Below, piece after piece: positions 1 through 64,000 of a stretch of DNA of 64,000 nucleotides. Location of the stretch: positions 2,652,001 to 2,716,000 of the forward strand of contig JAHRHY010000005.1 in NCBI GenBank assembly GCA_019671135.1, given 5' to 3'. Position numbers and translations under genes: made by a program. Position 1 is the first letter of the stretch; every line of letters starts with the position of its first letter. The notes under the pieces are model-generated. The model searched no databases. It was not told the DNA's origin and saw only the letters and a program-made list of their open reading frames with translations. Source of the DNA: Linnemannia hyalina. Its lineage: Eukaryota > Mortierellomycota > Mortierellomycetes > Mortierellales > Mortierellaceae.

Positions 1-2
1 AC

Positions 3-3000
3 TTCCAAAACTCCTCACTACCAGTCCATGCAATGATCGACTCAGGAGCAACCATCTCATTCATTCATCAAAATCTAGCACAACAGCACAATCTTCCACT
101 AGCACAACACTTATTACAAATCTCTCTTGCCAATGGTTCAACACATACCTCTCATCACGCCACCACATTGGTTATGCAATCCCACTCACAACACTTTTCC
201 ACACACACTTTTCAACTCATTGCACTTGGCAATTATGCCATTATTCTTGGCATGGACTGGCTCCGCTCACACAACCCATATATCGACTGGGAGAAACGAA
301 CCATTACTATGCCATGCCTCCATCAGCACACACTCGACAAGCTTTCCCCCCTTGCACAATCAACAATGCCTCGATCCATCCCTTCCTTCCAGGAACAAGA
401 CCGAATCCTTCTGCCACCTTCCAAACCCAAATCCACTTTGGTTCCCACCAAGTACACCTCAGGATCCAACCAACTATCCAAATCCGCCAAGAACCGATCA
501 GCAACCAACATCTCCATTATTAGCAATACACAACTCCGTCAGATCCTCAAGACCAATCAAGGAGTCGGATACATGCTCGACGTCTCCCGAATCGAAGAAC
601 TCGCCAGCGCAACCACCAACGACAACTCTATCCCTGAATCAAAACCCACAGTCCAACTGCCCGAGAAATATGCCGAATATGCTCAGGTATTCTCCAAGAT
701 GCAAGCCGACAAGCTACCGCCACATCGACCCTATGATCACAATATCGCTGTGGTCGAAGGAGCCACCGTGCCATTTGGACCAGTGTACAACCTATCACAA
801 ACGGAACTGCAAGTTCTACGCGAATATATTCAAGAAAACCTTGCAAAAGGGTTCATCCGTCGATCCGAGTCTCCAGCTGGCGCCCCCGTCCTTTTTGTTA
901 AAAAGAAAGACGGTTCTCTCCGCCTCTGTGTCGACTATCGAGGCCTCAACAAGGTGACTGTCCCCAATCGATGCCCTCTGCCACTGATCTCCGAAACTTT
1001 CGACCGACTAGGCAAAGCCAAGTATTTCACCAAGCTCGACATGCGAGGAGCATACAATCTTCTCCGCATCAAGGAGGGCGACGAATGGAAGACTGCATTC
1101 CGCTGCCGCTATGGCCACTTCGAGTATACAGTCATGCCCTTCGGACTAATGAACGCTCCCGGAACTTTCCAAGCTTTCGCCAACGACGTCCTCCGCGATT
1201 ACCTAGATGACTTTGTCGTGCTATACATTGACGACATTCTCATCTACTCCGACACCCTTGAGGAACATACCGCGCATGTCCGCAAAGTTCTCAGCAAGCT
1301 CCAAGACGCTGGTCTATGCTTAAAACTCGAGAAATGCTCGTTCGACAAGGACAAAGTCGAATTCCTCGGCTTTGTGATCGGAACTGACGGTATTTCTATG
1401 GACCCCGCCATTCGCGATTGGCCCACTCCCTCTTCCGTTTCGGATGTCCAGTGCTTTCTGGGTTTCTCCAACTTCTACCGTCGTTTTGTACGGAAATACT
1501 CCCATATCGCCGCGCCTCTCACCGCGTTACTCAAGAAAAATACTAACTTTGTCTGGACCGCTATCGCACAAGCCGCTTTCACGGAGCTCAAGTCACGCTT
1601 CATGTCTGGCCCCGTCCTTCGGCATTTCCAACCAGATCGCCCCTGCATCATTGAAACTGACGCTTCTGACAAGGCCCTCGGCGCTGTCTGCAGTCAGCGT
1701 GACCAAGATGGACGCCTACATCCTATCGCTTACTACTCCCGAAAACTATTGCCTGCTGAACTCAACTATCAGATCTACGACAAAGAACTCCTTGCCATTG
1801 TGTCTGCCTTTAAACATTGGCGACACTACCTGGAATTCTCGCCCGCTACCATGGAAGTCATCACCGACCACAGAAATCTTGAGTACTTTACCACCACGCG
1901 CCAATTGAGCCGCCGTCAAGTCCGCTGGTCTGAAATCTTGTCTGACTACAACTTTACCATCCATTACCGCCCTGGCTCCCAGAATGCCGCTGCCGATGCT
2001 TTGTCCCGGCGGGACAACCCTGGAGAGGGAGGTGCGGCCCAGCACGGCAAGACCGAGATGACCCTCCTACCGCCGATCCAGATTCTGAACACCATCCAGG
2101 CCCGGTCACTGCAACCAGAGACGCCAGCGATCCAGGAAAAAATCAAGACACTAATCCCCGATGATCTATACTTTGGTCCAATACTCGCCAAGACCGCAAA
2201 GTCGAACTCGGACAATGCCCAGTACTCAATTCAAGATGGGCTACTCCTGCGGGATGGCCTTGTCTGCGTCCCCGACGATCCCGAACTCAAGAAACAAATC
2301 CTTCAAGAATGTCACGACGCCCCAACCGCCGGTCATTTTGGAATTACCAAGACCTCAGACCTTGTCAGTCGAACCTTTTACTGGCCTTCCATGTGGCGTT
2401 ACATCAAGGATTACATCAACGGTTGTGACACCTGCCAACGGACAAAGTCATCCACTCACAAGCCTTATGGACTTTTACAACCCCTGCCTGTACCCGATCG
2501 CCCCTGGACCTCAGTATCGATGGATTTCATCACCCAACTCCCCCCCTCAAACGGCTATACGGCAATCTGTGTTTTTGTGGACCGATTCACCAAGATGGCA
2601 CACTTTGTCCCCACCTACGACAACATCAATGCACAGGATACGGTCTGTTTGTTCCTAGAACGCGTATTTTCAGCCCACGGTCTCCCGGATGACATTGTTT
2701 CTGACAGAGGCGCCACCTTCACTTCAGCCTTCGTTTCCACCATGTTCAAGTCTCTGGGGATCAATCAGAAGCTTTCTACCGCCTACCACCAACGCACCGA
2801 TGGACAGACCGAGAGAGTAAATTCAATACTGGAACAGTACCTACGAGGGTATATCGACTATCAGCAAACGGACTGGAGCACCCTTCTACCGATAGCAGAA
2901 TTTGCATACAACAACGCAACACACTCAACAACAAAAACAACACCATTCTTTGCCAACCTCGGCTACCATCCGAAATTTACCATCACCATCCCAAGAGTCT

Positions 3001-3593
3001 CGAAGGACAATGTCCCAGCCCAGGAACGCGTCCAGGCCCTAAAGAACCTCTATGCGGAGATGCAACTCAATATCCACACCGCCATTGAACAGCATGCCAG
3101 GAACTTCGACACCAAGGCCCAACCACAACCCAATCTGCAAGTAGGAGATCTTGTATGGCTAGACGCCCGGAACCTCCAAACGAACAGACCATGCAAGAAG
3201 CTCGACCATAAGCGCATGGGCCCTTACCGTATTCTCGAAAAAATCGGCACTCGATCCTTCCGTCTCGATTTACCACCAACGACCAAGCTACATCCTGTCT
3301 TTCATGTAAACTTACTTGAGCGTGCGCATCCAGATACGATCCCCGGTCGAGCCTCAAAACGACCTCCTCCGCTTGTCGTCTCCGGCGATGAGGAGTACGA
3401 GGTTGAGGCCATTTTGGATTCACGGATCAGGCGCAACCATCTTGAATACTATATACATTGGAGAGGCTACCCCGTATCCGAACGAACCTGGGAACCGGCC
3501 GCCTGTGTCAAGAATTCCCCGGACCTTGTTCGCGAGTTCCATCTGCAACACCCTCACAAACCCAGCCAAAGGCCTCTTGGAACTCGGCCCTAG
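3..3593 (+). CDS. Ty3/gypsy chromovirus Pol polyprotein (5' partial)
   Basis: Polyprotein that would carry out reverse transcription and integration of the element. The frame is already open at base 3; the first Met at 33 is internal. Domains in order: retropepsin with the DSGAT active site at the very start; reverse transcriptase with the YIDD box near residue 400; RNase H of the RT_RNaseH type (FETDASDKALGAV-like start, DHRNLEYF); integrase zinc finger (H..H..C..C around GHFGITKTSD to CDTCQ); DDE integrase core with SMDFITQLP, SDRGATFTS and DGQTERVN; and a C-terminal chromodomain (EYEVEAILDSR, YYIHWRGYP, TWEP) that defines chromoviruses and is thought to steer integration to marked chromatin. 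No frameshift or stop is seen in the visible 1,190 or so codons. Confidence 0.95.
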   Translation, partial: FQNSSLPVHAMIDSGATISFIHQNLAQQHNLPLAQHLLQISLANGSTHTSHHATTLVMQSHSQHFSTHTFQLIALGNYAIILGMDWLRSHNPYIDWEKRTITMPCLHQHTLDKLSPLAQSTMPRSIPSFQEQDRILLPPSKPKSTLVPTKYTSGSNQLSKSAKNRSATNISIISNTQLRQILKTNQGVGYMLDVSRIEELASATTNDNSIPESKPTVQLPEKYAEYAQVFSKMQADKLPPHRPYDHNIAVVEGATVPFGPVYNLSQTELQVLREYIQENLAKGFIRRSESPAGAPVLFVKKKDGSLRLCVDYRGLNKVTVPNRCPLPLISETFDRLGKAKYFTKLDMRGAYNLLRIKEGDEWKTAFRCRYGHFEYTVMPFGLMNAPGTFQAFANDVLRDYLDDFVVLYIDDILIYSDTLEEHTAHVRKVLSKLQDAGLCLKLEKCSFDKDKVEFLGFVIGTDGISMDPAIRDWPTPSSVSDVQCFLGFSNFYRRFVRKYSHIAAPLTALLKKNTNFVWTAIAQAAFTELKSRFMSGPVLRHFQPDRPCIIETDASDKALGAVCSQRDQDGRLHPIAYYSRKLLPAELNYQIYDKELLAIVSAFKHWRHYLEFSPATMEVITDHRNLEYFTTTRQLSRRQVRWSEILSDYNFTIHYRPGSQNAAADALSRRDNPGEGGAAQHGKTEMTLLPPIQILNTIQARSLQPETPAIQEKIKTLIPDDLYFGPILAKTAKSNSDNAQYSIQDGLLLRDGLVCVPDDPELKKQILQECHDAPTAGHFGITKTSDLVSRTFYWPSMWRYIKDYINGCDTCQRTKSSTHKPYGLLQPLPVPDRPWTSVSMDFITQLPPSNGYTAICVFVDRFTKMAHFVPTYDNINAQDTVCLFLERVFSAHGLPDDIVSDRGATFTSAFVSTMFKSLGINQKLSTAYHQRTDGQTERVNSILEQYLRGYIDYQQTDWSTLLPIAEFAYNNATHSTTKTTPFFANLGYHPKFTITIPRVSKDNVPAQERVQALKNLYAEMQLNIHTAIEQHARNFDTKAQPQPNLQVGDLVWLDARNLQTNRPCKKLDHKRMGPYRILEKIGTRSFRLDLPPTTKLHPVFHVNLLERAHPDTIPGRASKRPPPLVVSGDEEYEVEAILDSRIRRNHLEYYIHWRGYPVSERTWEPAACVKNSPDLVREFHLQHPHKPSQRPLGTRP

Positions 3594-3603
3594 AGGGGGA
3601 GGT
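3592..3603 (+). promoter_or_regulatory. Polypurine tract of the chromovirus
   Basis: The stretch agagggggaggt directly abuts the TG of the 3' LTR, the position and composition expected for the plus-strand primer in reverse transcription. It begins inside the pol stop codon. Confidence 0.8.
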
Positions 3604-3800
3604 TGTCACGAGACAAGAGCTTGCTCTTGTGACTTCGCCCTAACGAGTATAAAAGGGCCTTAGATAGCAAATCTATAGCTCTTTACTTGGTATCGCCAAT
3701 ACAACATACTCTTTAACCTATTCCTTATACTCATTTCTTAGTCCTTGATCAAGGTTCTCTTTATCTACTTCATTCTATTGCTTGGTCTGCTTTCTTGACA
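3604..3800 (+). repeat. 3' LTR (197 bp) of the chromovirus
   Basis: Begins TGTCACGAGAC and ends TTTCTTGACA, so it has TG..CA ends with a short TGTCA/TGACA inverted repeat. A TATA box (TATAAAAG) lies at 3648-3655. Its identity and exact length are confirmed by the solo copy at 28105-28301, which is also 197 bp and is bounded by a perfect 5 bp target duplication. Confidence 0.93.
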
Positions 3801-3938
3801 GAGGGATCCAGGGCTTTTATTATTTTTAGTTAGTTTTTCGTCGGTTAAAAAGGAATAAAAGAAGTCACACACATATGTCCATGGCACCTATGACAATGCA
3901 AGTAGTCCGTCCTCTGTAGGACACTTGTGGATCAATAG

Positions 3939-4268
3939 AAAATTTTCGCAGATTCAATTTTCCTTCGTTGAAAAAGCTCCACGAAGGAAAACTGAATGAA
4001 GGAAAAATGAGTTGTTTCGCAGGAATTTTTCAGTCGCACATGCTGCGGTCAGAAGATAATAGGCTTTCTGACCCCTCCCATGGCTGTAAAGTTGAAGACG
4101 GTGGTCTTATGACCTTTCTGCCTTTTTGGGACGAAAGAAATCCTTCCCGTTTGTCCTTCCCGGAAGGAAATTTGGGAAGGATTTCTTTCGTTTCAACCAA
4201 CATAAATTGAATATGAGCCACTGTGACTACGAAACGAAGGAAAAATGAGGTCTGCGAAAACTTTCTCA
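3939..4268. mobile_element. MITE-like foldback element, about 330 bp
   Basis: The left end (gaaaattttcgcagattc, then ttttccttcgttg) reappears inverted at the right end (aaacgaaggaaaaatgaggt, then ctgcgaaaactttc), giving imperfect terminal inverted repeats of roughly 33 bp. A second inner inverted repeat (gaaagaaatccttccc against gggaaggatttctttc) lies at about 4133-4192. I could not fix a target duplication, so the exact ends are approximate. Confidence 0.55.
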
Positions 4269-4355
4269 TGGGCCATGTTATCCTTTCACTAGAGGGAGGT
4301 TGATTAAACTGAAAGAAACCTGTATATTTAGAAATCGCTCTCTATTGGTCGAACC

Positions 4356-4500
4356 TTGTTTGACCTGATGTCCCAATTCTTTGACCTGATGTCCCGATTT
4401 CTTTGACCTGATGTTGACCTGTTGTTGGTGTGACAAAAAAGAGAATTGACCTGTTCTTTCAATTTCTAAGCCACCACTTGACCTGTTATCAGCCAAATGT
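4356..4500 (+). repeat. Cluster of TTGACCTG motifs
   Basis: TTGACCTG occurs several times. The first copies are a tandem of about 23 bp beginning TTTGACCTGATGTCCC, which then breaks up into TTGACCTGTT and AACCTGTTC variants. Likely a degenerate minisatellite; no function is implied. Confidence 0.55.
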
Positions 4501-5037
4501 ACCACAACTCAACCTGTTCTCACATCAGCCCAGACCTCTGCCTATGTGTGTTTATTCACTCGTTGAGTGCGCCTTACACTAATGTAAAAGACCCCCTTTC
4601 ATCGAATCTTTACTGATTTTTACTCATTATACACTTTCATTCATACACCCTTGTAAACATTTAATTTACAGAGTATTGTAAGAAATTCTTTTTTGACTCT
4701 ATCATATCTCAATCAAACCCCTTGATTCTGCAACAATGGTATCCATCTGGATTTTTCCCTATTCTGGCCCTGCAATTCAATGCAAATAGTATTGTCTCCT
4801 TTCTTTGCTCTCTCTCCTAGAATTTTTTCAAACTTTGATTGTATGGTATCCTCCTGATTTGTTTATCGCTCCCTGTCAATTCCCGTCTGAGGGCAATCAA
4901 CTAAAATTGTTGTGCTTTTTCAGAGATTCCAGCAATGCCTTCGATACCACACGACTGTATATAAGCTCGCTAAACCCCGCCCAGATTTGCTCCCTCAACC
5001 GAGAAAAAATATTTTCCCCATCTCCCTCTTTGTTCGC

Positions 5038-5265
5038 AATTATCCGTCGGGCCAGGACCATATATGTGTTATCTTCTTTTATTGTATAAAATGCGAAAAT
5101 CCAGAAAACTATTGCGCCTTGCAACCAAAATAATTAATTCGAACAACTAAACCCTGATTAAGTTGCTGCTCACAACTAAAATTTTGTTCCGCGCCTGTGT
5201 ACACTCCGCTCTCCACTGAATTTTGTTGGATTAGTTTTAATTTTTTTGCCTCATTTTGTAAGAAA
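5038..5265 (+). repeat. Dispersed repeat, copy 1 (3' side of the Crypton)
   Basis: About 88 bp starting aaaccctgattaagttgctg (5149-5236) is nearly identical and in the same orientation to 20047-20136. A neighbouring piece (5038-5080, containing ccgtcgggccagg) appears inverted at about 20148-20182. The two copies flank the split Crypton, one beyond each end. Confidence 0.7.
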
Positions 5266-5374
5266 GGCACATTATACACAGATTAGCGGCTTATAATGGT
5301 TTATAGATTTTTTTATTCCGAGCACGATAGACAGTTATAAACCAGTCACATATGTGTGAATAGATTGTTTCATG

Positions 5375-5575
5375 TGCCCTCTCCTCTCGTGCCTGTGCCT
5401 GAACACATTGAGAACTGCGTTGCCCTCCTGCTTACATCACACTCTCTGCCCTCTATTCCTCTCTGCTCTTCCCTCCCTCTATCCCTAGGTCCTTCTATCA
5501 TCACTCTCTCTACTCCCCTCTCTACTATCCTCTTCTCTCCTCCTTCCCTCAGCATTGCCCTCACCCTGCTCCTAA
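5375..5575. repeat. CT-rich low-complexity tract
   Basis: Pyrimidine-rich run of ctctc/cct motifs just downstream of the Crypton stop codon. Small open frames across it are compositional artefacts. Confidence 0.6.
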
Positions 5576-5627
5576 CCATATGTAGAGCGAGCTGACATGT
5601 AACACTGTGATAGACCAAGGATGGTGT

Positions 5628-7362
5628 TTATTCTCTTCTCTTTGGGTACTTTCTCGAGGGTGCTTTGGGAAGAGCCTTGTAGTATTTATCAATTGAACCA
5701 ACAGTATCGATTTGCCCTCTTACGAAGGCAAGTGCATTGTTTACGGCGGACTTGTCAACCTGCAAGCCAGCTGGGATAGAGCGCAGAACCGAATGTACAA
5801 TGTCCTTCTTCCACTTGTAGAGCTGTGCATCTTTGCCTCGCCACGCTGAACCGAACCACCTATTAAGCTCTGCGATGGAGGGGGACCCATCGACGCCGTG
5901 GTAAACCCACTCTTGCCACAGTTGGTCGAGCGTATTCGGTCGTGGGATCAGCTTGCACTCGGGCATTAGGGGCATATGGTGTTGGGTCTCTCCTCTCGCC
6001 CTCTTCTCGTCGGCGACTAAGGCGGCTACTTGTCGCATTCTGTCCTCGACATTGTCGCTGGGGTTGAAAGCGGCCAGAGCTGCGCGGCGGTGCGCATCCC
6101 TTGAAAGAACTGCAGTGGAAGAAGTCAGAGGTCTTGATTCTTGCTGGCCAGCGTCCGGCTCTGGAAGCTGAAGAAGAGCGATGGCGGTAGCCATAGTGGT
6201 ACTCTGGCTTGCTACACTGCCGTTGACGTCGTCACTGACCTTCACCTCATCGTCCTCGCTAATCGCCACCACGGCTTCCACCGTTGACTTGAGAGCTTGC
6301 ATCAACTGAGATCGAACGGCATCCTTGTTCAAACATTGTCGCTTGTTGCCTGCCAGTTTGTCATTGTTGCCAATGCACCGCTTCAAGTCCTTCAGCTCGG
6401 ATGCTGTCCTATCATTCTGAGCTTGTAAAGTAGCTGCTAGAACATTCATACCGGCGTGCAAACTCTGAAGTCCGGCTTGCTGGCTTTGCTGCAGGCTCCG
6501 GATTGCAGCATCTTGGACACCGAGCCTCGCGCCGACCCTGTCAAACTCCAGTTGGATGATGGGTGTGGCAGATGCGAGGGAATCCGTGAGAGGAGAGGGA
6601 TTTCTCATGCTCTCGAGTAGGGTTTGCTGGAAATCTTGAAACGCAGGTGTTTTGAAGACAGGGTGATCGAAAACAGGGTGCGCGGCGGCAGCACCACCCC
6701 CGGACAGGATGACAGCTGCATCCTGAAGGATAACCTTTCGCAGGTGGGCGAGAAGGCTAAGATGGCGCTTTCTTGAAATGACCTCATTCGACAGAACGGT
6801 CTGCATATCCTTGTCCGTGTACACCTGCTTGACTTCCTTGCACTCGCCCCGTCGCAGCTTCTCACGCAACTCCTCGCGTCCGTGGAAAACGTCGCAGTCA
6901 CGCATAATGTTGTCAATCGTGAGCCTCCAGAACGTGTCGGAGCAAGCATCCTCGATGAAAGGGAACAACTGCCTTTGGAGCTCAATGCTGGGGATCACAG
7001 TGTTCCGAGCCAACCAAAAGCGCTCTAGACGGTCGCGGTCAAATCCAGCCAATCGAAGGGCCACTGAAGGCTCTACACCCTCGAGATAGTGAGTTGAGAG
7101 ACGGTTCGATGCCCAGTTCCCGTGCTTAGCGATAGCCTCTACCGTAGATCCACACATATGCGCGAATCTGGAGCCGTGCTTGCGCCCAAGGTGAGTCACT
7201 GTGCCCTTGTCCAATATCCCGCTCTCATGAAGAGCCTCCACCTGCGCCTGGAACTGGGAGTTGTAAGTCATCGGTGCATCCATTGGTTTGTTTCCAGCTA
7301 ACAGATGGTAGTCGGTCCATTTAGGGTTGGTGAGATCAGGCGCCCTTTTGTTTTTGCTCTTA
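5628..7362 (-). pseudogene. Crypton tyrosine recombinase, C-terminal half
   Basis: Catalytic C-terminal half of a Crypton-type tyrosine recombinase, an enzyme that moves its element by site-specific recombination through a circular form. Counting from the apparent ATG at 7394, residues 68-71 are HLGR (the HxxR box), GNW follows near 92-94, and Tyr103 in HYLEG is in the nucleophile position. A long linker follows, then a GCR1_C-like DNA-binding region near 495-550 (LWQEWVYHG, WRGKDAQLYKWKKDI), as in fungal Cryptons. The first 11 residues of the apparent ORF come from the inserted transposon; Crypton coding starts at the TAA target duplication. The other half is at 18079-19614. Removing the element with one TAA copy joins the halves in frame. 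Confidence 0.85.
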
Positions 7363-7813
7363 GGAGGCCATCCATGTTCGGCTCCACCAACCATAGACTA
7401 CAGTATAAAAATATCTGTCAACACCTATTAAAACAGTGTGTTCCTTGAGAGTACAACAAATCTCATCAGCTTTTTCCTTCCACCAGTCTCCATTTTCTAC
7501 ATTCACCACCACTACTTTGTAACATCATCTACTTTAGCTGAGAAAGCCTTGGACATGATCATCTCATATTGGATCCTGGATATTACAGATAGTAATTTCC
7601 TTTCCAATATGAGATGATCATGTCCAAGGCTTTCTCAGCTAAAGTAGATGATGTTACAAAGTAGTGGTGGTGAATGTAGAAAATGGAGACTGGTGGAAGG
7701 AAAAAGCTGATGAGATTTGTTGTACTCTCAAGGAACACACTGTTTTAATAGGTGTTGACAGATATTTTTATACTGTAGTCTATGGTTGGTGGAGCCGAAC
7801 ATGGATGGCCTCC
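7363..7813. repeat. 451 bp palindromic terminal unit, left end
   Basis: Almost perfect foldback: two arms of about 205 bp around a short asymmetric centre (ggatcctggatattacag...). The same unit, inverted, forms the other end of the large element (17628-18078). A free-standing copy with its own 3 bp duplication lies at 25532-25982. It is followed by TAG, as in the solitary copy. Confidence 0.85.
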
Positions 7814-8404
7814 TAGTAGAGCATTTGTTTTCGTGTTTATATAATTAGCGATGGTTACTAATATCTCCTTTTCATGATATATCCTATGTGTATATCCAAT
7901 ATAGCACTCGTGATACTGGTGATGATGTAGTGGTAGTTTTAAAAAAAAAGTTGGATCCCGATTTTTTTAAAAAGTAGCATAGTGGCTTTAACAAACATTG
8001 GTTGTTGGAAAGAAAGGGTAGCTGATACGTTTTTAATGGCGTTATTGCTACACTTTCTCAACAATATTCGACATTCGACATTTGACATTCGGCATTCGAT
8101 TCGACAGCTGACAAACTGTAGTTATTACCATAGTTATGATATTTGATATGAACGCATTTTGGATGACCTCGTGATTATCGTGATGTTTAATTTTAATACA
8201 TTCTTGATAAACTCGTAAGTATTACAATGTTTAATGTTGACATACTTTAGGTAAGCCCACGATTTGCACGACGTTTAATATTATTACACTTTGGTTAACT
8301 TACAATTGTTATAGCATTTATTGTTATACAGATTGTAGGTAATTACGACAATGGTAAAAACAGAGATATCGCAATTAGACCATGCATTGTGGGTAGTTGT
8401 AGAT

Positions 8405-8773
8405 ATAACAATTATATCGTTTAAAATAGACGTTTCTTAAAACACATCACATATTTTATAATGCAAATGGCTATTATATTACAACGTTTCTATTGCATTT
8501 TGTGTGATAACAAGATAGAAAAAATGTATTGTTAATAGAGTAATTATGTCGTTAAAAATAGACGTTTCTTAAAACACATCACATATTTCGTGATGCAAAT
8601 GGATATAAACATCGTGGCGTTTCTATCGCATTTTGTGTGATAATAAGGTAGAGAAAATGTGTTGTTAACAGAGTAATTATGTCGTTTAAAATGGACGTTT
8701 CTTAAAACGTATCACATATTTCGTGATGCCAATGGGTATAAACATTGTGACATTTCTATCGCATTTTGTGTGA
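8405..8773 (+). repeat. Iteron-like ~133 bp tandem repeats, left arm, outer part
   Basis: About three units of roughly 133 bp, each with ACGTTTCTTAAAAC(G/A), cacatatttcgtgatgcaaatgg and atcgcattttgtgtgata. The array is cut here by the Helitron and resumes at 11693. Confidence 0.8.
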
Positions 8774-10211
8774 CTAGAATGGTACCCGCGGCTTCGCTCG
8801 CGGAGGTGTGGGGCAAGTGTAAATTGACAAAAAAGTGGTGGTGGTTGATTATTGCAAAGTTTATTTATGATTGTCAGTTCCTCATTTCTCTCTCGCTTTT
8901 CTATTTGATTTTTTTTTCTGCCTTCACTTTTTTTTTCGTTTTGCCCTCCCTTCCTTATTTTTTGACGTCATATTTCCACAACTCGTGACGGCGTGCCAGG
9001 CCTGACTGATCCAAGCCATGGCCACGGGAAGGAGGTGTGAGACGGGACCCCTGGGAGCCCGAATGCCTATAGTTACACAACTTGGGTCGTATGAATGCCA
9101 TAAAGTGGCGAACACCGAGCCAGCCCCCCGCATCCCCAACGCGACCTGTCAGGTGTGATGAGTCGAGATCTCGGGTCAAAGATATTATACAGCAGTCTCC
9201 TTTCTTTCCTTTAAATGCAATACCATCTTACCATGTAAATGTTGTACAACCTTCTCGTCCGCGTCACTCAGACTTTGTTTGACAAATCGACTCGTTGCCT
9301 TGGCGGGCCAAATCCTGTCCCTGTCGGTTTCCCTCCCTTGCTCAAACCCGCCTTCTTCTCGAGCTGTTATTTCTTGGGTCTTCCCCTATTCGACCGTCGC
9401 CCTTGCAACGTACGTGCCATATCTCCGTCCTTTCAAAGTCTTCTATCGCACTTGCAATACCTTTTTTCTTTTTGCTTCCCTCTGTCAATGCATTTCACGG
9501 TTCTTTGAGCTGGTACCAAAGGACGTAAAGGCAATGGCATTGTTGAAGGTCCGGATGGTTGCAAGAAATAGCCCGGAGAAAAAGGTACCACCTCTGAAAG
9601 GCTTTGTAATTCATCAAGGGAAGCTTAATGACCGGCGTTTTGACTCTTAGACAGCAGAGAAACGTAGATTGGCGATTGTACGTCCAACACACTCCTGCGT
9701 TTTCAAAAGAAGTGATTAAATCGGGTATCAATAAAAATAAAGGAGGATGTAGAATAGTTGTAGGTAATATCGTAGACGGTTACCTCTATCCAATGTAAAG
9801 CACACAATGAGAGCATACCACGCTCATCGATCCCATGATCATGTACACTGTGTTGTCCTGATTCTTAACAGCTATTCTATTTCCAAAAACACTTAGATCA
9901 GCAGGAGCAACAGGAGCAACGGAAGCAGCAAGGATCGTGGAAGGAGTAGGAGCAAGAGATTCTGCAACGATCATGCGCTGTCTGCTCATAAGGCAATCCG
10001 GATGAGTTGTAAACAATGGTGATGGAGTTCTCTGCAAGCATTACATATCATAGCAGAGGACTGAGGAGCACCATGCAATGCGATGGCAATAGCTCGCTCA
10101 TGTTACCTAAATGGGTCGGAATGGTTGGCGCCGGGCTGGAACCATGCGTGGCTGCTACAATCATGCGTGACTGGGACAACCTGTGTCAGCCGGCTGTTCT
10201 CCTTCAGCAGG

Positions 10212-10530
10212 CGAGGGCTTGGGATCCCGTTTGGCGTAGTAGTAAAGCGTCCTCCACGCAATTTTGAGGTCCTGGGTTCGAGTCCTAGGAGAGCGTTTGG
10301 CTTGGCGCATGATCTCCTCATCTTACACTCAAAGAGTTGAGGGCTCCCCCCTCTTCTACAGCACAAAGTCTTCCCTCAAATTCAGAGTCTTGCCGCTGCC
10401 CCCTACACATTTCTTTCTCAAGTACCGTCTTTAGAAATAAAAAAACCCTGGTGGCTTGTTGCACCACTGGGGCTGTTCTCTCCTTACTGAGCCTTCCTAT
10501 GGGAAGGTTCAATTTAAACAAAAAAATCCA
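10212..10530 (+). mobile_element. tRNA-derived SINE inside Helitron A
   Basis: 319 bp, flanked by an 8 bp direct repeat TCAGCAGG (10204-10211 and 10531-10538). The 5' part carries RNA polymerase III type boxes: A-box-like TGGCGTAGTAGTAAAGCG and B-box GGTTCGAGTCC inside a T-arm-like hairpin. The 3' end is A-rich (aaacaaaaaaatcca). Helitron C has an uninterrupted site with one copy of the target. A shorter related copy lies at 60487-60750. It is not a functional tRNA: the putative acceptor stem does not pair. Confidence 0.8.
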
Positions 10531-11252
10531 TCAGCAGGTCGTCGTTGTCGCTTATGTTACCTAAATGGGCCGGAATGGTAGGCCTTAGGCTGGAAGCATT
10601 CTCCCGTTACCAATGCCTCCGCCGCCTGATCGATGACCCATCTTCACTCCCTTCACCCTCCCACTCAACCGTTGTCTGACTTGTAGTCTCGAACTGTTGA
10701 ACCACGTCAGCAATTGCAGCGTAAGCACCCTCGTCTGAAATAGTATCAAAGCTTGTTTCGCAGTTATCGCTATTATAAATTAGGAGTTGTGCTGCAAAGA
10801 GGCGGCAATCCGAGCAATTGTGGTCTGTTTGCCCTAAAATTACTGTTTGTTTTCATTTATAGTAGGGGCAGTAACAGCTTGTCGACCTTTGGAGACCGGT
10901 TCCACGTCCACGATACTTGGCACACCTACTGATGGAGGAGGAAGAGGAGGGAAAAGAGAGAAAAGAGGGGAAAAAATAAGAGGAGGAAGAAGAAGAGGAG
11001 GAGGAATGAGGAGGAAGAGTAAGGGGTGATGGCATTGAATTTGGCGGTGATAGTGGTGGTACATTTGGTGGAAAGGGAGTGCAGAGTGGAGGAAGTAGAG
11101 GGCGCGGTAGCAGTAGATCGACCTTGTTGAGTTGGTCGCCTTGGTCCGTCTGTATCCTGTAAAGGTCGTAGAAGGAGAGACATCGGGGGTGGAAGGGTAG
11201 TAAAAGTGACACGGTGAGAGCGAGTGGAAGGCATACTGGCTACTGACAGATA

Positions 11253-11337
11253 AAAAAAAAAAAAAAAAAAAAAAGAGGAAGGAAAGGAAAGGAAAGGAAA
11301 GGAAAGGAAAGGAAAGGAAAGGAAAGGAAAGGAAAGA
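11253..11337 (+). repeat. Poly-A plus (GGAAA)n microsatellite in Helitron A
   Basis: A run of about 20 A followed by roughly ten ggaaa pentamers. The corresponding (TTTCC)n tract in Helitron B is at 51085-51165. Length differs between copies, as expected for a microsatellite. Confidence 0.85.
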
Positions 11338-11692
11338 AAATATGCTTGTCCGTGAAAGTGAAAGAAAAGCCATCGGCTCTACTCTCTCCATTCTCCATTT
11401 TCGTATTTTAACATGCTTACTGCTTACCGGCAGATCTTCTTACCGGCATGGCTCTCATTCCGCAGTCGCATTTTAACATGCTTACCGGCAGATCTGCTTA
11501 CCGGTATGGCTCTGATTGCAACCCCCATCCATCTCTCATTTTTAATTTAATTAACTTTAAACTAAAAAAACGCACACTTGCACACATACACCAAACACAC
11601 ACCACACACACACACATTGAAAAAGAGAAAGAAAGATCATCACATGATTTACGTATATCAGGTGATCGGTGCAGTCGCTTTGTATTAGTAGA

Positions 11693-12250
11693 TAATAAGA
11701 TAGAAAAAATGTGTTGTTAACAGAGTAATTATGTCGTTTAAAATAGACGTTTCTTAAAACTTATCACATATTTCGTGATGCAAATGGGTATGAACATTGT
11801 GACATTTCTATCGCATTTTGTGTGATAATAAGGTAGAGAAAATGTGTTGTTAACAGAGTAATTATGTCGTTTAAAATGGACGTTTCTTAAAACGTATCAC
11901 ATATTTCGTGATGCAAATGGGTATGAACATTGTGACATTTCTATCGCATTTTGTGTGATAACAAGACAGAAAAAAGAAGTTGTTAACAGAATAGTTATGT
12001 CGTTTAAAATAGACGTTTCTTAAAACACATTACATATTTCGTGATGCAAATGGGTATGAACATTGTGACATTTCTATTGCATTTTGTGTGATAATAAGGT
12101 AGAGAAAATGTGTTGTTTAAAGAGCAACTATGTCTTTAAAAATAGACGTTTCTTAAAACGTACCCCATATTTCGTGATGCAAATGGGTATGAACATTGTG
12201 ACATTTCTATCGCATTTTGTATGATAACAAGACAGAAAAAAGAAGTTGTA
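11693..12250 (+). repeat. Iteron-like ~133 bp tandem repeats, left arm, inner part
   Basis: Continuation of the array after the Helitron: four to five units, each with the core ACGTTTCTTAAAACGT or a one-base variant, which is itself an inverted repeat (ACGTTT and AAACGT arms with a 4 nt spacer). A second small inverted repeat, TCAC...GTGA, surrounds cgaaatatg in most units. Confidence 0.8.
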
Positions 12251-12440
12251 TAAATAAAAGTTATGTAGACTTAGGAAATGTCTATAAAATATCGTTTGTA
12301 TACTTTGGTGGTTGGGAGAAAATTGGTGGTTACAAAAAAGTTGTCGCAAAACCGCCATGATGAAATACTTTGACATCTGGTTGAGGGGCTTGTTCCCCTA
12401 TCGTGTTTATCGTTAATAGTTTTAAAAAATCCAAAAGTGT

Positions 12441-12472
12441 GTTATATAAAGGAATTTTTGCTAATAGTTTAC
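12441..12472 (+). promoter_or_regulatory. Probable promoter of the Rep-like gene (in left arm)
   Basis: TTATATAAAGG at the inner edge of the left arm, about 175 bp before the ATG at 12619. Because it lies inside the inverted repeat, the same box faces the DDE gene from the right arm (about 15909-15920). A degenerate copy of the segment (ctaaaagtgtattgtagtat) recurs at about 12568. Confidence 0.5.
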
Positions 12473-12618
12473 GTTTAAATTCTCTTGAAATAGATGATAT
12501 ATGCATTATATTTCTATCCAATCTATCATGGAATATGAGATAACTTCTTTTATAGTGCAACAAATCTAAAAGTGTATTGTAGTATAGGCATTTTTCCTAA
12601 TGGTTTACTAGTTATGCA

Positions 12619-14572
12619 ATGCCAACACTTAAAGAAATTAAGCAAATAATAGCCATTTATATACATGAGCATCATATGGATCCTACAATGGCAATGTACT
12701 TGAGAGCTGTTTTGTTACGTGGTAAGTCTCAGCAAGAACTAAATGGTATGTCAAAGGAAGAACTGTGGGGATTGGTAGACTTTTTTGCACCAGATTTACA
12801 AAAACATATGCATGCAATTGGAGCATTATCATGGTCAGCACACAGAAAATTTGCTTCAGAGTAAAGTGGTTTTTAAAAAGTTTGTAGTACATATCTCTGC
12901 AAACAGTAAGCTATTCAACATGTCCGCTATACCTAAATCCATTAACAAGGCGCTGAACTCATATGCCCATCTTATCTCTGATGTGGGCAAAGAGATTGCA
13001 TTGCCTGGCAAACCGAAGACGGGCTGGAAAAAGTACTCAGAGATATTCTGCGATAGTTTAATACTCTGGGGATTGCACAACCGGGCTGCACTTGTTGACG
13101 AGCAGCGCAAAAACACCACTTCCAATATTCGCGAAGCTTTTAAAGGCCTCGATGTTAGCCACTCCATGGTTAAAGTTGTTAACGAGGGTTATATCAAAGA
13201 CAATAGTTTTTTTAGCTCTAAACTACTAGAAAAACATAGAAAAAAGTTTAGAAGTTCGGCCTTATACCATGCTGGTTACTTTAGCATTAAGGTAACGCTC
13301 CATGAACTAGAGGCCATATCTCTAATATCCGAGATAATACCAATACTTGATGAACTGGAGGTTGACTACGTTATCCTTCATGATATAGATATTGCTACGG
13401 ATTGTAGATATGTCACAAGCCGTCCAATTCTTCAACAGTACCTTCAAGAGAGATTTGGAGAAAATTTAGATATTGCCAACGATCTCCATAAGGTTGGTAA
13501 CCACTGTCTTTCTTGGTTTGGAGTCACCGAAAAAGACCAAAAGGTCCGTTGTAAGGTCTACAACAAACTTGTACAGATGTTGGAGAGTGCTGAAGTAAAA
13601 ATGTCGTTGGGTTCAAGAATGGAGAATTTTGTCATGGATGTGGATAAGGACCTACATAAGAGACTTCGAAAGGCAAAGAAAACAGGTCTAACAAGACTTG
13701 AACTTACCTTTTATGGACAGGAGATATATACATTCTCCTATTATAAAGGAGTTTTGGATGCCATAAAGGAAGAGATCCAAGAATGTCCCACCTTCTGCGT
13801 AAAGCACAAGGCATATTGGAAGTACATAGTTGGCAATATATCATCCATGGTAGGTATTCATGTAACAATGGGTGAAAAATCGGCATTCGCATATTGCCAT
13901 TGGTGGAACTCTGTTACAGGTAAGAAGTATGGTTCATATCGTAACAATGTCGAGAAAGAGGAAGCAATGACGTTGTTAGCCAACTATAGCTTCAACGATA
14001 GACCAATATACTTTTTGGAGGTTGAGATGGATGAGAATAGCATCAAGGATATTACAGTTACCAAGTACAAACGGCCTGACGAATGTACAGCAATAACACT
14101 TGTTGCAGGAGCACATAAAGGCATGTACCCATACATTTACGATGATGATGTTTTACAATTCGAGGATATGGGTATAGTGGAGGTAGATAATGTAAAGATC
14201 CAATGGCCTGAGAGAAGAATCCGCAAAGGTGCACCACCAATTGTTGATATTCATCTAGAAAACATGAATGGTGAGAATTTTATACAAGTCCATGATAGAG
14301 CTATCCACAAAGCAACATATAAAGCTGGATATAATGTACTTGAAATAAATACCAGCTATACAGTCATAGCAATTGCAATGGATATGTATCACAACAAAGA
14401 ATATATTTTTGCAACATTGTCCAATGGTATTAAAGTACGATGTGGACTTAGTTTAGAAATAAAGATCGTTGCATGGCTGGAAGAATATCCCGATGGCCAA
14501 GTTCCGTATATGAATTTCACCACATTGCAATGCAGAACTGTTCGCGGGTTCAAGGATATTTATATACGTTAA
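12619..14572 (+). CDS. Rep-like (rolling-circle initiator-like) protein of the 10.7 kb element
   Basis: Best model is two exons: 12619-12860 and 12907-14572, joined by removing a 46-base GTAAAG...ACAG intron. This keeps frame and gives about 635 aa. A simpler model starts at ATG 12920 (550 aa). Numbering from 12920, the order of motifs recalls plasmid/phage replication initiators of the Rep_trans kind: an acidic strand VDYVILHDIDIATDC (about 148-162), CKVYNKLVQMLE with a candidate catalytic Tyr (211-222), then TRLELTFYG (258-266). The C-terminal 250 residues are not recognised. No helicase, Myb or zinc-finger motif is seen. It converges on the transposase gene with 37 bp between stops. Role inferred: nicking or replication of element DNA, or DNA binding for the transposase. 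Family assignment is tentative. Confidence 0.6.
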
Positions 14573-14609
14573 GAATGCTAATAGATAGTTTTTAAAAATT
14601 ACAATGGGC

Positions 14610-15869
14610 TTACTTTGTACGCTTATATGATGGAATCTCCACTCCTGCAAAAATTTCACGTCGCTTATTAGTCGGCTCTTCCCGTTGTTTATCCTCGACA
14701 TCCATAGTAGTCATCTCCAAGAACTGCTCTTGTAACTTTGTTATATCTCGTGCATCATGCAACATCTCATCCACTGGAATATAATCCAAGATTTGTTCCA
14801 TTGCACCATTGGCATATGGAAAGTCGAAGCCATCTCTAATCCAGGCACTATGAATGGGTTCCAGATTTAACTGCAGTAGTGCCACCATCTTCTTGATGTT
14901 CATAAGTAAGAGACACAATCGCAATTGCAAATTATATGTTTCTATCTTGGTTACCAACACTGGTTTCCTATTGTTGTGCTTCTCAAAGGTTGCTCCAAGA
15001 TCTCCAAATTCGGCTTCTATCTGAGAGCGGAAACTGCCGAAAATCTTATTGTAGTTAGTTTCATCTTGTGCAAGATCTTTCCCACGGCTTTTGCGAATTG
15101 GATAACAAAAGTTTTTCTTGCTCATGCTTGTTTCTTCTACTATTTTCTTAATGTATTGTGTGTACCCTCCATCCAATGCAATACAATCTAGCTCGTGGAT
15201 GTGCTTATGTATCTTCATACCAACCAACATAGTACCATCGTTGTTATCCTTGCAAGGTAGCGATTTAGAGACTAGTATTGCCATGCCATTGCAATCGACA
15301 CACACTTGCGTTCTTACACCAGATTTCTTCAGCTTGTAAGAGTACATGTCTGAGCTAGACTTTTCTTCACATGAAAGACGTGTATCATGACCATCCAAAT
15401 GCAATGTTACATGTGGGAATAGTGGTGGATTCCTGAGTTTAGCAGACATCAAGCGTATAGGAAATGTGGAGAACATATTCGCAAGTGCATGGTTAATATG
15501 CTTCGAATGCACATTATAGTTAGTCTTGTAGAACTCTGTATGAATGGAGTGGAAACTACTTTTTGGTATGTGGGTTGACATTCCATCCATTGCCAAGCCT
15601 GCAACTAAGTGGTACAATATCAACAATCCTTTGTCGACTTCTCTGTATGGACCTGGATACTGCTTGAGAGACCAAATAACTACAAGAAAGTAGAATACAG
15701 GAATTGCACCTAATCTTCTTATAAGTAAGTCTTTAACAGTTTTCATATGTGCTACTAGCTTCAACGCAGTCCTATGATTATTAGATGGTTCTTGCGTAGG
15801 CCATTCTACATCCAAAAAAGTCCATTCATCCTCTAACAACCGTTGAAATAGGCGCTTTAAGTTTGCCAT
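14610..15869 (-). CDS. DDE_Tnp_4 / PIF-Harbinger-like transposase
   Basis: About 419 aa, intronless, start chosen at ATG 15869 (MANLKRLFQR); an upstream in-frame Met at 15923 lies in the repeat arm and is less likely. The catalytic triad can be read: Asp159 in HLDGHDTRL, Asp233 in IALDGGYTQYI, and Glu285 in FRSQIEAEFGDL, preceded by YNKIFGSF. The last block matches the R..iE..FG signature of Harbinger transposases, and the 51-residue D-E spacing fits. It would cut and rejoin the element ends and, as usual in this group, generate 3 bp target duplications, which is what is seen (TTA). No internal stop or frameshift, so it may be functional. Confidence 0.82.
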   Translation of the reverse strand: MANLKRLFQRLLEDEWTFLDVEWPTQEPSNNHRTALKLVAHMKTVKDLLIRRLGAIPVFYFLVVIWSLKQYPGPYREVDKGLLILYHLVAGLAMDGMSTHIPKSSFHSIHTEFYKTNYNVHSKHINHALANMFSTFPIRLMSAKLRNPPLFPHVTLHLDGHDTRLSCEEKSSSDMYSYKLKKSGVRTQVCVDCNGMAILVSKSLPCKDNNDGTMLVGMKIHKHIHELDCIALDGGYTQYIKKIVEETSMSKKNFCYPIRKSRGKDLAQDETNYNKIFGSFRSQIEAEFGDLGATFEKHNNRKPVLVTKIETYNLQLRLCLLLMNIKKMVALLQLNLEPIHSAWIRDGFDFPYANGAMEQILDYIPVDEMLHDARDITKLQEQFLEMTTMDVEDKQREEPTNKRREIFAGVEIPSYKRTK

Positions 15870-15899
15870 GACTGTAATTACAACCTGGTAAACTATTAG

Positions 15900-15921
15900 C
15901 AAAAATTCCTTTATATAACAC
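15900..15921 (-). promoter_or_regulatory. Probable promoter of the DDE transposase gene (in right arm)
   Basis: Mirror copy of the TTATATAAAGG box, about 45 bp upstream of the likely ATG at 15869 on the minus strand. Identical sequence in both arms would give both genes the same core promoter and similar regulation. Confidence 0.5.
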
Positions 15922-16127
15922 ACTTTTGGATTTTTTAAAACTATTAACGATAAACACGATAGGGGAACAAGCCCCTCAACCAGATGTCAAAGTATTTCAT
16001 CATGGCGGTTTTGCGACAACTTTTTTGTAACCACCAATTTTCTCCCAACCACCAAAGTATACAAACGATATTTTATAGACATTTCCTAAGTCTACATAAC
16101 TTTTATTTATACAACTTCTTTTTTCTG

Positions 16128-17035
16128 TCTTGTTATCATACAAAATGCGATAGAAATGTCACAATGTTCATACCCATTTGCATCACGAAATATGGGGTAC
16201 GTTTTAAGAAACGTCTATTTTTAAAGACATAGTTGCTCTTTAAACAACACATTTTCTCTACCTTATTATCACACAAAATGCAATAGAAATGTCACAATGT
16301 TCATACCCATTTGCATCACGAAATATGTAATGTGTTTTAAGAAACGTCTATTTTAAACGACATAACTATTCTGTTAACAACTTCTTTTTTCTGTCTTGTT
16401 ATCACACAAAATGCGATAGAAATGTCACAATGTTCATACCCATTTGCATCACGAAATATGTGATACGTTTTAAGAAACGTCCATTTTAAACGACATAATT
16501 ACTCTGTTAACAACACATTTTCTCTACCTTATTATCACACAAAATGCGATAGAAATGTCACAATGTTCATACCCATTTGCATCACGAAATATGTGATAAG
16601 TTTTAAGAAACGTCTATTTTAAACGACATAATTACTCTGTTAACAACACATTTTTTCTATCTTATTATCACACAAAATGCGATAGAAATGTCACAATGTT
16701 TATACCCATTGGCATCACGAAATATGTGATACGTTTTAAGAAACGTCCATTTTAAACGACATAATTACTCTGTTAACAACACATTTTCTCTACCTTATTA
16801 TCACACAAAATGCGATAGAAACGCCACGATGTTTATATCCATTTGCATCACGAAATATGTGATGTGTTTTAAGAAACGTCTATTTTTAACGACATAATTA
16901 CTCTATTAACAATACATTTTTTCTATCTTGTTATCACACAAAATGCAATAGAAACGTTGTAATATAATAGCCATTTGCATTATAAAATATGTGATGTGTT
17001 TTAAGAAACGTCTATTTTAAACGATATAATTGTTA
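16128..17035 (-). repeat. Iteron-like ~133 bp tandem repeats, right arm
   Basis: Uninterrupted mirror of the left array. The string acaaaatgc recurs seven times at about 133 bp spacing (near 16138, 16272, 16405, 16537, 16671, 16803 and 16937), each time followed by the ACGTTTTAAGAAACGT palindrome or a close variant. Confidence 0.85.
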
Positions 17036-17627
17036 TATCTACAACTACCCACAATGCATGGTCTAATTGCGATATCTCTGTTTTTACCATTGTCGTAATT
17101 ACCTACAATCTGTATAACAATAAATGCTATAACAATTGTAAGTTAACCAAAGTGTAATAATATTAAACGTCGTGCAAATCGTGGGCTTACCTAAAGTATG
17201 TCAACATTAAACATTGTAATACTTACGAGTTTATCAAGAATGTATTAAAATTAAACATCACGATAATCACGAGGTCATCCAAAATGCGTTCATATCAAAT
17301 ATCATAACTATGGTAATAACTACAGTTTGTCAGCTGTCGAATCGAATGCCGAATGTCAAATGTCGAATGTCGAATATTGTTGAGAAAGTGTAGCAATAAC
17401 GCCATTAAAAACGTATCAGCTACCCTTTCTTTCCAACAACCAATGTTTGTTAAAGCCACTATGCTACTTTTTAAAAAAATCGGGATCCAACTTTTTTTTT
17501 AAAACTACCACTACATCATCACCAGTATCACGAGTGCTATATTGGATATACACATAGGATATATCATGAAAAGGAGATATTAGTAACCATCGCTAATTAT
17601 ATAAACACGAAAACAAATGCTCTACTA

Positions 17628-18078
17628 GGAGGCCATCCATGTTCGGCTCCACCAACCATAGACTACAGTATAAAAATATCTGTCAACACCTATTAAAACA
17701 GTGTGTTCCTTGAGAGTACAACAAATCTCATCAGCTTTTTCCTTCCACCAGTCTCCATTTTCTACATTCACCACCACTACTTTGTAACATCATCTACTTT
17801 AGCTGAGAAAGCCTTGGACATGATCATCTCATATTGGAAAGGAAATTACTATCTGTAATATCCAGGATCCAATATGAGATGATCATGTCCAAGGCTTTCT
17901 CAGCTAAAGTAGATGATGTTACAAAGTAGTGGTGGTGAATGTAGAAAATGGAGACTGGTGGAAGGAAAAAGCTGATGAGATTTGTTGTACTCTCAAGGAA
18001 CACACTGTTTTAATAGGTGTTGACAGATATTTTTATACTGTAGTCTATGGTTGGTGGAGCCGAACATGGATGGCCTCC
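17628..18078. repeat. 451 bp palindromic terminal unit, right end
   Basis: Inverted copy of 7363-7813, preceded by CTA and followed by the TTA target duplication. Its centre is in the opposite orientation to that of the left unit, as required by the overall inverted symmetry. Confidence 0.85.
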
Positions 18079-19614
18079 TTAGTACAGCAAAAAAAAGGAA
18101 GAGGTGGGGGGAAGAACGCATTATTAAATGAGTGTTGAAATATGAGTGACACGACGCGTCGGCCGCCGACATTTACCACATGCACGCCACTTACCGACCA
18201 AAGCTCAAGCAAATAAAAGGCTAGCGCGCCAACTGGACACACATCTACTTCTTTGTTCCGAACTGCAACTCCATACTGAATCTTGCCGTCCTTGTTCGTC
18301 TTGCCTTGCCTCATCATCAGCACAACTCCAAGCACGAATTGGCCTTCTCTGCAGCTGGCATCGTTCGTATTTTTGTTGCGGTTGGGCTCGACGTCGTGGG
18401 CGAAAAGATCCGGGAGTCGGATCTGGCGTGTGACCTCGCTGCGGAACATCATAAAAAAGCAAAGACTTACATCCGCACGGTCGCGTAACCCTTTCAAGCG
18501 GCGCTTTCTCAAGCTGGCTGCGCCCTCCACATTGCGCATCCAGAATCGCTTCATTAGCTGCCGAACAATCGAAGTTGGGTTCTGGGTGAAGTCGATAGAG
18601 CCAAAGTCGGTATCTGTCGACCTCTTCCTGGCGGACATCCTCACGCGGTAAACGTCGATCAGAGGTTGAAGGTACGTCTTCGGGGCCGGAACTGTGCCAT
18701 AATCCATCGCTAAATTGTTCCTGTCTTCACACTGATGCTTATAGAGGTCGCCAATGGCAGCGAGGTGCAAGAGAATGGTTGCCGTCGAGTACCACCGCTC
18801 TTCACTGTTATCGTTGTTGCTGTTGTGGATGTCAACGTCTCGACTGGCGTCCCCCTCGCAGTCGTCATCGCTTTTGTCCTCCACATCGCCTCCATCGACA
18901 TCATCATCAGAACACGGGTCATCCATATTTGCCCGCCGTTCGCCGGACTTGTCCTTGCTGTTGTTGCCCTTCCTGTCTCTTGGCAACGGTTTGATCCGTA
19001 TAATACCTATAGCATTTATATTTTCGTTAGTTCTTATAATTTCAAACACCACCATAGCGTTTCGTCGTCGTCGTCGTATCGTATGACCGCTCACATTAGT
19101 TCCATTCTTCATATTCATACCGTTTTGAGGATCTTCCGTCTCGCAGGTCAGGCAAGCAAAGTAACGGGTTACTTTGCCTTTCGTGACGTTGTAATCATCC
19201 TTATATCCAGAAACGTCGCACCATTCCTATACCAATGGATGGAGTGATTGAGTTAGTTAGTGCGTCGAGTCGGGGGCCATAGTTTATCTATGCTTGTGCA
19301 AAAATGGGGGTACATTTTACAATTTGCCATACCATGAACTTCTCCTGGTACCGATCATACTGGTCCCGCGTCGACTGGGCTTGCAAGGACTTGCGAGCTT
19401 CGGCCACAAGCTGGGAGCTTGCTAGCTCCTTCTGCTTATTACAGAGGTGATTTTGCTGTTCAACCCTATTGCGTTCGCGGTAGGTTTCCAGCTTAGATTT
19501 TGCTCTTGCCGGCTGGCTGCCTTGCATGCTCGTCTGCTGCCGTTTGTTTCGTGCTATGGCTTTGCCTTTAACAGAAAAGCTGCACGACTTGTTTAACGCG
19601 AAACAATAAAACAA
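18079..19614 (-). pseudogene. Crypton tyrosine recombinase, N-terminal half
   Basis: First half of the split Crypton. Probable exon 1 runs to 19321 from ATG 19527 (MQGSQPARAK) or 19614. Intron 19227-19320 has GTAAAA at the donor, a textbook CTAAC branch and TATAG at the acceptor. Exon 2 runs from 19226 into the transposon. It encodes EWCDV...YKDDYNVTKGKVTRY (N-terminal SAM-like region), an acidic patch, QHQCE-like and FWMRN blocks, then FFMMFRSEVTRQIRLPDLF, where the R..E..R box supplies the first catalytic arginine, and AVRNKEVDVCPVGALAFYLL. The frame enters the transposon end and stops after about 11 foreign residues at 18045. With the C-terminal half, the undisturbed protein would be about 1,030 aa. 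Confidence 0.82.
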
Positions 19615-19729
19615 TAGAACGAAATAGTAAGTATGGTGGTATGGTGGATGCCAATCAGGTACAGGACATATCGCCCCAATTGTGCAAAGACCTTTTTAGC
19701 TTACCCGTGTCATTAATTAGTCGGGTATT

Positions 19730-19748
19730 GGGGGGGGGGGGGGGGGGG
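19730..19748 (+). repeat. Poly-G run (19 bases)
   Basis: Uninterrupted guanines. Such a run could form a G-quadruplex, but it is also a frequent site of sequencing length error. Confidence 0.9.
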
Positions 19749-20046
19749 TTGTGTGTAATGTGTATTGGGGTGTGGGCTTGTTTGAATCAGGCTAATGTGG
19801 CGATGTGAAGTGAGAAAGAGGGAAGATTGGGGTGTGGGCTTGTCTGAATGAGGCTAATGTGGCGATGTGGAGTGGAGAAAGAGGGAAGAATGGAGTGACA
19901 TGCATGCGTTCCATGTGGATGATTCCGCCAGAAAAAAAAAATTATGCAAGGCTGCCTATCGGTTTAAAACCGTGCCTATGCCGACGGGGATAAACCCATA
20001 TGTGTCACGTGACTTTTATAAACCGACCTTTTGTGGATATCCCCGC

Positions 20047-20185
20047 AATAAACCCTGATTAAGTTGCTGTTCACAACTAAAATTTTGTTCCGCGCCTGTG
20101 TACACTCCGCTCTCCACTGAATTTTGTTGGATTAAATTTAGAAAGGCACAATAACACATATATGGTCCTGGCCCGACGGATAATA
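20047..20185 (+). repeat. Dispersed repeat, copy 2 (5' side of the Crypton)
   Basis: aaaccctgattaagttgctg through ttttgttggatta matches 5149-5236 in direct orientation with one or two differences. The adjoining acacatatatggtcctggcc segment matches the inverse of 5038-5080. Confidence 0.7.
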
Positions 20186-20375
20186 CATTCTTAACCATTT
20201 TTAAACCCCGTCTTTAACGCCAAGCAGTCTTAATAAGCAAGATCTACGTCATACGAGGAACACTACATTATTAACCACTTAGATGCCTTTTTAAAACTCT
20301 TTTGTTACTAAGCGCCAAGCAGTGCTAATAAGCAAGCGCTATTAATATCCAATGTGGCAGTGCCCCATGAATTAG

Positions 20376-20385
20376 TATAAATAAA
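20376..20385 (+). promoter_or_regulatory. Likely native TATA box of the 666-aa gene
   Basis: TATAAATAAA lies 575 bp upstream of the ATG at 20951, but only about 225 bp once the solo LTR (20459-20807) is set aside. The pyrimidine-rich sequence after it (ccacttccctcttgc) suits a fungal start region. Confidence 0.4.
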
Positions 20386-20458
20386 GGACTCCACTTCCCT
20401 CTTGCTTAATCTTTATCTAGTAACCAACCAACAATTATCCATATCTATACAACCATCC

Positions 20459-20807
20459 TGTAACAGGATCATAGGTTCTACTGCGCCTCATTAGTCAGCA
20501 CCTATTAGTAAGCACCTATTAGTCAGCACCTATTAGTCATCATCCATTAGTCAGCACCCATTAGTCAGCACCCCATTAGTCAGCACCCCATTAGTCAGCA
20601 CTTCCATTAGTCAGCGCCCATTAGTCAGCAACATCCACTCTGTATATATAGCCCCAATCCTCGTAATAACACCATCATCAATTCTTGCACCTTTCAACCT
20701 TGCTCTCCTGTTCCCTCTTGTCTCTTTCTTGTCCTTGTCCCTGTTTACTCTTGTCTCTTCCTTGTCCTTGTCCTTGTCCCCTGGCCTTTATCTCTGTTCC
20801 TATTACA
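20459..20807 (+). repeat. Solo LTR, family 2, in 5' leader of the 666-aa gene
   Basis: 349 bp, starts TGTAACAGG and ends CCTATTACA, flanked by a perfect 5 bp target duplication CATCC (20454-20458 and 20808-20812). Its first part is a minisatellite of CATTAGTCAGCACC units (about 20488-20635), followed by a TATA box (tgtatatatagcc) and a CTTGTCCTTGTC-rich part. A second, inverted solo copy with duplication AACCC is at 25241-26042, and a related LTR is at 39546-39840. Confidence 0.9.
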
Positions 20808-20950
20808 CATCCATACCTATACAACCATCTTTTATTGCAATTCTTTGTATCACAGTGTATTAAGCAGCTGCAATCTACCACACATAAACTGAAAACTCAT
20901 TCACGCCTACCATACCACGAGTAAAGTTTACATCTTCCATATCCGAAAAC

Positions 20951-22951
20951 ATGAAGTGCGTTCAGCTTACGATCGAGCTCATCACCAAGGCCTTCGAGGC
21001 ATTTTGCTATAAGAAGGGAGTGGAATTTAACAAGAAAGATGCAAATAAGATCTTTAAGGCGCTTGATGAGGATGAAGAAGTAGAGCGATACTACTTTTGT
21101 GGAGCAAAATGCGCCAAGTCCAAGCGCGATTGCATGAGAGAAGTCGACGAAGGCATGCATTGTTATGTCCACGATCCTGCGCGCAAGTGTCAAGGCACAA
21201 CCGTTAAAGGCGCCCAATGTCGTAGTGTAGCCAAAGCTGGTGAAACACACTGCAAACATCATCGAGATCAAGATAGAGGTCACATGAAAAGTAGTAACAA
21301 TAAGGCACCTGTCGACAAGCATACCGAGCGTTCCAAGAATTTAAAGAAGATACATACTTCTAAGTTTGTATCTTCCGATGACGATATGACTTCCGAGGAT
21401 GAAAAACCAAAGAAGCGAAAGAGAAACAAGCAGGAGTCATCGGATGAAGAGCCGTCCAATGATGATGATGAAGATATAATTGCCGTCTCCTTTCCGTTGA
21501 GTCCAAAGGTAGTTGACATAACGTCCAAGAAAAATGTACCACTCGCTAATACATGTATATGGACGCGTTATGCAACTAATCCAGCTTTCCTGTATGCAAA
21601 AAGCTTTACTGTAAATGGCAAGTACATTATTAGGCTAAAGGAAAAGAATCTCTACATTGCATTGTGTCCACCTGAGCTCATGGGCAAGAATCTCCCTGCG
21701 CCAGAAATATCTGAGAAAGAGGCACGCATATTGGACAAGATGGGACTCCAAGAGGCAACTCCTGCAGATGTAGAAAAAATAGAAGAGTCTTCTGCTGATG
21801 AGAATTCTGACGATGATACAGATGATGGTGATACGTCTGATGATGCTGGCTCTGTCGATGATACAGATGATGGTGATACGTCTGATGATGCTGGCTCTGA
21901 CGATGATTCCTCTGATGATAAAGACTCTGATGATGGCAAGTCCAATAACAGACCTGATGTGGAATCTGGAGATGATACCTCTAAGGATAACCCTGATGAA
22001 AAACTATCTCATAAAAAGCCATCTAAGGATGATGAGAAGAAGACTTCTCGAAAGAAAAGGCATTCAGAGATGCCCAAAAATGCAGAGCCATCTTCTAATG
22101 TAGATGATTCTAAGGATGAAAAAGGTGAACATACATTTGCACTGTCCACAATGGTGCGTAACATTAGATCAGAGAAAGACATATTATTTGCAAAGGACAG
22201 AGGATGGATGGTTCATCCTAATAACGACATGCTTGAGTATGCAATTAGGGTTACGATGAATGGCAATTACATTGTCAGGCTATCTGGAAAGAATACATAC
22301 GTTGGCCTATTTACGCTTGATCATCTGCGCGGTGTTGGTGATGTTCCAGAGATGGATATCTTGGAACGCTCCATGCTTAGCAAGATGAGACTTCAACCAA
22401 TGTCTGATGAAGAGAGAAAGATGCTTTTCAACGACGATGTTGAAGTAGAAGAGGGACTTCCAGTGGAAGGACCGACAGATATATCCAAGATGAAATGGAA
22501 AAGGTTTCACAAGCAGCAATTGGAGTATTCCAAGAATGTACTTGTAAATGGAAAGCACATTCTCAAGATCCGCAAGCAAAATGTTGTAGTTGGCTTGGTG
22601 ACTGATGACCACATTTTTGCAGAGAATGTAGACCATGATAATCTTAACCAAAAGGAAAAAGAAAAGACCTTTGCCATGGGCATTAAGCTACAAATGTCTG
22701 AGGATAGGTTGACAGAGAAAGATGAACCGGTAGAAAAAATAGATGATAAGATGCAAGAGTTGAATGTTAAGGAAACTCTAGAAGATGAACTTGTAGAAAA
22801 AGTAGATGATGAGGTGCAAGAGTCGGATGTTAAGAAAACACTAGAAGATGGTGGACATATGGAAAGCGGCCTCTCCATGTGCAAAGGATATAATAAGGCA
22901 TATACAAAATATCCAAAGCCCAAGGATTACAGTGTTGACTTCCATAGCTGA
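20951..22951 (+). CDS. 666-aa acidic zinc-finger protein, unknown function
   Basis: I do not recognise the family. Visible features: two consecutive Cys/His clusters (about residues 50-75 and 81-103; the second, CQGTTVKGAQCRSV...HCKHH, follows a CxGxTxxGxxC...CxxH pattern known from small zinc-binding repeats in viruses and eukaryotes). A basic patch follows (KKRKRNK), then three copies of a ~65-aa module with core VNGKYIIRLKEKNLYIAL / MNGNYIVRLSGKNTYVGL / VNGKHILKIRKQNVVVGL near 215-235, 435-455 and 535-555. Modules 1 and 2 are separated by a long Asp/Ser-rich linker containing an exact internal duplication. Single exon, no signal peptide. Base composition is more AT-rich than the cupin or CRN genes. 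A nuclear or DNA-binding role is conceivable but unproven. Confidence 0.6.
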   Translation: MKCVQLTIELITKAFEAFCYKKGVEFNKKDANKIFKALDEDEEVERYYFCGAKCAKSKRDCMREVDEGMHCYVHDPARKCQGTTVKGAQCRSVAKAGETHCKHHRDQDRGHMKSSNNKAPVDKHTERSKNLKKIHTSKFVSSDDDMTSEDEKPKKRKRNKQESSDEEPSNDDDEDIIAVSFPLSPKVVDITSKKNVPLANTCIWTRYATNPAFLYAKSFTVNGKYIIRLKEKNLYIALCPPELMGKNLPAPEISEKEARILDKMGLQEATPADVEKIEESSADENSDDDTDDGDTSDDAGSVDDTDDGDTSDDAGSDDDSSDDKDSDDGKSNNRPDVESGDDTSKDNPDEKLSHKKPSKDDEKKTSRKKRHSEMPKNAEPSSNVDDSKDEKGEHTFALSTMVRNIRSEKDILFAKDRGWMVHPNNDMLEYAIRVTMNGNYIVRLSGKNTYVGLFTLDHLRGVGDVPEMDILERSMLSKMRLQPMSDEERKMLFNDDVEVEEGLPVEGPTDISKMKWKRFHKQQLEYSKNVLVNGKHILKIRKQNVVVGLVTDDHIFAENVDHDNLNQKEKEKTFAMGIKLQMSEDRLTEKDEPVEKIDDKMQELNVKETLEDELVEKVDDEVQESDVKKTLEDGGHMESGLSMCKGYNKAYTKYPKPKDYSVDFHS

Positions 22952-23135
22952 TGTATCTCTTTAAAGTCGGCAATAGAACATGAAATAAAATAGCAATAGA
23001 TAGCGGCCTCTCCATGTGCAAAGGAGATAACAAGGCATATACAAAATATCCAAAGCCCAAGGAATACAGTGTTGACTTCCATAGCTGATGTATCTCTTTA
23101 AAGTCGGCAATAGAACATGAGATAAAATAGCAATA
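22862..23135 (+). repeat. Tandem duplication of the 3' end of the 666-aa gene
   Basis: The last ~30 codons plus 3' flank (ggcctctccatgtgcaaagg ... gcaatagatagc, about 125-135 bp) are repeated immediately downstream. The C-terminal peptide (KAYTKYPKPK.YSVDFHS) and its stop are preserved in the second copy. A third, inverted copy is at about 24985-25065. Confidence 0.8.
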
Positions 23136-23142
23136 GATAGCA

Positions 23143-23862
23143 CATGTTTTTTTAAAATGTAATCTCTCCCCTGTATTTCACGACAAAAATACAGCTGAGG
23201 ATACAAGTGCTTTAGATGATCACATACAAGAAGTACTACCCTTAATCTTGCAGTGAGGGTTACAGTTTAATAGTAGATGGACACATTCAAGAGATTGGTG
23301 TGCGAAAAATAAGAAGACTTTGTTGTTTGGAGAATAGGTTGGTGTTTAGTAGGATAGTTATGCAAGGAATGTTACAGTGGTTGTTTTACATGGTGGATAT
23401 TATACATACACTCTCCTCTAATGGTCGCTGTAGATATTGTCAAGGTCTGCAGAGATGTAACATATACTATATTACAATTTGGACTTGAAAGGCCTCCATA
23501 GCACATGTTTTTTTAAAATGTAATCTCTCACCTGTATTTCACGACAAAATACAGCTGAGGGTACAGGTGCTTTAGATGATCACATACAAGAAGTACTACC
23601 CTTAATCTCGCAGTGAGGGGTACAGTTTAATAGTAGATGGACACATTCAAGAGATTGGTGTGCGAAAAATAAGAAGACTTTGTTGTTTGGAGAATAGGTT
23701 GGTGTTTAGTAGGATAGTTATGCAAGGGATGTTACAGTGGTTGTTTTACATGGTGGATATTATACATACACTCTCCTCTAATGGTCGCTGTAGATATTGT
23801 CAAGATCTGCAGAGATGTAACATATACCATATTACAATTTGGACTTGAAAGGCCTCCAAAGT
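23143..23862 (+). repeat. Tandem ~360 bp repeat, two copies
   Basis: cacatgtttttttaaaatgt ... aggcctcca occurs twice (about 23143-23500 and 23503-23862) with only scattered differences. An inverted, more diverged copy occupies about 24575-24935. Each contains a 62-codon open frame, but I see no sign that it is a gene. Confidence 0.8.
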
Positions 23863-24249
23863 GAAAATGTGAATGCCTCAAGTGTTTACATTACAAAAGA
23901 CCATCATGATTTTCTTAAGGCAATGGGAGAAGTATATAGCAAAATAACAGCTATCGAAGAAGAACTCCGTGAGGAATACGTTTCGGCAGGTGGTAGTGCA
24001 GAAGAATAAGAACTAATTTCTCACCTAGATTTGTTGGAGAAAGAATATTCCAACTACGAAACATGGCACAAGGATAAGTTTGGTTCCCGCGAACCACATT
24101 GCGATACGTTATATACGTTCGCAAAAGAAGGATCTAGAAACAGAAGAACCATAGTGCAAAGTGTATTAGACAGTATTTCAGCCAAAGAGAACAGTACGAT
24201 GGAAGAAAAGAAGCCTCTTCAAGTAACATTTGAGACCGCAGAAGAGTAG
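23862..24249 (+). pseudogene. Small pseudogene fragment with in-frame stop
   Basis: One reading frame is open from about 23868 (ASSVYITKDHHDFLKAMGEV) to a TAA at about 24007, and resumes in the same frame to 24249 (DLLEKEYSNYETWHKDKFGS). This looks like a gene of at least 120 codons broken by one stop. No family recognised. It sits in the spacer between the inverted repeats 22862-23862 and 24575-25065. Confidence 0.4.
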
Positions 24250-24384
24250 ATCAAGAATTTTAAAAGCTGTAAATGTACTACTTGCACAGAGAAACCTTTT
24301 ATATACGGAATACACATGTAATAATATCCTTGTCCCTCTCAATGAGATTCACCAGATATATCACCCATCTTTTTAAAAACTTCC

Positions 24385-24580
24385 ACCACCGACACTACCG
24401 ACATCATCGACAACCACCACCGACAACACCGACAACACCGACACCATCGACACCCTTAACAACCATCCTCAACAACCACCATCGACAAAAACACGACAAG
24501 CAACAACAAACCGACAACCCGACAACAAAACGACCAGCAACAACAACCCGACAACAACTCGACAACAACCAACAAGGAGG
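24385..24580 (+). repeat. (CGACAACAC)n-like simple sequence
   Basis: Low-complexity stretch of ccgacaac/accaccgac motifs with no strict period, next to the inverted copy of the ~360 bp repeat. Confidence 0.7.
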
Positions 24581-25065
24581 CCTTTCACGTCCAAATTATC
24601 ATATGGTGTTTGTTACACCTCTGTAGATCTCGACGATATCCATAGCGACTATGAGATGAGAATGTATATATGATACCAAGCATGTAAGACAACCATTGTA
24701 ACATTTTTTGTTTAACTATCCTACTAACCACCATGATATTCTTCAAACAACAAAGTCTTCTTATTTTTTGCACACCAATCTCTTGAATGTCTCCATCTAC
24801 TATTAAACTGTACCCATCACTGCGAGATTAAGGGGAGTAGTTCTTGTATGTGATCATCTAAAGCACCTATACTCTCAACTGTATCTTTGTCGTGAAATAC
24901 AAGGAAGAGATTACATTTTAAAAAATCTTGTGCTGTCTATTGCTATTTTATTCCGTGTTCTGTTGCCCACTATAAAGAGATATGTCAGCTATGGAAGTCA
25001 ACACTCCGTTCCTTGGGCTTTGGATATTTTTTATATGCCTTTTTATATCCTCTGCACATGAAGGG
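24575..25065 (-). repeat. Inverted copy of the 22862-23862 repeats
   Basis: Reverse complement of the ~360 bp repeat, followed outward by the reverse complement of the 666-aa gene's last codons (peptide ending YPKPKERSVDFHS). With 22862-23862 it makes a large imperfect palindrome of about 2.2 kb. Confidence 0.75.
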
Positions 25066-25240
25066 GCCGCCTGGGAGAGATACCCCTGGGAGTCGCCGGC
25101 AGAGTCGACTGATACTTCTATAGTAAGTAGCCTAGACCTTCTGGGAGAAATGTGCTACAGTGCTCCAATCAATTGATCAATAAAAACGTGATTTCAACGT
25201 TTCTTTTGAAATGCTCATTCATCAATGTTCTAAGCAACCC

Positions 25241-26042
25241 TGTAATAGGAACAGAGATAAAGGCCAGGGGACAAGGACAAGGACAAGGAAGAGACAAGAG
25301 TGAACAGGGACAAGGACAAGAAAGAGACAAGAGGGAACAGGAGAGCAAGGTTGAAAGGTGCAAGAATTGATGATGGTGTTATTACGAGGATTGGGGCTAT
25401 ATATACAGAGTGGATGTTGCTGACTAATGGGTGCTGACTAATGGAAGTGCTGACTAATGGGGTGCTGACTAATGGGTGCTGACTAATGGATGATGACTAG
25501 TGGATGATGACTAATAGGTGCTGACTAATAGGGAGGCCATCCATGTTCGGCTCCACCAACCATAGACTACAGTATAAAAATATCTGTCAACACCTATTAA
25601 AACAGTGTGTTCCTTGAGAGTACAACAAATCTCATCAGCTTTTTCCTTCCACCAGTCTCCATTTTCTACATTCACCACCACTACTTTGTAACATCATCTA
25701 CTTTAGCTGAGAAAGCCTTGGACATGATCATCTCATATTGGAAAGGAAATTACTATCTGTAATATCAAGGATCCAATATGAGATGATCATGTCCAAGGCT
25801 TTCTCAGCTAAAGTAGATGATGTTACAAAGTAGTGGTGGTGAATGTAGAAAATGGAGACTGGTGGAAGGAAAAAGCTGATGAGATTTGTTGTACTCTCAA
25901 GGAACACACTGTTTTAATAGGTGTTGACAGATATTTTTATACTGTAGTCTATGGTTGGTGGAGCCGAACATGGATGGCCTCCTAGGTGCTTACTAATAGG
26001 TGCTGACTAATGAGGCGCAGTAGAACCTATGATCCTGTTACA
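25241..26042 (-). repeat. Solo LTR, family 2, interrupted by MITE
   Basis: Reverse orientation relative to 20459-20807: starts TGTAATAGG and ends CCTGTTACA, with perfect 5 bp duplication AACCC (25236-25240 and 26043-26047). Subtracting the 451 bp MITE and its 3 bp duplication leaves 348 bp, the expected LTR length. It lies in the left arm of the mariner-like foldback. Confidence 0.9.
25532..25982. mobile_element. 451 bp palindromic MITE, solitary copy
   Basis: Same 451 bp unit that forms both ends of the 7363-18078 element (same GGAGGCCATCC ends, same arms, same central sequence with one or two changes). It is bounded by TAG on each side (25529-25531 and 25983-25985). It lies in the minisatellite part of the solo LTR. 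This is strong evidence that the unit is mobilised by itself, presumably by the Harbinger-like transposase. Confidence 0.88.
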
Positions 26043-26824
26043 AACCCCCAGATTCCTGTCATTCATTCTCTTCATTCGTAACCTCATTCATCATCACTTC
26101 TCTTTTTTTGCATGAACCGACATCGGATCATCGCTGGAATTGAAATGCTTGATCTTGGTTGATCAATTAATTGGGTCGCATGTAGTGGCGAATGATTTCC
26201 ATGTAAAATTTTACATGGGTTTAGCACAGAACAAACTGTTTTTTTGAATACTACTATGTCAATGCACTTTCTTCAGGCAAACTGAAAGCAGTTCCATACA
26301 AAGTATATGGAATGTGATCTAGAAAATAGGTTATGCACAAAGCGTTTATATCATTTACAGAAGGTATCGTTGTATTTTGTTTTGTTACATGGATCTAGCA
26401 CGATTTCACATTTTGTCATGATAATTGCAATCTATTGAGAATAGCTGGCTTCGTACATCAAAGAACTTTAGATCGCACTTAATGTGCTCTATATGGAACT
26501 GCTTTCAGTTTGCCTGAAGAAAGTGCATTGACATAGTAGCATTCAAAAAACAGTTTGTTCTGTGCTAAACCCATGTAAAATTTTACATGGAAATCATTCG
26601 CCACTATATGCGATCCAATTAATTGATCAACCAAGATCAAGCATTTCAATTCCAGCGATGATCCGATGTCGGTCCATGCAAAAAGAAGCAAGTTGTAATG
26701 AATGAGGCTACGAATCGAGAGAATGAATGACAGGAATCTGGGGCCGGTCAGAACATTGATGAATGAGCATTTCAAAAAAAAGTACAAATCGCAAAAAGAT
26801 GAATCACTTTTTTGGAGCACTTTA

Positions 26825-27111
26825 TCTTAGGTGCCATTAGGCGAATATGCGACAGTGGCTATCCTGACAAAATTGTTTTGAATAAAATTAAGTTGGCAAT
26901 TTTGCTCTGACTAGTCATGGCCAAATTGAGTTGATTAGGAGGGCTTTTTTATGTGAGAATAACTGTAAATGGACCCCAGCTGTCTTGAATAGAAGAGTCC
27001 CAATCTCGCGAATCTAAATCTACAAGAGCGTGTTCCTTCTCGAACATTCGATACCAGGTCAAGTTGATGGCAGCTTGACATACTAATCATGACCGACATA
27101 ATGTGCAGACC
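26825..27111. other. Intergenic, downstream of cupin
   Basis: Short unremarkable stretch; no gene or repeat recognised. Confidence 0.5.
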
Positions 27112-27909
27112 TCAGTGGGGAAGCCCGCACCTCACCGCACACTCTTCCATGACCACGGCAAACGAGGTCGGGATGTTATCCCGAAACCTGGCGATCCGCT
27201 TCGCGTCCAGCACCTCCAGGTCGCTCCCCATCGCCGTGATGAGCATCTCGTCGGCCATGTTGGAGAAGAAGTTGCGCGCGATCTGTGTGCGCCCGGGGTC
27301 CGAGCTGTCAAACGCGGCCGCGAACAGCGCGGGCTCGCACGTCGGATTGAACTGGAAGTGCGTCTCACCCTGCGGGAAGAGCATGCCCGTGTAATTGGAA
27401 AGCGTAACGTTGACCTGCGGGACAGGCCCGTTGACTGGCGCCGGCTGGCCGACGACGTGGCCGCTGCCGCCGTCATTGAGCTCGAGGACCAGCCCGGCGA
27501 CGAGCTTGCCCTGGATGACAGTGAGGAACTCGTTGGCGCGCGGGTGCGAGTGCGGCACGTTGAGCCCGCACGGGTTAACGAAGCCGACGGCCATGGCGAC
27601 CTCGGTACCGATGAGGGCGGGAAAGTTGTTGACGGTCGAGAGCGCGATGGTGCCGCCCGTGCCGTCGGTGACGGTGTTGTTGATGAAAGTGAAGGTGATA
27701 TTGGTGGCGTCCGGCGGTTCGGTGAAGAGGATCGCCTGGCGGTCATTGTAGCTCGCGGCCCCGGTCAAGGCCGCCCTGAGGGCGGGGGAGGCGTTGGTGT
27801 TGCTGTTGAAGCCGCTGGGGGAGGGGTCGGACTGGTGGCGGGCGAGGGGCGAGGCGGCGGCGACGGCAATGAGGGTGACTACGTGAGCCACGGAGAGAAA
27901 GTTGACCAT
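27112..27909 (-). CDS. Secreted germin/spherulin-like cupin
   Basis: 265-aa, single-exon protein. The N-terminus MVNFLSVAHVVTLIAVAAAS is a typical signal peptide, cleaved near SPLARHQ, so the product is probably secreted or wall-associated. The germin fold is shown by both cupin motifs: motif 1 GLNVPHSHPRANEFLTVIQG, with the two His and one Glu metal ligands, and motif 2 GMLFPQGETHFQFN, with P.G..H...N. Such proteins bind Mn and act as oxalate oxidases, superoxide dismutases or stress/encystment proteins (spherulins); sequence alone does not decide which. Full length for the family. High GC, unlike the AT-rich repeats to its right. An antisense frame of similar length exists but is a shadow. 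Confidence 0.92.
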   Translation of the reverse strand: MVNFLSVAHVVTLIAVAAASPLARHQSDPSPSGFNSNTNASPALRAALTGAASYNDRQAILFTEPPDATNITFTFINNTVTDGTGGTIALSTVNNFPALIGTEVAMAVGFVNPCGLNVPHSHPRANEFLTVIQGKLVAGLVLELNDGGSGHVVGQPAPVNGPVPQVNVTLSNYTGMLFPQGETHFQFNPTCEPALFAAAFDSSDPGRTQIARNFFSNMADEMLITAMGSDLEVLDAKRIARFRDNIPTSFAVVMEECAVRCGLPH

Positions 27910-28017
27910 AATGGTGGTTGGTTGCTTGTTAAAAGTGTCGAAAGTGGTGAGGAGGTATGAGATGTGCTGATGTTGGTGAGATAATGTGGGAAGAGATGAA
28001 TCTTAAGAAGATGAGCA

Positions 28018-28030
28018 TGCTCTTATATAC
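28018..28030 (-). promoter_or_regulatory. TATA box of the cupin gene
   Basis: GTATATAAG on the minus strand about 115 bp upstream of the ATG at 27909, followed by a CA/CT-rich leader (ctcatcttcttaag...). The solo LTR begins only 75 bp further upstream. Confidence 0.6.
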
Positions 28031-28104
28031 CTCGCGAATGGTAACCTGGCAGGAGTACAAGTACATTCTTCACAAAATACATAACTACTCCTTGTGGGAG
28101 CATG

Positions 28105-28301
28105 TGTCAAGAAAGCAGACCAAGCAATAGAATGAAGTAGATAAAGAGAACCTTGATCAAGGACTAAGAAATGAGTATAAGGAATAGGTTAAAGAGTATG
28201 TTGTATTGGCGATACCAAGTAAAGAGCTATAGATTTGCTATCTAAGGCCCTTTTATACTCGTTAGGGCGAAGTCACAAGAGCAAGCTCTTGTCTCGTGAC
28301 A
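28105..28301 (-). repeat. Solo LTR of the chromovirus upstream of the cupin
   Basis: 197 bp, inverse of the 3604-3800 LTR, with ends TGTCAAGAAAG...TCTCGTGACA. A perfect 5 bp duplication GCATG flanks it (28100-28104 and 28302-28306). Its own TATA (TATAAAAG) points toward the cupin gene. Confidence 0.95.
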
Positions 28302-28531
28302 GCATGGTTGATCCGCATGCACTCGACAGCCCGACCATAGTCTTTCCTCCCCGCGCCAATCGACCAGCGATGCATATATATCGAGCTCAAACCCTGACTA
28401 TCGAATTACGGCCATACACAGCTGAAAGCACCGCATTCCGTCCGATCTGCGTAGTTAACCAGCGGATAGCGCCTGTTGCATCTCAGTGTCTGTCCACTCA
28501 CTCCTTATTCTCTATTAAGGGTAGTAGTGTT

Positions 28532-28612
28532 ATATATATTCTCATAGGGCTCAATAAAGACCCCAGCTTCTTTCTCACCATCTTCCTCTCCCCAGCTGTT
28601 CATATTACAGCG
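28532..28612 (+). repeat. LTR-like R/U5 fragment, copy 1
   Basis: tatatattctcatagg then ctcaataaagaccccagct and ctgttcatattaca match 56549-56628 closely. The TATA-like start, AATAAA and CA end suggest the 3' portion of an LTR, but no full LTR could be delimited. Confidence 0.5.
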
Positions 28613-29329
28613 CCAATTTCCATCCAATCAGAAACGTTAGTCAGTACTATGGTGGGGGACCGCATAGGAATACTCCGTGCTGTAATTTTTCTTTCTTTTT
28701 GGTCGTGCTGTTGGCTTAAGGAGCGGATTCCACTGGCTCGCTCTGCCCATGCCTCGCATCCCAACCACTCGGCAAAACCGGGGGAAAAAAATTAACCACT
28801 TGGCCACGCCACTCTACTATAGAGAACACTTGAAGACAAGATAACCAAAACACCGTTAGGTCATCTCGTGCAATGGGTTGATCGTTATCATGGACACATG
28901 CCATCGAGACTCGCGCTGCTTGGGCGTGCAGGTGAGGGGGATCTTAGTCTTTCGCAACTTTTGTCCAAGGGTCAGTTTTTCGTTTGCTAGGCAAGCGGCG
29001 ACTCTGATAATTCCAACATTATATATGTGATAATTTTCCAACTTCCCTGCTCGGATCCTCAACTACGAGTCCACAACTGCAATCAAAACTTGTCCTTGCA
29101 AATGGAACTCTCATCATTTAACCCATGAAGCTTCTAGCCAGTGTCTCCATCCATTCCCTTGTGTCTCGCCGTTCTCCCTCCCACCTGTCGATGCTCTCCC
29201 TCATCCCGCGGCTTTCGCAAAGCCCTTGCACTGAACTAATGCACTCGGCTGCTTTCCACCTCACAAACTGCGCACTGTAATAAAAAGTGCGCGCTGGTGA
29301 AACACTGCATTCTACAGCCCTCCACAGCC

Positions 29330-29780
29330 CACCACAGCTCTTTACTGCACTCCACTGCCCTCCACTGCCCTCCACTGCTCTTCCACGACCCTCTCTTGTG
29401 TGCCCTTAAGCCCCTCTCCTGTGTGCCCTTAAGCCCCTCTCCTGTGTGCCCTTAAGCCCCCTCTCTTGTGTGCCCTTAAGCCCCCTCTCTTGTGTGCGCC
29501 CCTCCACTGCCCTCCACTGCCCTCCACTGCTCTCCCATGACCCTCTCTTGTGTGCCCCTAAGCCCCCTCTCTTGTGTGCGCCCCTCTACTGCCCTCCACT
29601 GCTCTCCACTGCTCTCCCACGACCCTCTCTTGTGTGTGCCCCTTTACTGCCCTCCACTTCACTCCCATGATCCTCTCTTGTGTTCTCCTGCCCCCTTCCT
29701 CCAGTGCTCTCCCACGATCCCCTTTTATGTACCCTTGACCTCCCTCTCTTGTGTGCCCCTCCACTGCCCTGCCCTGCCCT
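29330..29780 (+). repeat. CT-rich minisatellite
   Basis: Irregular array of ctctcttgtgtgccc(c)ttaagccc and cactgccctccactgc units. Several long frames cross it on both strands, but their products are simple repeats (PPLLCAP-like), so I do not call them genes. Confidence 0.85.
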
Positions 29781-30269
29781 TCCACGACCCCCCGAGCCCC
29801 CGTACTCACGCCTGTACTAACACTGAACTCACATAACACGAACGCCCGTTCTAACTGTCGTCCTCTCTCTCCTCCAGCCTGTCGCTGCCCACCCTCCAGC
29901 CTGCCGCTGTCGACCCTTCGACTTGTCGCTGATTCCCCTCATTTACTGTCCTAACAACTTTCCTAACAACTGTCCTAACAACTGTACTTACGCTGAATTA
30001 ACACTGTTCTAATGCTTGTCTAACATTATCCTGCTGTCGGTCTCTCCCTCCAGCCCATCGCTGTCCCTTCTCCCTCACACCGTTCTCACGCCTATACTAA
30101 CGCTGAACTAACAAATATTGTTAGAACACAGTTGTTTGTTCAAGTTAAGGATGAGGAAGATAGGCAGCAATAGGCAAGAGGGACTCTATTGTGTACGTGC
30201 ACAACATGTGTGAGATGTTTAGTATCTACTAGTCGCAGTAGGTGCATGTTTACTCACGTGCTAAGAGGG

Positions 30270-32604
30270 TTACTTAAGATAGACTACATTAAATCCAAGC
30301 ACACCCTCACCGTTCCTGGTGACAACAAACTTGTTGTGCTCTATCTTCGCGGAGTGACCGGGACCATACAGATCATTTAGGTAACGCTCAATCTGATTCG
30401 TTCCATTGATATCCCTGGCGGTGAAAGCGATACTGAGGTCCGCCGATTCCTTATTGTGTTTTCCAAAGTCGCTGACGGATACTTGAATGAACACTGGTCC
30501 AAGCATAAAGTCAAATCGAGGGTGATTGCAGTAGCCGCGGGTCAGAACCTTTTCGTGGCCGGATCCAAGGAAGGTCATACCAGCTCGGAGGGGCTCATAA
30601 TGGGAAAAATCCAGTAAAATGGTACTCGGGTGCCGGCCGTTGAGATCTGTTGTCTTGAGCTCGATTGGTTTGGCGGTGCATATGAGCTGATGATACAGAG
30701 CCTCCTCAAATTCGTCCCCATTGAGGCTGCCGTCACAAATTCACGTCTTGATAGCGTCAGGTAGCGGCATGTTCTTGAACAGCTCTAGAAGCCCTCTGGG
30801 CGTGACGACATAAATGTGGTGTTGTGTTCCGATCCGACCGACGTCCTTGCCCCGATAAATGAGTCCTAGATCCAGGAAGTCCCATTCGAAATCGATTGTG
30901 CTAGTGCTGCCGAGGAATGTTTGCAGGAGGGCCTTGTAGAATCGCTCTTTGCTATAAGCGTCAAGGGTCTTGTAGTACACCGTAACGATATCTAGGAAAT
31001 CCTTGGTCCGGTCTTTCGTCCATTTGTGAAGGTCGTCTAGGGAGATCGGTCCCAGGAGATCCTCGACGGTGGCTGACAGATACACAAGCTCTCGCGGCAC
31101 ACAGTTTGTGATTGCTGTGACCTCATCTCTGATGGCTGGTGCTGCCAGGCGACGGTGCGTGTCCAGTAGCCTGGAGAATACATGCCTTGATAGCGGGCCG
31201 ACAAAAACCACCGATGTGAATCTATAGCTCTTCTCCAGGATCTCCATCTCGTACTTGGCGTGCGCGGTGCCTGTGAAAACCACCCGAGACCCTTTGGCGT
31301 CCTCACCCGCCAGTTGTATAACGAAATAGGAACCAGCGACCTGAACTTGTCCAGAATGTAAGGCTCTTTTCTGAACAACTTCCCATGCTCGTCAACAAGC
31401 AACAGCGTCTTCCGATCCCGCGACTTGAGTAGCGTCCCGAAGATTACTGACATAGCATTCCTTGATATGTTGCGTGTGCCGTCGTAGTCGTTTAAAAGCA
31501 TCGCCAACTCGGCGCCGGTCAAAACACCTTTGTTGAGAGCCAGGAATCGCTTGACCACCTGCAATGCTGACTCGTTCTCGTCGTCCCTGTCCAACTCTCC
31601 GGCATCTGACATGTTGAGGACAAGCCATCCTTCAGCATACGCCCTTGCTGCGAGGAAATAGGAGAGATACGACTTGCCAACACCCATCGCACCGGACAGG
31701 ATTCGTCTGTATGTACGCTCTTGGTCCCGATGCATTTCATCCCAAAGTTCCAGCATTTGCTCGGTGACGAAAAGTTTGTGACCTTGGCCGTAAAGTCCAA
31801 AGTCCTTGGGGATTTGGCCCATACTCGGTACAATGATTGCGTCGCCAGCTCGAAGGTCGTCATTGAGGTGATCGAAGGCTGCTCGCGGTTCGGGTTCGAA
31901 TTCGGTGTTCGCGAGAATGCAAATCCATGAAGGAGGTAGATCAACAACCTTTCCATCAGAAGCCGTATATCGTCTCCCTTCGGTAATACGGATATTTTTG
32001 TTGGCCGGCAAATCCAGTTCTATATTGTAAATTTGTAATAAAAAAAAGAGTTAGTCATATTGCGAAATCATGAGGAATCGTTTAGACGACACACTTTCAA
32101 GAGGAATCCTTACCATCAGCCGTTGGTCTCTTTTGGGAAATGTAATCGCTGACAGGAGATTGAGCTGAACAAAAAAAGCAAAGAGCATGGCGCGATTTGT
32201 TTACATTAGTCGATATGTTAAATCAAGCTCATGCGCAAGGTATGAGTAAGAACAAAGCGCGTTTGATTACCTGGCGGGGGGCGCTGGACAATGATGTGGA
32301 TCGTTTTCTTGGGTGGTGCTTGTGGAAAGACATCGGAAACATCGTCGGTTGGGTCCAGCTCTGTTGACGACTCAACTTCATTCCGGACAATCGGGTTGTG
32401 TTTGTTGGCTGCAACAACAGGGATTGAGACGCGCCAAAGGGTGAGCTTGTCTGGATCGACACCGCGAAACTCATTGGGCTTCTTAGTCCTAATGACCTCC
32501 TTGAGGTTGCCGATGGTCTTGGTTGACTCGATCTCGACAGGGAACGCATTGGTGGTGGCCTCTCCGTCGACAAGACAGAACAGGTTCAGAAGGTTGTTGG
32601 ACAT
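30270..32604 (-). pseudogene. Crinkler (CRN) effector with AAA+/STAND-type ATPase, broken
   Basis: Exon 1 32271-32604 encodes the ubiquitin-like CRN header (starts MSNNLLNLFCLVDGEA; contains DPDKLTLWRVSIP). Exon 2 is 32114-32164. Exon 3 from 32019 carries a P-loop ATPase: Walker A GAMGVGKSYL and Walker B TLLLVDE, followed by FTGTAHAKYEMEIL-type conserved blocks. CRN proteins are secreted or translocated effectors that act in host or rival nuclei. Two lesions are visible: a frameshift at about 31305-31316 and an in-frame TGA at 30741-30743. The frame then continues intact to 30270, so decay is recent, or these are sequencing errors. Introns are standard (donors GTAATC and GTAAGG; CTAAT branch). 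The upstream 280 bp is shared with CRN2. Confidence 0.82.
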
Positions 32605-32717
32605 GGTGTTGTGAAGAGTGAAAGGAAAGTAAGTGGAAGGGGAAAGGTGAGGGTTGTAAACGGAGTGAGGGTTGTGGAGAAGGTGCTGGGTGTAGTGAGG
32701 GCGAGGGGTGAATGGAA

Positions 32718-32740
32718 AAAAAAAAAAAAAAAAAAAAAAG
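32718..32740 (+). repeat. Poly-A/T run upstream of CRN1
   Basis: About 23 consecutive A on the plus strand (poly-T on the CRN-sense strand), 110 bp upstream of the CRN1 ATG. Confidence 0.85.
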
Positions 32741-32757
32741 AGAAGGCGTGGGGTGGA

Positions 32758-33059
32758 AAGGAAAAGTAAGAAGGGATGAAAAACTATGGCGATAGGTGTG
32801 GAAATAACAATAAGGGCGGTGAGAAACAAACTGACAGTAAAGTCGAACAGAGGAAAAAGGTGGGGAAGAGACGATAAAAACGCACGGGGAAGGTGACCCA
32901 GCAACGAGATGAGGGAAGAGTGAGGAAAGGAATCGAGCGATGGTAAAGGCGGTGAAGAAAGCGCGTGGTGGAAAGGTAAGGGCGTTGGAAGTGCGGGAAT
33001 GGTGGCAGAAAGGAAGAAAGGCAACAAATGGTGACTTAGGGAGCAGGGCGCGAGAATTA
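32758..33059 (-). promoter_or_regulatory. CRN-type 5' flank, copy 1
   Basis: About 280 bp containing taagaagggatgaaaaacta and ggcgataggtgtggaaata, nearly identical to 42463-42740 upstream of CRN2. A diverged copy precedes the CRN fragment at 49021. Conserved placement upstream of three CRN sequences suggests a family promoter or a segmental duplication. Copy 1 is terminated by the pogo-1 insertion. Confidence 0.6.
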
Positions 33060-33239
33060 CAGTCGAAAGTGGTTTTTATGATCATTTTGATAGTGAAATT
33101 GATCAGAAAAAGTAATTGGAACATTTGAATTGACCTCCACAAAAACACTACTGTAAAGCGGCGAAAGTATATAGCGCACGTGACGGTCACGCAGTCACAC
33201 CCCATCTTTGGAGAAAAACGAATAGAGAACAATTCCAGC

Positions 33240-35299
33240 ATGCATACGTTCATTAACCCACTCCTCAACGTCATGTCAACAAACAACTCCAACAAAAGAC
33301 CCCAGTACTTTGCGGAGAAGGCGAAGGTGCGAGTTAAGAAACATAAACCTGTTCCTACTATGCTGGTATCCAAGAAGGAAAAAACATACACAAAAAAACA
33401 GCTTGATGAAATACAGACTATTCGCCATCTCCGGTACCTTGACCTTTTGACAAGTGCCAGGAGTAAATGATATGAGCGCTCTCCATACGTTTCCTACCGC
33501 CAGCGAGTATGAGGTCCCGATGACAAGAGTCTCCCACACCCTGGAAACCCAAGTCGAACTGTTGGACATTTATCACTATCTCGACAATCGGAAGGAGAAC
33601 CTCCTGTTCAAGTTTTCACAGCATTCCTTTGGACCGGCGATAGGAGTCGACCTTAAACAGCCTGCCCTTCATGCGATGCTCAAGCGGGAACTAAAGATAC
33701 GCACTGCAGCGAAGTCGTCCCATCCTGGCGCTCATTACATCGTCAGCCGCAAGCACCTGCTGGTCGAGCAGGTCCTCCTTCACTGGTTACAAGATCGACG
33801 ACAGTCGAACGTTCCTGTGCATGGAAAAATGCTGAAGGAGGCTGGACGTACCGCATGTATGGTTCTTTGCGACCTGGAGGATGAATCGGGAGGTACGGTT
33901 TCCGAGGCACCTCTATCATTTTCGGCCTACTGGTTTGACTCGCTCAAGAAACGGAATGCTTTGTCGTATTATCAGCTTCATGGGGAGGCTGGATCAGTGG
34001 ATTTGGATGCGATCGAACCCCAGCTCGTCAAGATCCGCCAGCTTTGCGCTCAGTACACTCCCGACAACATTTTCAACTGCGACGAGACCGGAATGTACCT
34101 GAAGGAGTTGGACACCAAGTCTTACACCACACCGCTTTCTAGGTCTGGTGCCAAAGCTTTCAGGGAGTGCAGAGTGTCCATTTTGTTTTGTATTAACGCC
34201 TCAGGCACATCCCTCACTAAGGCCAAGACAATGCGTGCATTGAAACCTTTGATTTTCGGTAATACTTAACAAAGTCGATCTGTTTTGTTTTCTATTTTCT
34301 GCTCGATATGCTAACCTTACGGCTGCTTGACTTTCCTTAGCTGAACACTTCACAAGTGCTATTAGCAACGAGGCAACCGCGGAGATGGTCGTAGAAAGAA
34401 CGAGCTCAGGATGGATGACCTGCGAAGTCTTTGTACGGTGGCTACAACTGTTGGATGACGAGCTTTCACAACCGACTCTTCTTCTTCTGGATTCTGCCGG
34501 ATCACACAACATCATCGATATGCGCGATGCTAAACAAGGGGTTCAGTGGAAACATCTTCGCATACAGCGGCTTCCTGCACACTCAACATCTGTTACTCAA
34601 CCTCTAGACGCCGGGGTCATCAGTGCATTCAAAAGGGCCTTCTTGGATATGCTTGGCTTCGAGACATATTACGCTCGAACCTTCGATAGAACGAGAAGTA
34701 TCTCTAATGGGCGCGCATGGACATTGATTCCGCACGCGTGGAGTCAAACCAAGCTCTCCACGCTACGTAACTGCTTCGCCAAAACCCCCGTCCTTCCAAC
34801 AGCAATGCGCGAGGAACTACAACGACGACAGGCAACCAGAGGCGAACAGCCGGAAAGGCTCCAGAGCACTCATTACGAACAATATGCAGAGAGGGAGCGG
34901 GCATATTTCGAACATCTCATCGCTGAGGTTCGGCAGGGCAACGTCTTATCTTTCAGGACGGTGGAGGACAAGGGCGAGTTGTTTGAGGAGGAGCCACACC
35001 AGGGCGACGCAAATGGAAAGGGACAAGGCAACACTCACAGAGGTGGAAGTGGTTCCACAAATCACGACGGATCTGAAAGCTCGCCGCTTGCAGACACTGA
35101 TCTCGATACGGCCGCTCATACGCTGAAGCACCTAGCGGGGAATAGCGATTTTCTCACCGTCGATGGTCTCAAGCATGTCCGACAGAGTGCACAAGGAGGG
35201 TCGGGAAAAGCGCAGAGCGTAGGAAAGATGGTGAAGCAGTTGGTGCATGCTTGCGTAGCCCTGAGAGACGAGGAGTTGCAGACGGATGCCGCCAAGTAA
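33240..35299 (+). pseudogene. pogo/CENP-B-like transposase 1, frameshifted
   Basis: ATG at 33240. The frame breaks near 33454-33470 (RSK* against VPGVNDMSAL) and continues in the next frame to 34258. An 82-base intron (34259-34340, GTAATA...TTAG) is followed by exon 2 to 35299. DDE_1-type catalytic region: FNCDETGMYL (first Asp), TLLLLDSAGSHN (second Asp) and TQPLDAGVISAFKRAF (third Asp), preceded by an N-terminal DNA-binding region with basic helices. It is colinear with transposase 2 at about half identity by eye, including the intron position, so the two elements are related but not copies of one another. Confidence 0.82.
34259..34340 (+). other. Intron of pogo-1 transposase
   Basis: GTAATACTTAAC...TTCCTTAG. 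Its position, between IF(G) and AEHF, matches that of the pogo-2 intron (36780-36872), so the intron predates divergence of the two families. Confidence 0.75.
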
Positions 35300-35487
35300 C
35301 AGTGATTCTTTTTTTCTCTCTATTCGTTTTTCTCCAAAGATGGGGTGTGACTGCGTGACCGTCACGTGCGCTATATACTTTCGCCGCTTTACAGTAGTGT
35401 TTTTGTGGAGGTCAATTCAAATGTTCCAATTACTTTTTCTGATCAATTTCACTATCAAAATGATCATAAAAACCACTTTCGACTGTA

Positions 35488-38400
35488 CAGCCAATTTTTT
35501 TTTTTGCGGACAAAAGGATAAGAATTAATCTGTCCGCAAAATAATTTCGAAGAAATGAATTGGAATGTTATTCAGTCAGAAGAATTGTTCAGTCACATGA
35601 CAATATGACACGTCCTTAACCCACACAAATGGAAGAAGGACAAAAGGGAAGGACAGAAGGACAGAAGGACAGATGGGACAGATGGGACAGATGAGACAGA
35701 TGGGACAGATGAGATCGACCATCATCTTGTGCAACAACACCAACACGACACCAACATGCCGCCGAAACGCCCCTGCACCTCAGTCAAGAAAGGCTCCAGA
35801 AAGAAAAAGGATACACCAGCGCCAACAAGCGGGCCGTATACACCCTTACAACTTCGCCTCAAGGACGACGTAAAAGTCACTTACACCAAAGCTGACCTTG
35901 AGTCCTTTCACGACTTGCGCGTCCGGAGATACGACGATCTCTTACATTGTGCCAGGAACCATGCCACCCATTGCTCGCTTCTCATGCCTGACCCTGGTAT
36001 CTATGCCATCTCAATGGCCAGGACATGCTACACTCTTCGCGTCAAGCTCGAGCTCATAGACATCTTTCACTACCTTCAAAAACGCCTTACACAGCCTTTG
36101 GTCAAGGATAAAACCCGAACGAAGACGTCAGTCACCTTCAGGAACTTTGGACACAACATTGGTATTGATATTCCTCGTTCCACAATGTATGGCTTCATCA
36201 ATAACGAGAGCAAGATTCGAGAGCTGTCCGACCAGCTACCCGTCGATGCCAAGTACGTGTCCAACCGGAAGAACAGGATGGTGGAGGAGGTTCTGTTTTT
36301 ATGGCTGCAGGATCAACGGTCAAGGCAGATTCCTGTCAACGGAAAGATGATCATGGAGGCCGCCCAGGTGACATATACAGTTCTTGTCGACGAATACGAG
36401 AAGGATGATACAAGAGAAGCTGTCGTTCCCTCCTTCTCCGCCTCGTGGTTTAATGCCTTCAAAAAACGATACCACATTTCGTTTAACCAGCAGCATGGGG
36501 AAGCAGCAGGTGTTGACTTGGTTGCCATCGAACATGAACTTCGCGACATTCGTGCAGTTTGCGCCAACTACTCACCCGACGATATTTACAACTGCGACGA
36601 GACTGGAGTCTATCTCAAGGAACTCGTCACAAGGTCGTATACTGTCCCCGAGGGCACAGGCGGAACCAAGCCCAACAGGAGCGCCCGAGTGTCGATTCTA
36701 TTTTGTATCAACGCCTCAGGCTCGTCCCTGCTTTTGTCAGAAGACCCGAAGATGTCTGCGCTGAGGCCATTGCTTATTGGTACTACATGATATTCAATCC
36801 CCCTTGTTAGTTTTTGGATTGGTTGCTGCTGTTAATGTGCGCGTTGTAAATTAACTATTTCTTTTTTTCTAGCCAAAAACATGGCTCGAGAGGTGGATGA
36901 AGAGGCCAAGGACAGGATGGAGATACGGAGGAACGAGTCAGGATGGATGAATCGCCACATTTTTATGAATTGGTTGATTGATCTCGATAGGCAGCTCAAA
37001 AAACCCACCCTCCTTCTCATGGACTCCTGTCCTGCGCACAATAAGATCGACAACCCCGATTCTGCCTTCAATTATCGCGACACCTGGAAGTTCCTCACAA
37101 TCCAACGCCTGCCCAAGAATTCAACCTCTGTCACGCAACCACTCGACGCCGGCATCATCAGCGTCTTCAAACGAGCGCTATTGGATCTTCTCAGTCGGGA
37201 AACAAGTCTTGTTAGAACCTACGACAGAGGCAAGGCAATCAGCAACGGTCATGCATGGTCACTTGTTCCGTTCGCATGGAACAAAGTCAAGGCATCAACT
37301 GTTCGAAATTGCTTTGCAAAAACTCCTGTTCTCCCGGATGAGATGCGCCTGCAACTACGACAACGACCAACAGCACCTCAGGAACAGCGGGAGAATATTC
37401 AGTACTCGCGGCGCAACGATTACGAGGACGAGGCACGCGCGTACTTTGAGCATCTAATTGCCGAGGTGAACGAAGCCAGTGACTGGAAATGGGCGTTCAA
37501 ACCACAAGGGACAAAGGATGTACAAGACCTTGCCGACGAGTCATTGGCAGCCGAACCTGCAGTGGAGGAGGTGGTTAACGAGCCGGTCCTGTTACCTGTC
37601 TCGAGTCCGTCTTCCCCACTGCCATACGATACCGACGAGCGGGCAAGCTCTCCTCTAGCCGAGGACGTCTATGCGAGAGGCATGAAGGTCCTAAAGGAAA
37701 GGGCGCCAGCGCTCGGTCTGATGAGCGTTGACGAACTCAAGGCAACAAGACGGCTATTGGGCGGTGGATCGGCGGAGGAGGTCAAGCTCAGCAAGGTGCT
37801 GAAGGATGTTTTGCGCTCCTATGGCAAAGCTGAGAATCTGGGAGGACCTGTGGAACGGTCAGTGGTACAGCCAGTCACTCAACCGTTGCATCCAACACTC
37901 ACGGACAGTGACAACCCTTATCCTAGCCTCACCAACTCGAGCAAAACCCCCTACAGCATCTACGACGGTAGCGACACGGAATATGTGGTGGATGAGAAGC
38001 AATATGGTCAAGGAGAAGATGAAGGCACTGAGGAGAGTGACGAAGAGGATGACGAGGAGAAGCAGTGGATGGAGAAAGAATTACTTGAGATACAGTATCG
38101 AGAGGATGGGGAGGAGGAGGAGGAGGAAGAAGAGTTGCTGCTGCGTCGTCGTGATCGAGGCGTGATTATTGCACCTTTTGCTGAAGAGGAAGAACACACT
38201 GCTGACTACAGCAACTACAGTGGCCACGCTGGCGATGAAAGCAATAGTGACAGTGACTACGACAACAGCAACAACATCGACAACATCGACAACAATAACA
38301 ACAATAACAACAAGAAATAGTCACCAACGTAGCAATATCATCTTCTTTCTTGACCAGCTTTTGTCCCATCTGTCCTTCTGTCCTTCTGTCCTTCCCTTTT

Positions 38401-38551
38401 GTCCTTCTTCCATTTGTGTGGGTTAAGGACGTGTCATATTGTCATGTGACTGAACAATTCTTCTGACTGAATAACATTCCAATTCATTTCTTCGAAATTA
38501 TTTTGCGGACAGATTTCTTATCCTTTTGTCCGCAAAAAAAAAAATTGGCTG
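35488..38551 (+). mobile_element. pogo-type transposon 2 (3.06 kb)
   Basis: Begins CAGCCAATTTTTTT and ends AAAAAAATTGGCTG, flanked by TA (35486-35487 and 38552-38553). Terminal inverted repeats are about 200 bp and include tgcggacaaaaggat, a ttcgaagaaatgaattgg block and, at the inner edge, short ggacaga repeats (about 35640-35710, mirrored at 38364-38400). Confidence 0.92.
35756..38320 (+). CDS. pogo/CENP-B-like DDE transposase 2, intact
   Basis: Exon 1 35756-36779 and exon 2 36873-38320 (93-base intron, acceptor TTTTTTTCTAG) give 823 aa. Start MPPKRPCTSVKK is the first ATG and is basic. The N-terminal half resembles a CENP-B/Tc5-type helix-turn-helix region (YDDLLHCAR, LELIDIFHYL, WLQDQRSRQIPVNGKMI). 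Catalytic Asp281 in YNCDETGVYL, Asp392 in TLLLMDSCPAHN and Asp433 in TQPLDAGIISVFKRA. The C-terminal ~250 residues are Glu/Asp-rich and end in an Asn run. No stop or frameshift, matched TIRs and an exact TA duplication make this a plausible active autonomous element. Confidence 0.9.
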
Positions 38552-38553
38552 TA

Positions 38554-38802
38554 CTAAATTTTCTTGCACTCAGGACACCTTCCTAATTAGGTAGAACTCG
38601 TCCCAAAAAGGAAGGAGCGCAGCACATGCGATACGAACAAATACTTTACGCTCCTCGCCAACTTCACACCCCTCTCACCCCTCTCCTCCCTCTCCTCCTT
38701 CTCTTCCCTCTCTTCCTCCTCCTTCTATCCTCATAGTGGTTAACACCAACCCTTGCTACTATTATCGCTCATCTCTAAAACATAAAATAAAAGACATTTT
38801 CA
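38554..38802. other. Intergenic, CT-rich
   Basis: A cctctcctcc-rich stretch at about 38655-38730 and an AT-rich end (aacataaaataaaag) that could serve as 3' processing signal for the gag-like gene. Nothing else seen. Confidence 0.5.
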
Positions 38803-39510
38803 TCACCAGTCTGATTCATACCCAATTACCCTCTTCATCTTACTCTCAGGGTGAGAGGAAGATGAAGATGAAGAAAGGAGCGACTGTGGTTCGTGGGTGT
38901 TGAGTATGTCGTAGAGACAGGTGGCGTTCTCAATGGCTTGTTCCAGAGTGGATGGACGTGAAAGTCTTACCTTCTTCGACAGTTCCAGTTCCAAACCTGC
39001 AGTGAGCATGTATGAGGCTTGGTCTGGATCGAGTGAAGGAAGAAGTCGAAGTAAGTCGTCGAAAGCAGTGATGTAATCGAGGACTGGTCTGGAACCTTGT
39101 CGGAGAGACGAAAGCCGTCGTCGAGCTGCGTTGATAGAATCAGGTGGGGTGTACTGTTTGAGAAACATTGCTTTGAAGTTGATCCATGAGGTGGTGTCCA
39201 CATGATGTTTAGTGGATCGCCACCATCCTCGCGCCTCTCCCAAGTATCCAACAGCGTAGGGTACCCATTTTTGAGCGGGCAACTCAACGATGGTGAAGTA
39301 TTCCTCAAGCCCTTCAATTAAGTTCAAGGAGGAGAGTGCATCAACTTTTCCATTGTAACAGGTTGGTTTGAGAGGTTTGTGGGGGATGGGGGCAGGTGTT
39401 TCGAGTTGAGCCAATGAAGAGGTTATGGCCGCATTAAGGATTGTGCGGTCAGCATCTCTCATAGCCAAGGTCATAGCGGTGTTCAAAAGAGATTGAGAAA
39501 GGTTTGACAT
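38803..39510 (-). CDS. Solitary Gag-like (Retrotrans_gag) protein
   Basis: 235 aa, ATG at 39510. The central part has the capsid pattern of Ty3/gypsy Gag: YVP/YAVGYLGEARGWW, then INFKAMFLKQYTPPD, then ARRRLSSLRQG and LDYITAFDDLL. There is no zinc knuckle and no protease or RT in frame downstream. The protein ends in a Ser-rich tail and a natural stop. Either the gag of a decayed retrotransposon or a domesticated capsid gene. A solo LTR of another family lies 35 bp upstream of the ATG. Confidence 0.75.
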   Translation of the reverse strand: MSNLSQSLLNTAMTLAMRDADRTILNAAITSSLAQLETPAPIPHKPLKPTCYNGKVDALSSLNLIEGLEEYFTIVELPAQKWVPYAVGYLGEARGWWRSTKHHVDTTSWINFKAMFLKQYTPPDSINAARRRLSSLRQGSRPVLDYITAFDDLLRLLPSLDPDQASYMLTAGLELELSKKVRLSRPSTLEQAIENATCLYDILNTHEPQSLLSSSSSSSHPESKMKRVIGYESDW

Positions 39511-39545
39511 AATGAAAATGTGAATAGGAAAACGAAAGGAGTGAT

Positions 39546-39840
39546 TGTAACATGATTGTAGATTGCCTCCTGTTTTTGGCTGCCTTGTTCCTTACTTCCT
39601 TGTTAATATCTTGTGTGTCTGTCTTACATACTACCCCTGCTTATTATTACCTCGTCATTATCCCTCACATCATAGACTTATAAATACCCTGTCCCTTTTG
39701 TACAATAAACCTCATTCCTTCTTGCCCTTCCCTCTTGTCCCTACACCCTCTTGTCTCTTTCCCTTGCTATTCTCCTTGCCTCTTGTCTTCCTTCCTTGTC
39801 CTTACCCTTGCCTCTTCTCTCTTGCTCTGCTCCTATTTCA
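39546..39840 (+). repeat. Solo LTR, family 2-related
   Basis: 295 bp, starts TGTAACATGATTG and ends CTCCTATTTCA, with a perfect 5 bp duplication GTGAT (39541-39545 and 39841-39845). It has a TATA (cttataaatacc) and AATAAA, and resembles the family-2 LTRs at its ends (TGTAACA start, CT(G)TTCCTATTACA-like end) and in its CTTGTCC-rich 3' part, but lacks the GTCAGCACC minisatellite. Confidence 0.9.
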
Positions 39841-39889
39841 GTGATACTATGAAAGAAGAAAAAAAAATGGTGGAAAGACAAAGGGTCGG

Positions 39890-40010
39890 GTGAACAAGTG
39901 GTCGAGTGAGGAAGTGATCGAGTGAACAAGTGGTCGAGTGAACAAGTGGTCGAGTGAACAAGTGGTCGAGTGAACAAGTGGTCGAGTGAACAAGTGGTCA
40001 AGGGAACTAT
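39890..40010 (+). repeat. 16 bp minisatellite
   Basis: About seven copies of GTGGTCGAGTGAACAA with few changes. Open frames reading through it (repeated RPLVHSTTCSLDHLFT) are artefacts of the repeat. Confidence 0.92.
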
Positions 40011-40231
40011 GAATCAAATGGGCGATGGTTGATGATTGAGAAAAATTCAAGAAAGCATCAGGAGTGTATTTTCGGCCTTTGCTACCAATATTACCAAGGA
40101 AAATGTTTGGCGCGAAAACAAGGAAGAGAAGCTGCTGCTAGGCTAAGTAGGAAAAGAAATGAAATAGAGTACTAACACAGGACCCCGAAATCCGGTGATG
40201 TTGAGCCTGGCCTCAGGTGGTTGACGAGTGG

Positions 40232-42333
40232 TCAGGTGCGTCCACTGGGCCAAAGTAGACATTCCAGCTGGATTATCTCCTTCTTCAGCGCATGCTTATC
40301 ATAGGTACGCCTTGATAACGAAAAGTCAATGAATCGGACTTGGAATCCACCATCACAGCGGCGAACAAGGATATTGTGGGGCCGAATGTCGTTATGGACG
40401 ATCCCATGCTGGTGAATCAGCGACAAATGGTCGACGATCTTCAAGCGCTCCTCATGGCTCAGCGTGTCTACCTCCATGGGAGATCCCACAATCTCCATCG
40501 CGATGACAAATATGCCTCCATCATATCCTGCAGTCTTGATATGGGGAATGCAGACACCTTGAAGGACTTTAAGTGCCTCGTACACGGCCACCTCCGTGAG
40601 CATCTCGTCTTCATACTCCGGATTTTTGTACAAATCGCATGTCTTCAACGCCACTTGTTCGTCCCCCCACATTGCGCGAAAAACACGTCCATTTCGACCC
40701 TCTCCAAGAACCTCTTGGATCTCAAATTCATGCAGGTATAGCTTCCCAACTGTCACGGTCAGTCCATTTGGAAGCTGTCGGACTATGCTCTGTCCTCGGA
40801 AGATCTGCTGAATCTTGCTCTTGCTCCTTGTAATGATACTGGAGTGCCGCTGACCTTGCTTTCCGGCATGCTGCTTTCGTCCCTGGTACCCACCGTCGTT
40901 CGAGGCACCGCCACCGCCATTGTCACCGTCGTCGTCATCATCAGGGTCTGGCGGGGGGGACGGTGGAGCAGGCGGAGTGGTATGATCTTGGCCGGCAAAC
41001 CCAATGAGATACATGTAGCACTGTAGCAATGTTGGGGTGATGTCGTCGTGATAAATCGTGGGCGATATCCATATTCTCCCCGCATCTCTCCTCATAAACC
41101 AGGTCTGGTGGTAGGTAGTGAGGACGCCATACCGCAGGTTGTTGTGAGAAAGATAGCCGAATATCTGGTGGACCTGGCGCCACGTGGGGTTTGCTGGTGT
41201 TTCATTCCTGGCGACAAGATCCATGTCTTCCCTGTACTTTGCTACGAGATCGTCACAGGCCAAGGCCCTATTCGTCTTGATCTCAATGAGTACTCGTGCA
41301 TCTCTTGGAGGTTGATAGTAAACGCGGTCCGGCCTTCCCACCACCTCGGCCTCGGGGTGCATTCCAATCCGACCAACGGACAGTAGACGGTTCAGGACTT
41401 CATAGACATTGGCATCCAAGGCGGAGCTGACAGACTCTTCATTCGAGAGGAGAAGGTGAGGATTAAAACGGACGTCATCAGGCCTGAATCTCCGACTGGC
41501 AGGATGATTAAGAGAAGTTGCCCGCGTTAGAAATTGCGTCCATTCTAAAGCTTCAGTTGGTGTTCGGCTAAATGTAGAGTGCGTAGTAGTCGTCGACTCT
41601 GACATGTACGGAGAGTACCGCAGGGCAGGCAGCATCCGTTTCAACACATCGGACATGCTAAGTACTGTGAAAGGAATAAATATGGCCAAATGTGAGAATG
41701 GTGAACGTTCATGTCTGTGTTTCGGTGGATGGTAGATGATAGTGAATATTTCGCGAGAGTCACAGCGATTGGATGGGCTGAAGGAACGAGCTGGTCCTGT
41801 TCGGGCTAGGCATGCATTGCAGAGCGCTCCTTGTATTAATGGGGCAGAAGTACTATTTGTCATTACTGTCCTGGTTATTGTAACGGGCTAAGAGCGGAGG
41901 TCTTACATGGTGCAGCTGCGCTAGTAGATGAGGTATCGGCTGAAAAAGACGGAAAGTTAAGGTTAGAATATTGTACACACACCACACAGGAGCTGGTAGG
42001 AGATCAATCAGTATACGTGAGTGCATTACCTTGAGGAGGTCGCTGGACGATGATGTAGGTGTTGTCGTCGGGACTCGCGGCAAACAGCGTGGAGAGGAGT
42101 GCTCTAGGGTTGTTCAGCTCCGTCTTGTCGTGAATGGTTCCGTCGTCATGAATGGAGACACGGCTGAGGGAGAGCTTGTTCGCATCAACATCGCGGAAAT
42201 CGTTGGGTTTCTTGCGTACGATTGCGTCTTTGAGGTCGTCGACGTCATGCGACGATGGGATGTCCCTGATCTTGAAGGCATCCTTCACAGGTTCGCCATC
42301 AACAAGACAGTACAGGGTCAGGTTGTCGGTCAT
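40232..42333 (-). CDS. Crinkler (CRN) effector with nuclease-like and kinase domains
   Basis: Three-exon model: 42030-42333, 41907-41939 and 40232-41664, 589 aa, every junction in frame with GT..AG ends. Exon 1 is the ubiquitin-like CRN header (MTDNLTLYCLVDGEP, DANKLSLSRVSI, ending IIVQRPPQG). Around residues 215-250 lies a PD-(D/E)XK-like pattern (GRPDRVYY...ARVLIEIKTN). After an Asp/Gly-rich linker (about 345-380) comes a kinase-like domain: GEGRNGRVF glycine loop, VALKTC lysine, HNDIRPHN catalytic loop (about 535) and IDFSLSR (about 560) in place of DFG. Expected to act inside a target cell, probably the nucleus; no classical signal peptide. The first exon shows no obvious secretion signal, typical of fungal CRNs. 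No lesion seen. Confidence 0.85.
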
Positions 42334-42462
42334 GGTTCTGCGAAGTATCAGTGGAAATGGGGTGAAGAAGGCTGGAAGGTGAAGGATATGGAAGTCGAGG
42401 GGTGAAAGAAAAAAAAAAGCGAAGGGATGAAAGAGGGTGTGGTGTTAAAAGAGAAGGCGTGG

Positions 42463-42740
42463 GGTTAAAAGGAAAAGTAAGAAGGGATGAAAAACTATGG
42501 CGATAGGTGTGGAAATAGCAATAAGGGCGGTGAGAAACAAACTGACAGTAAAGTCGAACAGAGGAAAAAGGTTGGGAAGAGACAAGATGAGGGAAGAGTG
42601 AGGAAAGGAATCGAGTGATGGTAAAGGCGGTGAAAGCGCGTGGTGGAAAGGTAAGGGCGTTGGAAGTGTGGGAATGGTGGCAAAGGCAACAAATGGTGAC
42701 TTCGGCTGACGTAAGAGAGCAGGGCGCGAGAATTACGTCA
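42463..42740 (-). promoter_or_regulatory. CRN-type 5' flank, copy 2
   Basis: Matches 32758-33059 with small indels. Here the sequence continues through gcgcgagaattacgtcaccg, whereas in copy 1 the TA of gagaatta is the pogo-1 insertion site. Confidence 0.6.
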
Positions 42741-42802
42741 CCGAAGTGAGTAAATGTCACTTGTTTTCCTTCGCTGCTTTCCTTGCTCTACGTTTTTTTT
42801 TT

Positions 42803-45800
42803 GGGTGAACAGATTTATGTGAAGGAGGGTTATGTGAAGAGAGGTGTGACTGTTTTTCTTTTATGTGAAGTAAACAAAAAACCTTCGTTTATGTGAAGGA
42901 AGAGTCTTTTTTTGTGGACGCGCGTGCAACGCACAAGCCATTGTCGCGTTTTTTTATCCATTGCTTGACATTATATCTCTACGCTTTCTCTGCCATTCTC
43001 AATACTTCTCTGGCCTCAGTCAAATCTCTGGGAAGGGCTTTGTCAAGGCCTTTTTCGAGGCAAGAATCATCCGTATGAAAGTGGTAAGTAGCGGTAAACT
43101 TCATCGACTCATTATCCATTGTTTTCCAAACAATGCGGTGTTCCCCTCGATCAATTTTAATTTTACATCCTCGGCAAGTGGGATAAAATCCGCTTGTGGC
43201 AACTGGGTGCAATGAGAACCCAAATGGGTACCAGGCACGGCGTGAGCGTTTCAACTTATGTTCAGATGCAGGCTCAGGACTGGGGTCGCGTCGTTGTAAG
43301 CGACTACGTGGAGACGGCGGCGGCAAAAGGGGGGGCGGAAGCGACAAAAGGGGGGACGGAAGCGATGGTGAGGAAAGAGACGGCAGTGGAAAAAGGGGAG
43401 GCGATAGCGATGGTGAGGAAGGAGGAGGTGATGGTGAAAAAGGTGTCGGCGATGGTGAAAAGGGACGCGGCATCGATGGACCGGGGTCGGAATATTTTTG
43501 TGGGGGAGATCGAGAAGGAGGAGCAGACTGCTTCACATACCACATCTCCGTAATAAAGAAGTTGTCCATCTTCTTAGGAATCTGAAACGGACGGATGAAT
43601 TCAATCTTTGGTGTTTTCATTCCATCGTAAAACAGATATGAGTTTTGGAGAATGATGATTGATCGGAAATGGTTGACGCTCTTGTAGATGAGGACGCCAA
43701 GATGGTATTCTTGAGAGGAGACTTGAAGGGAGGAAACTGGGAAGGGACAGCTTGGATCGTTGTAGCCATTGGGATTGGCTATGATCAAAATACTCGGAAG
43801 AGTAAGAACTTCAACGGATACAAATGTCCGCATCCCGCGGCAACAGATCCATGGCTCCTGTATGTTCTTGTCCTCGACGGCGCCTCTCCATAGTCGCTTC
43901 CAAAAGCCCTCATCGAGATCGATTGTAACCGAAGCATCCATTTCGACGTCACATGGCTCCGATGTAAAGTCTAGATCCTCGGATTTCTCCAAGCTTGAAC
44001 GCATGATGGCGGCATGGACTACTGCTTGAGTCACTTGGCCACGCGTGCTGGTGTTAACTTGGGCGAGCCTCTTCCTCTTGACACGGACGGGATTTGGGCA
44101 GGTTGGAGAATGGCATTGCGAGGTCTCCCTCTTGACGAGCCTGAACAACCCTGGTAGCTTGTCATGGAACACACGTTGTGTTGAGGTGAACAAACTGTAT
44201 ACGTCGCCATTCTTTGGGAACCTTGACATGTCCAGAACCTCCTTGCACCACAACGAACGAGCCTCATCATACGCCTCTTGTTGGATATACACCATCACTC
44301 TCTGAAGGACTATTCCAACATCACTGGCAAGCAATTCGTCCGGCAAAGCAGCGTCTCCATAGCGAGATATCATGTACCACGACATCAAAGTCGTATCCAG
44401 GGGACAGGTATTGACGGCTCGAAAGAAGGACCTTTGGACGCCCCAAGGGATTCCAAAGGTCTTACAGTCTATATTGAGTCTCGGTTTTGTATTTGGCATG
44501 CCACGCGGACGCCCTACGCGACGGGAGCGTTTGGCTGGGGGGCAGTCCTTGAACAGAGGAAGAGGCGGCAACGTTGGCGATGGAGGAGGCGGCACCAGCT
44601 GAGACAGGGGAGATGGAGATTGAAATGGCTGGGACAGGGGGGGTGATGATGGCTGGGACAGGGGTGGTGATGATGGCTGGGACAGGGGTGGTGATGATGG
44701 CTGGGACAGGGGTGGTGGTGATGGCTGGGACAGGGGTGGTGGCGATGGCTGGGACAATGCTGGCTGAAGAAGCTGGCCGATAGAATCGGGTTCTTTGGAA
44801 AATAACTCTCGGTAAGTCTTGAGGTCTGGAGCATCAGGCGTTGGAGCGCGACCATCGTTGAGATAGTTGCTCGATTTCTTGTTGAGGTAGCTTGGTGTCT
44901 TGGGGGTCCGGTAGACGGTTTTTTGACCCCGTTTCTTAAGCTCGTCGCGTTTCTGATACCGACACAGCAGCGAGACTATTCCTTGGATGGACTCGTAAAT
45001 GTTACCGACGGGGATTAATTTCTTGAACTCAGCCCCAATGCTCTCCTGAGAGTTGGTATCGCGCGCAAGACGAGAGCAGTCGGTCGTGCTCAGGGCGGGA
45101 AAGATCAAAGGCCCTCGTTGATCATTAAGGTACCAGTTGAGCCAATTCTTGACCTTGGGAAAATACTCCAGGAGGTTCTCCAGGGTAGTCATAAAAGAGT
45201 TTTGATCTTGGGGCTCCAACAGCTTGAGGGTGAGATCCTTGAACCGATCCTTCTTGACTGGTGGAACAAATGAATGACTCTTGACGGCGCGGTTCACTGA
45301 GCGCTTGTAATGTACCTCGCAGAATCGATAGATCCCTGAAAGGGATGGGGATTGACCGTCTGGAAAAGTACAATGCTCACGAAGAGCAAGCTCGAAACCG
45401 CTTCGTTCTGCGTCGGAGAAGTCGCAGGTTATGCCAGGAAACTCTTCAACGAACTGGGAAAACGGAATGTGGCGCTTGGATATAGAGAGAAAGACGGCAA
45501 GGAAATGGTGCTTGTAGTGGTACTTGGACATACCAAAAAGGATGGTGACCACCAATGGTATGGCTCTTTCCAAGGCAGCACAGTAGCCGGAGGTGAAAGA
45601 AACATAGATGTCGGCACCGTACTGTGGATCCTTGATCATTCCATGCACCGAATCGCTTTGTAGACAGCTTTGACGCTCAGCAAGAGTCTCTCGCATGAAT
45701 CGAGTCTGCAAAGTGATGTGACCATCCTTAGCCCTGAAGGAAGATGAGCCAAAAAAACTCAATCCCAAGTGTCTTTTCAAGCCCCAAGAAACTCGCCATG

Positions 45801-47635
45801 GTTGCGGTCGTCTTTGTCTTGCCTAGGAGTATATGTCGTTCTCTGGCAATCCTGCCAACGTGGTGATAGGCCTCGTGTAGATCCCCTGCCGGTCCCTGCA
45901 GTCCATTTCCGATCGTTAACTTGCCCGGGGTTCGCTCTGGCGCTGCGACGACCCGCTGGTCAAAGGCTCGCTTGGAAATAACGTCAGCACGCAATGGTGG
46001 CGGTTTCTCATGGTTGTGAATGCCAACGTGATGAACCTCTGCCTTCAAACGTCCGTGGTAGAAAAGGGAGACCATGGAGGCGGTGCAGCGATGCCATACT
46101 AGCTCGCACTTGTGAGTAAAACACTTGCTCTTCGGCGGCAAAGGGACGGTGTTTGAGTTCTTCTTGCCATTTTGAGGAATGCGAGGACGATCCGAGTAAG
46201 CACAGTGAGGACACCGATAGACCCAAAGCAGAGCCTCCGAGCAATCTTAACTTCCTCAAGCAAGCCCTCCTTTACGAGTTTGTGCGTCCGAATATCGTTT
46301 TTGAGCATAACTTTGAACGTCTCGTTATTCGGCTTCATAACACCATCAATCGATTCGACCGCGACCTCGCCATCCATCTCCACGGCTCCACTCCAAGACT
46401 GAAGAGTCAAACAAGCCCATCCTGTAGAAATTGCCCGACGCATTTCATCACTGGGAAGCACGTCAATTGTCTCCACGACATCACCGTTTGGGTACTCATA
46501 GCATGACTGATGGTCATAAACAGGGGTGAAATGGACCGTTGTTGGAGATTCTGATACATCGCTTGGACTACAATCAAGACTTGTGTGCTCTGGATCAGAC
46601 GAGCCGCCACTCGAACCATCCATCTCAGGGGCGATAAAACCATTAGAGCAGGAGCGATTCTATTAAATAAAAGCGTAGAAACGCATATATTAAACCTTTG
46701 TTATATTCAGCTGACGTCCTGCAATTACAATGAGGTTATGAACATCGTTAGTGCAATTTGTACCTTGGACAAAGTTTTCTTCTCTTCGTCCGAATCGGTC
46801 ATGCAATCGTCCGTGTCGCCGAAGGTCTGGGACTTCATGAAGGGTGGGGATCGTTCCAATGGAAGCGGTTCAGTATCAGTCTCAATAATACCCCAATCAG
46901 GTAAGGCTAAGGTTTGCTCCAAATGCATTGGGTGGCAAGAGGCCATAGGTGACGACAGGGGGCTGGTCGTATACTACGGCGAGAAGAGTTATGGATCGGT
47001 GTTAGCTAGAACATACATGCTAACAAGCAACTTGAAGGAGTAGCTAGACCACGCAGACATGTCACTCACCTCAGGCGGTGATAGGTCCTTCTTTTTAGAA
47101 GGCGTATGGTTAGTTGCTTCCTCAGCTCTCGCAGGGGGATAGAGCTTGTAATGTAGGCAGCAACGGTTACCGTGTTTTGAATGAAAATGAACATGAGTAT
47201 CATGTTTAGCAGTTGATTCTATACGTCTTCACAGCGCAAAGCGACTCAATATAGATATAACTAAAAAAACCCAATACCTCTTTCCTCTGAGCTGCCAGTT
47301 TCTCCTCAACGCGAGCCGCCAATTCCTCAACGCGAGCCTCCATTTCCTCCTCAACGCGAGCTGCCAATTTCTCCTCAACGCGCTTGTTGACAGTCATCTC
47401 CATAGCTCTTAGAAACGTCATCAATACATCGCTGAGAGCATTGACATGGTTCTGTTGTTCCATTGTGTGTGCTTGGCCCAAGGTCGAACGGAAGGAGCAC
47501 AGAAAGAGATAGATAGGAGAAGGAAGCAAAAGACTCTTCCTTCACATAAACGAAGGTTTTTTGTTTACTTCACATAAAAGAAAAACAGTCACACCTCTCT
47601 TCACATAACCTTCCTTCACATAAATCTGTTCACCC
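42803..47635. mobile_element. MULE (Mutator-like) transposon, 4.83 kb
   Basis: Terminal inverted repeats of about 110 bp start GGGTGAACAGATTTATGTGAAGG and consist of spaced TATGTGAAG motifs; the right copy reads inverted to CTGTTCACCC at 47635. Flanks are a G followed by T runs (10 T left, 8 T right), compatible with a 9 bp GTTTTTTTT duplication blurred by slippage; 9 bp duplications are typical of MULEs. One long minus-strand transposase gene fills the interior. Confidence 0.8.
42979..47463 (-). pseudogene. MULE-type transposase, multi-exon, frameshifted
   Basis: Probable exon 1 starts at ATG 47463 (coiled-coil VEEKLAARVEEEMEARVEE). Exons near 47070-47130, 46772-46960 and 46670 downward lead to the main body. 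A zinc-binding region YRCPHC...CFTHKCELVWHRC...HNHEKPP (about 46220-46030) resembles FLYWCH/WRKY-GCM1 domains. The MULE core shows CDFSDAERSGFELALREHC and IYRFCEVHYKRSVNRA, followed by Pro-rich PSPPPLSQ repeats, a segment NTCPLDTTLMSWYMISRYG, a second Pro/Ser repeat and a C-terminal PARP-like Cys/His motif (CRGCKIKIDRGEHRIVW ... YHFHTDDSC). Frame breaks occur at about 46235-46245 and at a T run near 45755, so the enzyme is probably dead. Confidence 0.72.
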
Positions 47636-48182
47636 GTTTTTTTTCTGTGGGATCCGTGGGCTCCATGGCTGCGGGACTGCAGGACCCACTCAAGGCTAAC
47701 TTTCCAAGGCGCACCGTCTGGTTGTTCTGGGTGTGCCTGGACCTCGCCTGGGTCCGGCTTTCCAAACGCACCGCCTGGTTGTTCCGGGTGCGTCAGCTTG
47801 TCATCTGATTAATTCTTGGCAAGTCAGCCATCAGTGCATGCCGCCTGGTTGTTCCGGGCATGCATAAGGTAGTGCACAGGGTGTTGCTTGACCATGTCTC
47901 TTCCACCCCTTGGTGGGGAGTAGGAGAGCCACCCTGGACTGCAGTATCTCTTTGGGCGAGGAGACTACTGTGGACCCTTTTTGCCGACCCGTCCATTTTC
48001 CCCTTGCCATTCCCTCCCTCCGGCCATATCTACACCAACTTAGAGTACCGTTTAACAAAAGAGGCGTTTTGAAGACCACGAGTATATGCAAAGCGTAGTT
48101 GTAACTAACTACCATGATACTTCTGACATTGCCAAGGGCGCTAGGAAAACATGAGCGAGCTGTTACTTTGTCTATAGCTCAT
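47636..48182. other. Gene-free interval with constant-loop hairpins
   Basis: Apart from the three hairpins at 47708-47866, I see no repeats or coding potential. Confidence 0.5.
47708..47866 (+). repeat. Three hairpins with constant loop and different stems
   Basis: The loop CTGGTTGTTC is conserved while the stems change on both sides: GGCGCACC with GGTGTGCC (about 47708-47736), ACGCACC with GGTGCGT (about 47766-47793), and TGCATGCC with GGCATGCA (about 47835-47864). The first two are part of a ~57 bp repeat beginning ctttccaa. Paired changes mean the fold, not just the sequence, has been kept. Orientation and function are unknown. Confidence 0.7.
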
Positions 48183-48800
48183 TAAGGCCGAGAATGCCAA
48201 CGACTTCCGCGACGTCGATGCAAAAGATTCACCCTCTGGGGAGTTTCGATTCACTGATGGATGACGATGACGACGAGATTTCCATCGTGCTCAACACCGT
48301 CAGTGAGAAGAAAAAACCTTTCTGATGTGTTCAGGGAGGATGCTCCAAGAAAGACAGTGACCACCAGGTAATTCATCAATGCTCTAGACTTCTTTTTTAA
48401 TTCGCTCCTCCTCCACTCTGTTGCCCATCTCTGTCCATGTTCCTGATTATCTTTCCCCCGATTCTCGCCCGGGTACTCTATTTTCTGGTACGTAACAAGC
48501 TATGTTATTTATGTTATTTAATGACCTTCCCTGATATTCGTCATATTCTAATGCATCCTTTTCGTTGAAACAGGTATTCTCAGAACCGATGTCAAAAAAA
48601 ATTACAGACAAGTTCTTTCAATCCGGATCGCCACTTGCCATCTTCCTCGACTCATTCGTGAGGGTCCAAGGATCGCTACCTGTCACTGCAGGACCTATTC
48701 ATGGTCTACTCAGAGCTTCGGACATTTGGAAAACCAGTGGAAGCATGGCCCAGCCAGCCTACTCTTCTGACCTACCGAAATCAACCCACGCAAGCTATGA
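48183..48800 (+). pseudogene. CRN pseudogene fragment 1
   Basis: 48183-48372 decodes, with frameshifts, to part of the ubiquitin-like CRN header (NANDFRDVDAK, then the HxHQ-like end). 48565-48800 decodes KKITDKFFQSGSPLAIFLDS and LPVTAGPIHGL, a segment that often follows the header in CRNs of this kind. Start, several splice signals and the effector domain are lost. Confidence 0.7.
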
Positions 48801-49630
48801 CGTCGTTATAATGCGTTCTTTCTTTCTCGCCCTCTCCTTTTCGCCACCTTCAACGCCTCTTAATCACCTTGCCATCATTCGATTCCTTTTTCTATCACTC
48901 CTCCCACATCTCTTTGCTGTGCCACCCTCCCCACTCTTTATGTGTTGTCTTTCCCCCCTTTTTGCACTCTCTCTTCCACTTTGCTTTCCGTTTGTTTCTC
49001 ACTACCCATCGTTCCAGCGAACAAGCACAAACCGACTGTCCTGAATGAGGTTGAGTCACCAACAGAACTTGACCCAACAGACGATGTTTCCGATGTCTTT
49101 CCAAAGACACCACCCAAGAAAACGATCCACGTTATCATCCGGCGCCCTCCTTCAAGTAATGCACACACGCGTGCTTTTTCATTCACACCTTGCACATGTG
49201 CACATACTGTGTCCATTGTGCATGCACTAATTTATCCTCTCATCCAATCGCACTGATATAGTCCATGCGCCTGTTCCTGTTCCACTCCATGCTCGCAGCT
49301 CCACCCCTCTCTTAGACGACTCTCGCCCCGGCACGCTGCTATCTGGTATGGACCCACTTATGTCTTTTTGTACTTTATCGTTGTTATTCTTTCGAGTGTT
49401 AAATGTTCTTACATCGCCCTTTTATCCCGTGCAAATAGGCGACCTCCATAGCGACATCAAAAAGATCACGGACAAGTTCTTTGCACCAGGGTCAGACGTG
49501 GCCAAATTTCTCGACGCGTTCATGGGAGGCCAAGGAGCACTGCCCACGGCGACTGGGCCCATTCTAGGTTTATCAAGTGCTCGGCGTCGCGGATTCGGCC
49601 ATCCACCAGAGACTTTGTCCTTTATTTAGA
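48801..49630 (+). pseudogene. CRN pseudogene fragment 2 (flank fused to header tail)
   Basis: 48801-49015 is a diverged copy of the CRN 5' flank (cattcgattcctttt, gtttgtttctcac). It runs directly into the last ~45 codons of a CRN header at 49018-49159 (ANKHKPTVLNEVES...TIHVIIRRPP), with the ATG and first half deleted. Exon-like pieces follow at 49262-49345 (VPLHARSSTPLLDDSRPG) and 49440-49630 (DIKKITDKFFAPGSDVAKFL), separated by intact introns. Confidence 0.72.
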
Positions 49631-50246
49631 CGCGAAGGTGGATCCTGTTCCAGCTGGTATGGGTAGGTTACAAGGAGTTGCCTGAAACGACAGATCATGT
49701 CGGCCATCGACTATGACACTGATCTTTACTTCGCTCGTTGGAATATGCTGAAAATCCAACCATTTCCTCGCCCTACGCCTCTACTCCAATCCCAGGGTAT
49801 CTTGTGTACGGGAATTCTGACCAGAGCTCTTTCTTTCCGTTGATGGCCTAATCATGAGTACCTTCCGTTGACCCAAGATGGTTGCAGGAGCCAAGGACCT
49901 TTGGATATCGATGGAGCTGCGACCTGTACTTCTTAACAGGATGTACATGGAGAGACGAAACTCATCCCCCGAATCCCATCCAAAAATCATATTAGAGCCA
50001 TCCTCAGTCTCAACATGTATGTTCGTTTAACTCAGTTTAGGAGATCCTAACTGACTGTTGCCTGCATGTTTTGGCTGCAATGCATGACATAGCTACGTAT
50101 GTATCAGTTAGAGATACTACAAGAAAGGTCAGGAGCTAGTCAGCAAGCCCTTTTCCATGTTGCAGTGTTCTCTGTTAAAGCTAAATTTCGGTTTCACTTT
50201 GCTTGACCAATAAATCAATCGTCCACCGAACTATCAACTTTTCTTC
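49631..50246. other. Gene-free interval
   Basis: No recognisable gene. A partly open frame (about 49860-50010, plus strand) may be a further remnant of CRN fragment 2, but nothing diagnostic is seen. Confidence 0.4.
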
Positions 50247-50733
50247 TTGCCTTTTCACCAACCTTGCCCCCGCTGCTTTTCCTCTTCATTATTGAACATG
50301 AACAACAACGGCCGCGTCCAATGCAAGGACCCACACTGCATCAACACATACAGCACAAGGTGTGACATGCAACGACACTATCTAGCAAACACACTGAAAC
50401 GAGATTCCCCTGCCGTTTTCCTGGTTGCGAAACACACTTCAGCATGGACAACAACCGCGTCAAACATGAGCGAAAGCATCAGCTGTGCCACTGCCACGGT
50501 ACAAGGAACAATCCTTGTAACCAGATCATCCAAGGAACACCAAACTGGATAGTTCACCAGAAAATCCACCAACCACATCCTTGCCCGGATCCAGATTGCG
50601 ACAAAGGTTATACCATGCGGAAGTCACTCCTTAAACACCTGAGGGATACCCACACAAGCAACAACCAGCCTCGGTCCAGCTTTGAACTTCCATCGACGTC
50701 GATCCCAACTGTCCCATCACCTGAGCCCATCTA
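50247..50733 (+). pseudogene. C2H2 zinc-finger gene, truncated and frameshifted
   Basis: Three finger-like units can be read: CKDPHCINTYSTRCDMQRHY, then (after a one-base frame change at about 50390-50410) CRFPGCETHFSMDNNRVKHE, and CPDPDCDKGYTMRKSLLKHL. All follow C-x4-C...H-x3-4-H. Such proteins bind DNA as transcription factors. The 3' end is replaced by Helitron B at 50734. Confidence 0.65.
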
Positions 50734-51084
50734 TCTACTAATACAAAGCGACTGCACCGATCACCTGATATACGTAAATCATGTGATGATCTTTCTTTCT
50801 CTTTTTCAATGTGTGTGTGTGGTGTGTGTTTGGTGTATGTGTGCAAGTGTGCGTTTTTTTAGTTTAAAGTTAATTAAATTAAAAATGAGAGATGGATGAG
50901 GGTTGCAATCAGAGCCATACCGGTAAGCAGATCTGCCGGTAAGCATGTTAAAATGCGACTGCGGAATGAGAGCCATGCCGGTAAGAAGATTTGCCGGTAA
51001 GCAGTAAGCATGTTAAAATACGAAAATGGATAATGGAGAGAGTAGAGCCGATGGCTTTTCTTTCTCTTTCACGGGCAAGCATAT

Positions 51085-51198
51085 TTTCTTTCCTTTCCTT
51101 TCCTTTCCTTTCCTTTCCTTTCCTTTCCTTTCCTTTCCTTTCCTTTCCTTTCCTTTCCTTTCCTTTTCTTCCTCTTTTTTTTTTTTTTTTTTTTTTTA
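51085..51198 (+). repeat. (TTTCC)n microsatellite plus poly-T in Helitron B
   Basis: About sixteen tttcc units followed by about 20 T. Helitron C has only two units here, so the tract has expanded in the A/B lineage. Confidence 0.88.
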
Positions 51199-51916
51199 TC
51201 TGTCAGTAGCCAGTATGACTTCCACTCGCTCTCACCGTGTCACTCTTACCACCACTTCCGCGCCCGATGTCGTTCCTTCTACGACCTTTACAGGATACAG
51301 ACGTACCAAGGCGACCAACTCAACAAGGTCGATCTACTGCTACCGCGCCCTCTACTTCCTCCACTCTGCACTCCCTTTCCACCAAATGTACCACCACTAT
51401 CACCACCAAACTCAATGCCATCACCCCTTACTCTTCCTCCTCATTTCTCCTCTTCTTCTTCCTCCTCTTCTTTATTTCCCGCTTTTCTCTCTTTTCCCTC
51501 CTCTTTCTCCTCCATCGGTAGGTGTGCCAAGTATCGTGGACGTGGAAACGGCCACCAAAGGTTGACAAGTTGTTACTGTCCCTACTATAAATGAAAACAA
51601 TCGGTAATTTTAGGGCAAACAGACCACAATTGCTCGGATTGCCGCCTCTTTGCAGCACAACTCCTAATTTATAATGGCGACAACTGCGAAACAAGCTTTG
51701 ATACTATTTCAGACGAGGATGCTTACGCCGCAATTGCTGACGTGGTTCAATAGTTTGAGACTACAAGTTAGACAACGGTTCAGTGGGAGGGTGAAGGGGG
51801 TGAAGATGGGCCATCGATCAGGCGGCGGAGGCATTGGTACCGGGAGAATGCTTCCAGCCTAAGGCCTACCATTCCGGCCCATTTAGGTAACATAAGCGAC
51901 AACGACGACCTGCTGA

Positions 51917-52235
51917 TGGATTTTTTTGTTTAAATTGAACCTTCCCATAGGAAGGCTCAGTAAGGAGAGAACAGCCCCAGTGGTGCAACAAGCCACCAGG
52001 GTTTTTTTATTTCTAAAGACGGTACTTGAGAAAGAAATGTGTAGGGGGCAGCGGCAAGACTCTGAATTTGAGGGAAGACTTTGTGCTGTAGAAGAGGGGG
52101 GAGCCCTCAACTCTTTGAGTGTAAGATGAGGAGATCATGCGCCAAGCCAAACGCTCTCCTAGGACTCGAACCCAGGACCTCAAAATTGCGTGGAGGACGC
52201 TTTACTACTACGCCAAACGGGATCCCAAGCCCTCG
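51917..52235 (-). mobile_element. tRNA-derived SINE inside Helitron B
   Basis: 319 bp copy at the same position as in Helitron A, flanked by CCTGCTGA (51909-51916 and 52236-52243). Helitron C keeps the uninterrupted target gacgacctgctgaaggag at about 55000-55017. Being shared by A and B, the SINE jumped once into their common ancestor and was then carried along. Confidence 0.82.
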
Positions 52236-54709
52236 CCTGCTGAAGGAGAACAGCCGGCTGACACAGGTTGTCCCAGTCACGCATGATTGTAGCAGCCACG
52301 CATGGTTCCAGCCCGGCGCCAACCATTCCGACCCATTTAGGTAACATGAGCGAGCTATTGCCATCGCATTGCATGGTGCTCCTCAGTCCTCTGCTATGAT
52401 ATGTAATGCTTGCAGAGAACTCCATCACCATTGTTTACAACTCATCCGGATTGCCTTATGAGCAGACAGCGCATGATCGTTGCAGAATCTCTTGCTCCTA
52501 CTCCTTCCACGATCCTTGCTGCTTCCGTTGCTCCTGTTGCTCCTGCTGATCTAAGTGTTTTTGGAAATAGAATAGCTGTTAAGAATCAGGACAACACAGT
52601 GTACATGATCATGGGATCGATGAGCGTGGTATGCTCTCATTGTGTGCTTTACATTGGATAGAGGTAACCGTCTACGATATTACCTACAACTATTCTACAT
52701 CCTCCTTTATTTTTATTGATACCCGATTTAATCACTTCTTTTGAAAACGCAGGAGTGTGTTGGACGTACAATCGCCAATCTACGTTTCTCTGCTGTCTAA
52801 GAGTCAAAACGCCGGTCATTAAGCTTCCCTTGATGAATTACAAAGCCTTTCAGAGGTGGTACCTTTTTCTCCGGGCTATTTCTTGCAACCATCCGGACCT
52901 TCAACAATGCCATTGCCTTTACGTCCTTTGGTACCAGCTCAAAGAACCGTGAAATGCATTGACAGAGGGAAGCAAAAAGAAAAAAGGTATTGCAAGTGCG
53001 ATAGAAGACTTTGAAAGGACGGAGATATGGCACGTACGTTGCAAGGGCGACGGTCGAATAGGGGAAGACCCAAGAAATAACAGCTCGAGAAGAAGGCGGG
53101 TTTGAGCAAGGGAGGGAAACCGACAGGGACAGGATTTGGCCCGCCAAGGCAACGAGTCGATTTGTCAAACAAAGTCTGAGTGACGCGGACGAGAAGGTTG
53201 TACAACATTTACATGGTAAGATGGTATTGCATTTAAAGGAAAGAAAGGAGACTGCTGTATAATATCTTTGACCCGAGATCTCGACTCATCACACCTGATA
53301 GGTCGCGTTGGGGATGCGGGGGGCTGGCTCGGTGTTCGCCACTTCATGGCATTCATACGACCCAAGTTGTGTAACTATAGGCATTCGGGCTCCCAGGGGT
53401 CCCGTCTCACACCTCCTTCCCGTGGCCATGGCTTGGATCAGTCAGGCCTGGCACGCCGTCACGAGTTGTGGAAATATGACGTCAAAAAATAAGGAAGGGA
53501 GGGCAAAACGAAAAAAAAAGTGAAGGCAGAAAAAAAAATCAAATAGAAAAGCGAGAGAGAAATGAGGAACTGACAATCATAAATAAACTTTGCAATAATC
53601 AACCACCACCACTTTTTTGTCAATTTACACTTGCCCCACACCTCCGCGAGCGAAGCCGCGGGTACCATTCTAGTCTACTAATACAAAATCGTTATCTCCA
53701 TCACCTGACTTATCGTAAATCATGTGATGTTCCCTCTTTCTCTTTCTCACGGTGTTGTGGTGTGTGTGGTGTTGTGGTGTGTGTATGGTATGTATGGTGT
53801 ATGTGTAGTGTGTGTGTAAGTGTTTGTGTGTGTTGTGTGTGTTGTGTGTGCTGTGTGCGTTTTTTTTAGTTTAAAGTTAATTAAATTAAAAATGAGAGAT
53901 GGATGAGGGTTGCAATCAGAGCCATACCGGTAAGCAGATCTGCCGGTAACCATGTTAAAATGCGACTGCGGAATGAGAGCCACGCCGGTAAGAAGATCTG
54001 CCGGTAAGCAGTAAGCATGTTAAGATGCGAAAATGGAGAATGGAGAGAGTAGAGCCGATGGCTTTTCTTTCTCTTTCACGGACAAGCATATTTTCTTTCC
54101 TTCCTTTCTCTTTTTTTTTTTTTTTTTTATCTGTCAGTAGCCAGCATGCCTTCCACTCGCTCTCACCGTGTCACTCTTACTACCACTTCCACCCCTGATG
54201 TCTCTCCTTCTGCGACCTTTACAGGATACAGACGGGCCAAGGCGACCAACTTAACAAGGTCGCCCTACTGCTAGCGCTCCCTCTACTTCCTCCACTCTCT
54301 ACTTCCTTTCCACCAAATGTACCACCACTATCACCGCCAAACTCAATGCCATCACCCCTTACTCTTCCTCCTCATTCCTCCTCTTCTTCCTCCTCTTCTT
54401 CTTCCTCCTCTTCTTCTTTTCCCTCTTTCCCCCCTTTTACCTCCTCTTCCTCCTCCATCAGTAGGTGTGCCAAGCATCGTGGACGTGGGAACGGCCAACA
54501 AAGGTCGACAAGTTGTTACTGTCCCTACTATAAAGGAAAACAAACGGTATTTTAGGGTAAACAGACCACAATTGCTCAGATTGCCGCCTCTTTACAGCAC
54601 AACTCCTAACTTATAATGGTAACAACTGCGAAGCAAGCTTTGATGCCATTTCAGACGGGGATGCTTACGTTGCAATTGCTGACGTGGTTCAATAGTTCGA
54701 GACTACAAG

Positions 54710-54854
54710 TAGAGCGTCTAATCGAATTTATTCGAATTTCCTATGTTTTGCTTAGGATTTGTGCGCATTCGAAACGGATTAAAAATTTCGACTCGAATGC
54801 GCACAAACCCAATGCAAACCATAGGAAATTCAAATAAATCGATTAGATTGGCTA
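54710..54854. mobile_element. hAT-type MITE (145 bp) in Helitron C
   Basis: Near-perfect palindrome with ends TAGAGCGTCTAATC and (inverted) TAGCCAATCTAATC, bounded by an 8 bp duplication ACTACAAG (54702-54709 and 54855-54862). Helitron B has the empty site with a single ACTACAAG at about 51770. Eight-base duplications and TAG-like ends are hallmarks of hAT elements. Confidence 0.88.
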
Positions 54855-55136
54855 ACTACAAGTCAGACAACGATTGAGTGGGAGGGTGAGGGGAGTGAGG
54901 ATGGGTCATCGATCAGGCGGCGGAGGCACTGGTACCGGGAGAATGCTTCCAGCCTGAGGCCTACCATTCCGACCCATTTAGGTAACATAAGCGACAACGA
55001 CGACCTGCTGAAGGAGAAAAGCCGGTTGTCCCAGTCACGCATGATTGTAGCAGCCACGCATGGCTCCAGCCCAACGCCAACCATTCCGACCCATTCCGGC
55101 CCATTTAGGTAACGTGAGCGAGCTATTGCCATCGCA

Positions 55137-55481
55137 TTGCATAGTGCTCCTCAGTCCTCTGCTACGAGATGTAATGCTTGCAGACAACTTGGTCACCGTT
55201 GTACAACTCATGCGGATTGCCATTTGAGCAGGAAGCGCATAATCGTTGCAGAATCTCTTGCTTCTACTCCTTCCACGGTCCTTGCTACTCCAGCCGCTTC
55301 TGCCGCTCCTGTTACCCCTGCTGCTTATGTTACCCCTGCTACTCATGTTTCCTTTGTTGCTCATGTTTCCTTTGTTGCCCATGTTTCCTTTGTTGCTCAT
55401 GTTGCTCCCGCTGATCTACGTGTTTTTGGGAATAGAGTAGCTGCTGTTAAGGAGCAGGACGACACAGTGTACATGATCTAG
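55137..55481 (+). pseudogene. Captured gene fragment with zinc-knuckle-like motif in Helitron C
   Basis: Frame open for about 114 codons: CNACRQLGHRCTTHADC resembles the CxxC..GH....C knuckles common in fungal proteins of unknown role. An Ala/Pro/Val-rich stretch follows, with three THVSFVAHV-like repeats and DLRVFGNRVAAV. The equivalent part of Helitrons A and B has indels. Probably an exon picked up from a host gene; the parent gene is not in the window. Confidence 0.45.
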
Positions 55482-56548
55482 GAATTGATGAGCGTGGTCT
55501 GCTCTCATTGGGGTGCTTTACATTGGACAGAGGTAACCAGTTACGATAACACCTACAACTATTCTACATTCTTCTTTCTTTTTATTGATGCGCGATTTAA
55601 TTATTTATTTTGAATACGCAGGAGCGTGTCGGACGTACAGTCGCTAATCCACGCTTCTCTGTGTGCTGCCTAAGAGTCAAAATGCCAGCCATCGAAGCTT
55701 CCCTTGCTGGATTGCAAAGCCATTTCAGAGGTATTTCTTGCAACCACCCGGACCTTCAACAGTGTCTTTGCCTTTACATTACATCCTTTGGTACCAGTAC
55801 AAAGTACCGTGACATTCGACATGCGTTGACCGCCTGGCAGAGGGAAAGCGAAAAGAAAAAAAGGTATTGTGAGTGCGATAGAGGACTTTGGGAGGATGGA
55901 GATATGGCACGTACGTTACAAGGGCGACGGTCGAATAGGGAATGATCCAAGGAATAACACCTCGAGAGAGGAAGGCAGGTTTGAGCAAAGGAGGAAAACC
56001 GACAGGATTTAGCCCGCCAAGGCAACGAGTCGATTTGTCAAACAAAGTCTGAATGAGGCGGACGAGAGGGTTGTAGAGTACGTTCATGGCAAGACGGTGT
56101 TGTATTTGATGGAAAGAAAGGAGACTGCTGCATAAAATCTTTGACCGAGATCTCGACTGACAGAGGGCTCATCAGACACGACAGGTCGCATTGGGGATGC
56201 GGAGGGCTGGCTCGGTGCTCGCCACTTCATGGCATTCATGCGACCCAAGTTGTGTATCTATAGGCATTCGAGCTCCCAGGGATCCCGTCTGACACCTCCT
56301 CCCCGTGGCTGTGGCTTGGATTAGTCAGGCCTGGCACGCTGGCACGATTTGTGGAATCTGACAAAGAAAAAAAAAGGAAGGGAGGGCAAAACGAAAAAAA
56401 AAAGTGAAGACAGAAATAGAAAAGTGAGAGAGAAATGAGGAACTGACAAACACAAATAAACTTTGCAATATTCAACCACCACCACTTTTTTATCAATTCA
56501 CACTTCCTCCACACCTCCGCGAGCGAAGCCGCGGGTACTATTCTAGTA

Positions 56549-56628
56549 TCATATATTCTCCTAGGACTCAATAAAGACCCCAGCTCCTTTCTCACCATTT
56601 TTCTCTCCCCAGCTGTTCATATCACAGT
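56549..56628 (+). repeat. LTR-like R/U5 fragment, copy 2
   Basis: Close match to 28532-28612 (atattctcctagg, ctcaataaagaccccagct, ctgttcatatcaca). It starts right beside the 3' end of Helitron C. Confidence 0.5.
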
Positions 56629-56639
56629 AGACATGCATG

Positions 56640-57830
56640 CGAGCGATATTGATCGAGATATCGAGATAATTCACAAAACCATACATTTGTGAACGCCGAC
56701 GATGACGCCGACAGGGTATGCATGCCTGCTCAACGGGATTGACTTTGACATTCCAATTGACATCCAATGATGGTAGTTCGATGTCCATTGAACAAAACTG
56801 ATCGACTTGTACAATGGTCAAAAATGGCTAATTTGGATCGGCGATGACGTGACATTGTACATAATAAAATCTGGTTCTCTTGTACTCGATCACGACGAAA
56901 ATATCACCTTGAATTTTCGCAACATGAGTTACATGTACTTGGCATGGTTTTCAAGCCAAAAGGTGCACCTTGAGAGGCATACTGCACATATCTCCAAGTG
57001 AAAGCTGTCTTGTGAATGTCTTGTACAGCTCTAAAATGACGGTACACTTTTTTGAGATCAATAGTAGAAAGTATCCTACTACCAGGCAATTCAGATTTTT
57101 CATCTTCAAGAAACACGTTGAGATGGCAAAAATCATGGCACGGTCGAAAATCAGTCCTCTTGCCGTTATCGTGCCAAAATTAATGGTGTAAAGGACGAGC
57201 GTGTCAATGGTGCCAACAAGTAACCATTTTTTGTCGCTTCATCAACAAACTGCCCATGGTGAAAGGCAATAGGGTACTGTCTTTTCCATGCCGTAACACC
57301 ATCAGGCGTTTTCAACCGCACTGGAGCCTCATCCAGAGTACAAAAACTCTGCTGCGAAATTGCTGCATTCTCATCAAGCAAACCACGAATGGATTGAAGA
57401 AAACCATCCCTCAATGAATGAAGGCAGGGGTTTCTCGGCTTCTGGAGGTTGGGTTGGTATAAGAGCTTCATACCTGTCCTCCAATGGACGCGGAACACAA
57501 ACTTTTGCATCCTTACCAAGTCCTGGCAATCCAAGGATTCCAAATCAAAACGTAAATAAAGTATCCAAACCAATTAGCAAGTCATAGCCATGAGGCATGT
57601 CTAAGTCTTCACATGCATGCATACTCTTTCTGAAGTATCAAGTGCTAAGGGTACAGTGGCACCAATACGAGGTACAGTGATGCTGGCATGTGCTAATTGA
57701 ATGGGGTCATCGTTCTTGTCTGCATAAATGATCATTGCCTTCAATGTTTTAACAAGTCTGGTAGATACACATGTAATCGTAGAACCAGTATCAGTCATAG
57801 CAAGACATCTCTGATCATTCACCCACATAC
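56640..57830 (-). pseudogene. Ty3/gypsy pol fossil
   Basis: Read on the minus strand: retropepsin remnant TDTGSTITCVSTRLVKTL (57828-57601), then a protease-RT linker with LLDENAAISQQSFCTLDEAP and GVTAWKRQYPIAF (57573-57166), then RT pieces STIDLKKVYRHFRAV and TAFTWRYVQYASQGAPFGLK (about 57116-56904) in shifted frames. Different from the intact chromovirus at the window start; several stops and frameshifts show it is old. Confidence 0.78.
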
Positions 57831-57984
57831 ATGTAACTAATACTTCAACCCCTGTGCCGTCTTGACACTATTGAAAGACCTCGCCAGATCAGAGCGCAAA
57901 CGAGTGTGTGCATATTTTGCATTGCCATTGTCAATCATGAAAGCTGTAGCATGCATGCCTTATAACGACTTTATTCATGGATGC

Positions 57985-60471
57985 TCACGGGTAGAATGCC
58001 GCCGGTTTTTTCTTGTAGTTTTTTGTTGGTGTTGTTGTCGTGGGCTCGATGGAGTTTACAATTTCCTGCAACATCTCGCGTATCTCGTGATCCACAGGCT
58101 TCGCCTCCTCCTCTCGCGCGGACACCTCTGCCTTGATACGCATCGCCAATATAAGACTCCGTAAGATAGCCTCCTTGGTTTTCTTTCCGAACTCACCCTT
58201 CTTGAGAGGGATGAAGAATGTATCAAAGTGAAGGAGTCGAAAAACACCACGGAAGTCGAGGCGCCAGAGGTTGGTCTCGTCGTTGAACGTGCTAGATCCG
58301 TATACAGCGATCCCACGCCAAGGAATCGAGTGCTTGGATGTGCCCTTCACCTGACTGACCCAAGAATCCCTCATAGCCCTGGCAAGCTTGAACTCGTCTT
58401 GTCGCAACTTCTCAGCCTTGCCGTTGTGAATGGTCGACGCTTCTGAAAGGCAAAGCTGGCAGCCTTCCCATATCGTGACACCGTCAGCGAACTGGCCAAT
58501 CTGCTTTGTATCTATTAGATCATTCCGTGCCCAGTTCTTGCGCTCCTGTACGCCTGTGATGAGGACTTCCAAGTACTGCGTCTCAAGTCCCGTCATGGTC
58601 ATTGCACCTCTAATGAAGCACCACATCAGGTCTGCGAACCCTTGCCTTTCGTTGATGTTGGTCGGGACGGCGTCATGGAATGAGAAGTAGTGGGAGCTAG
58701 AAGATGATGGGAGGAAGTGTCAATCTGCTGATCTGCCAATTGCTTCAAAAGCATATAGAATGTGGGTGTATGTCCAGCACTTACTACGAGTGAATGATCG
58801 ACATGATGTAGCGCGCGACAGGATCCCCCATGCTCTCCTCTGCAATCGCATCATTCACGCTGTCGTAGTGGCTATTCGCAAATATGCGCTCAAGGACATC
58901 TGTCAAAGTGGGCCAATGCTCGTGAAGGTTGCTAACGGGATCCACCCTACTTGCAGCTCTACCAACGTTTGGAGCCAGACTCCTCCTGAATTTTGAGTTG
59001 ATGGTCATATCAGCTATGCCATCGCGCGCAAGCGAAAAGTCCTGTAGGTTTTGCGCTCTGAACTCCCGGAACTTTCGAACAAGATCTTCTTCCTCTACAA
59101 TCCACTTCACCTCTTGATTCAGCGCCACGAACTGCTCGAGATTGGCAGTGGGATCTGTCAATGAGCAGAAAAGAATGGAAAACCTTGTGAGTTGTTGCTG
59201 GTCAATACTGTGCGCAGACTGCACAATTTTCTCTACATCGCGTGAGTACCTGGAAATTCAAGCTCTTCTGCGGTAATGGTTTCTCAACTACTTGTACTGG
59301 TGGCTCTGCTGTTGTCATGGTTCTCCGAGTCCTTGGTCGGATCCTTGATGTGCTTGCAGCTGTTGACGCTGGCTTCACCGTCCACTGGCCGTGGTGTTCC
59401 CTATATGTTGGGGTCAGACCTGGAGAGTTACTACATAGTTTCTCAATCCATAATACCGGTCGCAGCCACTGTCAAGAAGATATTATACGTACAGAGTTCA
59501 TTCTTCCTCGCTTTCCTGCTCTGGCATCCGATCGCACCTGAACATCGTCCAATTCAGCTTCTGTGAGTGTGGATTTGGGACTTGATGCAGGCTTGCCTGT
59601 GTCCAGGAAAGGGTTCTTCGGATTATAGAATTCTAGAAAATAAGCATGAAGCAATGAGTTAGAGCTTTTATATAACGTAAATTAGCCTAGCAGGCATCAA
59701 GGGCCGGTGCTTTGCCGCCCCGAAATGTACTCACCCGCGTTAAGACGTGTTTTCGGCGATGACTCGTCCAGTTCGCCCGAGGGATTACAGGGATGCATAC
59801 CGCGACTACCTACTTGTGCAACAGGCGAAGACTGGGACAGAGAAGTATAGAACGGGGACGAGAGTTGAAGCAGTGATGATTGATGTTATTATTATGATAC
59901 AACTAAATATATATACAAAGTCACCAACTAGGTTTCTAGGTGTAGTGTCATACAAAGTCAGAGGTGACAGAGGGTGACAAGGAATGACTAACTAGAGAGC
60001 AATAGTAAACCTAATATGTTGCAACTTGCCACATCATAGCATGGATGCAGGTGTTATCATCTACTACTCATACATCAAACATGGACGCCTTAAATCACAA
60101 CAATGCAACTTGCCTGCCGTAACCTCCTCGCCTTCCGGAACGCCGGATGATTGGTTCTCTGTACGATCACCTGAATCGTTTGGCTGAATTGTTGGCAGTG
60201 CGGCGGCGGTTGATGTCGAGCCCTCCCAAATCATCTCCTTGGCCACAGGAACACAACCAGCAACCAACTCGCTGGCTGTTCGTGTTTTTGATATCTTCAC
60301 TACTCGAGTCGCCGAAAAGTTGTCGCCTTCGTTGCGTCTCCAGGTTGCATACTTGGTCGATAGACTTTTCTTTACCGTGTTCGAAAGGAAGCTTTTTGAA
60401 ATAAGAGCGGAGTAGGCTTCTTCCGCATCGCTCTTGCTAAAATATTCAAACTCCAGAGCGAATTTCGGCAT
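57985..60471 (-). CDS. Hypothetical multi-exon protein (Mortierella-type family)
   Basis: Likely start ATG 60471 (MPKFALEFEYFSKSDAEEAY). Exon-like segments follow at about 60471-60115, 59831-59735, 59633-59490, 59480-59250, 59180-58785 and 58700-57985; not all splice junctions could be made to fit in frame, so the model is approximate. The last exon contains blocks I associate with a large uncharacterised family in Mortierella-like fungi: SFHDAVPTN, GFADLMWCFIRGA, VLITGVQERKNW, LRQDEFKLARAMRDSWVSQ and LDFRGVFRLLHFDTF. It ends in a Lys/Pro/Thr-rich tail. No enzyme motif recognised. A SINE copy lies immediately upstream of the ATG. Confidence 0.55.
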
Positions 60472-60486
60472 AGTAATGGGCCCAGA

Positions 60487-60750
60487 GAACAGTCCCAGTG
60501 GTGCAACAAGCCACCAAGGGTTTTTTTTATTTCTGAAGACGGTACTTGAGAAAGAAATGTGTAGGGGGCAAGACTCTGAATTTGAGGGAAGACTTTGTGC
60601 TGTAGAAGAGAGAGGAGCCCTCAACTCCTGGAGTGTAAGATGATGAGATCATGCGCCAAGCCAAACCAAACGCTCTCCTAGGACTCGAACCCAGGACCTC
60701 AAGATTGTGAGAGGGACGCTTTACTACTACGCCAAACGGGATCCCAAGCC
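60487..60750 (-). mobile_element. tRNA-derived SINE, third (truncated) copy
   Basis: Matches the Helitron-borne SINEs from gggatcccgtttggcgtag (A-box side, near 60745) to the gttgcaccactgggactgtt end (near 60490), with several substitutions. The last ~45 bases of the 3' end are missing. The B-box GGTTCGAGTCC is intact. No clear target duplication. It is a locus outside Helitrons, so the SINE has moved on its own. Confidence 0.75.
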
Positions 60751-60879
60751 CCGGAGAGACGAAAAGAATCAAGGGCGGAACGATTTACGGGAAGAAACCG
60801 GGTCGGGATGAAAAAACAAGTCACAAATTGCGGTAAAACCTTAATTAATTGGTCAAAACCGGGTCATTAAATGGTCCAA

Positions 60880-62171
60880 ACCCGGAATGTTGTTGGATAT
60901 CACGACCTTTGCACATTGTTACGGCGGGATTGTTGAAATCGATCTACGTCAGCTCCTCAAACAACAATCGACAATCCGTCACCATCAGGCCTGGATGTCA
61001 CAGAGGCGGGTCAAGAGGGCGATCCCTGACATCGATGACGTGGAATGGAACTCGACCTTGGCATATGTCCACGACAGGCACGCAGTCTTCACCTTTTACA
61101 GCAACAGCAAGAACTCTCACCAACGCACACATCATATCAAAAAGCTGCATGGAATGCAGCCCACTCTGAACTCCATGCAGGCTCGCAAGCCCAACCTGTA
61201 CCCAACATGCGTGTGCCGACGATGCGAGCTCGAGAAGGAGGATAACGATCACGTCTGGAAATGCCCTTCGGCAGCTGAGACCACCACTGAGATCTGGAAG
61301 GAGGCCATGGGCAAGATTAATGAGTGGGGTGTGCAGGCGACAAACAGCTACAACGCAGCCAGGAAGCGAGAATACAAACGCGCGGTGGACAGAGGTCGTC
61401 AGGTACCGAGGCCAGTACCCATACACTGGTGGCCCCCTTCGGATGCGGATCATGTACGAAGATTTTCCTCCATCGGTGGAGCTCGAGCCGTGCACAGCGG
61501 TAGTCCAGCTCCCGATCGAGACGAGAAACCGATGTGGAATGTGTCGGATCTCCTCCGCGGCATCACCCCATTGAGCATGTTGACTGAATGGTCCGCGGTC
61601 TTCCGGACCCCAATGTCCATCGCTAAGACAGTCCTTCACAAGTTTGTTGGCTACCTGGAGGCGCAGGCCTCGGAGCTGATCTGGAAACCTCGGTGCTCCG
61701 AGACGATCGCGTGGGAACAAAGCCAGGGCATCTCTGCCAAGGACAAGACATCCAAGTACACAGGCCCCCGAGGTGACTGGAGTCAAGGATACGGTTACAT
61801 CACGCACGATGGTTTCTGTCCGTGTGGCGCTTCGCTAGCCACACATTGTGAAGGAAGGTGCCCTGGAGCGACCAAGGACCCACGCGCTGCTGACGAGCGG
61901 TTGTTGGAGAGTTTGTTAGGAAGGAGGAGGTTGTCAATGATGGAGAGGATGGGAAGAATCCCCTTCATTCGTATCTAGTTTTATTTTCTTCCGTTTAAGC
62001 TGTGAAGAGCAGCGACAATTGTTGCGCAGAGCCAGGTTCTGGACCGGACTGCGACTGGTGGATGGTGCACTGAAGAGTTTGGTCTGTAGTTCCCTTTTAC
62101 TTCCAAATAACTTCTCTATGCTGTTTGTCAGAGAAATAAAATTGTGTACCCAAAAAAAAAAAAAAAAAAAA
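60880..62171 (+). mobile_element. 5'-truncated LINE with poly(A) tail
   Basis: The 3' end of a non-LTR retrotransposon: C-terminal coding region (60887-61978), about 150 bp of 3' UTR with AATAAA at 62135-62140, and a 20-base A tail (62152-62171). The 5' truncation point is near 60880. I found no convincing target duplication around it. Confidence 0.78.
60887..61978 (+). pseudogene. LINE reverse-transcriptase ORF, C-terminal fragment
   Basis: About 363 codons without stops. The recognisable part is the C-terminal zinc-knuckle typical of fungal LINE ORF2 proteins (CVCRRCELEKEDNDHVWKCPSA, residues about 108-130), preceded by a stretch reading KKLHGMQPTLNSMQARKP. The last ~200 residues have a further Cys-rich motif FCPCGASLATHC. 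The polymerase domain itself has been lost by truncation, so the fragment cannot work alone. The apparent ATG is probably an internal Met. Confidence 0.72.
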
Positions 62172-63200
62172 TGTGCTTGCCCACCCCTAGGCCAGCTGCT
62201 GATCAGTAGGATAAATCGAGCGCACGAATAACAACAACAATGAGCAAAAAACGTTTGGAGAGAGGTTATAAATGGAGACGGGAGATTGTTGTTATGATCA
62301 CCAGTAAAGCAAAGGTCCAAGATAGGTAAATAATGAATGAGGGTCCATCATTGGCAGCATGCCTATGGGAGGACAAGATGGACAAGCCAAAAAAAAAAAA
62401 AAAAAAAAAAAAAAGACCCTGTGTGTTAATAGAGGACACACCCTGTGAAAATCAAAAAACGCTTTAATTTTCGTTTTACTCCGACAGTCCCTGTGAGAAT
62501 AAGGTCACACAGCCCTGTGTGAATAGATTAATTCTTTTTTATTTTGTTTTGTTTTTACAGCCTTATTCACACTATCGCCCAGCAATGAATCCTGTTCATA
62601 TTATAGTGTCATAGATATGTTTCTTTTCTTTCTGTGAGTCATCTATCTCTTGCATCTCTTAGTCTCTGCATGCAGCCATTTTTTTTGTTGACTTTATTCT
62701 ATCCTTATGCACTATCTCACATACTTTTTCGCCTGAGTATCAGATACTACTACTACTTCAAAAAACACAAAAAAGGCATTGAGAGAGAGAGAGAAAAGAA
62801 GGGAAAGCAATGAATATTGTAATACATACAATCACCTTCATTTCCATAGGTATAGTATGGGACATGTGTGTATTTTCATCTCCCTCCGCGAGCGAAGCCG
62901 CGGGTACTTCTAGTTACACGTACATGAAATAAGAGTTTGTTCTTTTTATGCCATAGGACAACGTTCTTGTCTCGTAACTTGTTTCAAGTGAGTGTAATGC
63001 TCTAGCGGTAAAAGTATATGACTGATATGTTTTAATTCGTTTGAAGAAAAGAGACAACTATTGCCTTTATGGGTGTAATTAAAGTGGGTGCTAGGGTCTT
63101 AAGCCAGCGCATAACGCTGGGGGAGGGGGTGGAGGAACAGATGAACAGAAAGCAGGAAGGGAAAGAAACATGGGCCAATACAGTATGTTTATGCGCCATT
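62172..63200. other. Gene-free interval
   Basis: Holds a 26-base A run (62389-62414), short (GA)n at about 62779-62795, a Helitron 3' end (62883-62913) and cctgtg(t/a)gaat repeats at about 62418-62525. No gene recognised. Confidence 0.6.
62883..62913 (+). mobile_element. Helitron 3' terminus, fourth copy (5' end not found)
   Basis: CCTCCGCGAGCGAAGCCGCGG hairpin, then GTACTTCTAG (CTAG 62910-62913) followed by T, the same terminus as Helitrons A-C. No TCTACTAATAC start is visible upstream, so the element is either 5'-diverged or truncated. Confidence 0.75.
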
Positions 63201-64000
63201 TCAACAATGCCAGCTGCTATCGAGAGCAGCCGGAGGACCCACGTTCTTGTAAGGCGCCAGTTCAAGGCATTCAGCAACGGTCACAAGTTTATACCCTGCA
63301 GCCTGAAGCTTCTTGATCACGTATGGGAGCAAATCATGTGCTGTCGTGTCCTTGGTTTCATGATTAAGAGCAAGAATAGTGCTTGGTCGATTGACTATAG
63401 CTCTATCGTACAATGCTTTCGATTGGGCAACCGAAGACCCTGTTTAAAGCAATGGCAGGTTAGAGGGAGGGACTTTTACAATGTTTAAACTGCACTCTTT
63501 GGCTGGACTAGATTACTCAAACTCACCAGTACTATCTCCCGAGTCGAAATCCCAGTAGACAACTTTGTTTTCCAATGCACCAGCGACTTCGAGAACCAGA
63601 TTGTTGTATGCTCCATATGGAGGGCGCATGAAAGCTGGGGTGGCACCAGTGATTCTCTTTATCGCTTGCTCCACTGGTGGGTGTAAAAAAAAGTTACTTT
63701 AGTATGTAATTGAGGATTGCTTCGACTGCCCTTATTCAGCATTGCTCATCTCTGCCTTAAACTTACCTAGCGACATTTCATTGTTGATCTGGTCTTTACT
63801 CAGCGTAGTTAGATCCGAATGGGACCAGGTGTGCGAGGCGATTTGATGACCATTATTATAAGCATTCTTGAGCCTTGCGATGCTGCCTCCACTATAGATG
63901 CAGTCGTAGTTATCTCCATTCACAAAGAACGTTCCCTTGGCAGTGGCGTTGTTCAATGTTTTGACTATGTCGTTCATGTATATGTATGAGCCATCGTCAA
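63201..64000 (-). CDS. Polysaccharide (chitin) deacetylase, NodB family, N-terminus off window
   Basis: Carbohydrate esterase family 4 enzyme that removes acetyl groups from chitin or related polymers, usually secreted or at the cell wall. Visible exons: 63767-64000 (partial), 63527-63673 and 63201-63439; introns have GTAAGT and GTGAGT donors and CAG acceptors, and all junctions keep frame. Motifs in order: TFFVNGDN, the metal-binding H..SHTWSH (HxxxH) of motif 2, motif 3 RPPYGAYN, motif 4 YWDFDSGDST, and the C-terminal motif ILALNHE. The N-terminal part with the first catalytic Asp of motif 1 and any signal peptide lies beyond 64000. No lesion seen. Confidence 0.9.

Follow-up and report, generated by a model that had tools for sequence, protein, structure and literature searches.

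A DNA transposon of the fungus Linnemannia hyalina (Mortierellomycota, Mortierellaceae) encodes a DDE transposase of the PHIS/Harbinger type together with a Rep-like protein, which takes the place of the expected Myb/SANT partner, and it was on this pairing that a first-pass annotation had proposed a distinct lineage, a view that we share. The element lies within a stretch of 64,000 nt (GCA_019671135.1, contig JAHRHY010000005.1, positions 2,652,001-2,716,000 of the forward strand), which is referred to here in its entirety as the window. We favour, with some reservation, the interpretation that it is a recently active transposon of Mortierellaceae type, moved by its PHIS-type transposase, and that a Rep_trans-like nickase would make its amplification partly replicative.

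Structure and insertion site of the element

Table 1. Coordinates of the element and its features within the window
Feature	Position	Strand	Remarks
Target-site duplication TTA, left	7360..7362	.	18 paralogous empty sites
Whole element	7363..18078	+	10,716 bp; ~7.8 kb minus nested insertion
Left arm, outer part	7363..8773	+	100% identical to reverse complement of 16668-18078
Left tip, 451-bp palindrome	7363..7813	+	29-bp loop 7574-7602, orientation A
133-bp tandem (iteron-like) array, left arm part 1	8410..8773	+	
Nested insertion, Helitron-like ends	8774..11690	-	2,917 bp; splits left arm; not element proper
Left arm, inner part	11691..12472	+	100% identical to reverse complement of 15888-16669; rest of 133-bp array and promoter region with TATATAAAGG
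133-bp tandem array, left arm part 2	11691..12241	+	
Rep-like gene, inferred first exon	12619..12833	+	71 codons + 2 nt; match to P0018 N-terminus
Rep-like gene, inferred GT-AG intron	12834-12906	+	73 nt
Rep-like gene, main exon	12907..14572	+	Rep_trans-like nickase (predicted); residues numbered from ATG at 12920
DDE transposase, DDE_Tnp_4 (PHIS/Harbinger type)	14610..15869	-	419 aa; triad D159 D233 E285; Pfam E 2.2e-7
Right arm, unbroken	15888..18078	-	2,191 bp
133-bp tandem array, right arm	16129..17031	-	6.8 copies
Right tip, 451-bp palindrome	17628..18078	-	29-bp loop 17839-17867, orientation A
Target-site duplication TTA, right	18079..18081	.	

The exact ends at 7363 and 18078 given by the first-pass annotation hold. 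TTA flanks each of them, and the joined flanks without the element correspond across all 320 bases, with a single TTA, to 18 other places in the genome, 8 of which are identical to them, so these borders cannot be attributed to chance. The host site is a Crypton gene, and two Crypton ORFs of at least 100 aa reach a few bases into the element tips. The original span of 10.7 kb stands, but it includes a nested insertion that had been overlooked, and the element proper is correspondingly shorter (Table 1). The 2.19 kb inverted arms, first described as nearly identical, are in fact 100% identical, with the left arm split by this insertion, and the block of outer-arm identity (7343-8773 against 16668-18098) extends a few bases into the flanks. 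Both arms contain the iteron-like arrays noted previously, in the form of 133-bp tandem repeats, and identical arm sequence containing TATATAAAGG precedes each of the two convergent ORFs (586 aa, plus strand, and 419 aa, minus strand), in agreement with the mirrored TATA boxes seen earlier. The only other ORF of at least 100 aa in the 7.8-kb unit, nested insertion excluded, runs antisense to the Rep gene.

Twenty-one copies were read, including that in the window; both outer ends were readable in 13, and 11 of these have a perfect 3-bp duplication. TTA, TAG, ATA, ATG, TAT, AAA, CAT and TTT are represented among the matching copies, and a TWA target is found in one of the 11 (TTA, in the window copy). 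The TTA duplication reported at first is therefore correct in length and for the window, but is not fixed as TTA across copies: instead of the TWA of canonical Harbinger elements, the transposon targets a loosely defined 3-bp site. Integration is evident from the duplications, the empty sites and the near-identical copies. The identical empty sites and near-identical copies also suggest recent activity, which leaves the element open to testing.

The transposase and its association with the Rep-like partner

The earlier designation of the transposase as Harbinger-like is borne out by its Pfam DDE_Tnp_4 match, which lies above the cut-off, and by the D, D, E triad, present at 100% in 107 aligned transposases (that of the window and 106 of at least 390 aa among 120 listed of 278). 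With such a transposase and a 3-bp duplication, the element has the features by which PHIS transposons are recognised. By analogy with its family, the enzyme would cut at the GGAGGCC ends and insert the element, with duplication of 3 bp, at sites that are loosely AT-rich.

Rep is not missing from other copies, a possibility that the first-pass annotation had raised against itself: a convergent Rep lies at most 100 bp away in 38 of the 42 family-A transposase places in this genome (100 of 306 candidates scored). This count is based on the 42 transposase rows at 89% or above (58 rows at 56-58% left out) and on 76 of the 81 rows of the companion genome search, five short end pieces being omitted; the tally over both proteins covers 87 Reps out of 89 and, of 278 transposases, the 120 that were listed.

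The Rep-like partner

The Rep-like gene probably possesses an extra 5' exon (12619-12833), as judged from its translation, which matches the N-terminus of P0018 from Mortierella claussenii (phmmer E 2.4e-16 among 214 proteins), in which this segment is fused to Rep. The two convergent ORFs of the first-pass annotation thus stand, with this probable extension of the first. Ka/Ks values of 0.08-0.09 indicate purifying selection on the partner, and the named relatives belong to the Mortierellaceae.

No credible match to the partner was obtained in Pfam, PHROGs, NCBIfam or PDB sequences. The Rep_trans HMM (PF02486) is absent from the matches of 33 members of the partner family and gave no match in the whole genome at E values up to 10, with a positive Bacillus subtilis control. 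With matches considered up to E 1, neither the partner nor any of 32 relatives shows a Myb/SANT domain; nor does the inferred first exon, whose translation has no Pfam match. The partner does not match YqaJ either. HUH families are absent from the Pfam and NCBIfam matches of the partner family, no HxH pair occurs in the invariant or 90% columns of the partner alignment (the window protein and 32 of 89 relatives), and no helicase family is found among the Pfam matches. Pattern-based scans of viral contigs and GTDB genomes yielded no confirmed relative. Plasmids gave none, and the single phage match was at chance level (E 1, coverage 12%). A second profile search extended no further than one distant group, made up of P0089 and five others.

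The label Rep-like is nevertheless supported by catalytic motifs and modelled fold, although no sequence library recognises the protein. Residues D45, D157, Y214, K216, R259 and E261 show no variation across the 33 aligned sequences and correspond to the published Rep_trans nickase site, and Q219 of motif III (YxKxxE/Q) is present in 32 of them; the partner accordingly has the three acidic ligands (motifs N', I and IV) and a strand-borne tyrosine with its lysine. The arginine of the motif I RxD is missing (position 155 is D in 32 sequences and N in one), positions 196-201 do not fit motif II (T/SxY/ExG), and a C-terminal region of ~250 residues has no confident fold match. Structure prediction, suggested as a check by the first-pass annotation, gave an AlphaFold model (pLDDT 92) that resembles Rep_trans rolling-circle initiators, but TBP equally. 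One alternative is that the partner has the TBP fold and acts in transcription or DNA binding, and is no nickase. We consider this quite improbable, as an invariant D..DxxxD..YxK..RxE signature on those strands would be unexpected in TBP, and Rep_trans proteins are described as having the TBP fold themselves (PMC13107129). The best reading of sequence and model is that the partner is of the Rep_trans (non-HUH) kind, a eukaryotic relative of these initiators that would act as a metal-dependent tyrosine nickase, with Y214 as the putative nucleophile and D45, D157 and E261 as candidate metal ligands.

Palindromic tips and proposed replication

The 451 bp foldbacks recorded earlier at both tips consist of arms of 212-213 bp with 29 bp in between. 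This loop is in orientation A in 17 and orientation B in 17 of 34 arm-tip readings (33 physical tips), and the terminal palindromes are hence present in the family in both flip and flop forms. Apart from the loops, 10 of 14 copies have two identical outer arms. A single outer-arm haplotype over 1,038 bp is common to the window, L014, L015 and L019, whose loop pairs are AA, BA, AB and BA; since the loops differ on a shared haplotype, flipping is faster than point mutation, which would mean roughly one flip in each copying cycle, or else recombination at very high frequency.

The anatomy of the element and the catalytic signature of its partner are established, whereas nicking and replication by the Rep-like protein are inferred. 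Rep would most likely bind the arm repeats, nick the element at the palindromic tips and start strand-displacement copying, rendering amplification partly replicative. Copying via the terminal hairpins, in rolling-hairpin style, may then give rise to the flip and flop loops and to the homogenised arms of each copy. The nickase, in short, probably copies the element.

Host recombination could likewise flip the loops. Recombination between the 212-bp arms would invert the 29-bp loop and gene conversion would homogenise the long arms, with Rep uninvolved. Inversions through TIR recombination are documented in bacterial insertion sequences (PMC3004938), and tip recombination is suggested by the one tip that the neighbouring elements L013 and L024 have in common and by the mosaic arms of L024 (9 differences). 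The four loop pairs on one haplotype would however demand very frequent events, and we place this explanation not far short of an even chance. Its reach is limited to the tips, and the element could still be Rep-driven.

It is also conceivable, but unlikely, that the Rep-like protein retains its fold and residues yet serves only as an accessory to the transposase, one that binds the ends or that nicks or resolves cruciform tips, much like the possible role of the Myb/SANT partner in Harbinger, with plain cut-and-paste movement and copy gain by host repair. The Rep and transposase genes adjoin, palindromic tips could need a hairpin-processing factor, and a second ORF for a DNA-binding protein is described as typical of most PHIS groups (PMC4482050). 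Against this, a pure DNA-binding partner would have no need of the nickase-site residues, the tyrosine and its lysine among them, all of which are invariant, and the outer arms are homogenised in most copies. The flip and flop ends combined with a Rep would also suit the integrated relic of a linear DNA virus or plasmid with inverted terminal repeats. Such an origin is very improbable indeed: the 7.8-kb unit has a small exon besides its two main genes, its solo tips, empty sites and exact target duplications are the behaviour of a transposon, and the pattern-based scans of viral contigs returned no relative.

Solo tips occur as MITE-like insertions (the tally of tips and Rep includes 41 of 84 tip rows, opposite-strand duplicates and two partial rows being left out, and 42 Rep pieces; 40 of 118 tip candidates scored). 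These insertions, the flip and flop tips, the loose 3-bp target and the Rep_trans (non-HUH) kind of the Rep go beyond the first-pass annotation.

Relationship to known systems

The element shares with PIF/Harbinger and other PHIS transposons a DDE_Tnp_4 transposase, 3-bp duplications and two ORFs (PMC4482050). It differs in that the partner matches neither Myb/SANT nor YqaJ, the duplications go beyond the described PHIS set of TWA, ANT, CWG and TNA, and the arms measure 2.19 kb whereas ~93% of PIF/Harbinger TIRs are given as shorter than 60 bp (PMC4482050). The palindromic tips, also found solo, are a further difference from PIF/Harbinger.

The partner resembles the Rep_trans (PF02486) initiators RepDE and RepSTK1 and the MOBT relaxases in modelled fold and in the way that D, DxxxD, YxK and RxE are ordered and placed on strands (PMC4797284, PMC6499999). 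It departs from them in lacking a PF02486 match, in the replacement of the motif I arginine by aspartate, in the unmatched motif II and the C-terminal region, and in its location within a fungal transposon. The Rep-Arvir initiators of archaeal viruses and plasmids were likewise tied to Rep_trans through structure rather than sequence, but are archaeal whereas the partner is fungal (PMC13107129).

KolobokP composite-like transposons also have terminal units with their own ends that occur solo and as multimers, and combine a DDE transposase with a nuclease; in KolobokP, however, these units are arranged as direct repeats and a homing enzyme of the His-Me finger type serves as the nuclease, and the transposons belong to the Kolobok superfamily and come from animals (PMC9587614). 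Long terminal direct repeats of this type are absent from the element, the tips and arms of which are inverted.

Parvoviruses possess terminal palindromes in flip and flop and encode a nickase, Rep/NS1, which combines HUH with an SF3 helicase; the element has instead a predicted non-HUH nickase, no helicase family in its Pfam matches and transposase-made ends. Helitrons encode HUH and helicase functions and make no target duplication, whereas integration of the element is of the DDE type. Rolling-hairpin replication has been described for AAV, and Helitrons, like the element if its nickase prediction is correct, are eukaryotic transposons that use a replication-initiator nickase (PMC5714925).

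A stronger proposal, which we advance tentatively and think somewhat more likely to fail than to hold, is that this is the first eukaryotic lineage of Rep_trans-type nickases within a DDE transposon, in which the transposase would excise and integrate the element and the nickase would copy it via the terminal palindromes in a rolling-hairpin-like manner. If true, it would represent a class of eukaryotic DNA transposon that replicates in a "copy, then paste" manner, with flip and flop ends like those of parvoviruses but produced by unrelated enzymes. Until an archaeal branch was added in a 2026 paper, Rep_trans initiators are stated to have appeared confined to bacteria (PMC13107129), and a multicopy, apparently young fungal member would bring a second, non-HUH solution to replication initiation into eukaryotes. 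The system would allow one to ask whether a cut-and-paste transposon can carry its own replication starter, with the flip and flop ends as a cheap readout of terminal copying.

The nested insertion

Helitrons are characterised by a 5' TC, a 3' hairpin followed by CTAG and insertion between A and T. The insertion in the left arm has all three of these hallmarks when read as the reverse complement of 8774-11690, although two bases of its 5' end are ambiguous with the flank. As a Helitron it would probably be non-autonomous. Its end gave 41 match rows in the genome, including that of the window itself, and 34 of these begin at base 1.

Anatomy and insertion site of the element

The element occupies the interval proposed by the first-pass annotation, with TTA at both sides (see table). 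That annotation also described two nearly identical long arms; the arms do match base for base, but the left one is split by a nested insertion. Read as its reverse complement, the insertion has TC at its start (ambiguous with the flank) and a hairpin followed by CTAG at its end, and is flanked by A and T. The CTAG end is multicopy: the genome has 41 match rows for it (the window's own among them), and 34 begin at one common base. By its Helitron-like ends, we take the insert to be a nested Helitron-type insertion. Excluding it, the element measures about 7.8 kb, the same length as other copies, for example that at locus L009.

The flanks are parts of one Crypton-type gene with NDC10_II and GCR1_C Pfam matches. 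When the flanks were joined without the element, 18 other places in the genome matched across the full 320 bases (eight identically). Each represents a paralogous empty site holding one TTA, which makes the insertion young.

Features of the element and of related loci from the same genome
Feature	Sequence	Positions	Strand	Remarks
Element	window	7363-18078		TTA at both sides
Interrupted gene	window	5628-7394 and 18045-19118		
Nested insertion	window	8774-11690	-	2,917 bp, within left arm
Probable N-terminal exon of Rep-like gene	window	12619-12833		
Copy lacking nested insertion	L009	1071-8867		
Solo 451-bp tip	window	25532-25982		TAG each side; in right end of another element
Family-B copy	L088	1536-6774		between ATA duplications
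Family-B right ends	L029; L088	23-1602; 6043-6789		terminal sequence in tandem 413-bp copies, variable in number
Third-family element	L031	1380-2759 and 3397-5619		
Second element	window	20459-26042		inverted 14-bp repeat arrays at ends; 666-aa ORF

The transposase and its Rep-like partner

The transposase belongs to DDE_Tnp_4 (Pfam E-value 2.2e-7, above the curated cut-off); residues D159, D233 and E285 are 100% conserved in 107 transposase sequences, and we have filed the protein in PHIS. Its partner was recognised by none of the family libraries searched (Pfam, PHROGs and NCBIfam), nor did a search of PDB sequences with the partner profile return a credible match. The residues of a predicted nickase-like active site are conserved in the partner. 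On its catalytic residues we call it Rep_trans-like, a label with which the modelled fold, equally similar to that of TBP, would be compatible, and we keep it out of PF02486 because it does not match the family HMM and two motif features are missing. An extra N-terminal exon is likely, since it would encode a peptide resembling the N-terminal part of a Mortierella claussenii protein in which that part is fused to Rep; the exon gave no Pfam match.

Relatives of the partner number 89, and all 13 of those assigned to genera (Haplosporangium, Mortierella, Podila, Actinomortierella, Gryganskiella and Linnemannia) come from Mortierellaceae. Between subfamilies Ka/Ks is 0.08-0.09, with 30-34 synonymous and 10-12 nonsynonymous differences. 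For the more distant family B two comparisons gave 0.25 and 0.28, and a third, based on 7 changes, 0.68. A distant group of relatives (P0089 and P0210-P0214) lies on contigs of up to 206 kb; P0089, the one member aligned, is 26% identical and keeps the invariant motif residues. Among the open-licence papers searched (including PMC4797284, PMC13107129, PMC6499999, PMC9587614, PMC4482050, PMC12730594, PMC5714925, PMC6668415 and PMC3004938), we found no description of this pairing of a DDE transposase with a Rep-like protein, nor of a eukaryotic Rep_trans protein.

Copies, target sites and solo tips

The 51.5-Mb genome (50 contigs) contains 81 match rows for the Rep-like protein, in a family A (window-type elements; most pieces at 96-100% identity) and a family B (39-41%), and at least 100 for the transposase. 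The gene pair recurs: a convergent Rep lies within 100 bp of 38 of the 42 family-A transposase places (at least 89% identity), and 38 of 48 family-A Rep pieces have a transposase beside them. By eye, many copies sit close to the end of a contig, no more than tens of kb away (for example on C1, C2, C3, C9, C11 and C33); the ends of C2 and C3, when read, lay inside such elements and held no TTAGGG array.

We compared the 20 best-scoring family-A copies besides that of the window. Integration is accompanied by a 3-bp duplication, perfect in 11 of the 13 copies with two readable outer ends (window counted) and mismatched in the other two, L010 and L016. Its sequence varies widely, the middle base always being A or T. 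The transposase would make the cuts. Of the 41 tips listed, 13 have none of the family-A Rep pieces used within 6.5 kb of them. Solo tips also occur. One lies in the window and another, at L030, between AAA and AAA, and the tip by itself seems to move like a MITE.

Loop inversion and homogenised arms

Each tip is a 451-bp palindrome around a 29-bp asymmetric loop, found in both orientations. Read from outside to inside, 34 arm-tip readings gave 17 A and 17 B; they represent 33 physical tips, one being common to the neighbouring elements L013 and L024. Strand data for the tips listed, under a loose 6.5-kb rule, gave 15 A and 13 B in a set partly overlapping these readings. Loop pairs in the 14 two-tip copies were AA (5), BB (4), AB (2) and BA (3).

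With all loops set to one orientation, the two arms proved identical over their outer 1,038 bp in 10 of these 14 copies, the others differing at one column (L013, L026), two (L017) or nine (L024). Differences averaged 0.93 within copies versus 3.45 between copies; none of 20,000 permutations was as low as the observed within-copy mean, a count that gives no clean probability as the copies are related. Less common bases are present in both arms of one copy in L009 and L020, and in L010, L011 and L012. Array length is unequal between the arms of some copies, such as L014. The window element, L014, L015 and L019 carry one common outer-arm haplotype, yet their loop pairs are AA, BA, AB and BA respectively, and loop flipping thus outruns mutation.

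Loop inversion and arm equalisation alike could be the work of the host, through recombination and gene conversion; for the tips alone, we give a host origin somewhat less than even weight. In the mechanism that we propose, Rep would nick near the tips and initiate copying, and a hairpin-copying step would invert the loop and equalise the arms.

Family B and other related elements

Our description of family B is drawn from three stretches of sequence. The copy at L088 has terminal repeats of about 320 bp, convergent Rep and transposase genes, a small divergent ORF of 130 aa and a tandemly duplicated right end; it lacks a palindromic tip. The 413-bp tandem copies at family-B right ends are perhaps a trace of replicative slippage. 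In a third family the transposase is 57% identical (58 places at 56-58% among the matches listed), and its neighbour, described from the single locus L031, is a 740-aa protein in place of Rep, for which no Pfam match was found. The 666-aa ORF of the second element in the window looks like this 740-aa ORF.
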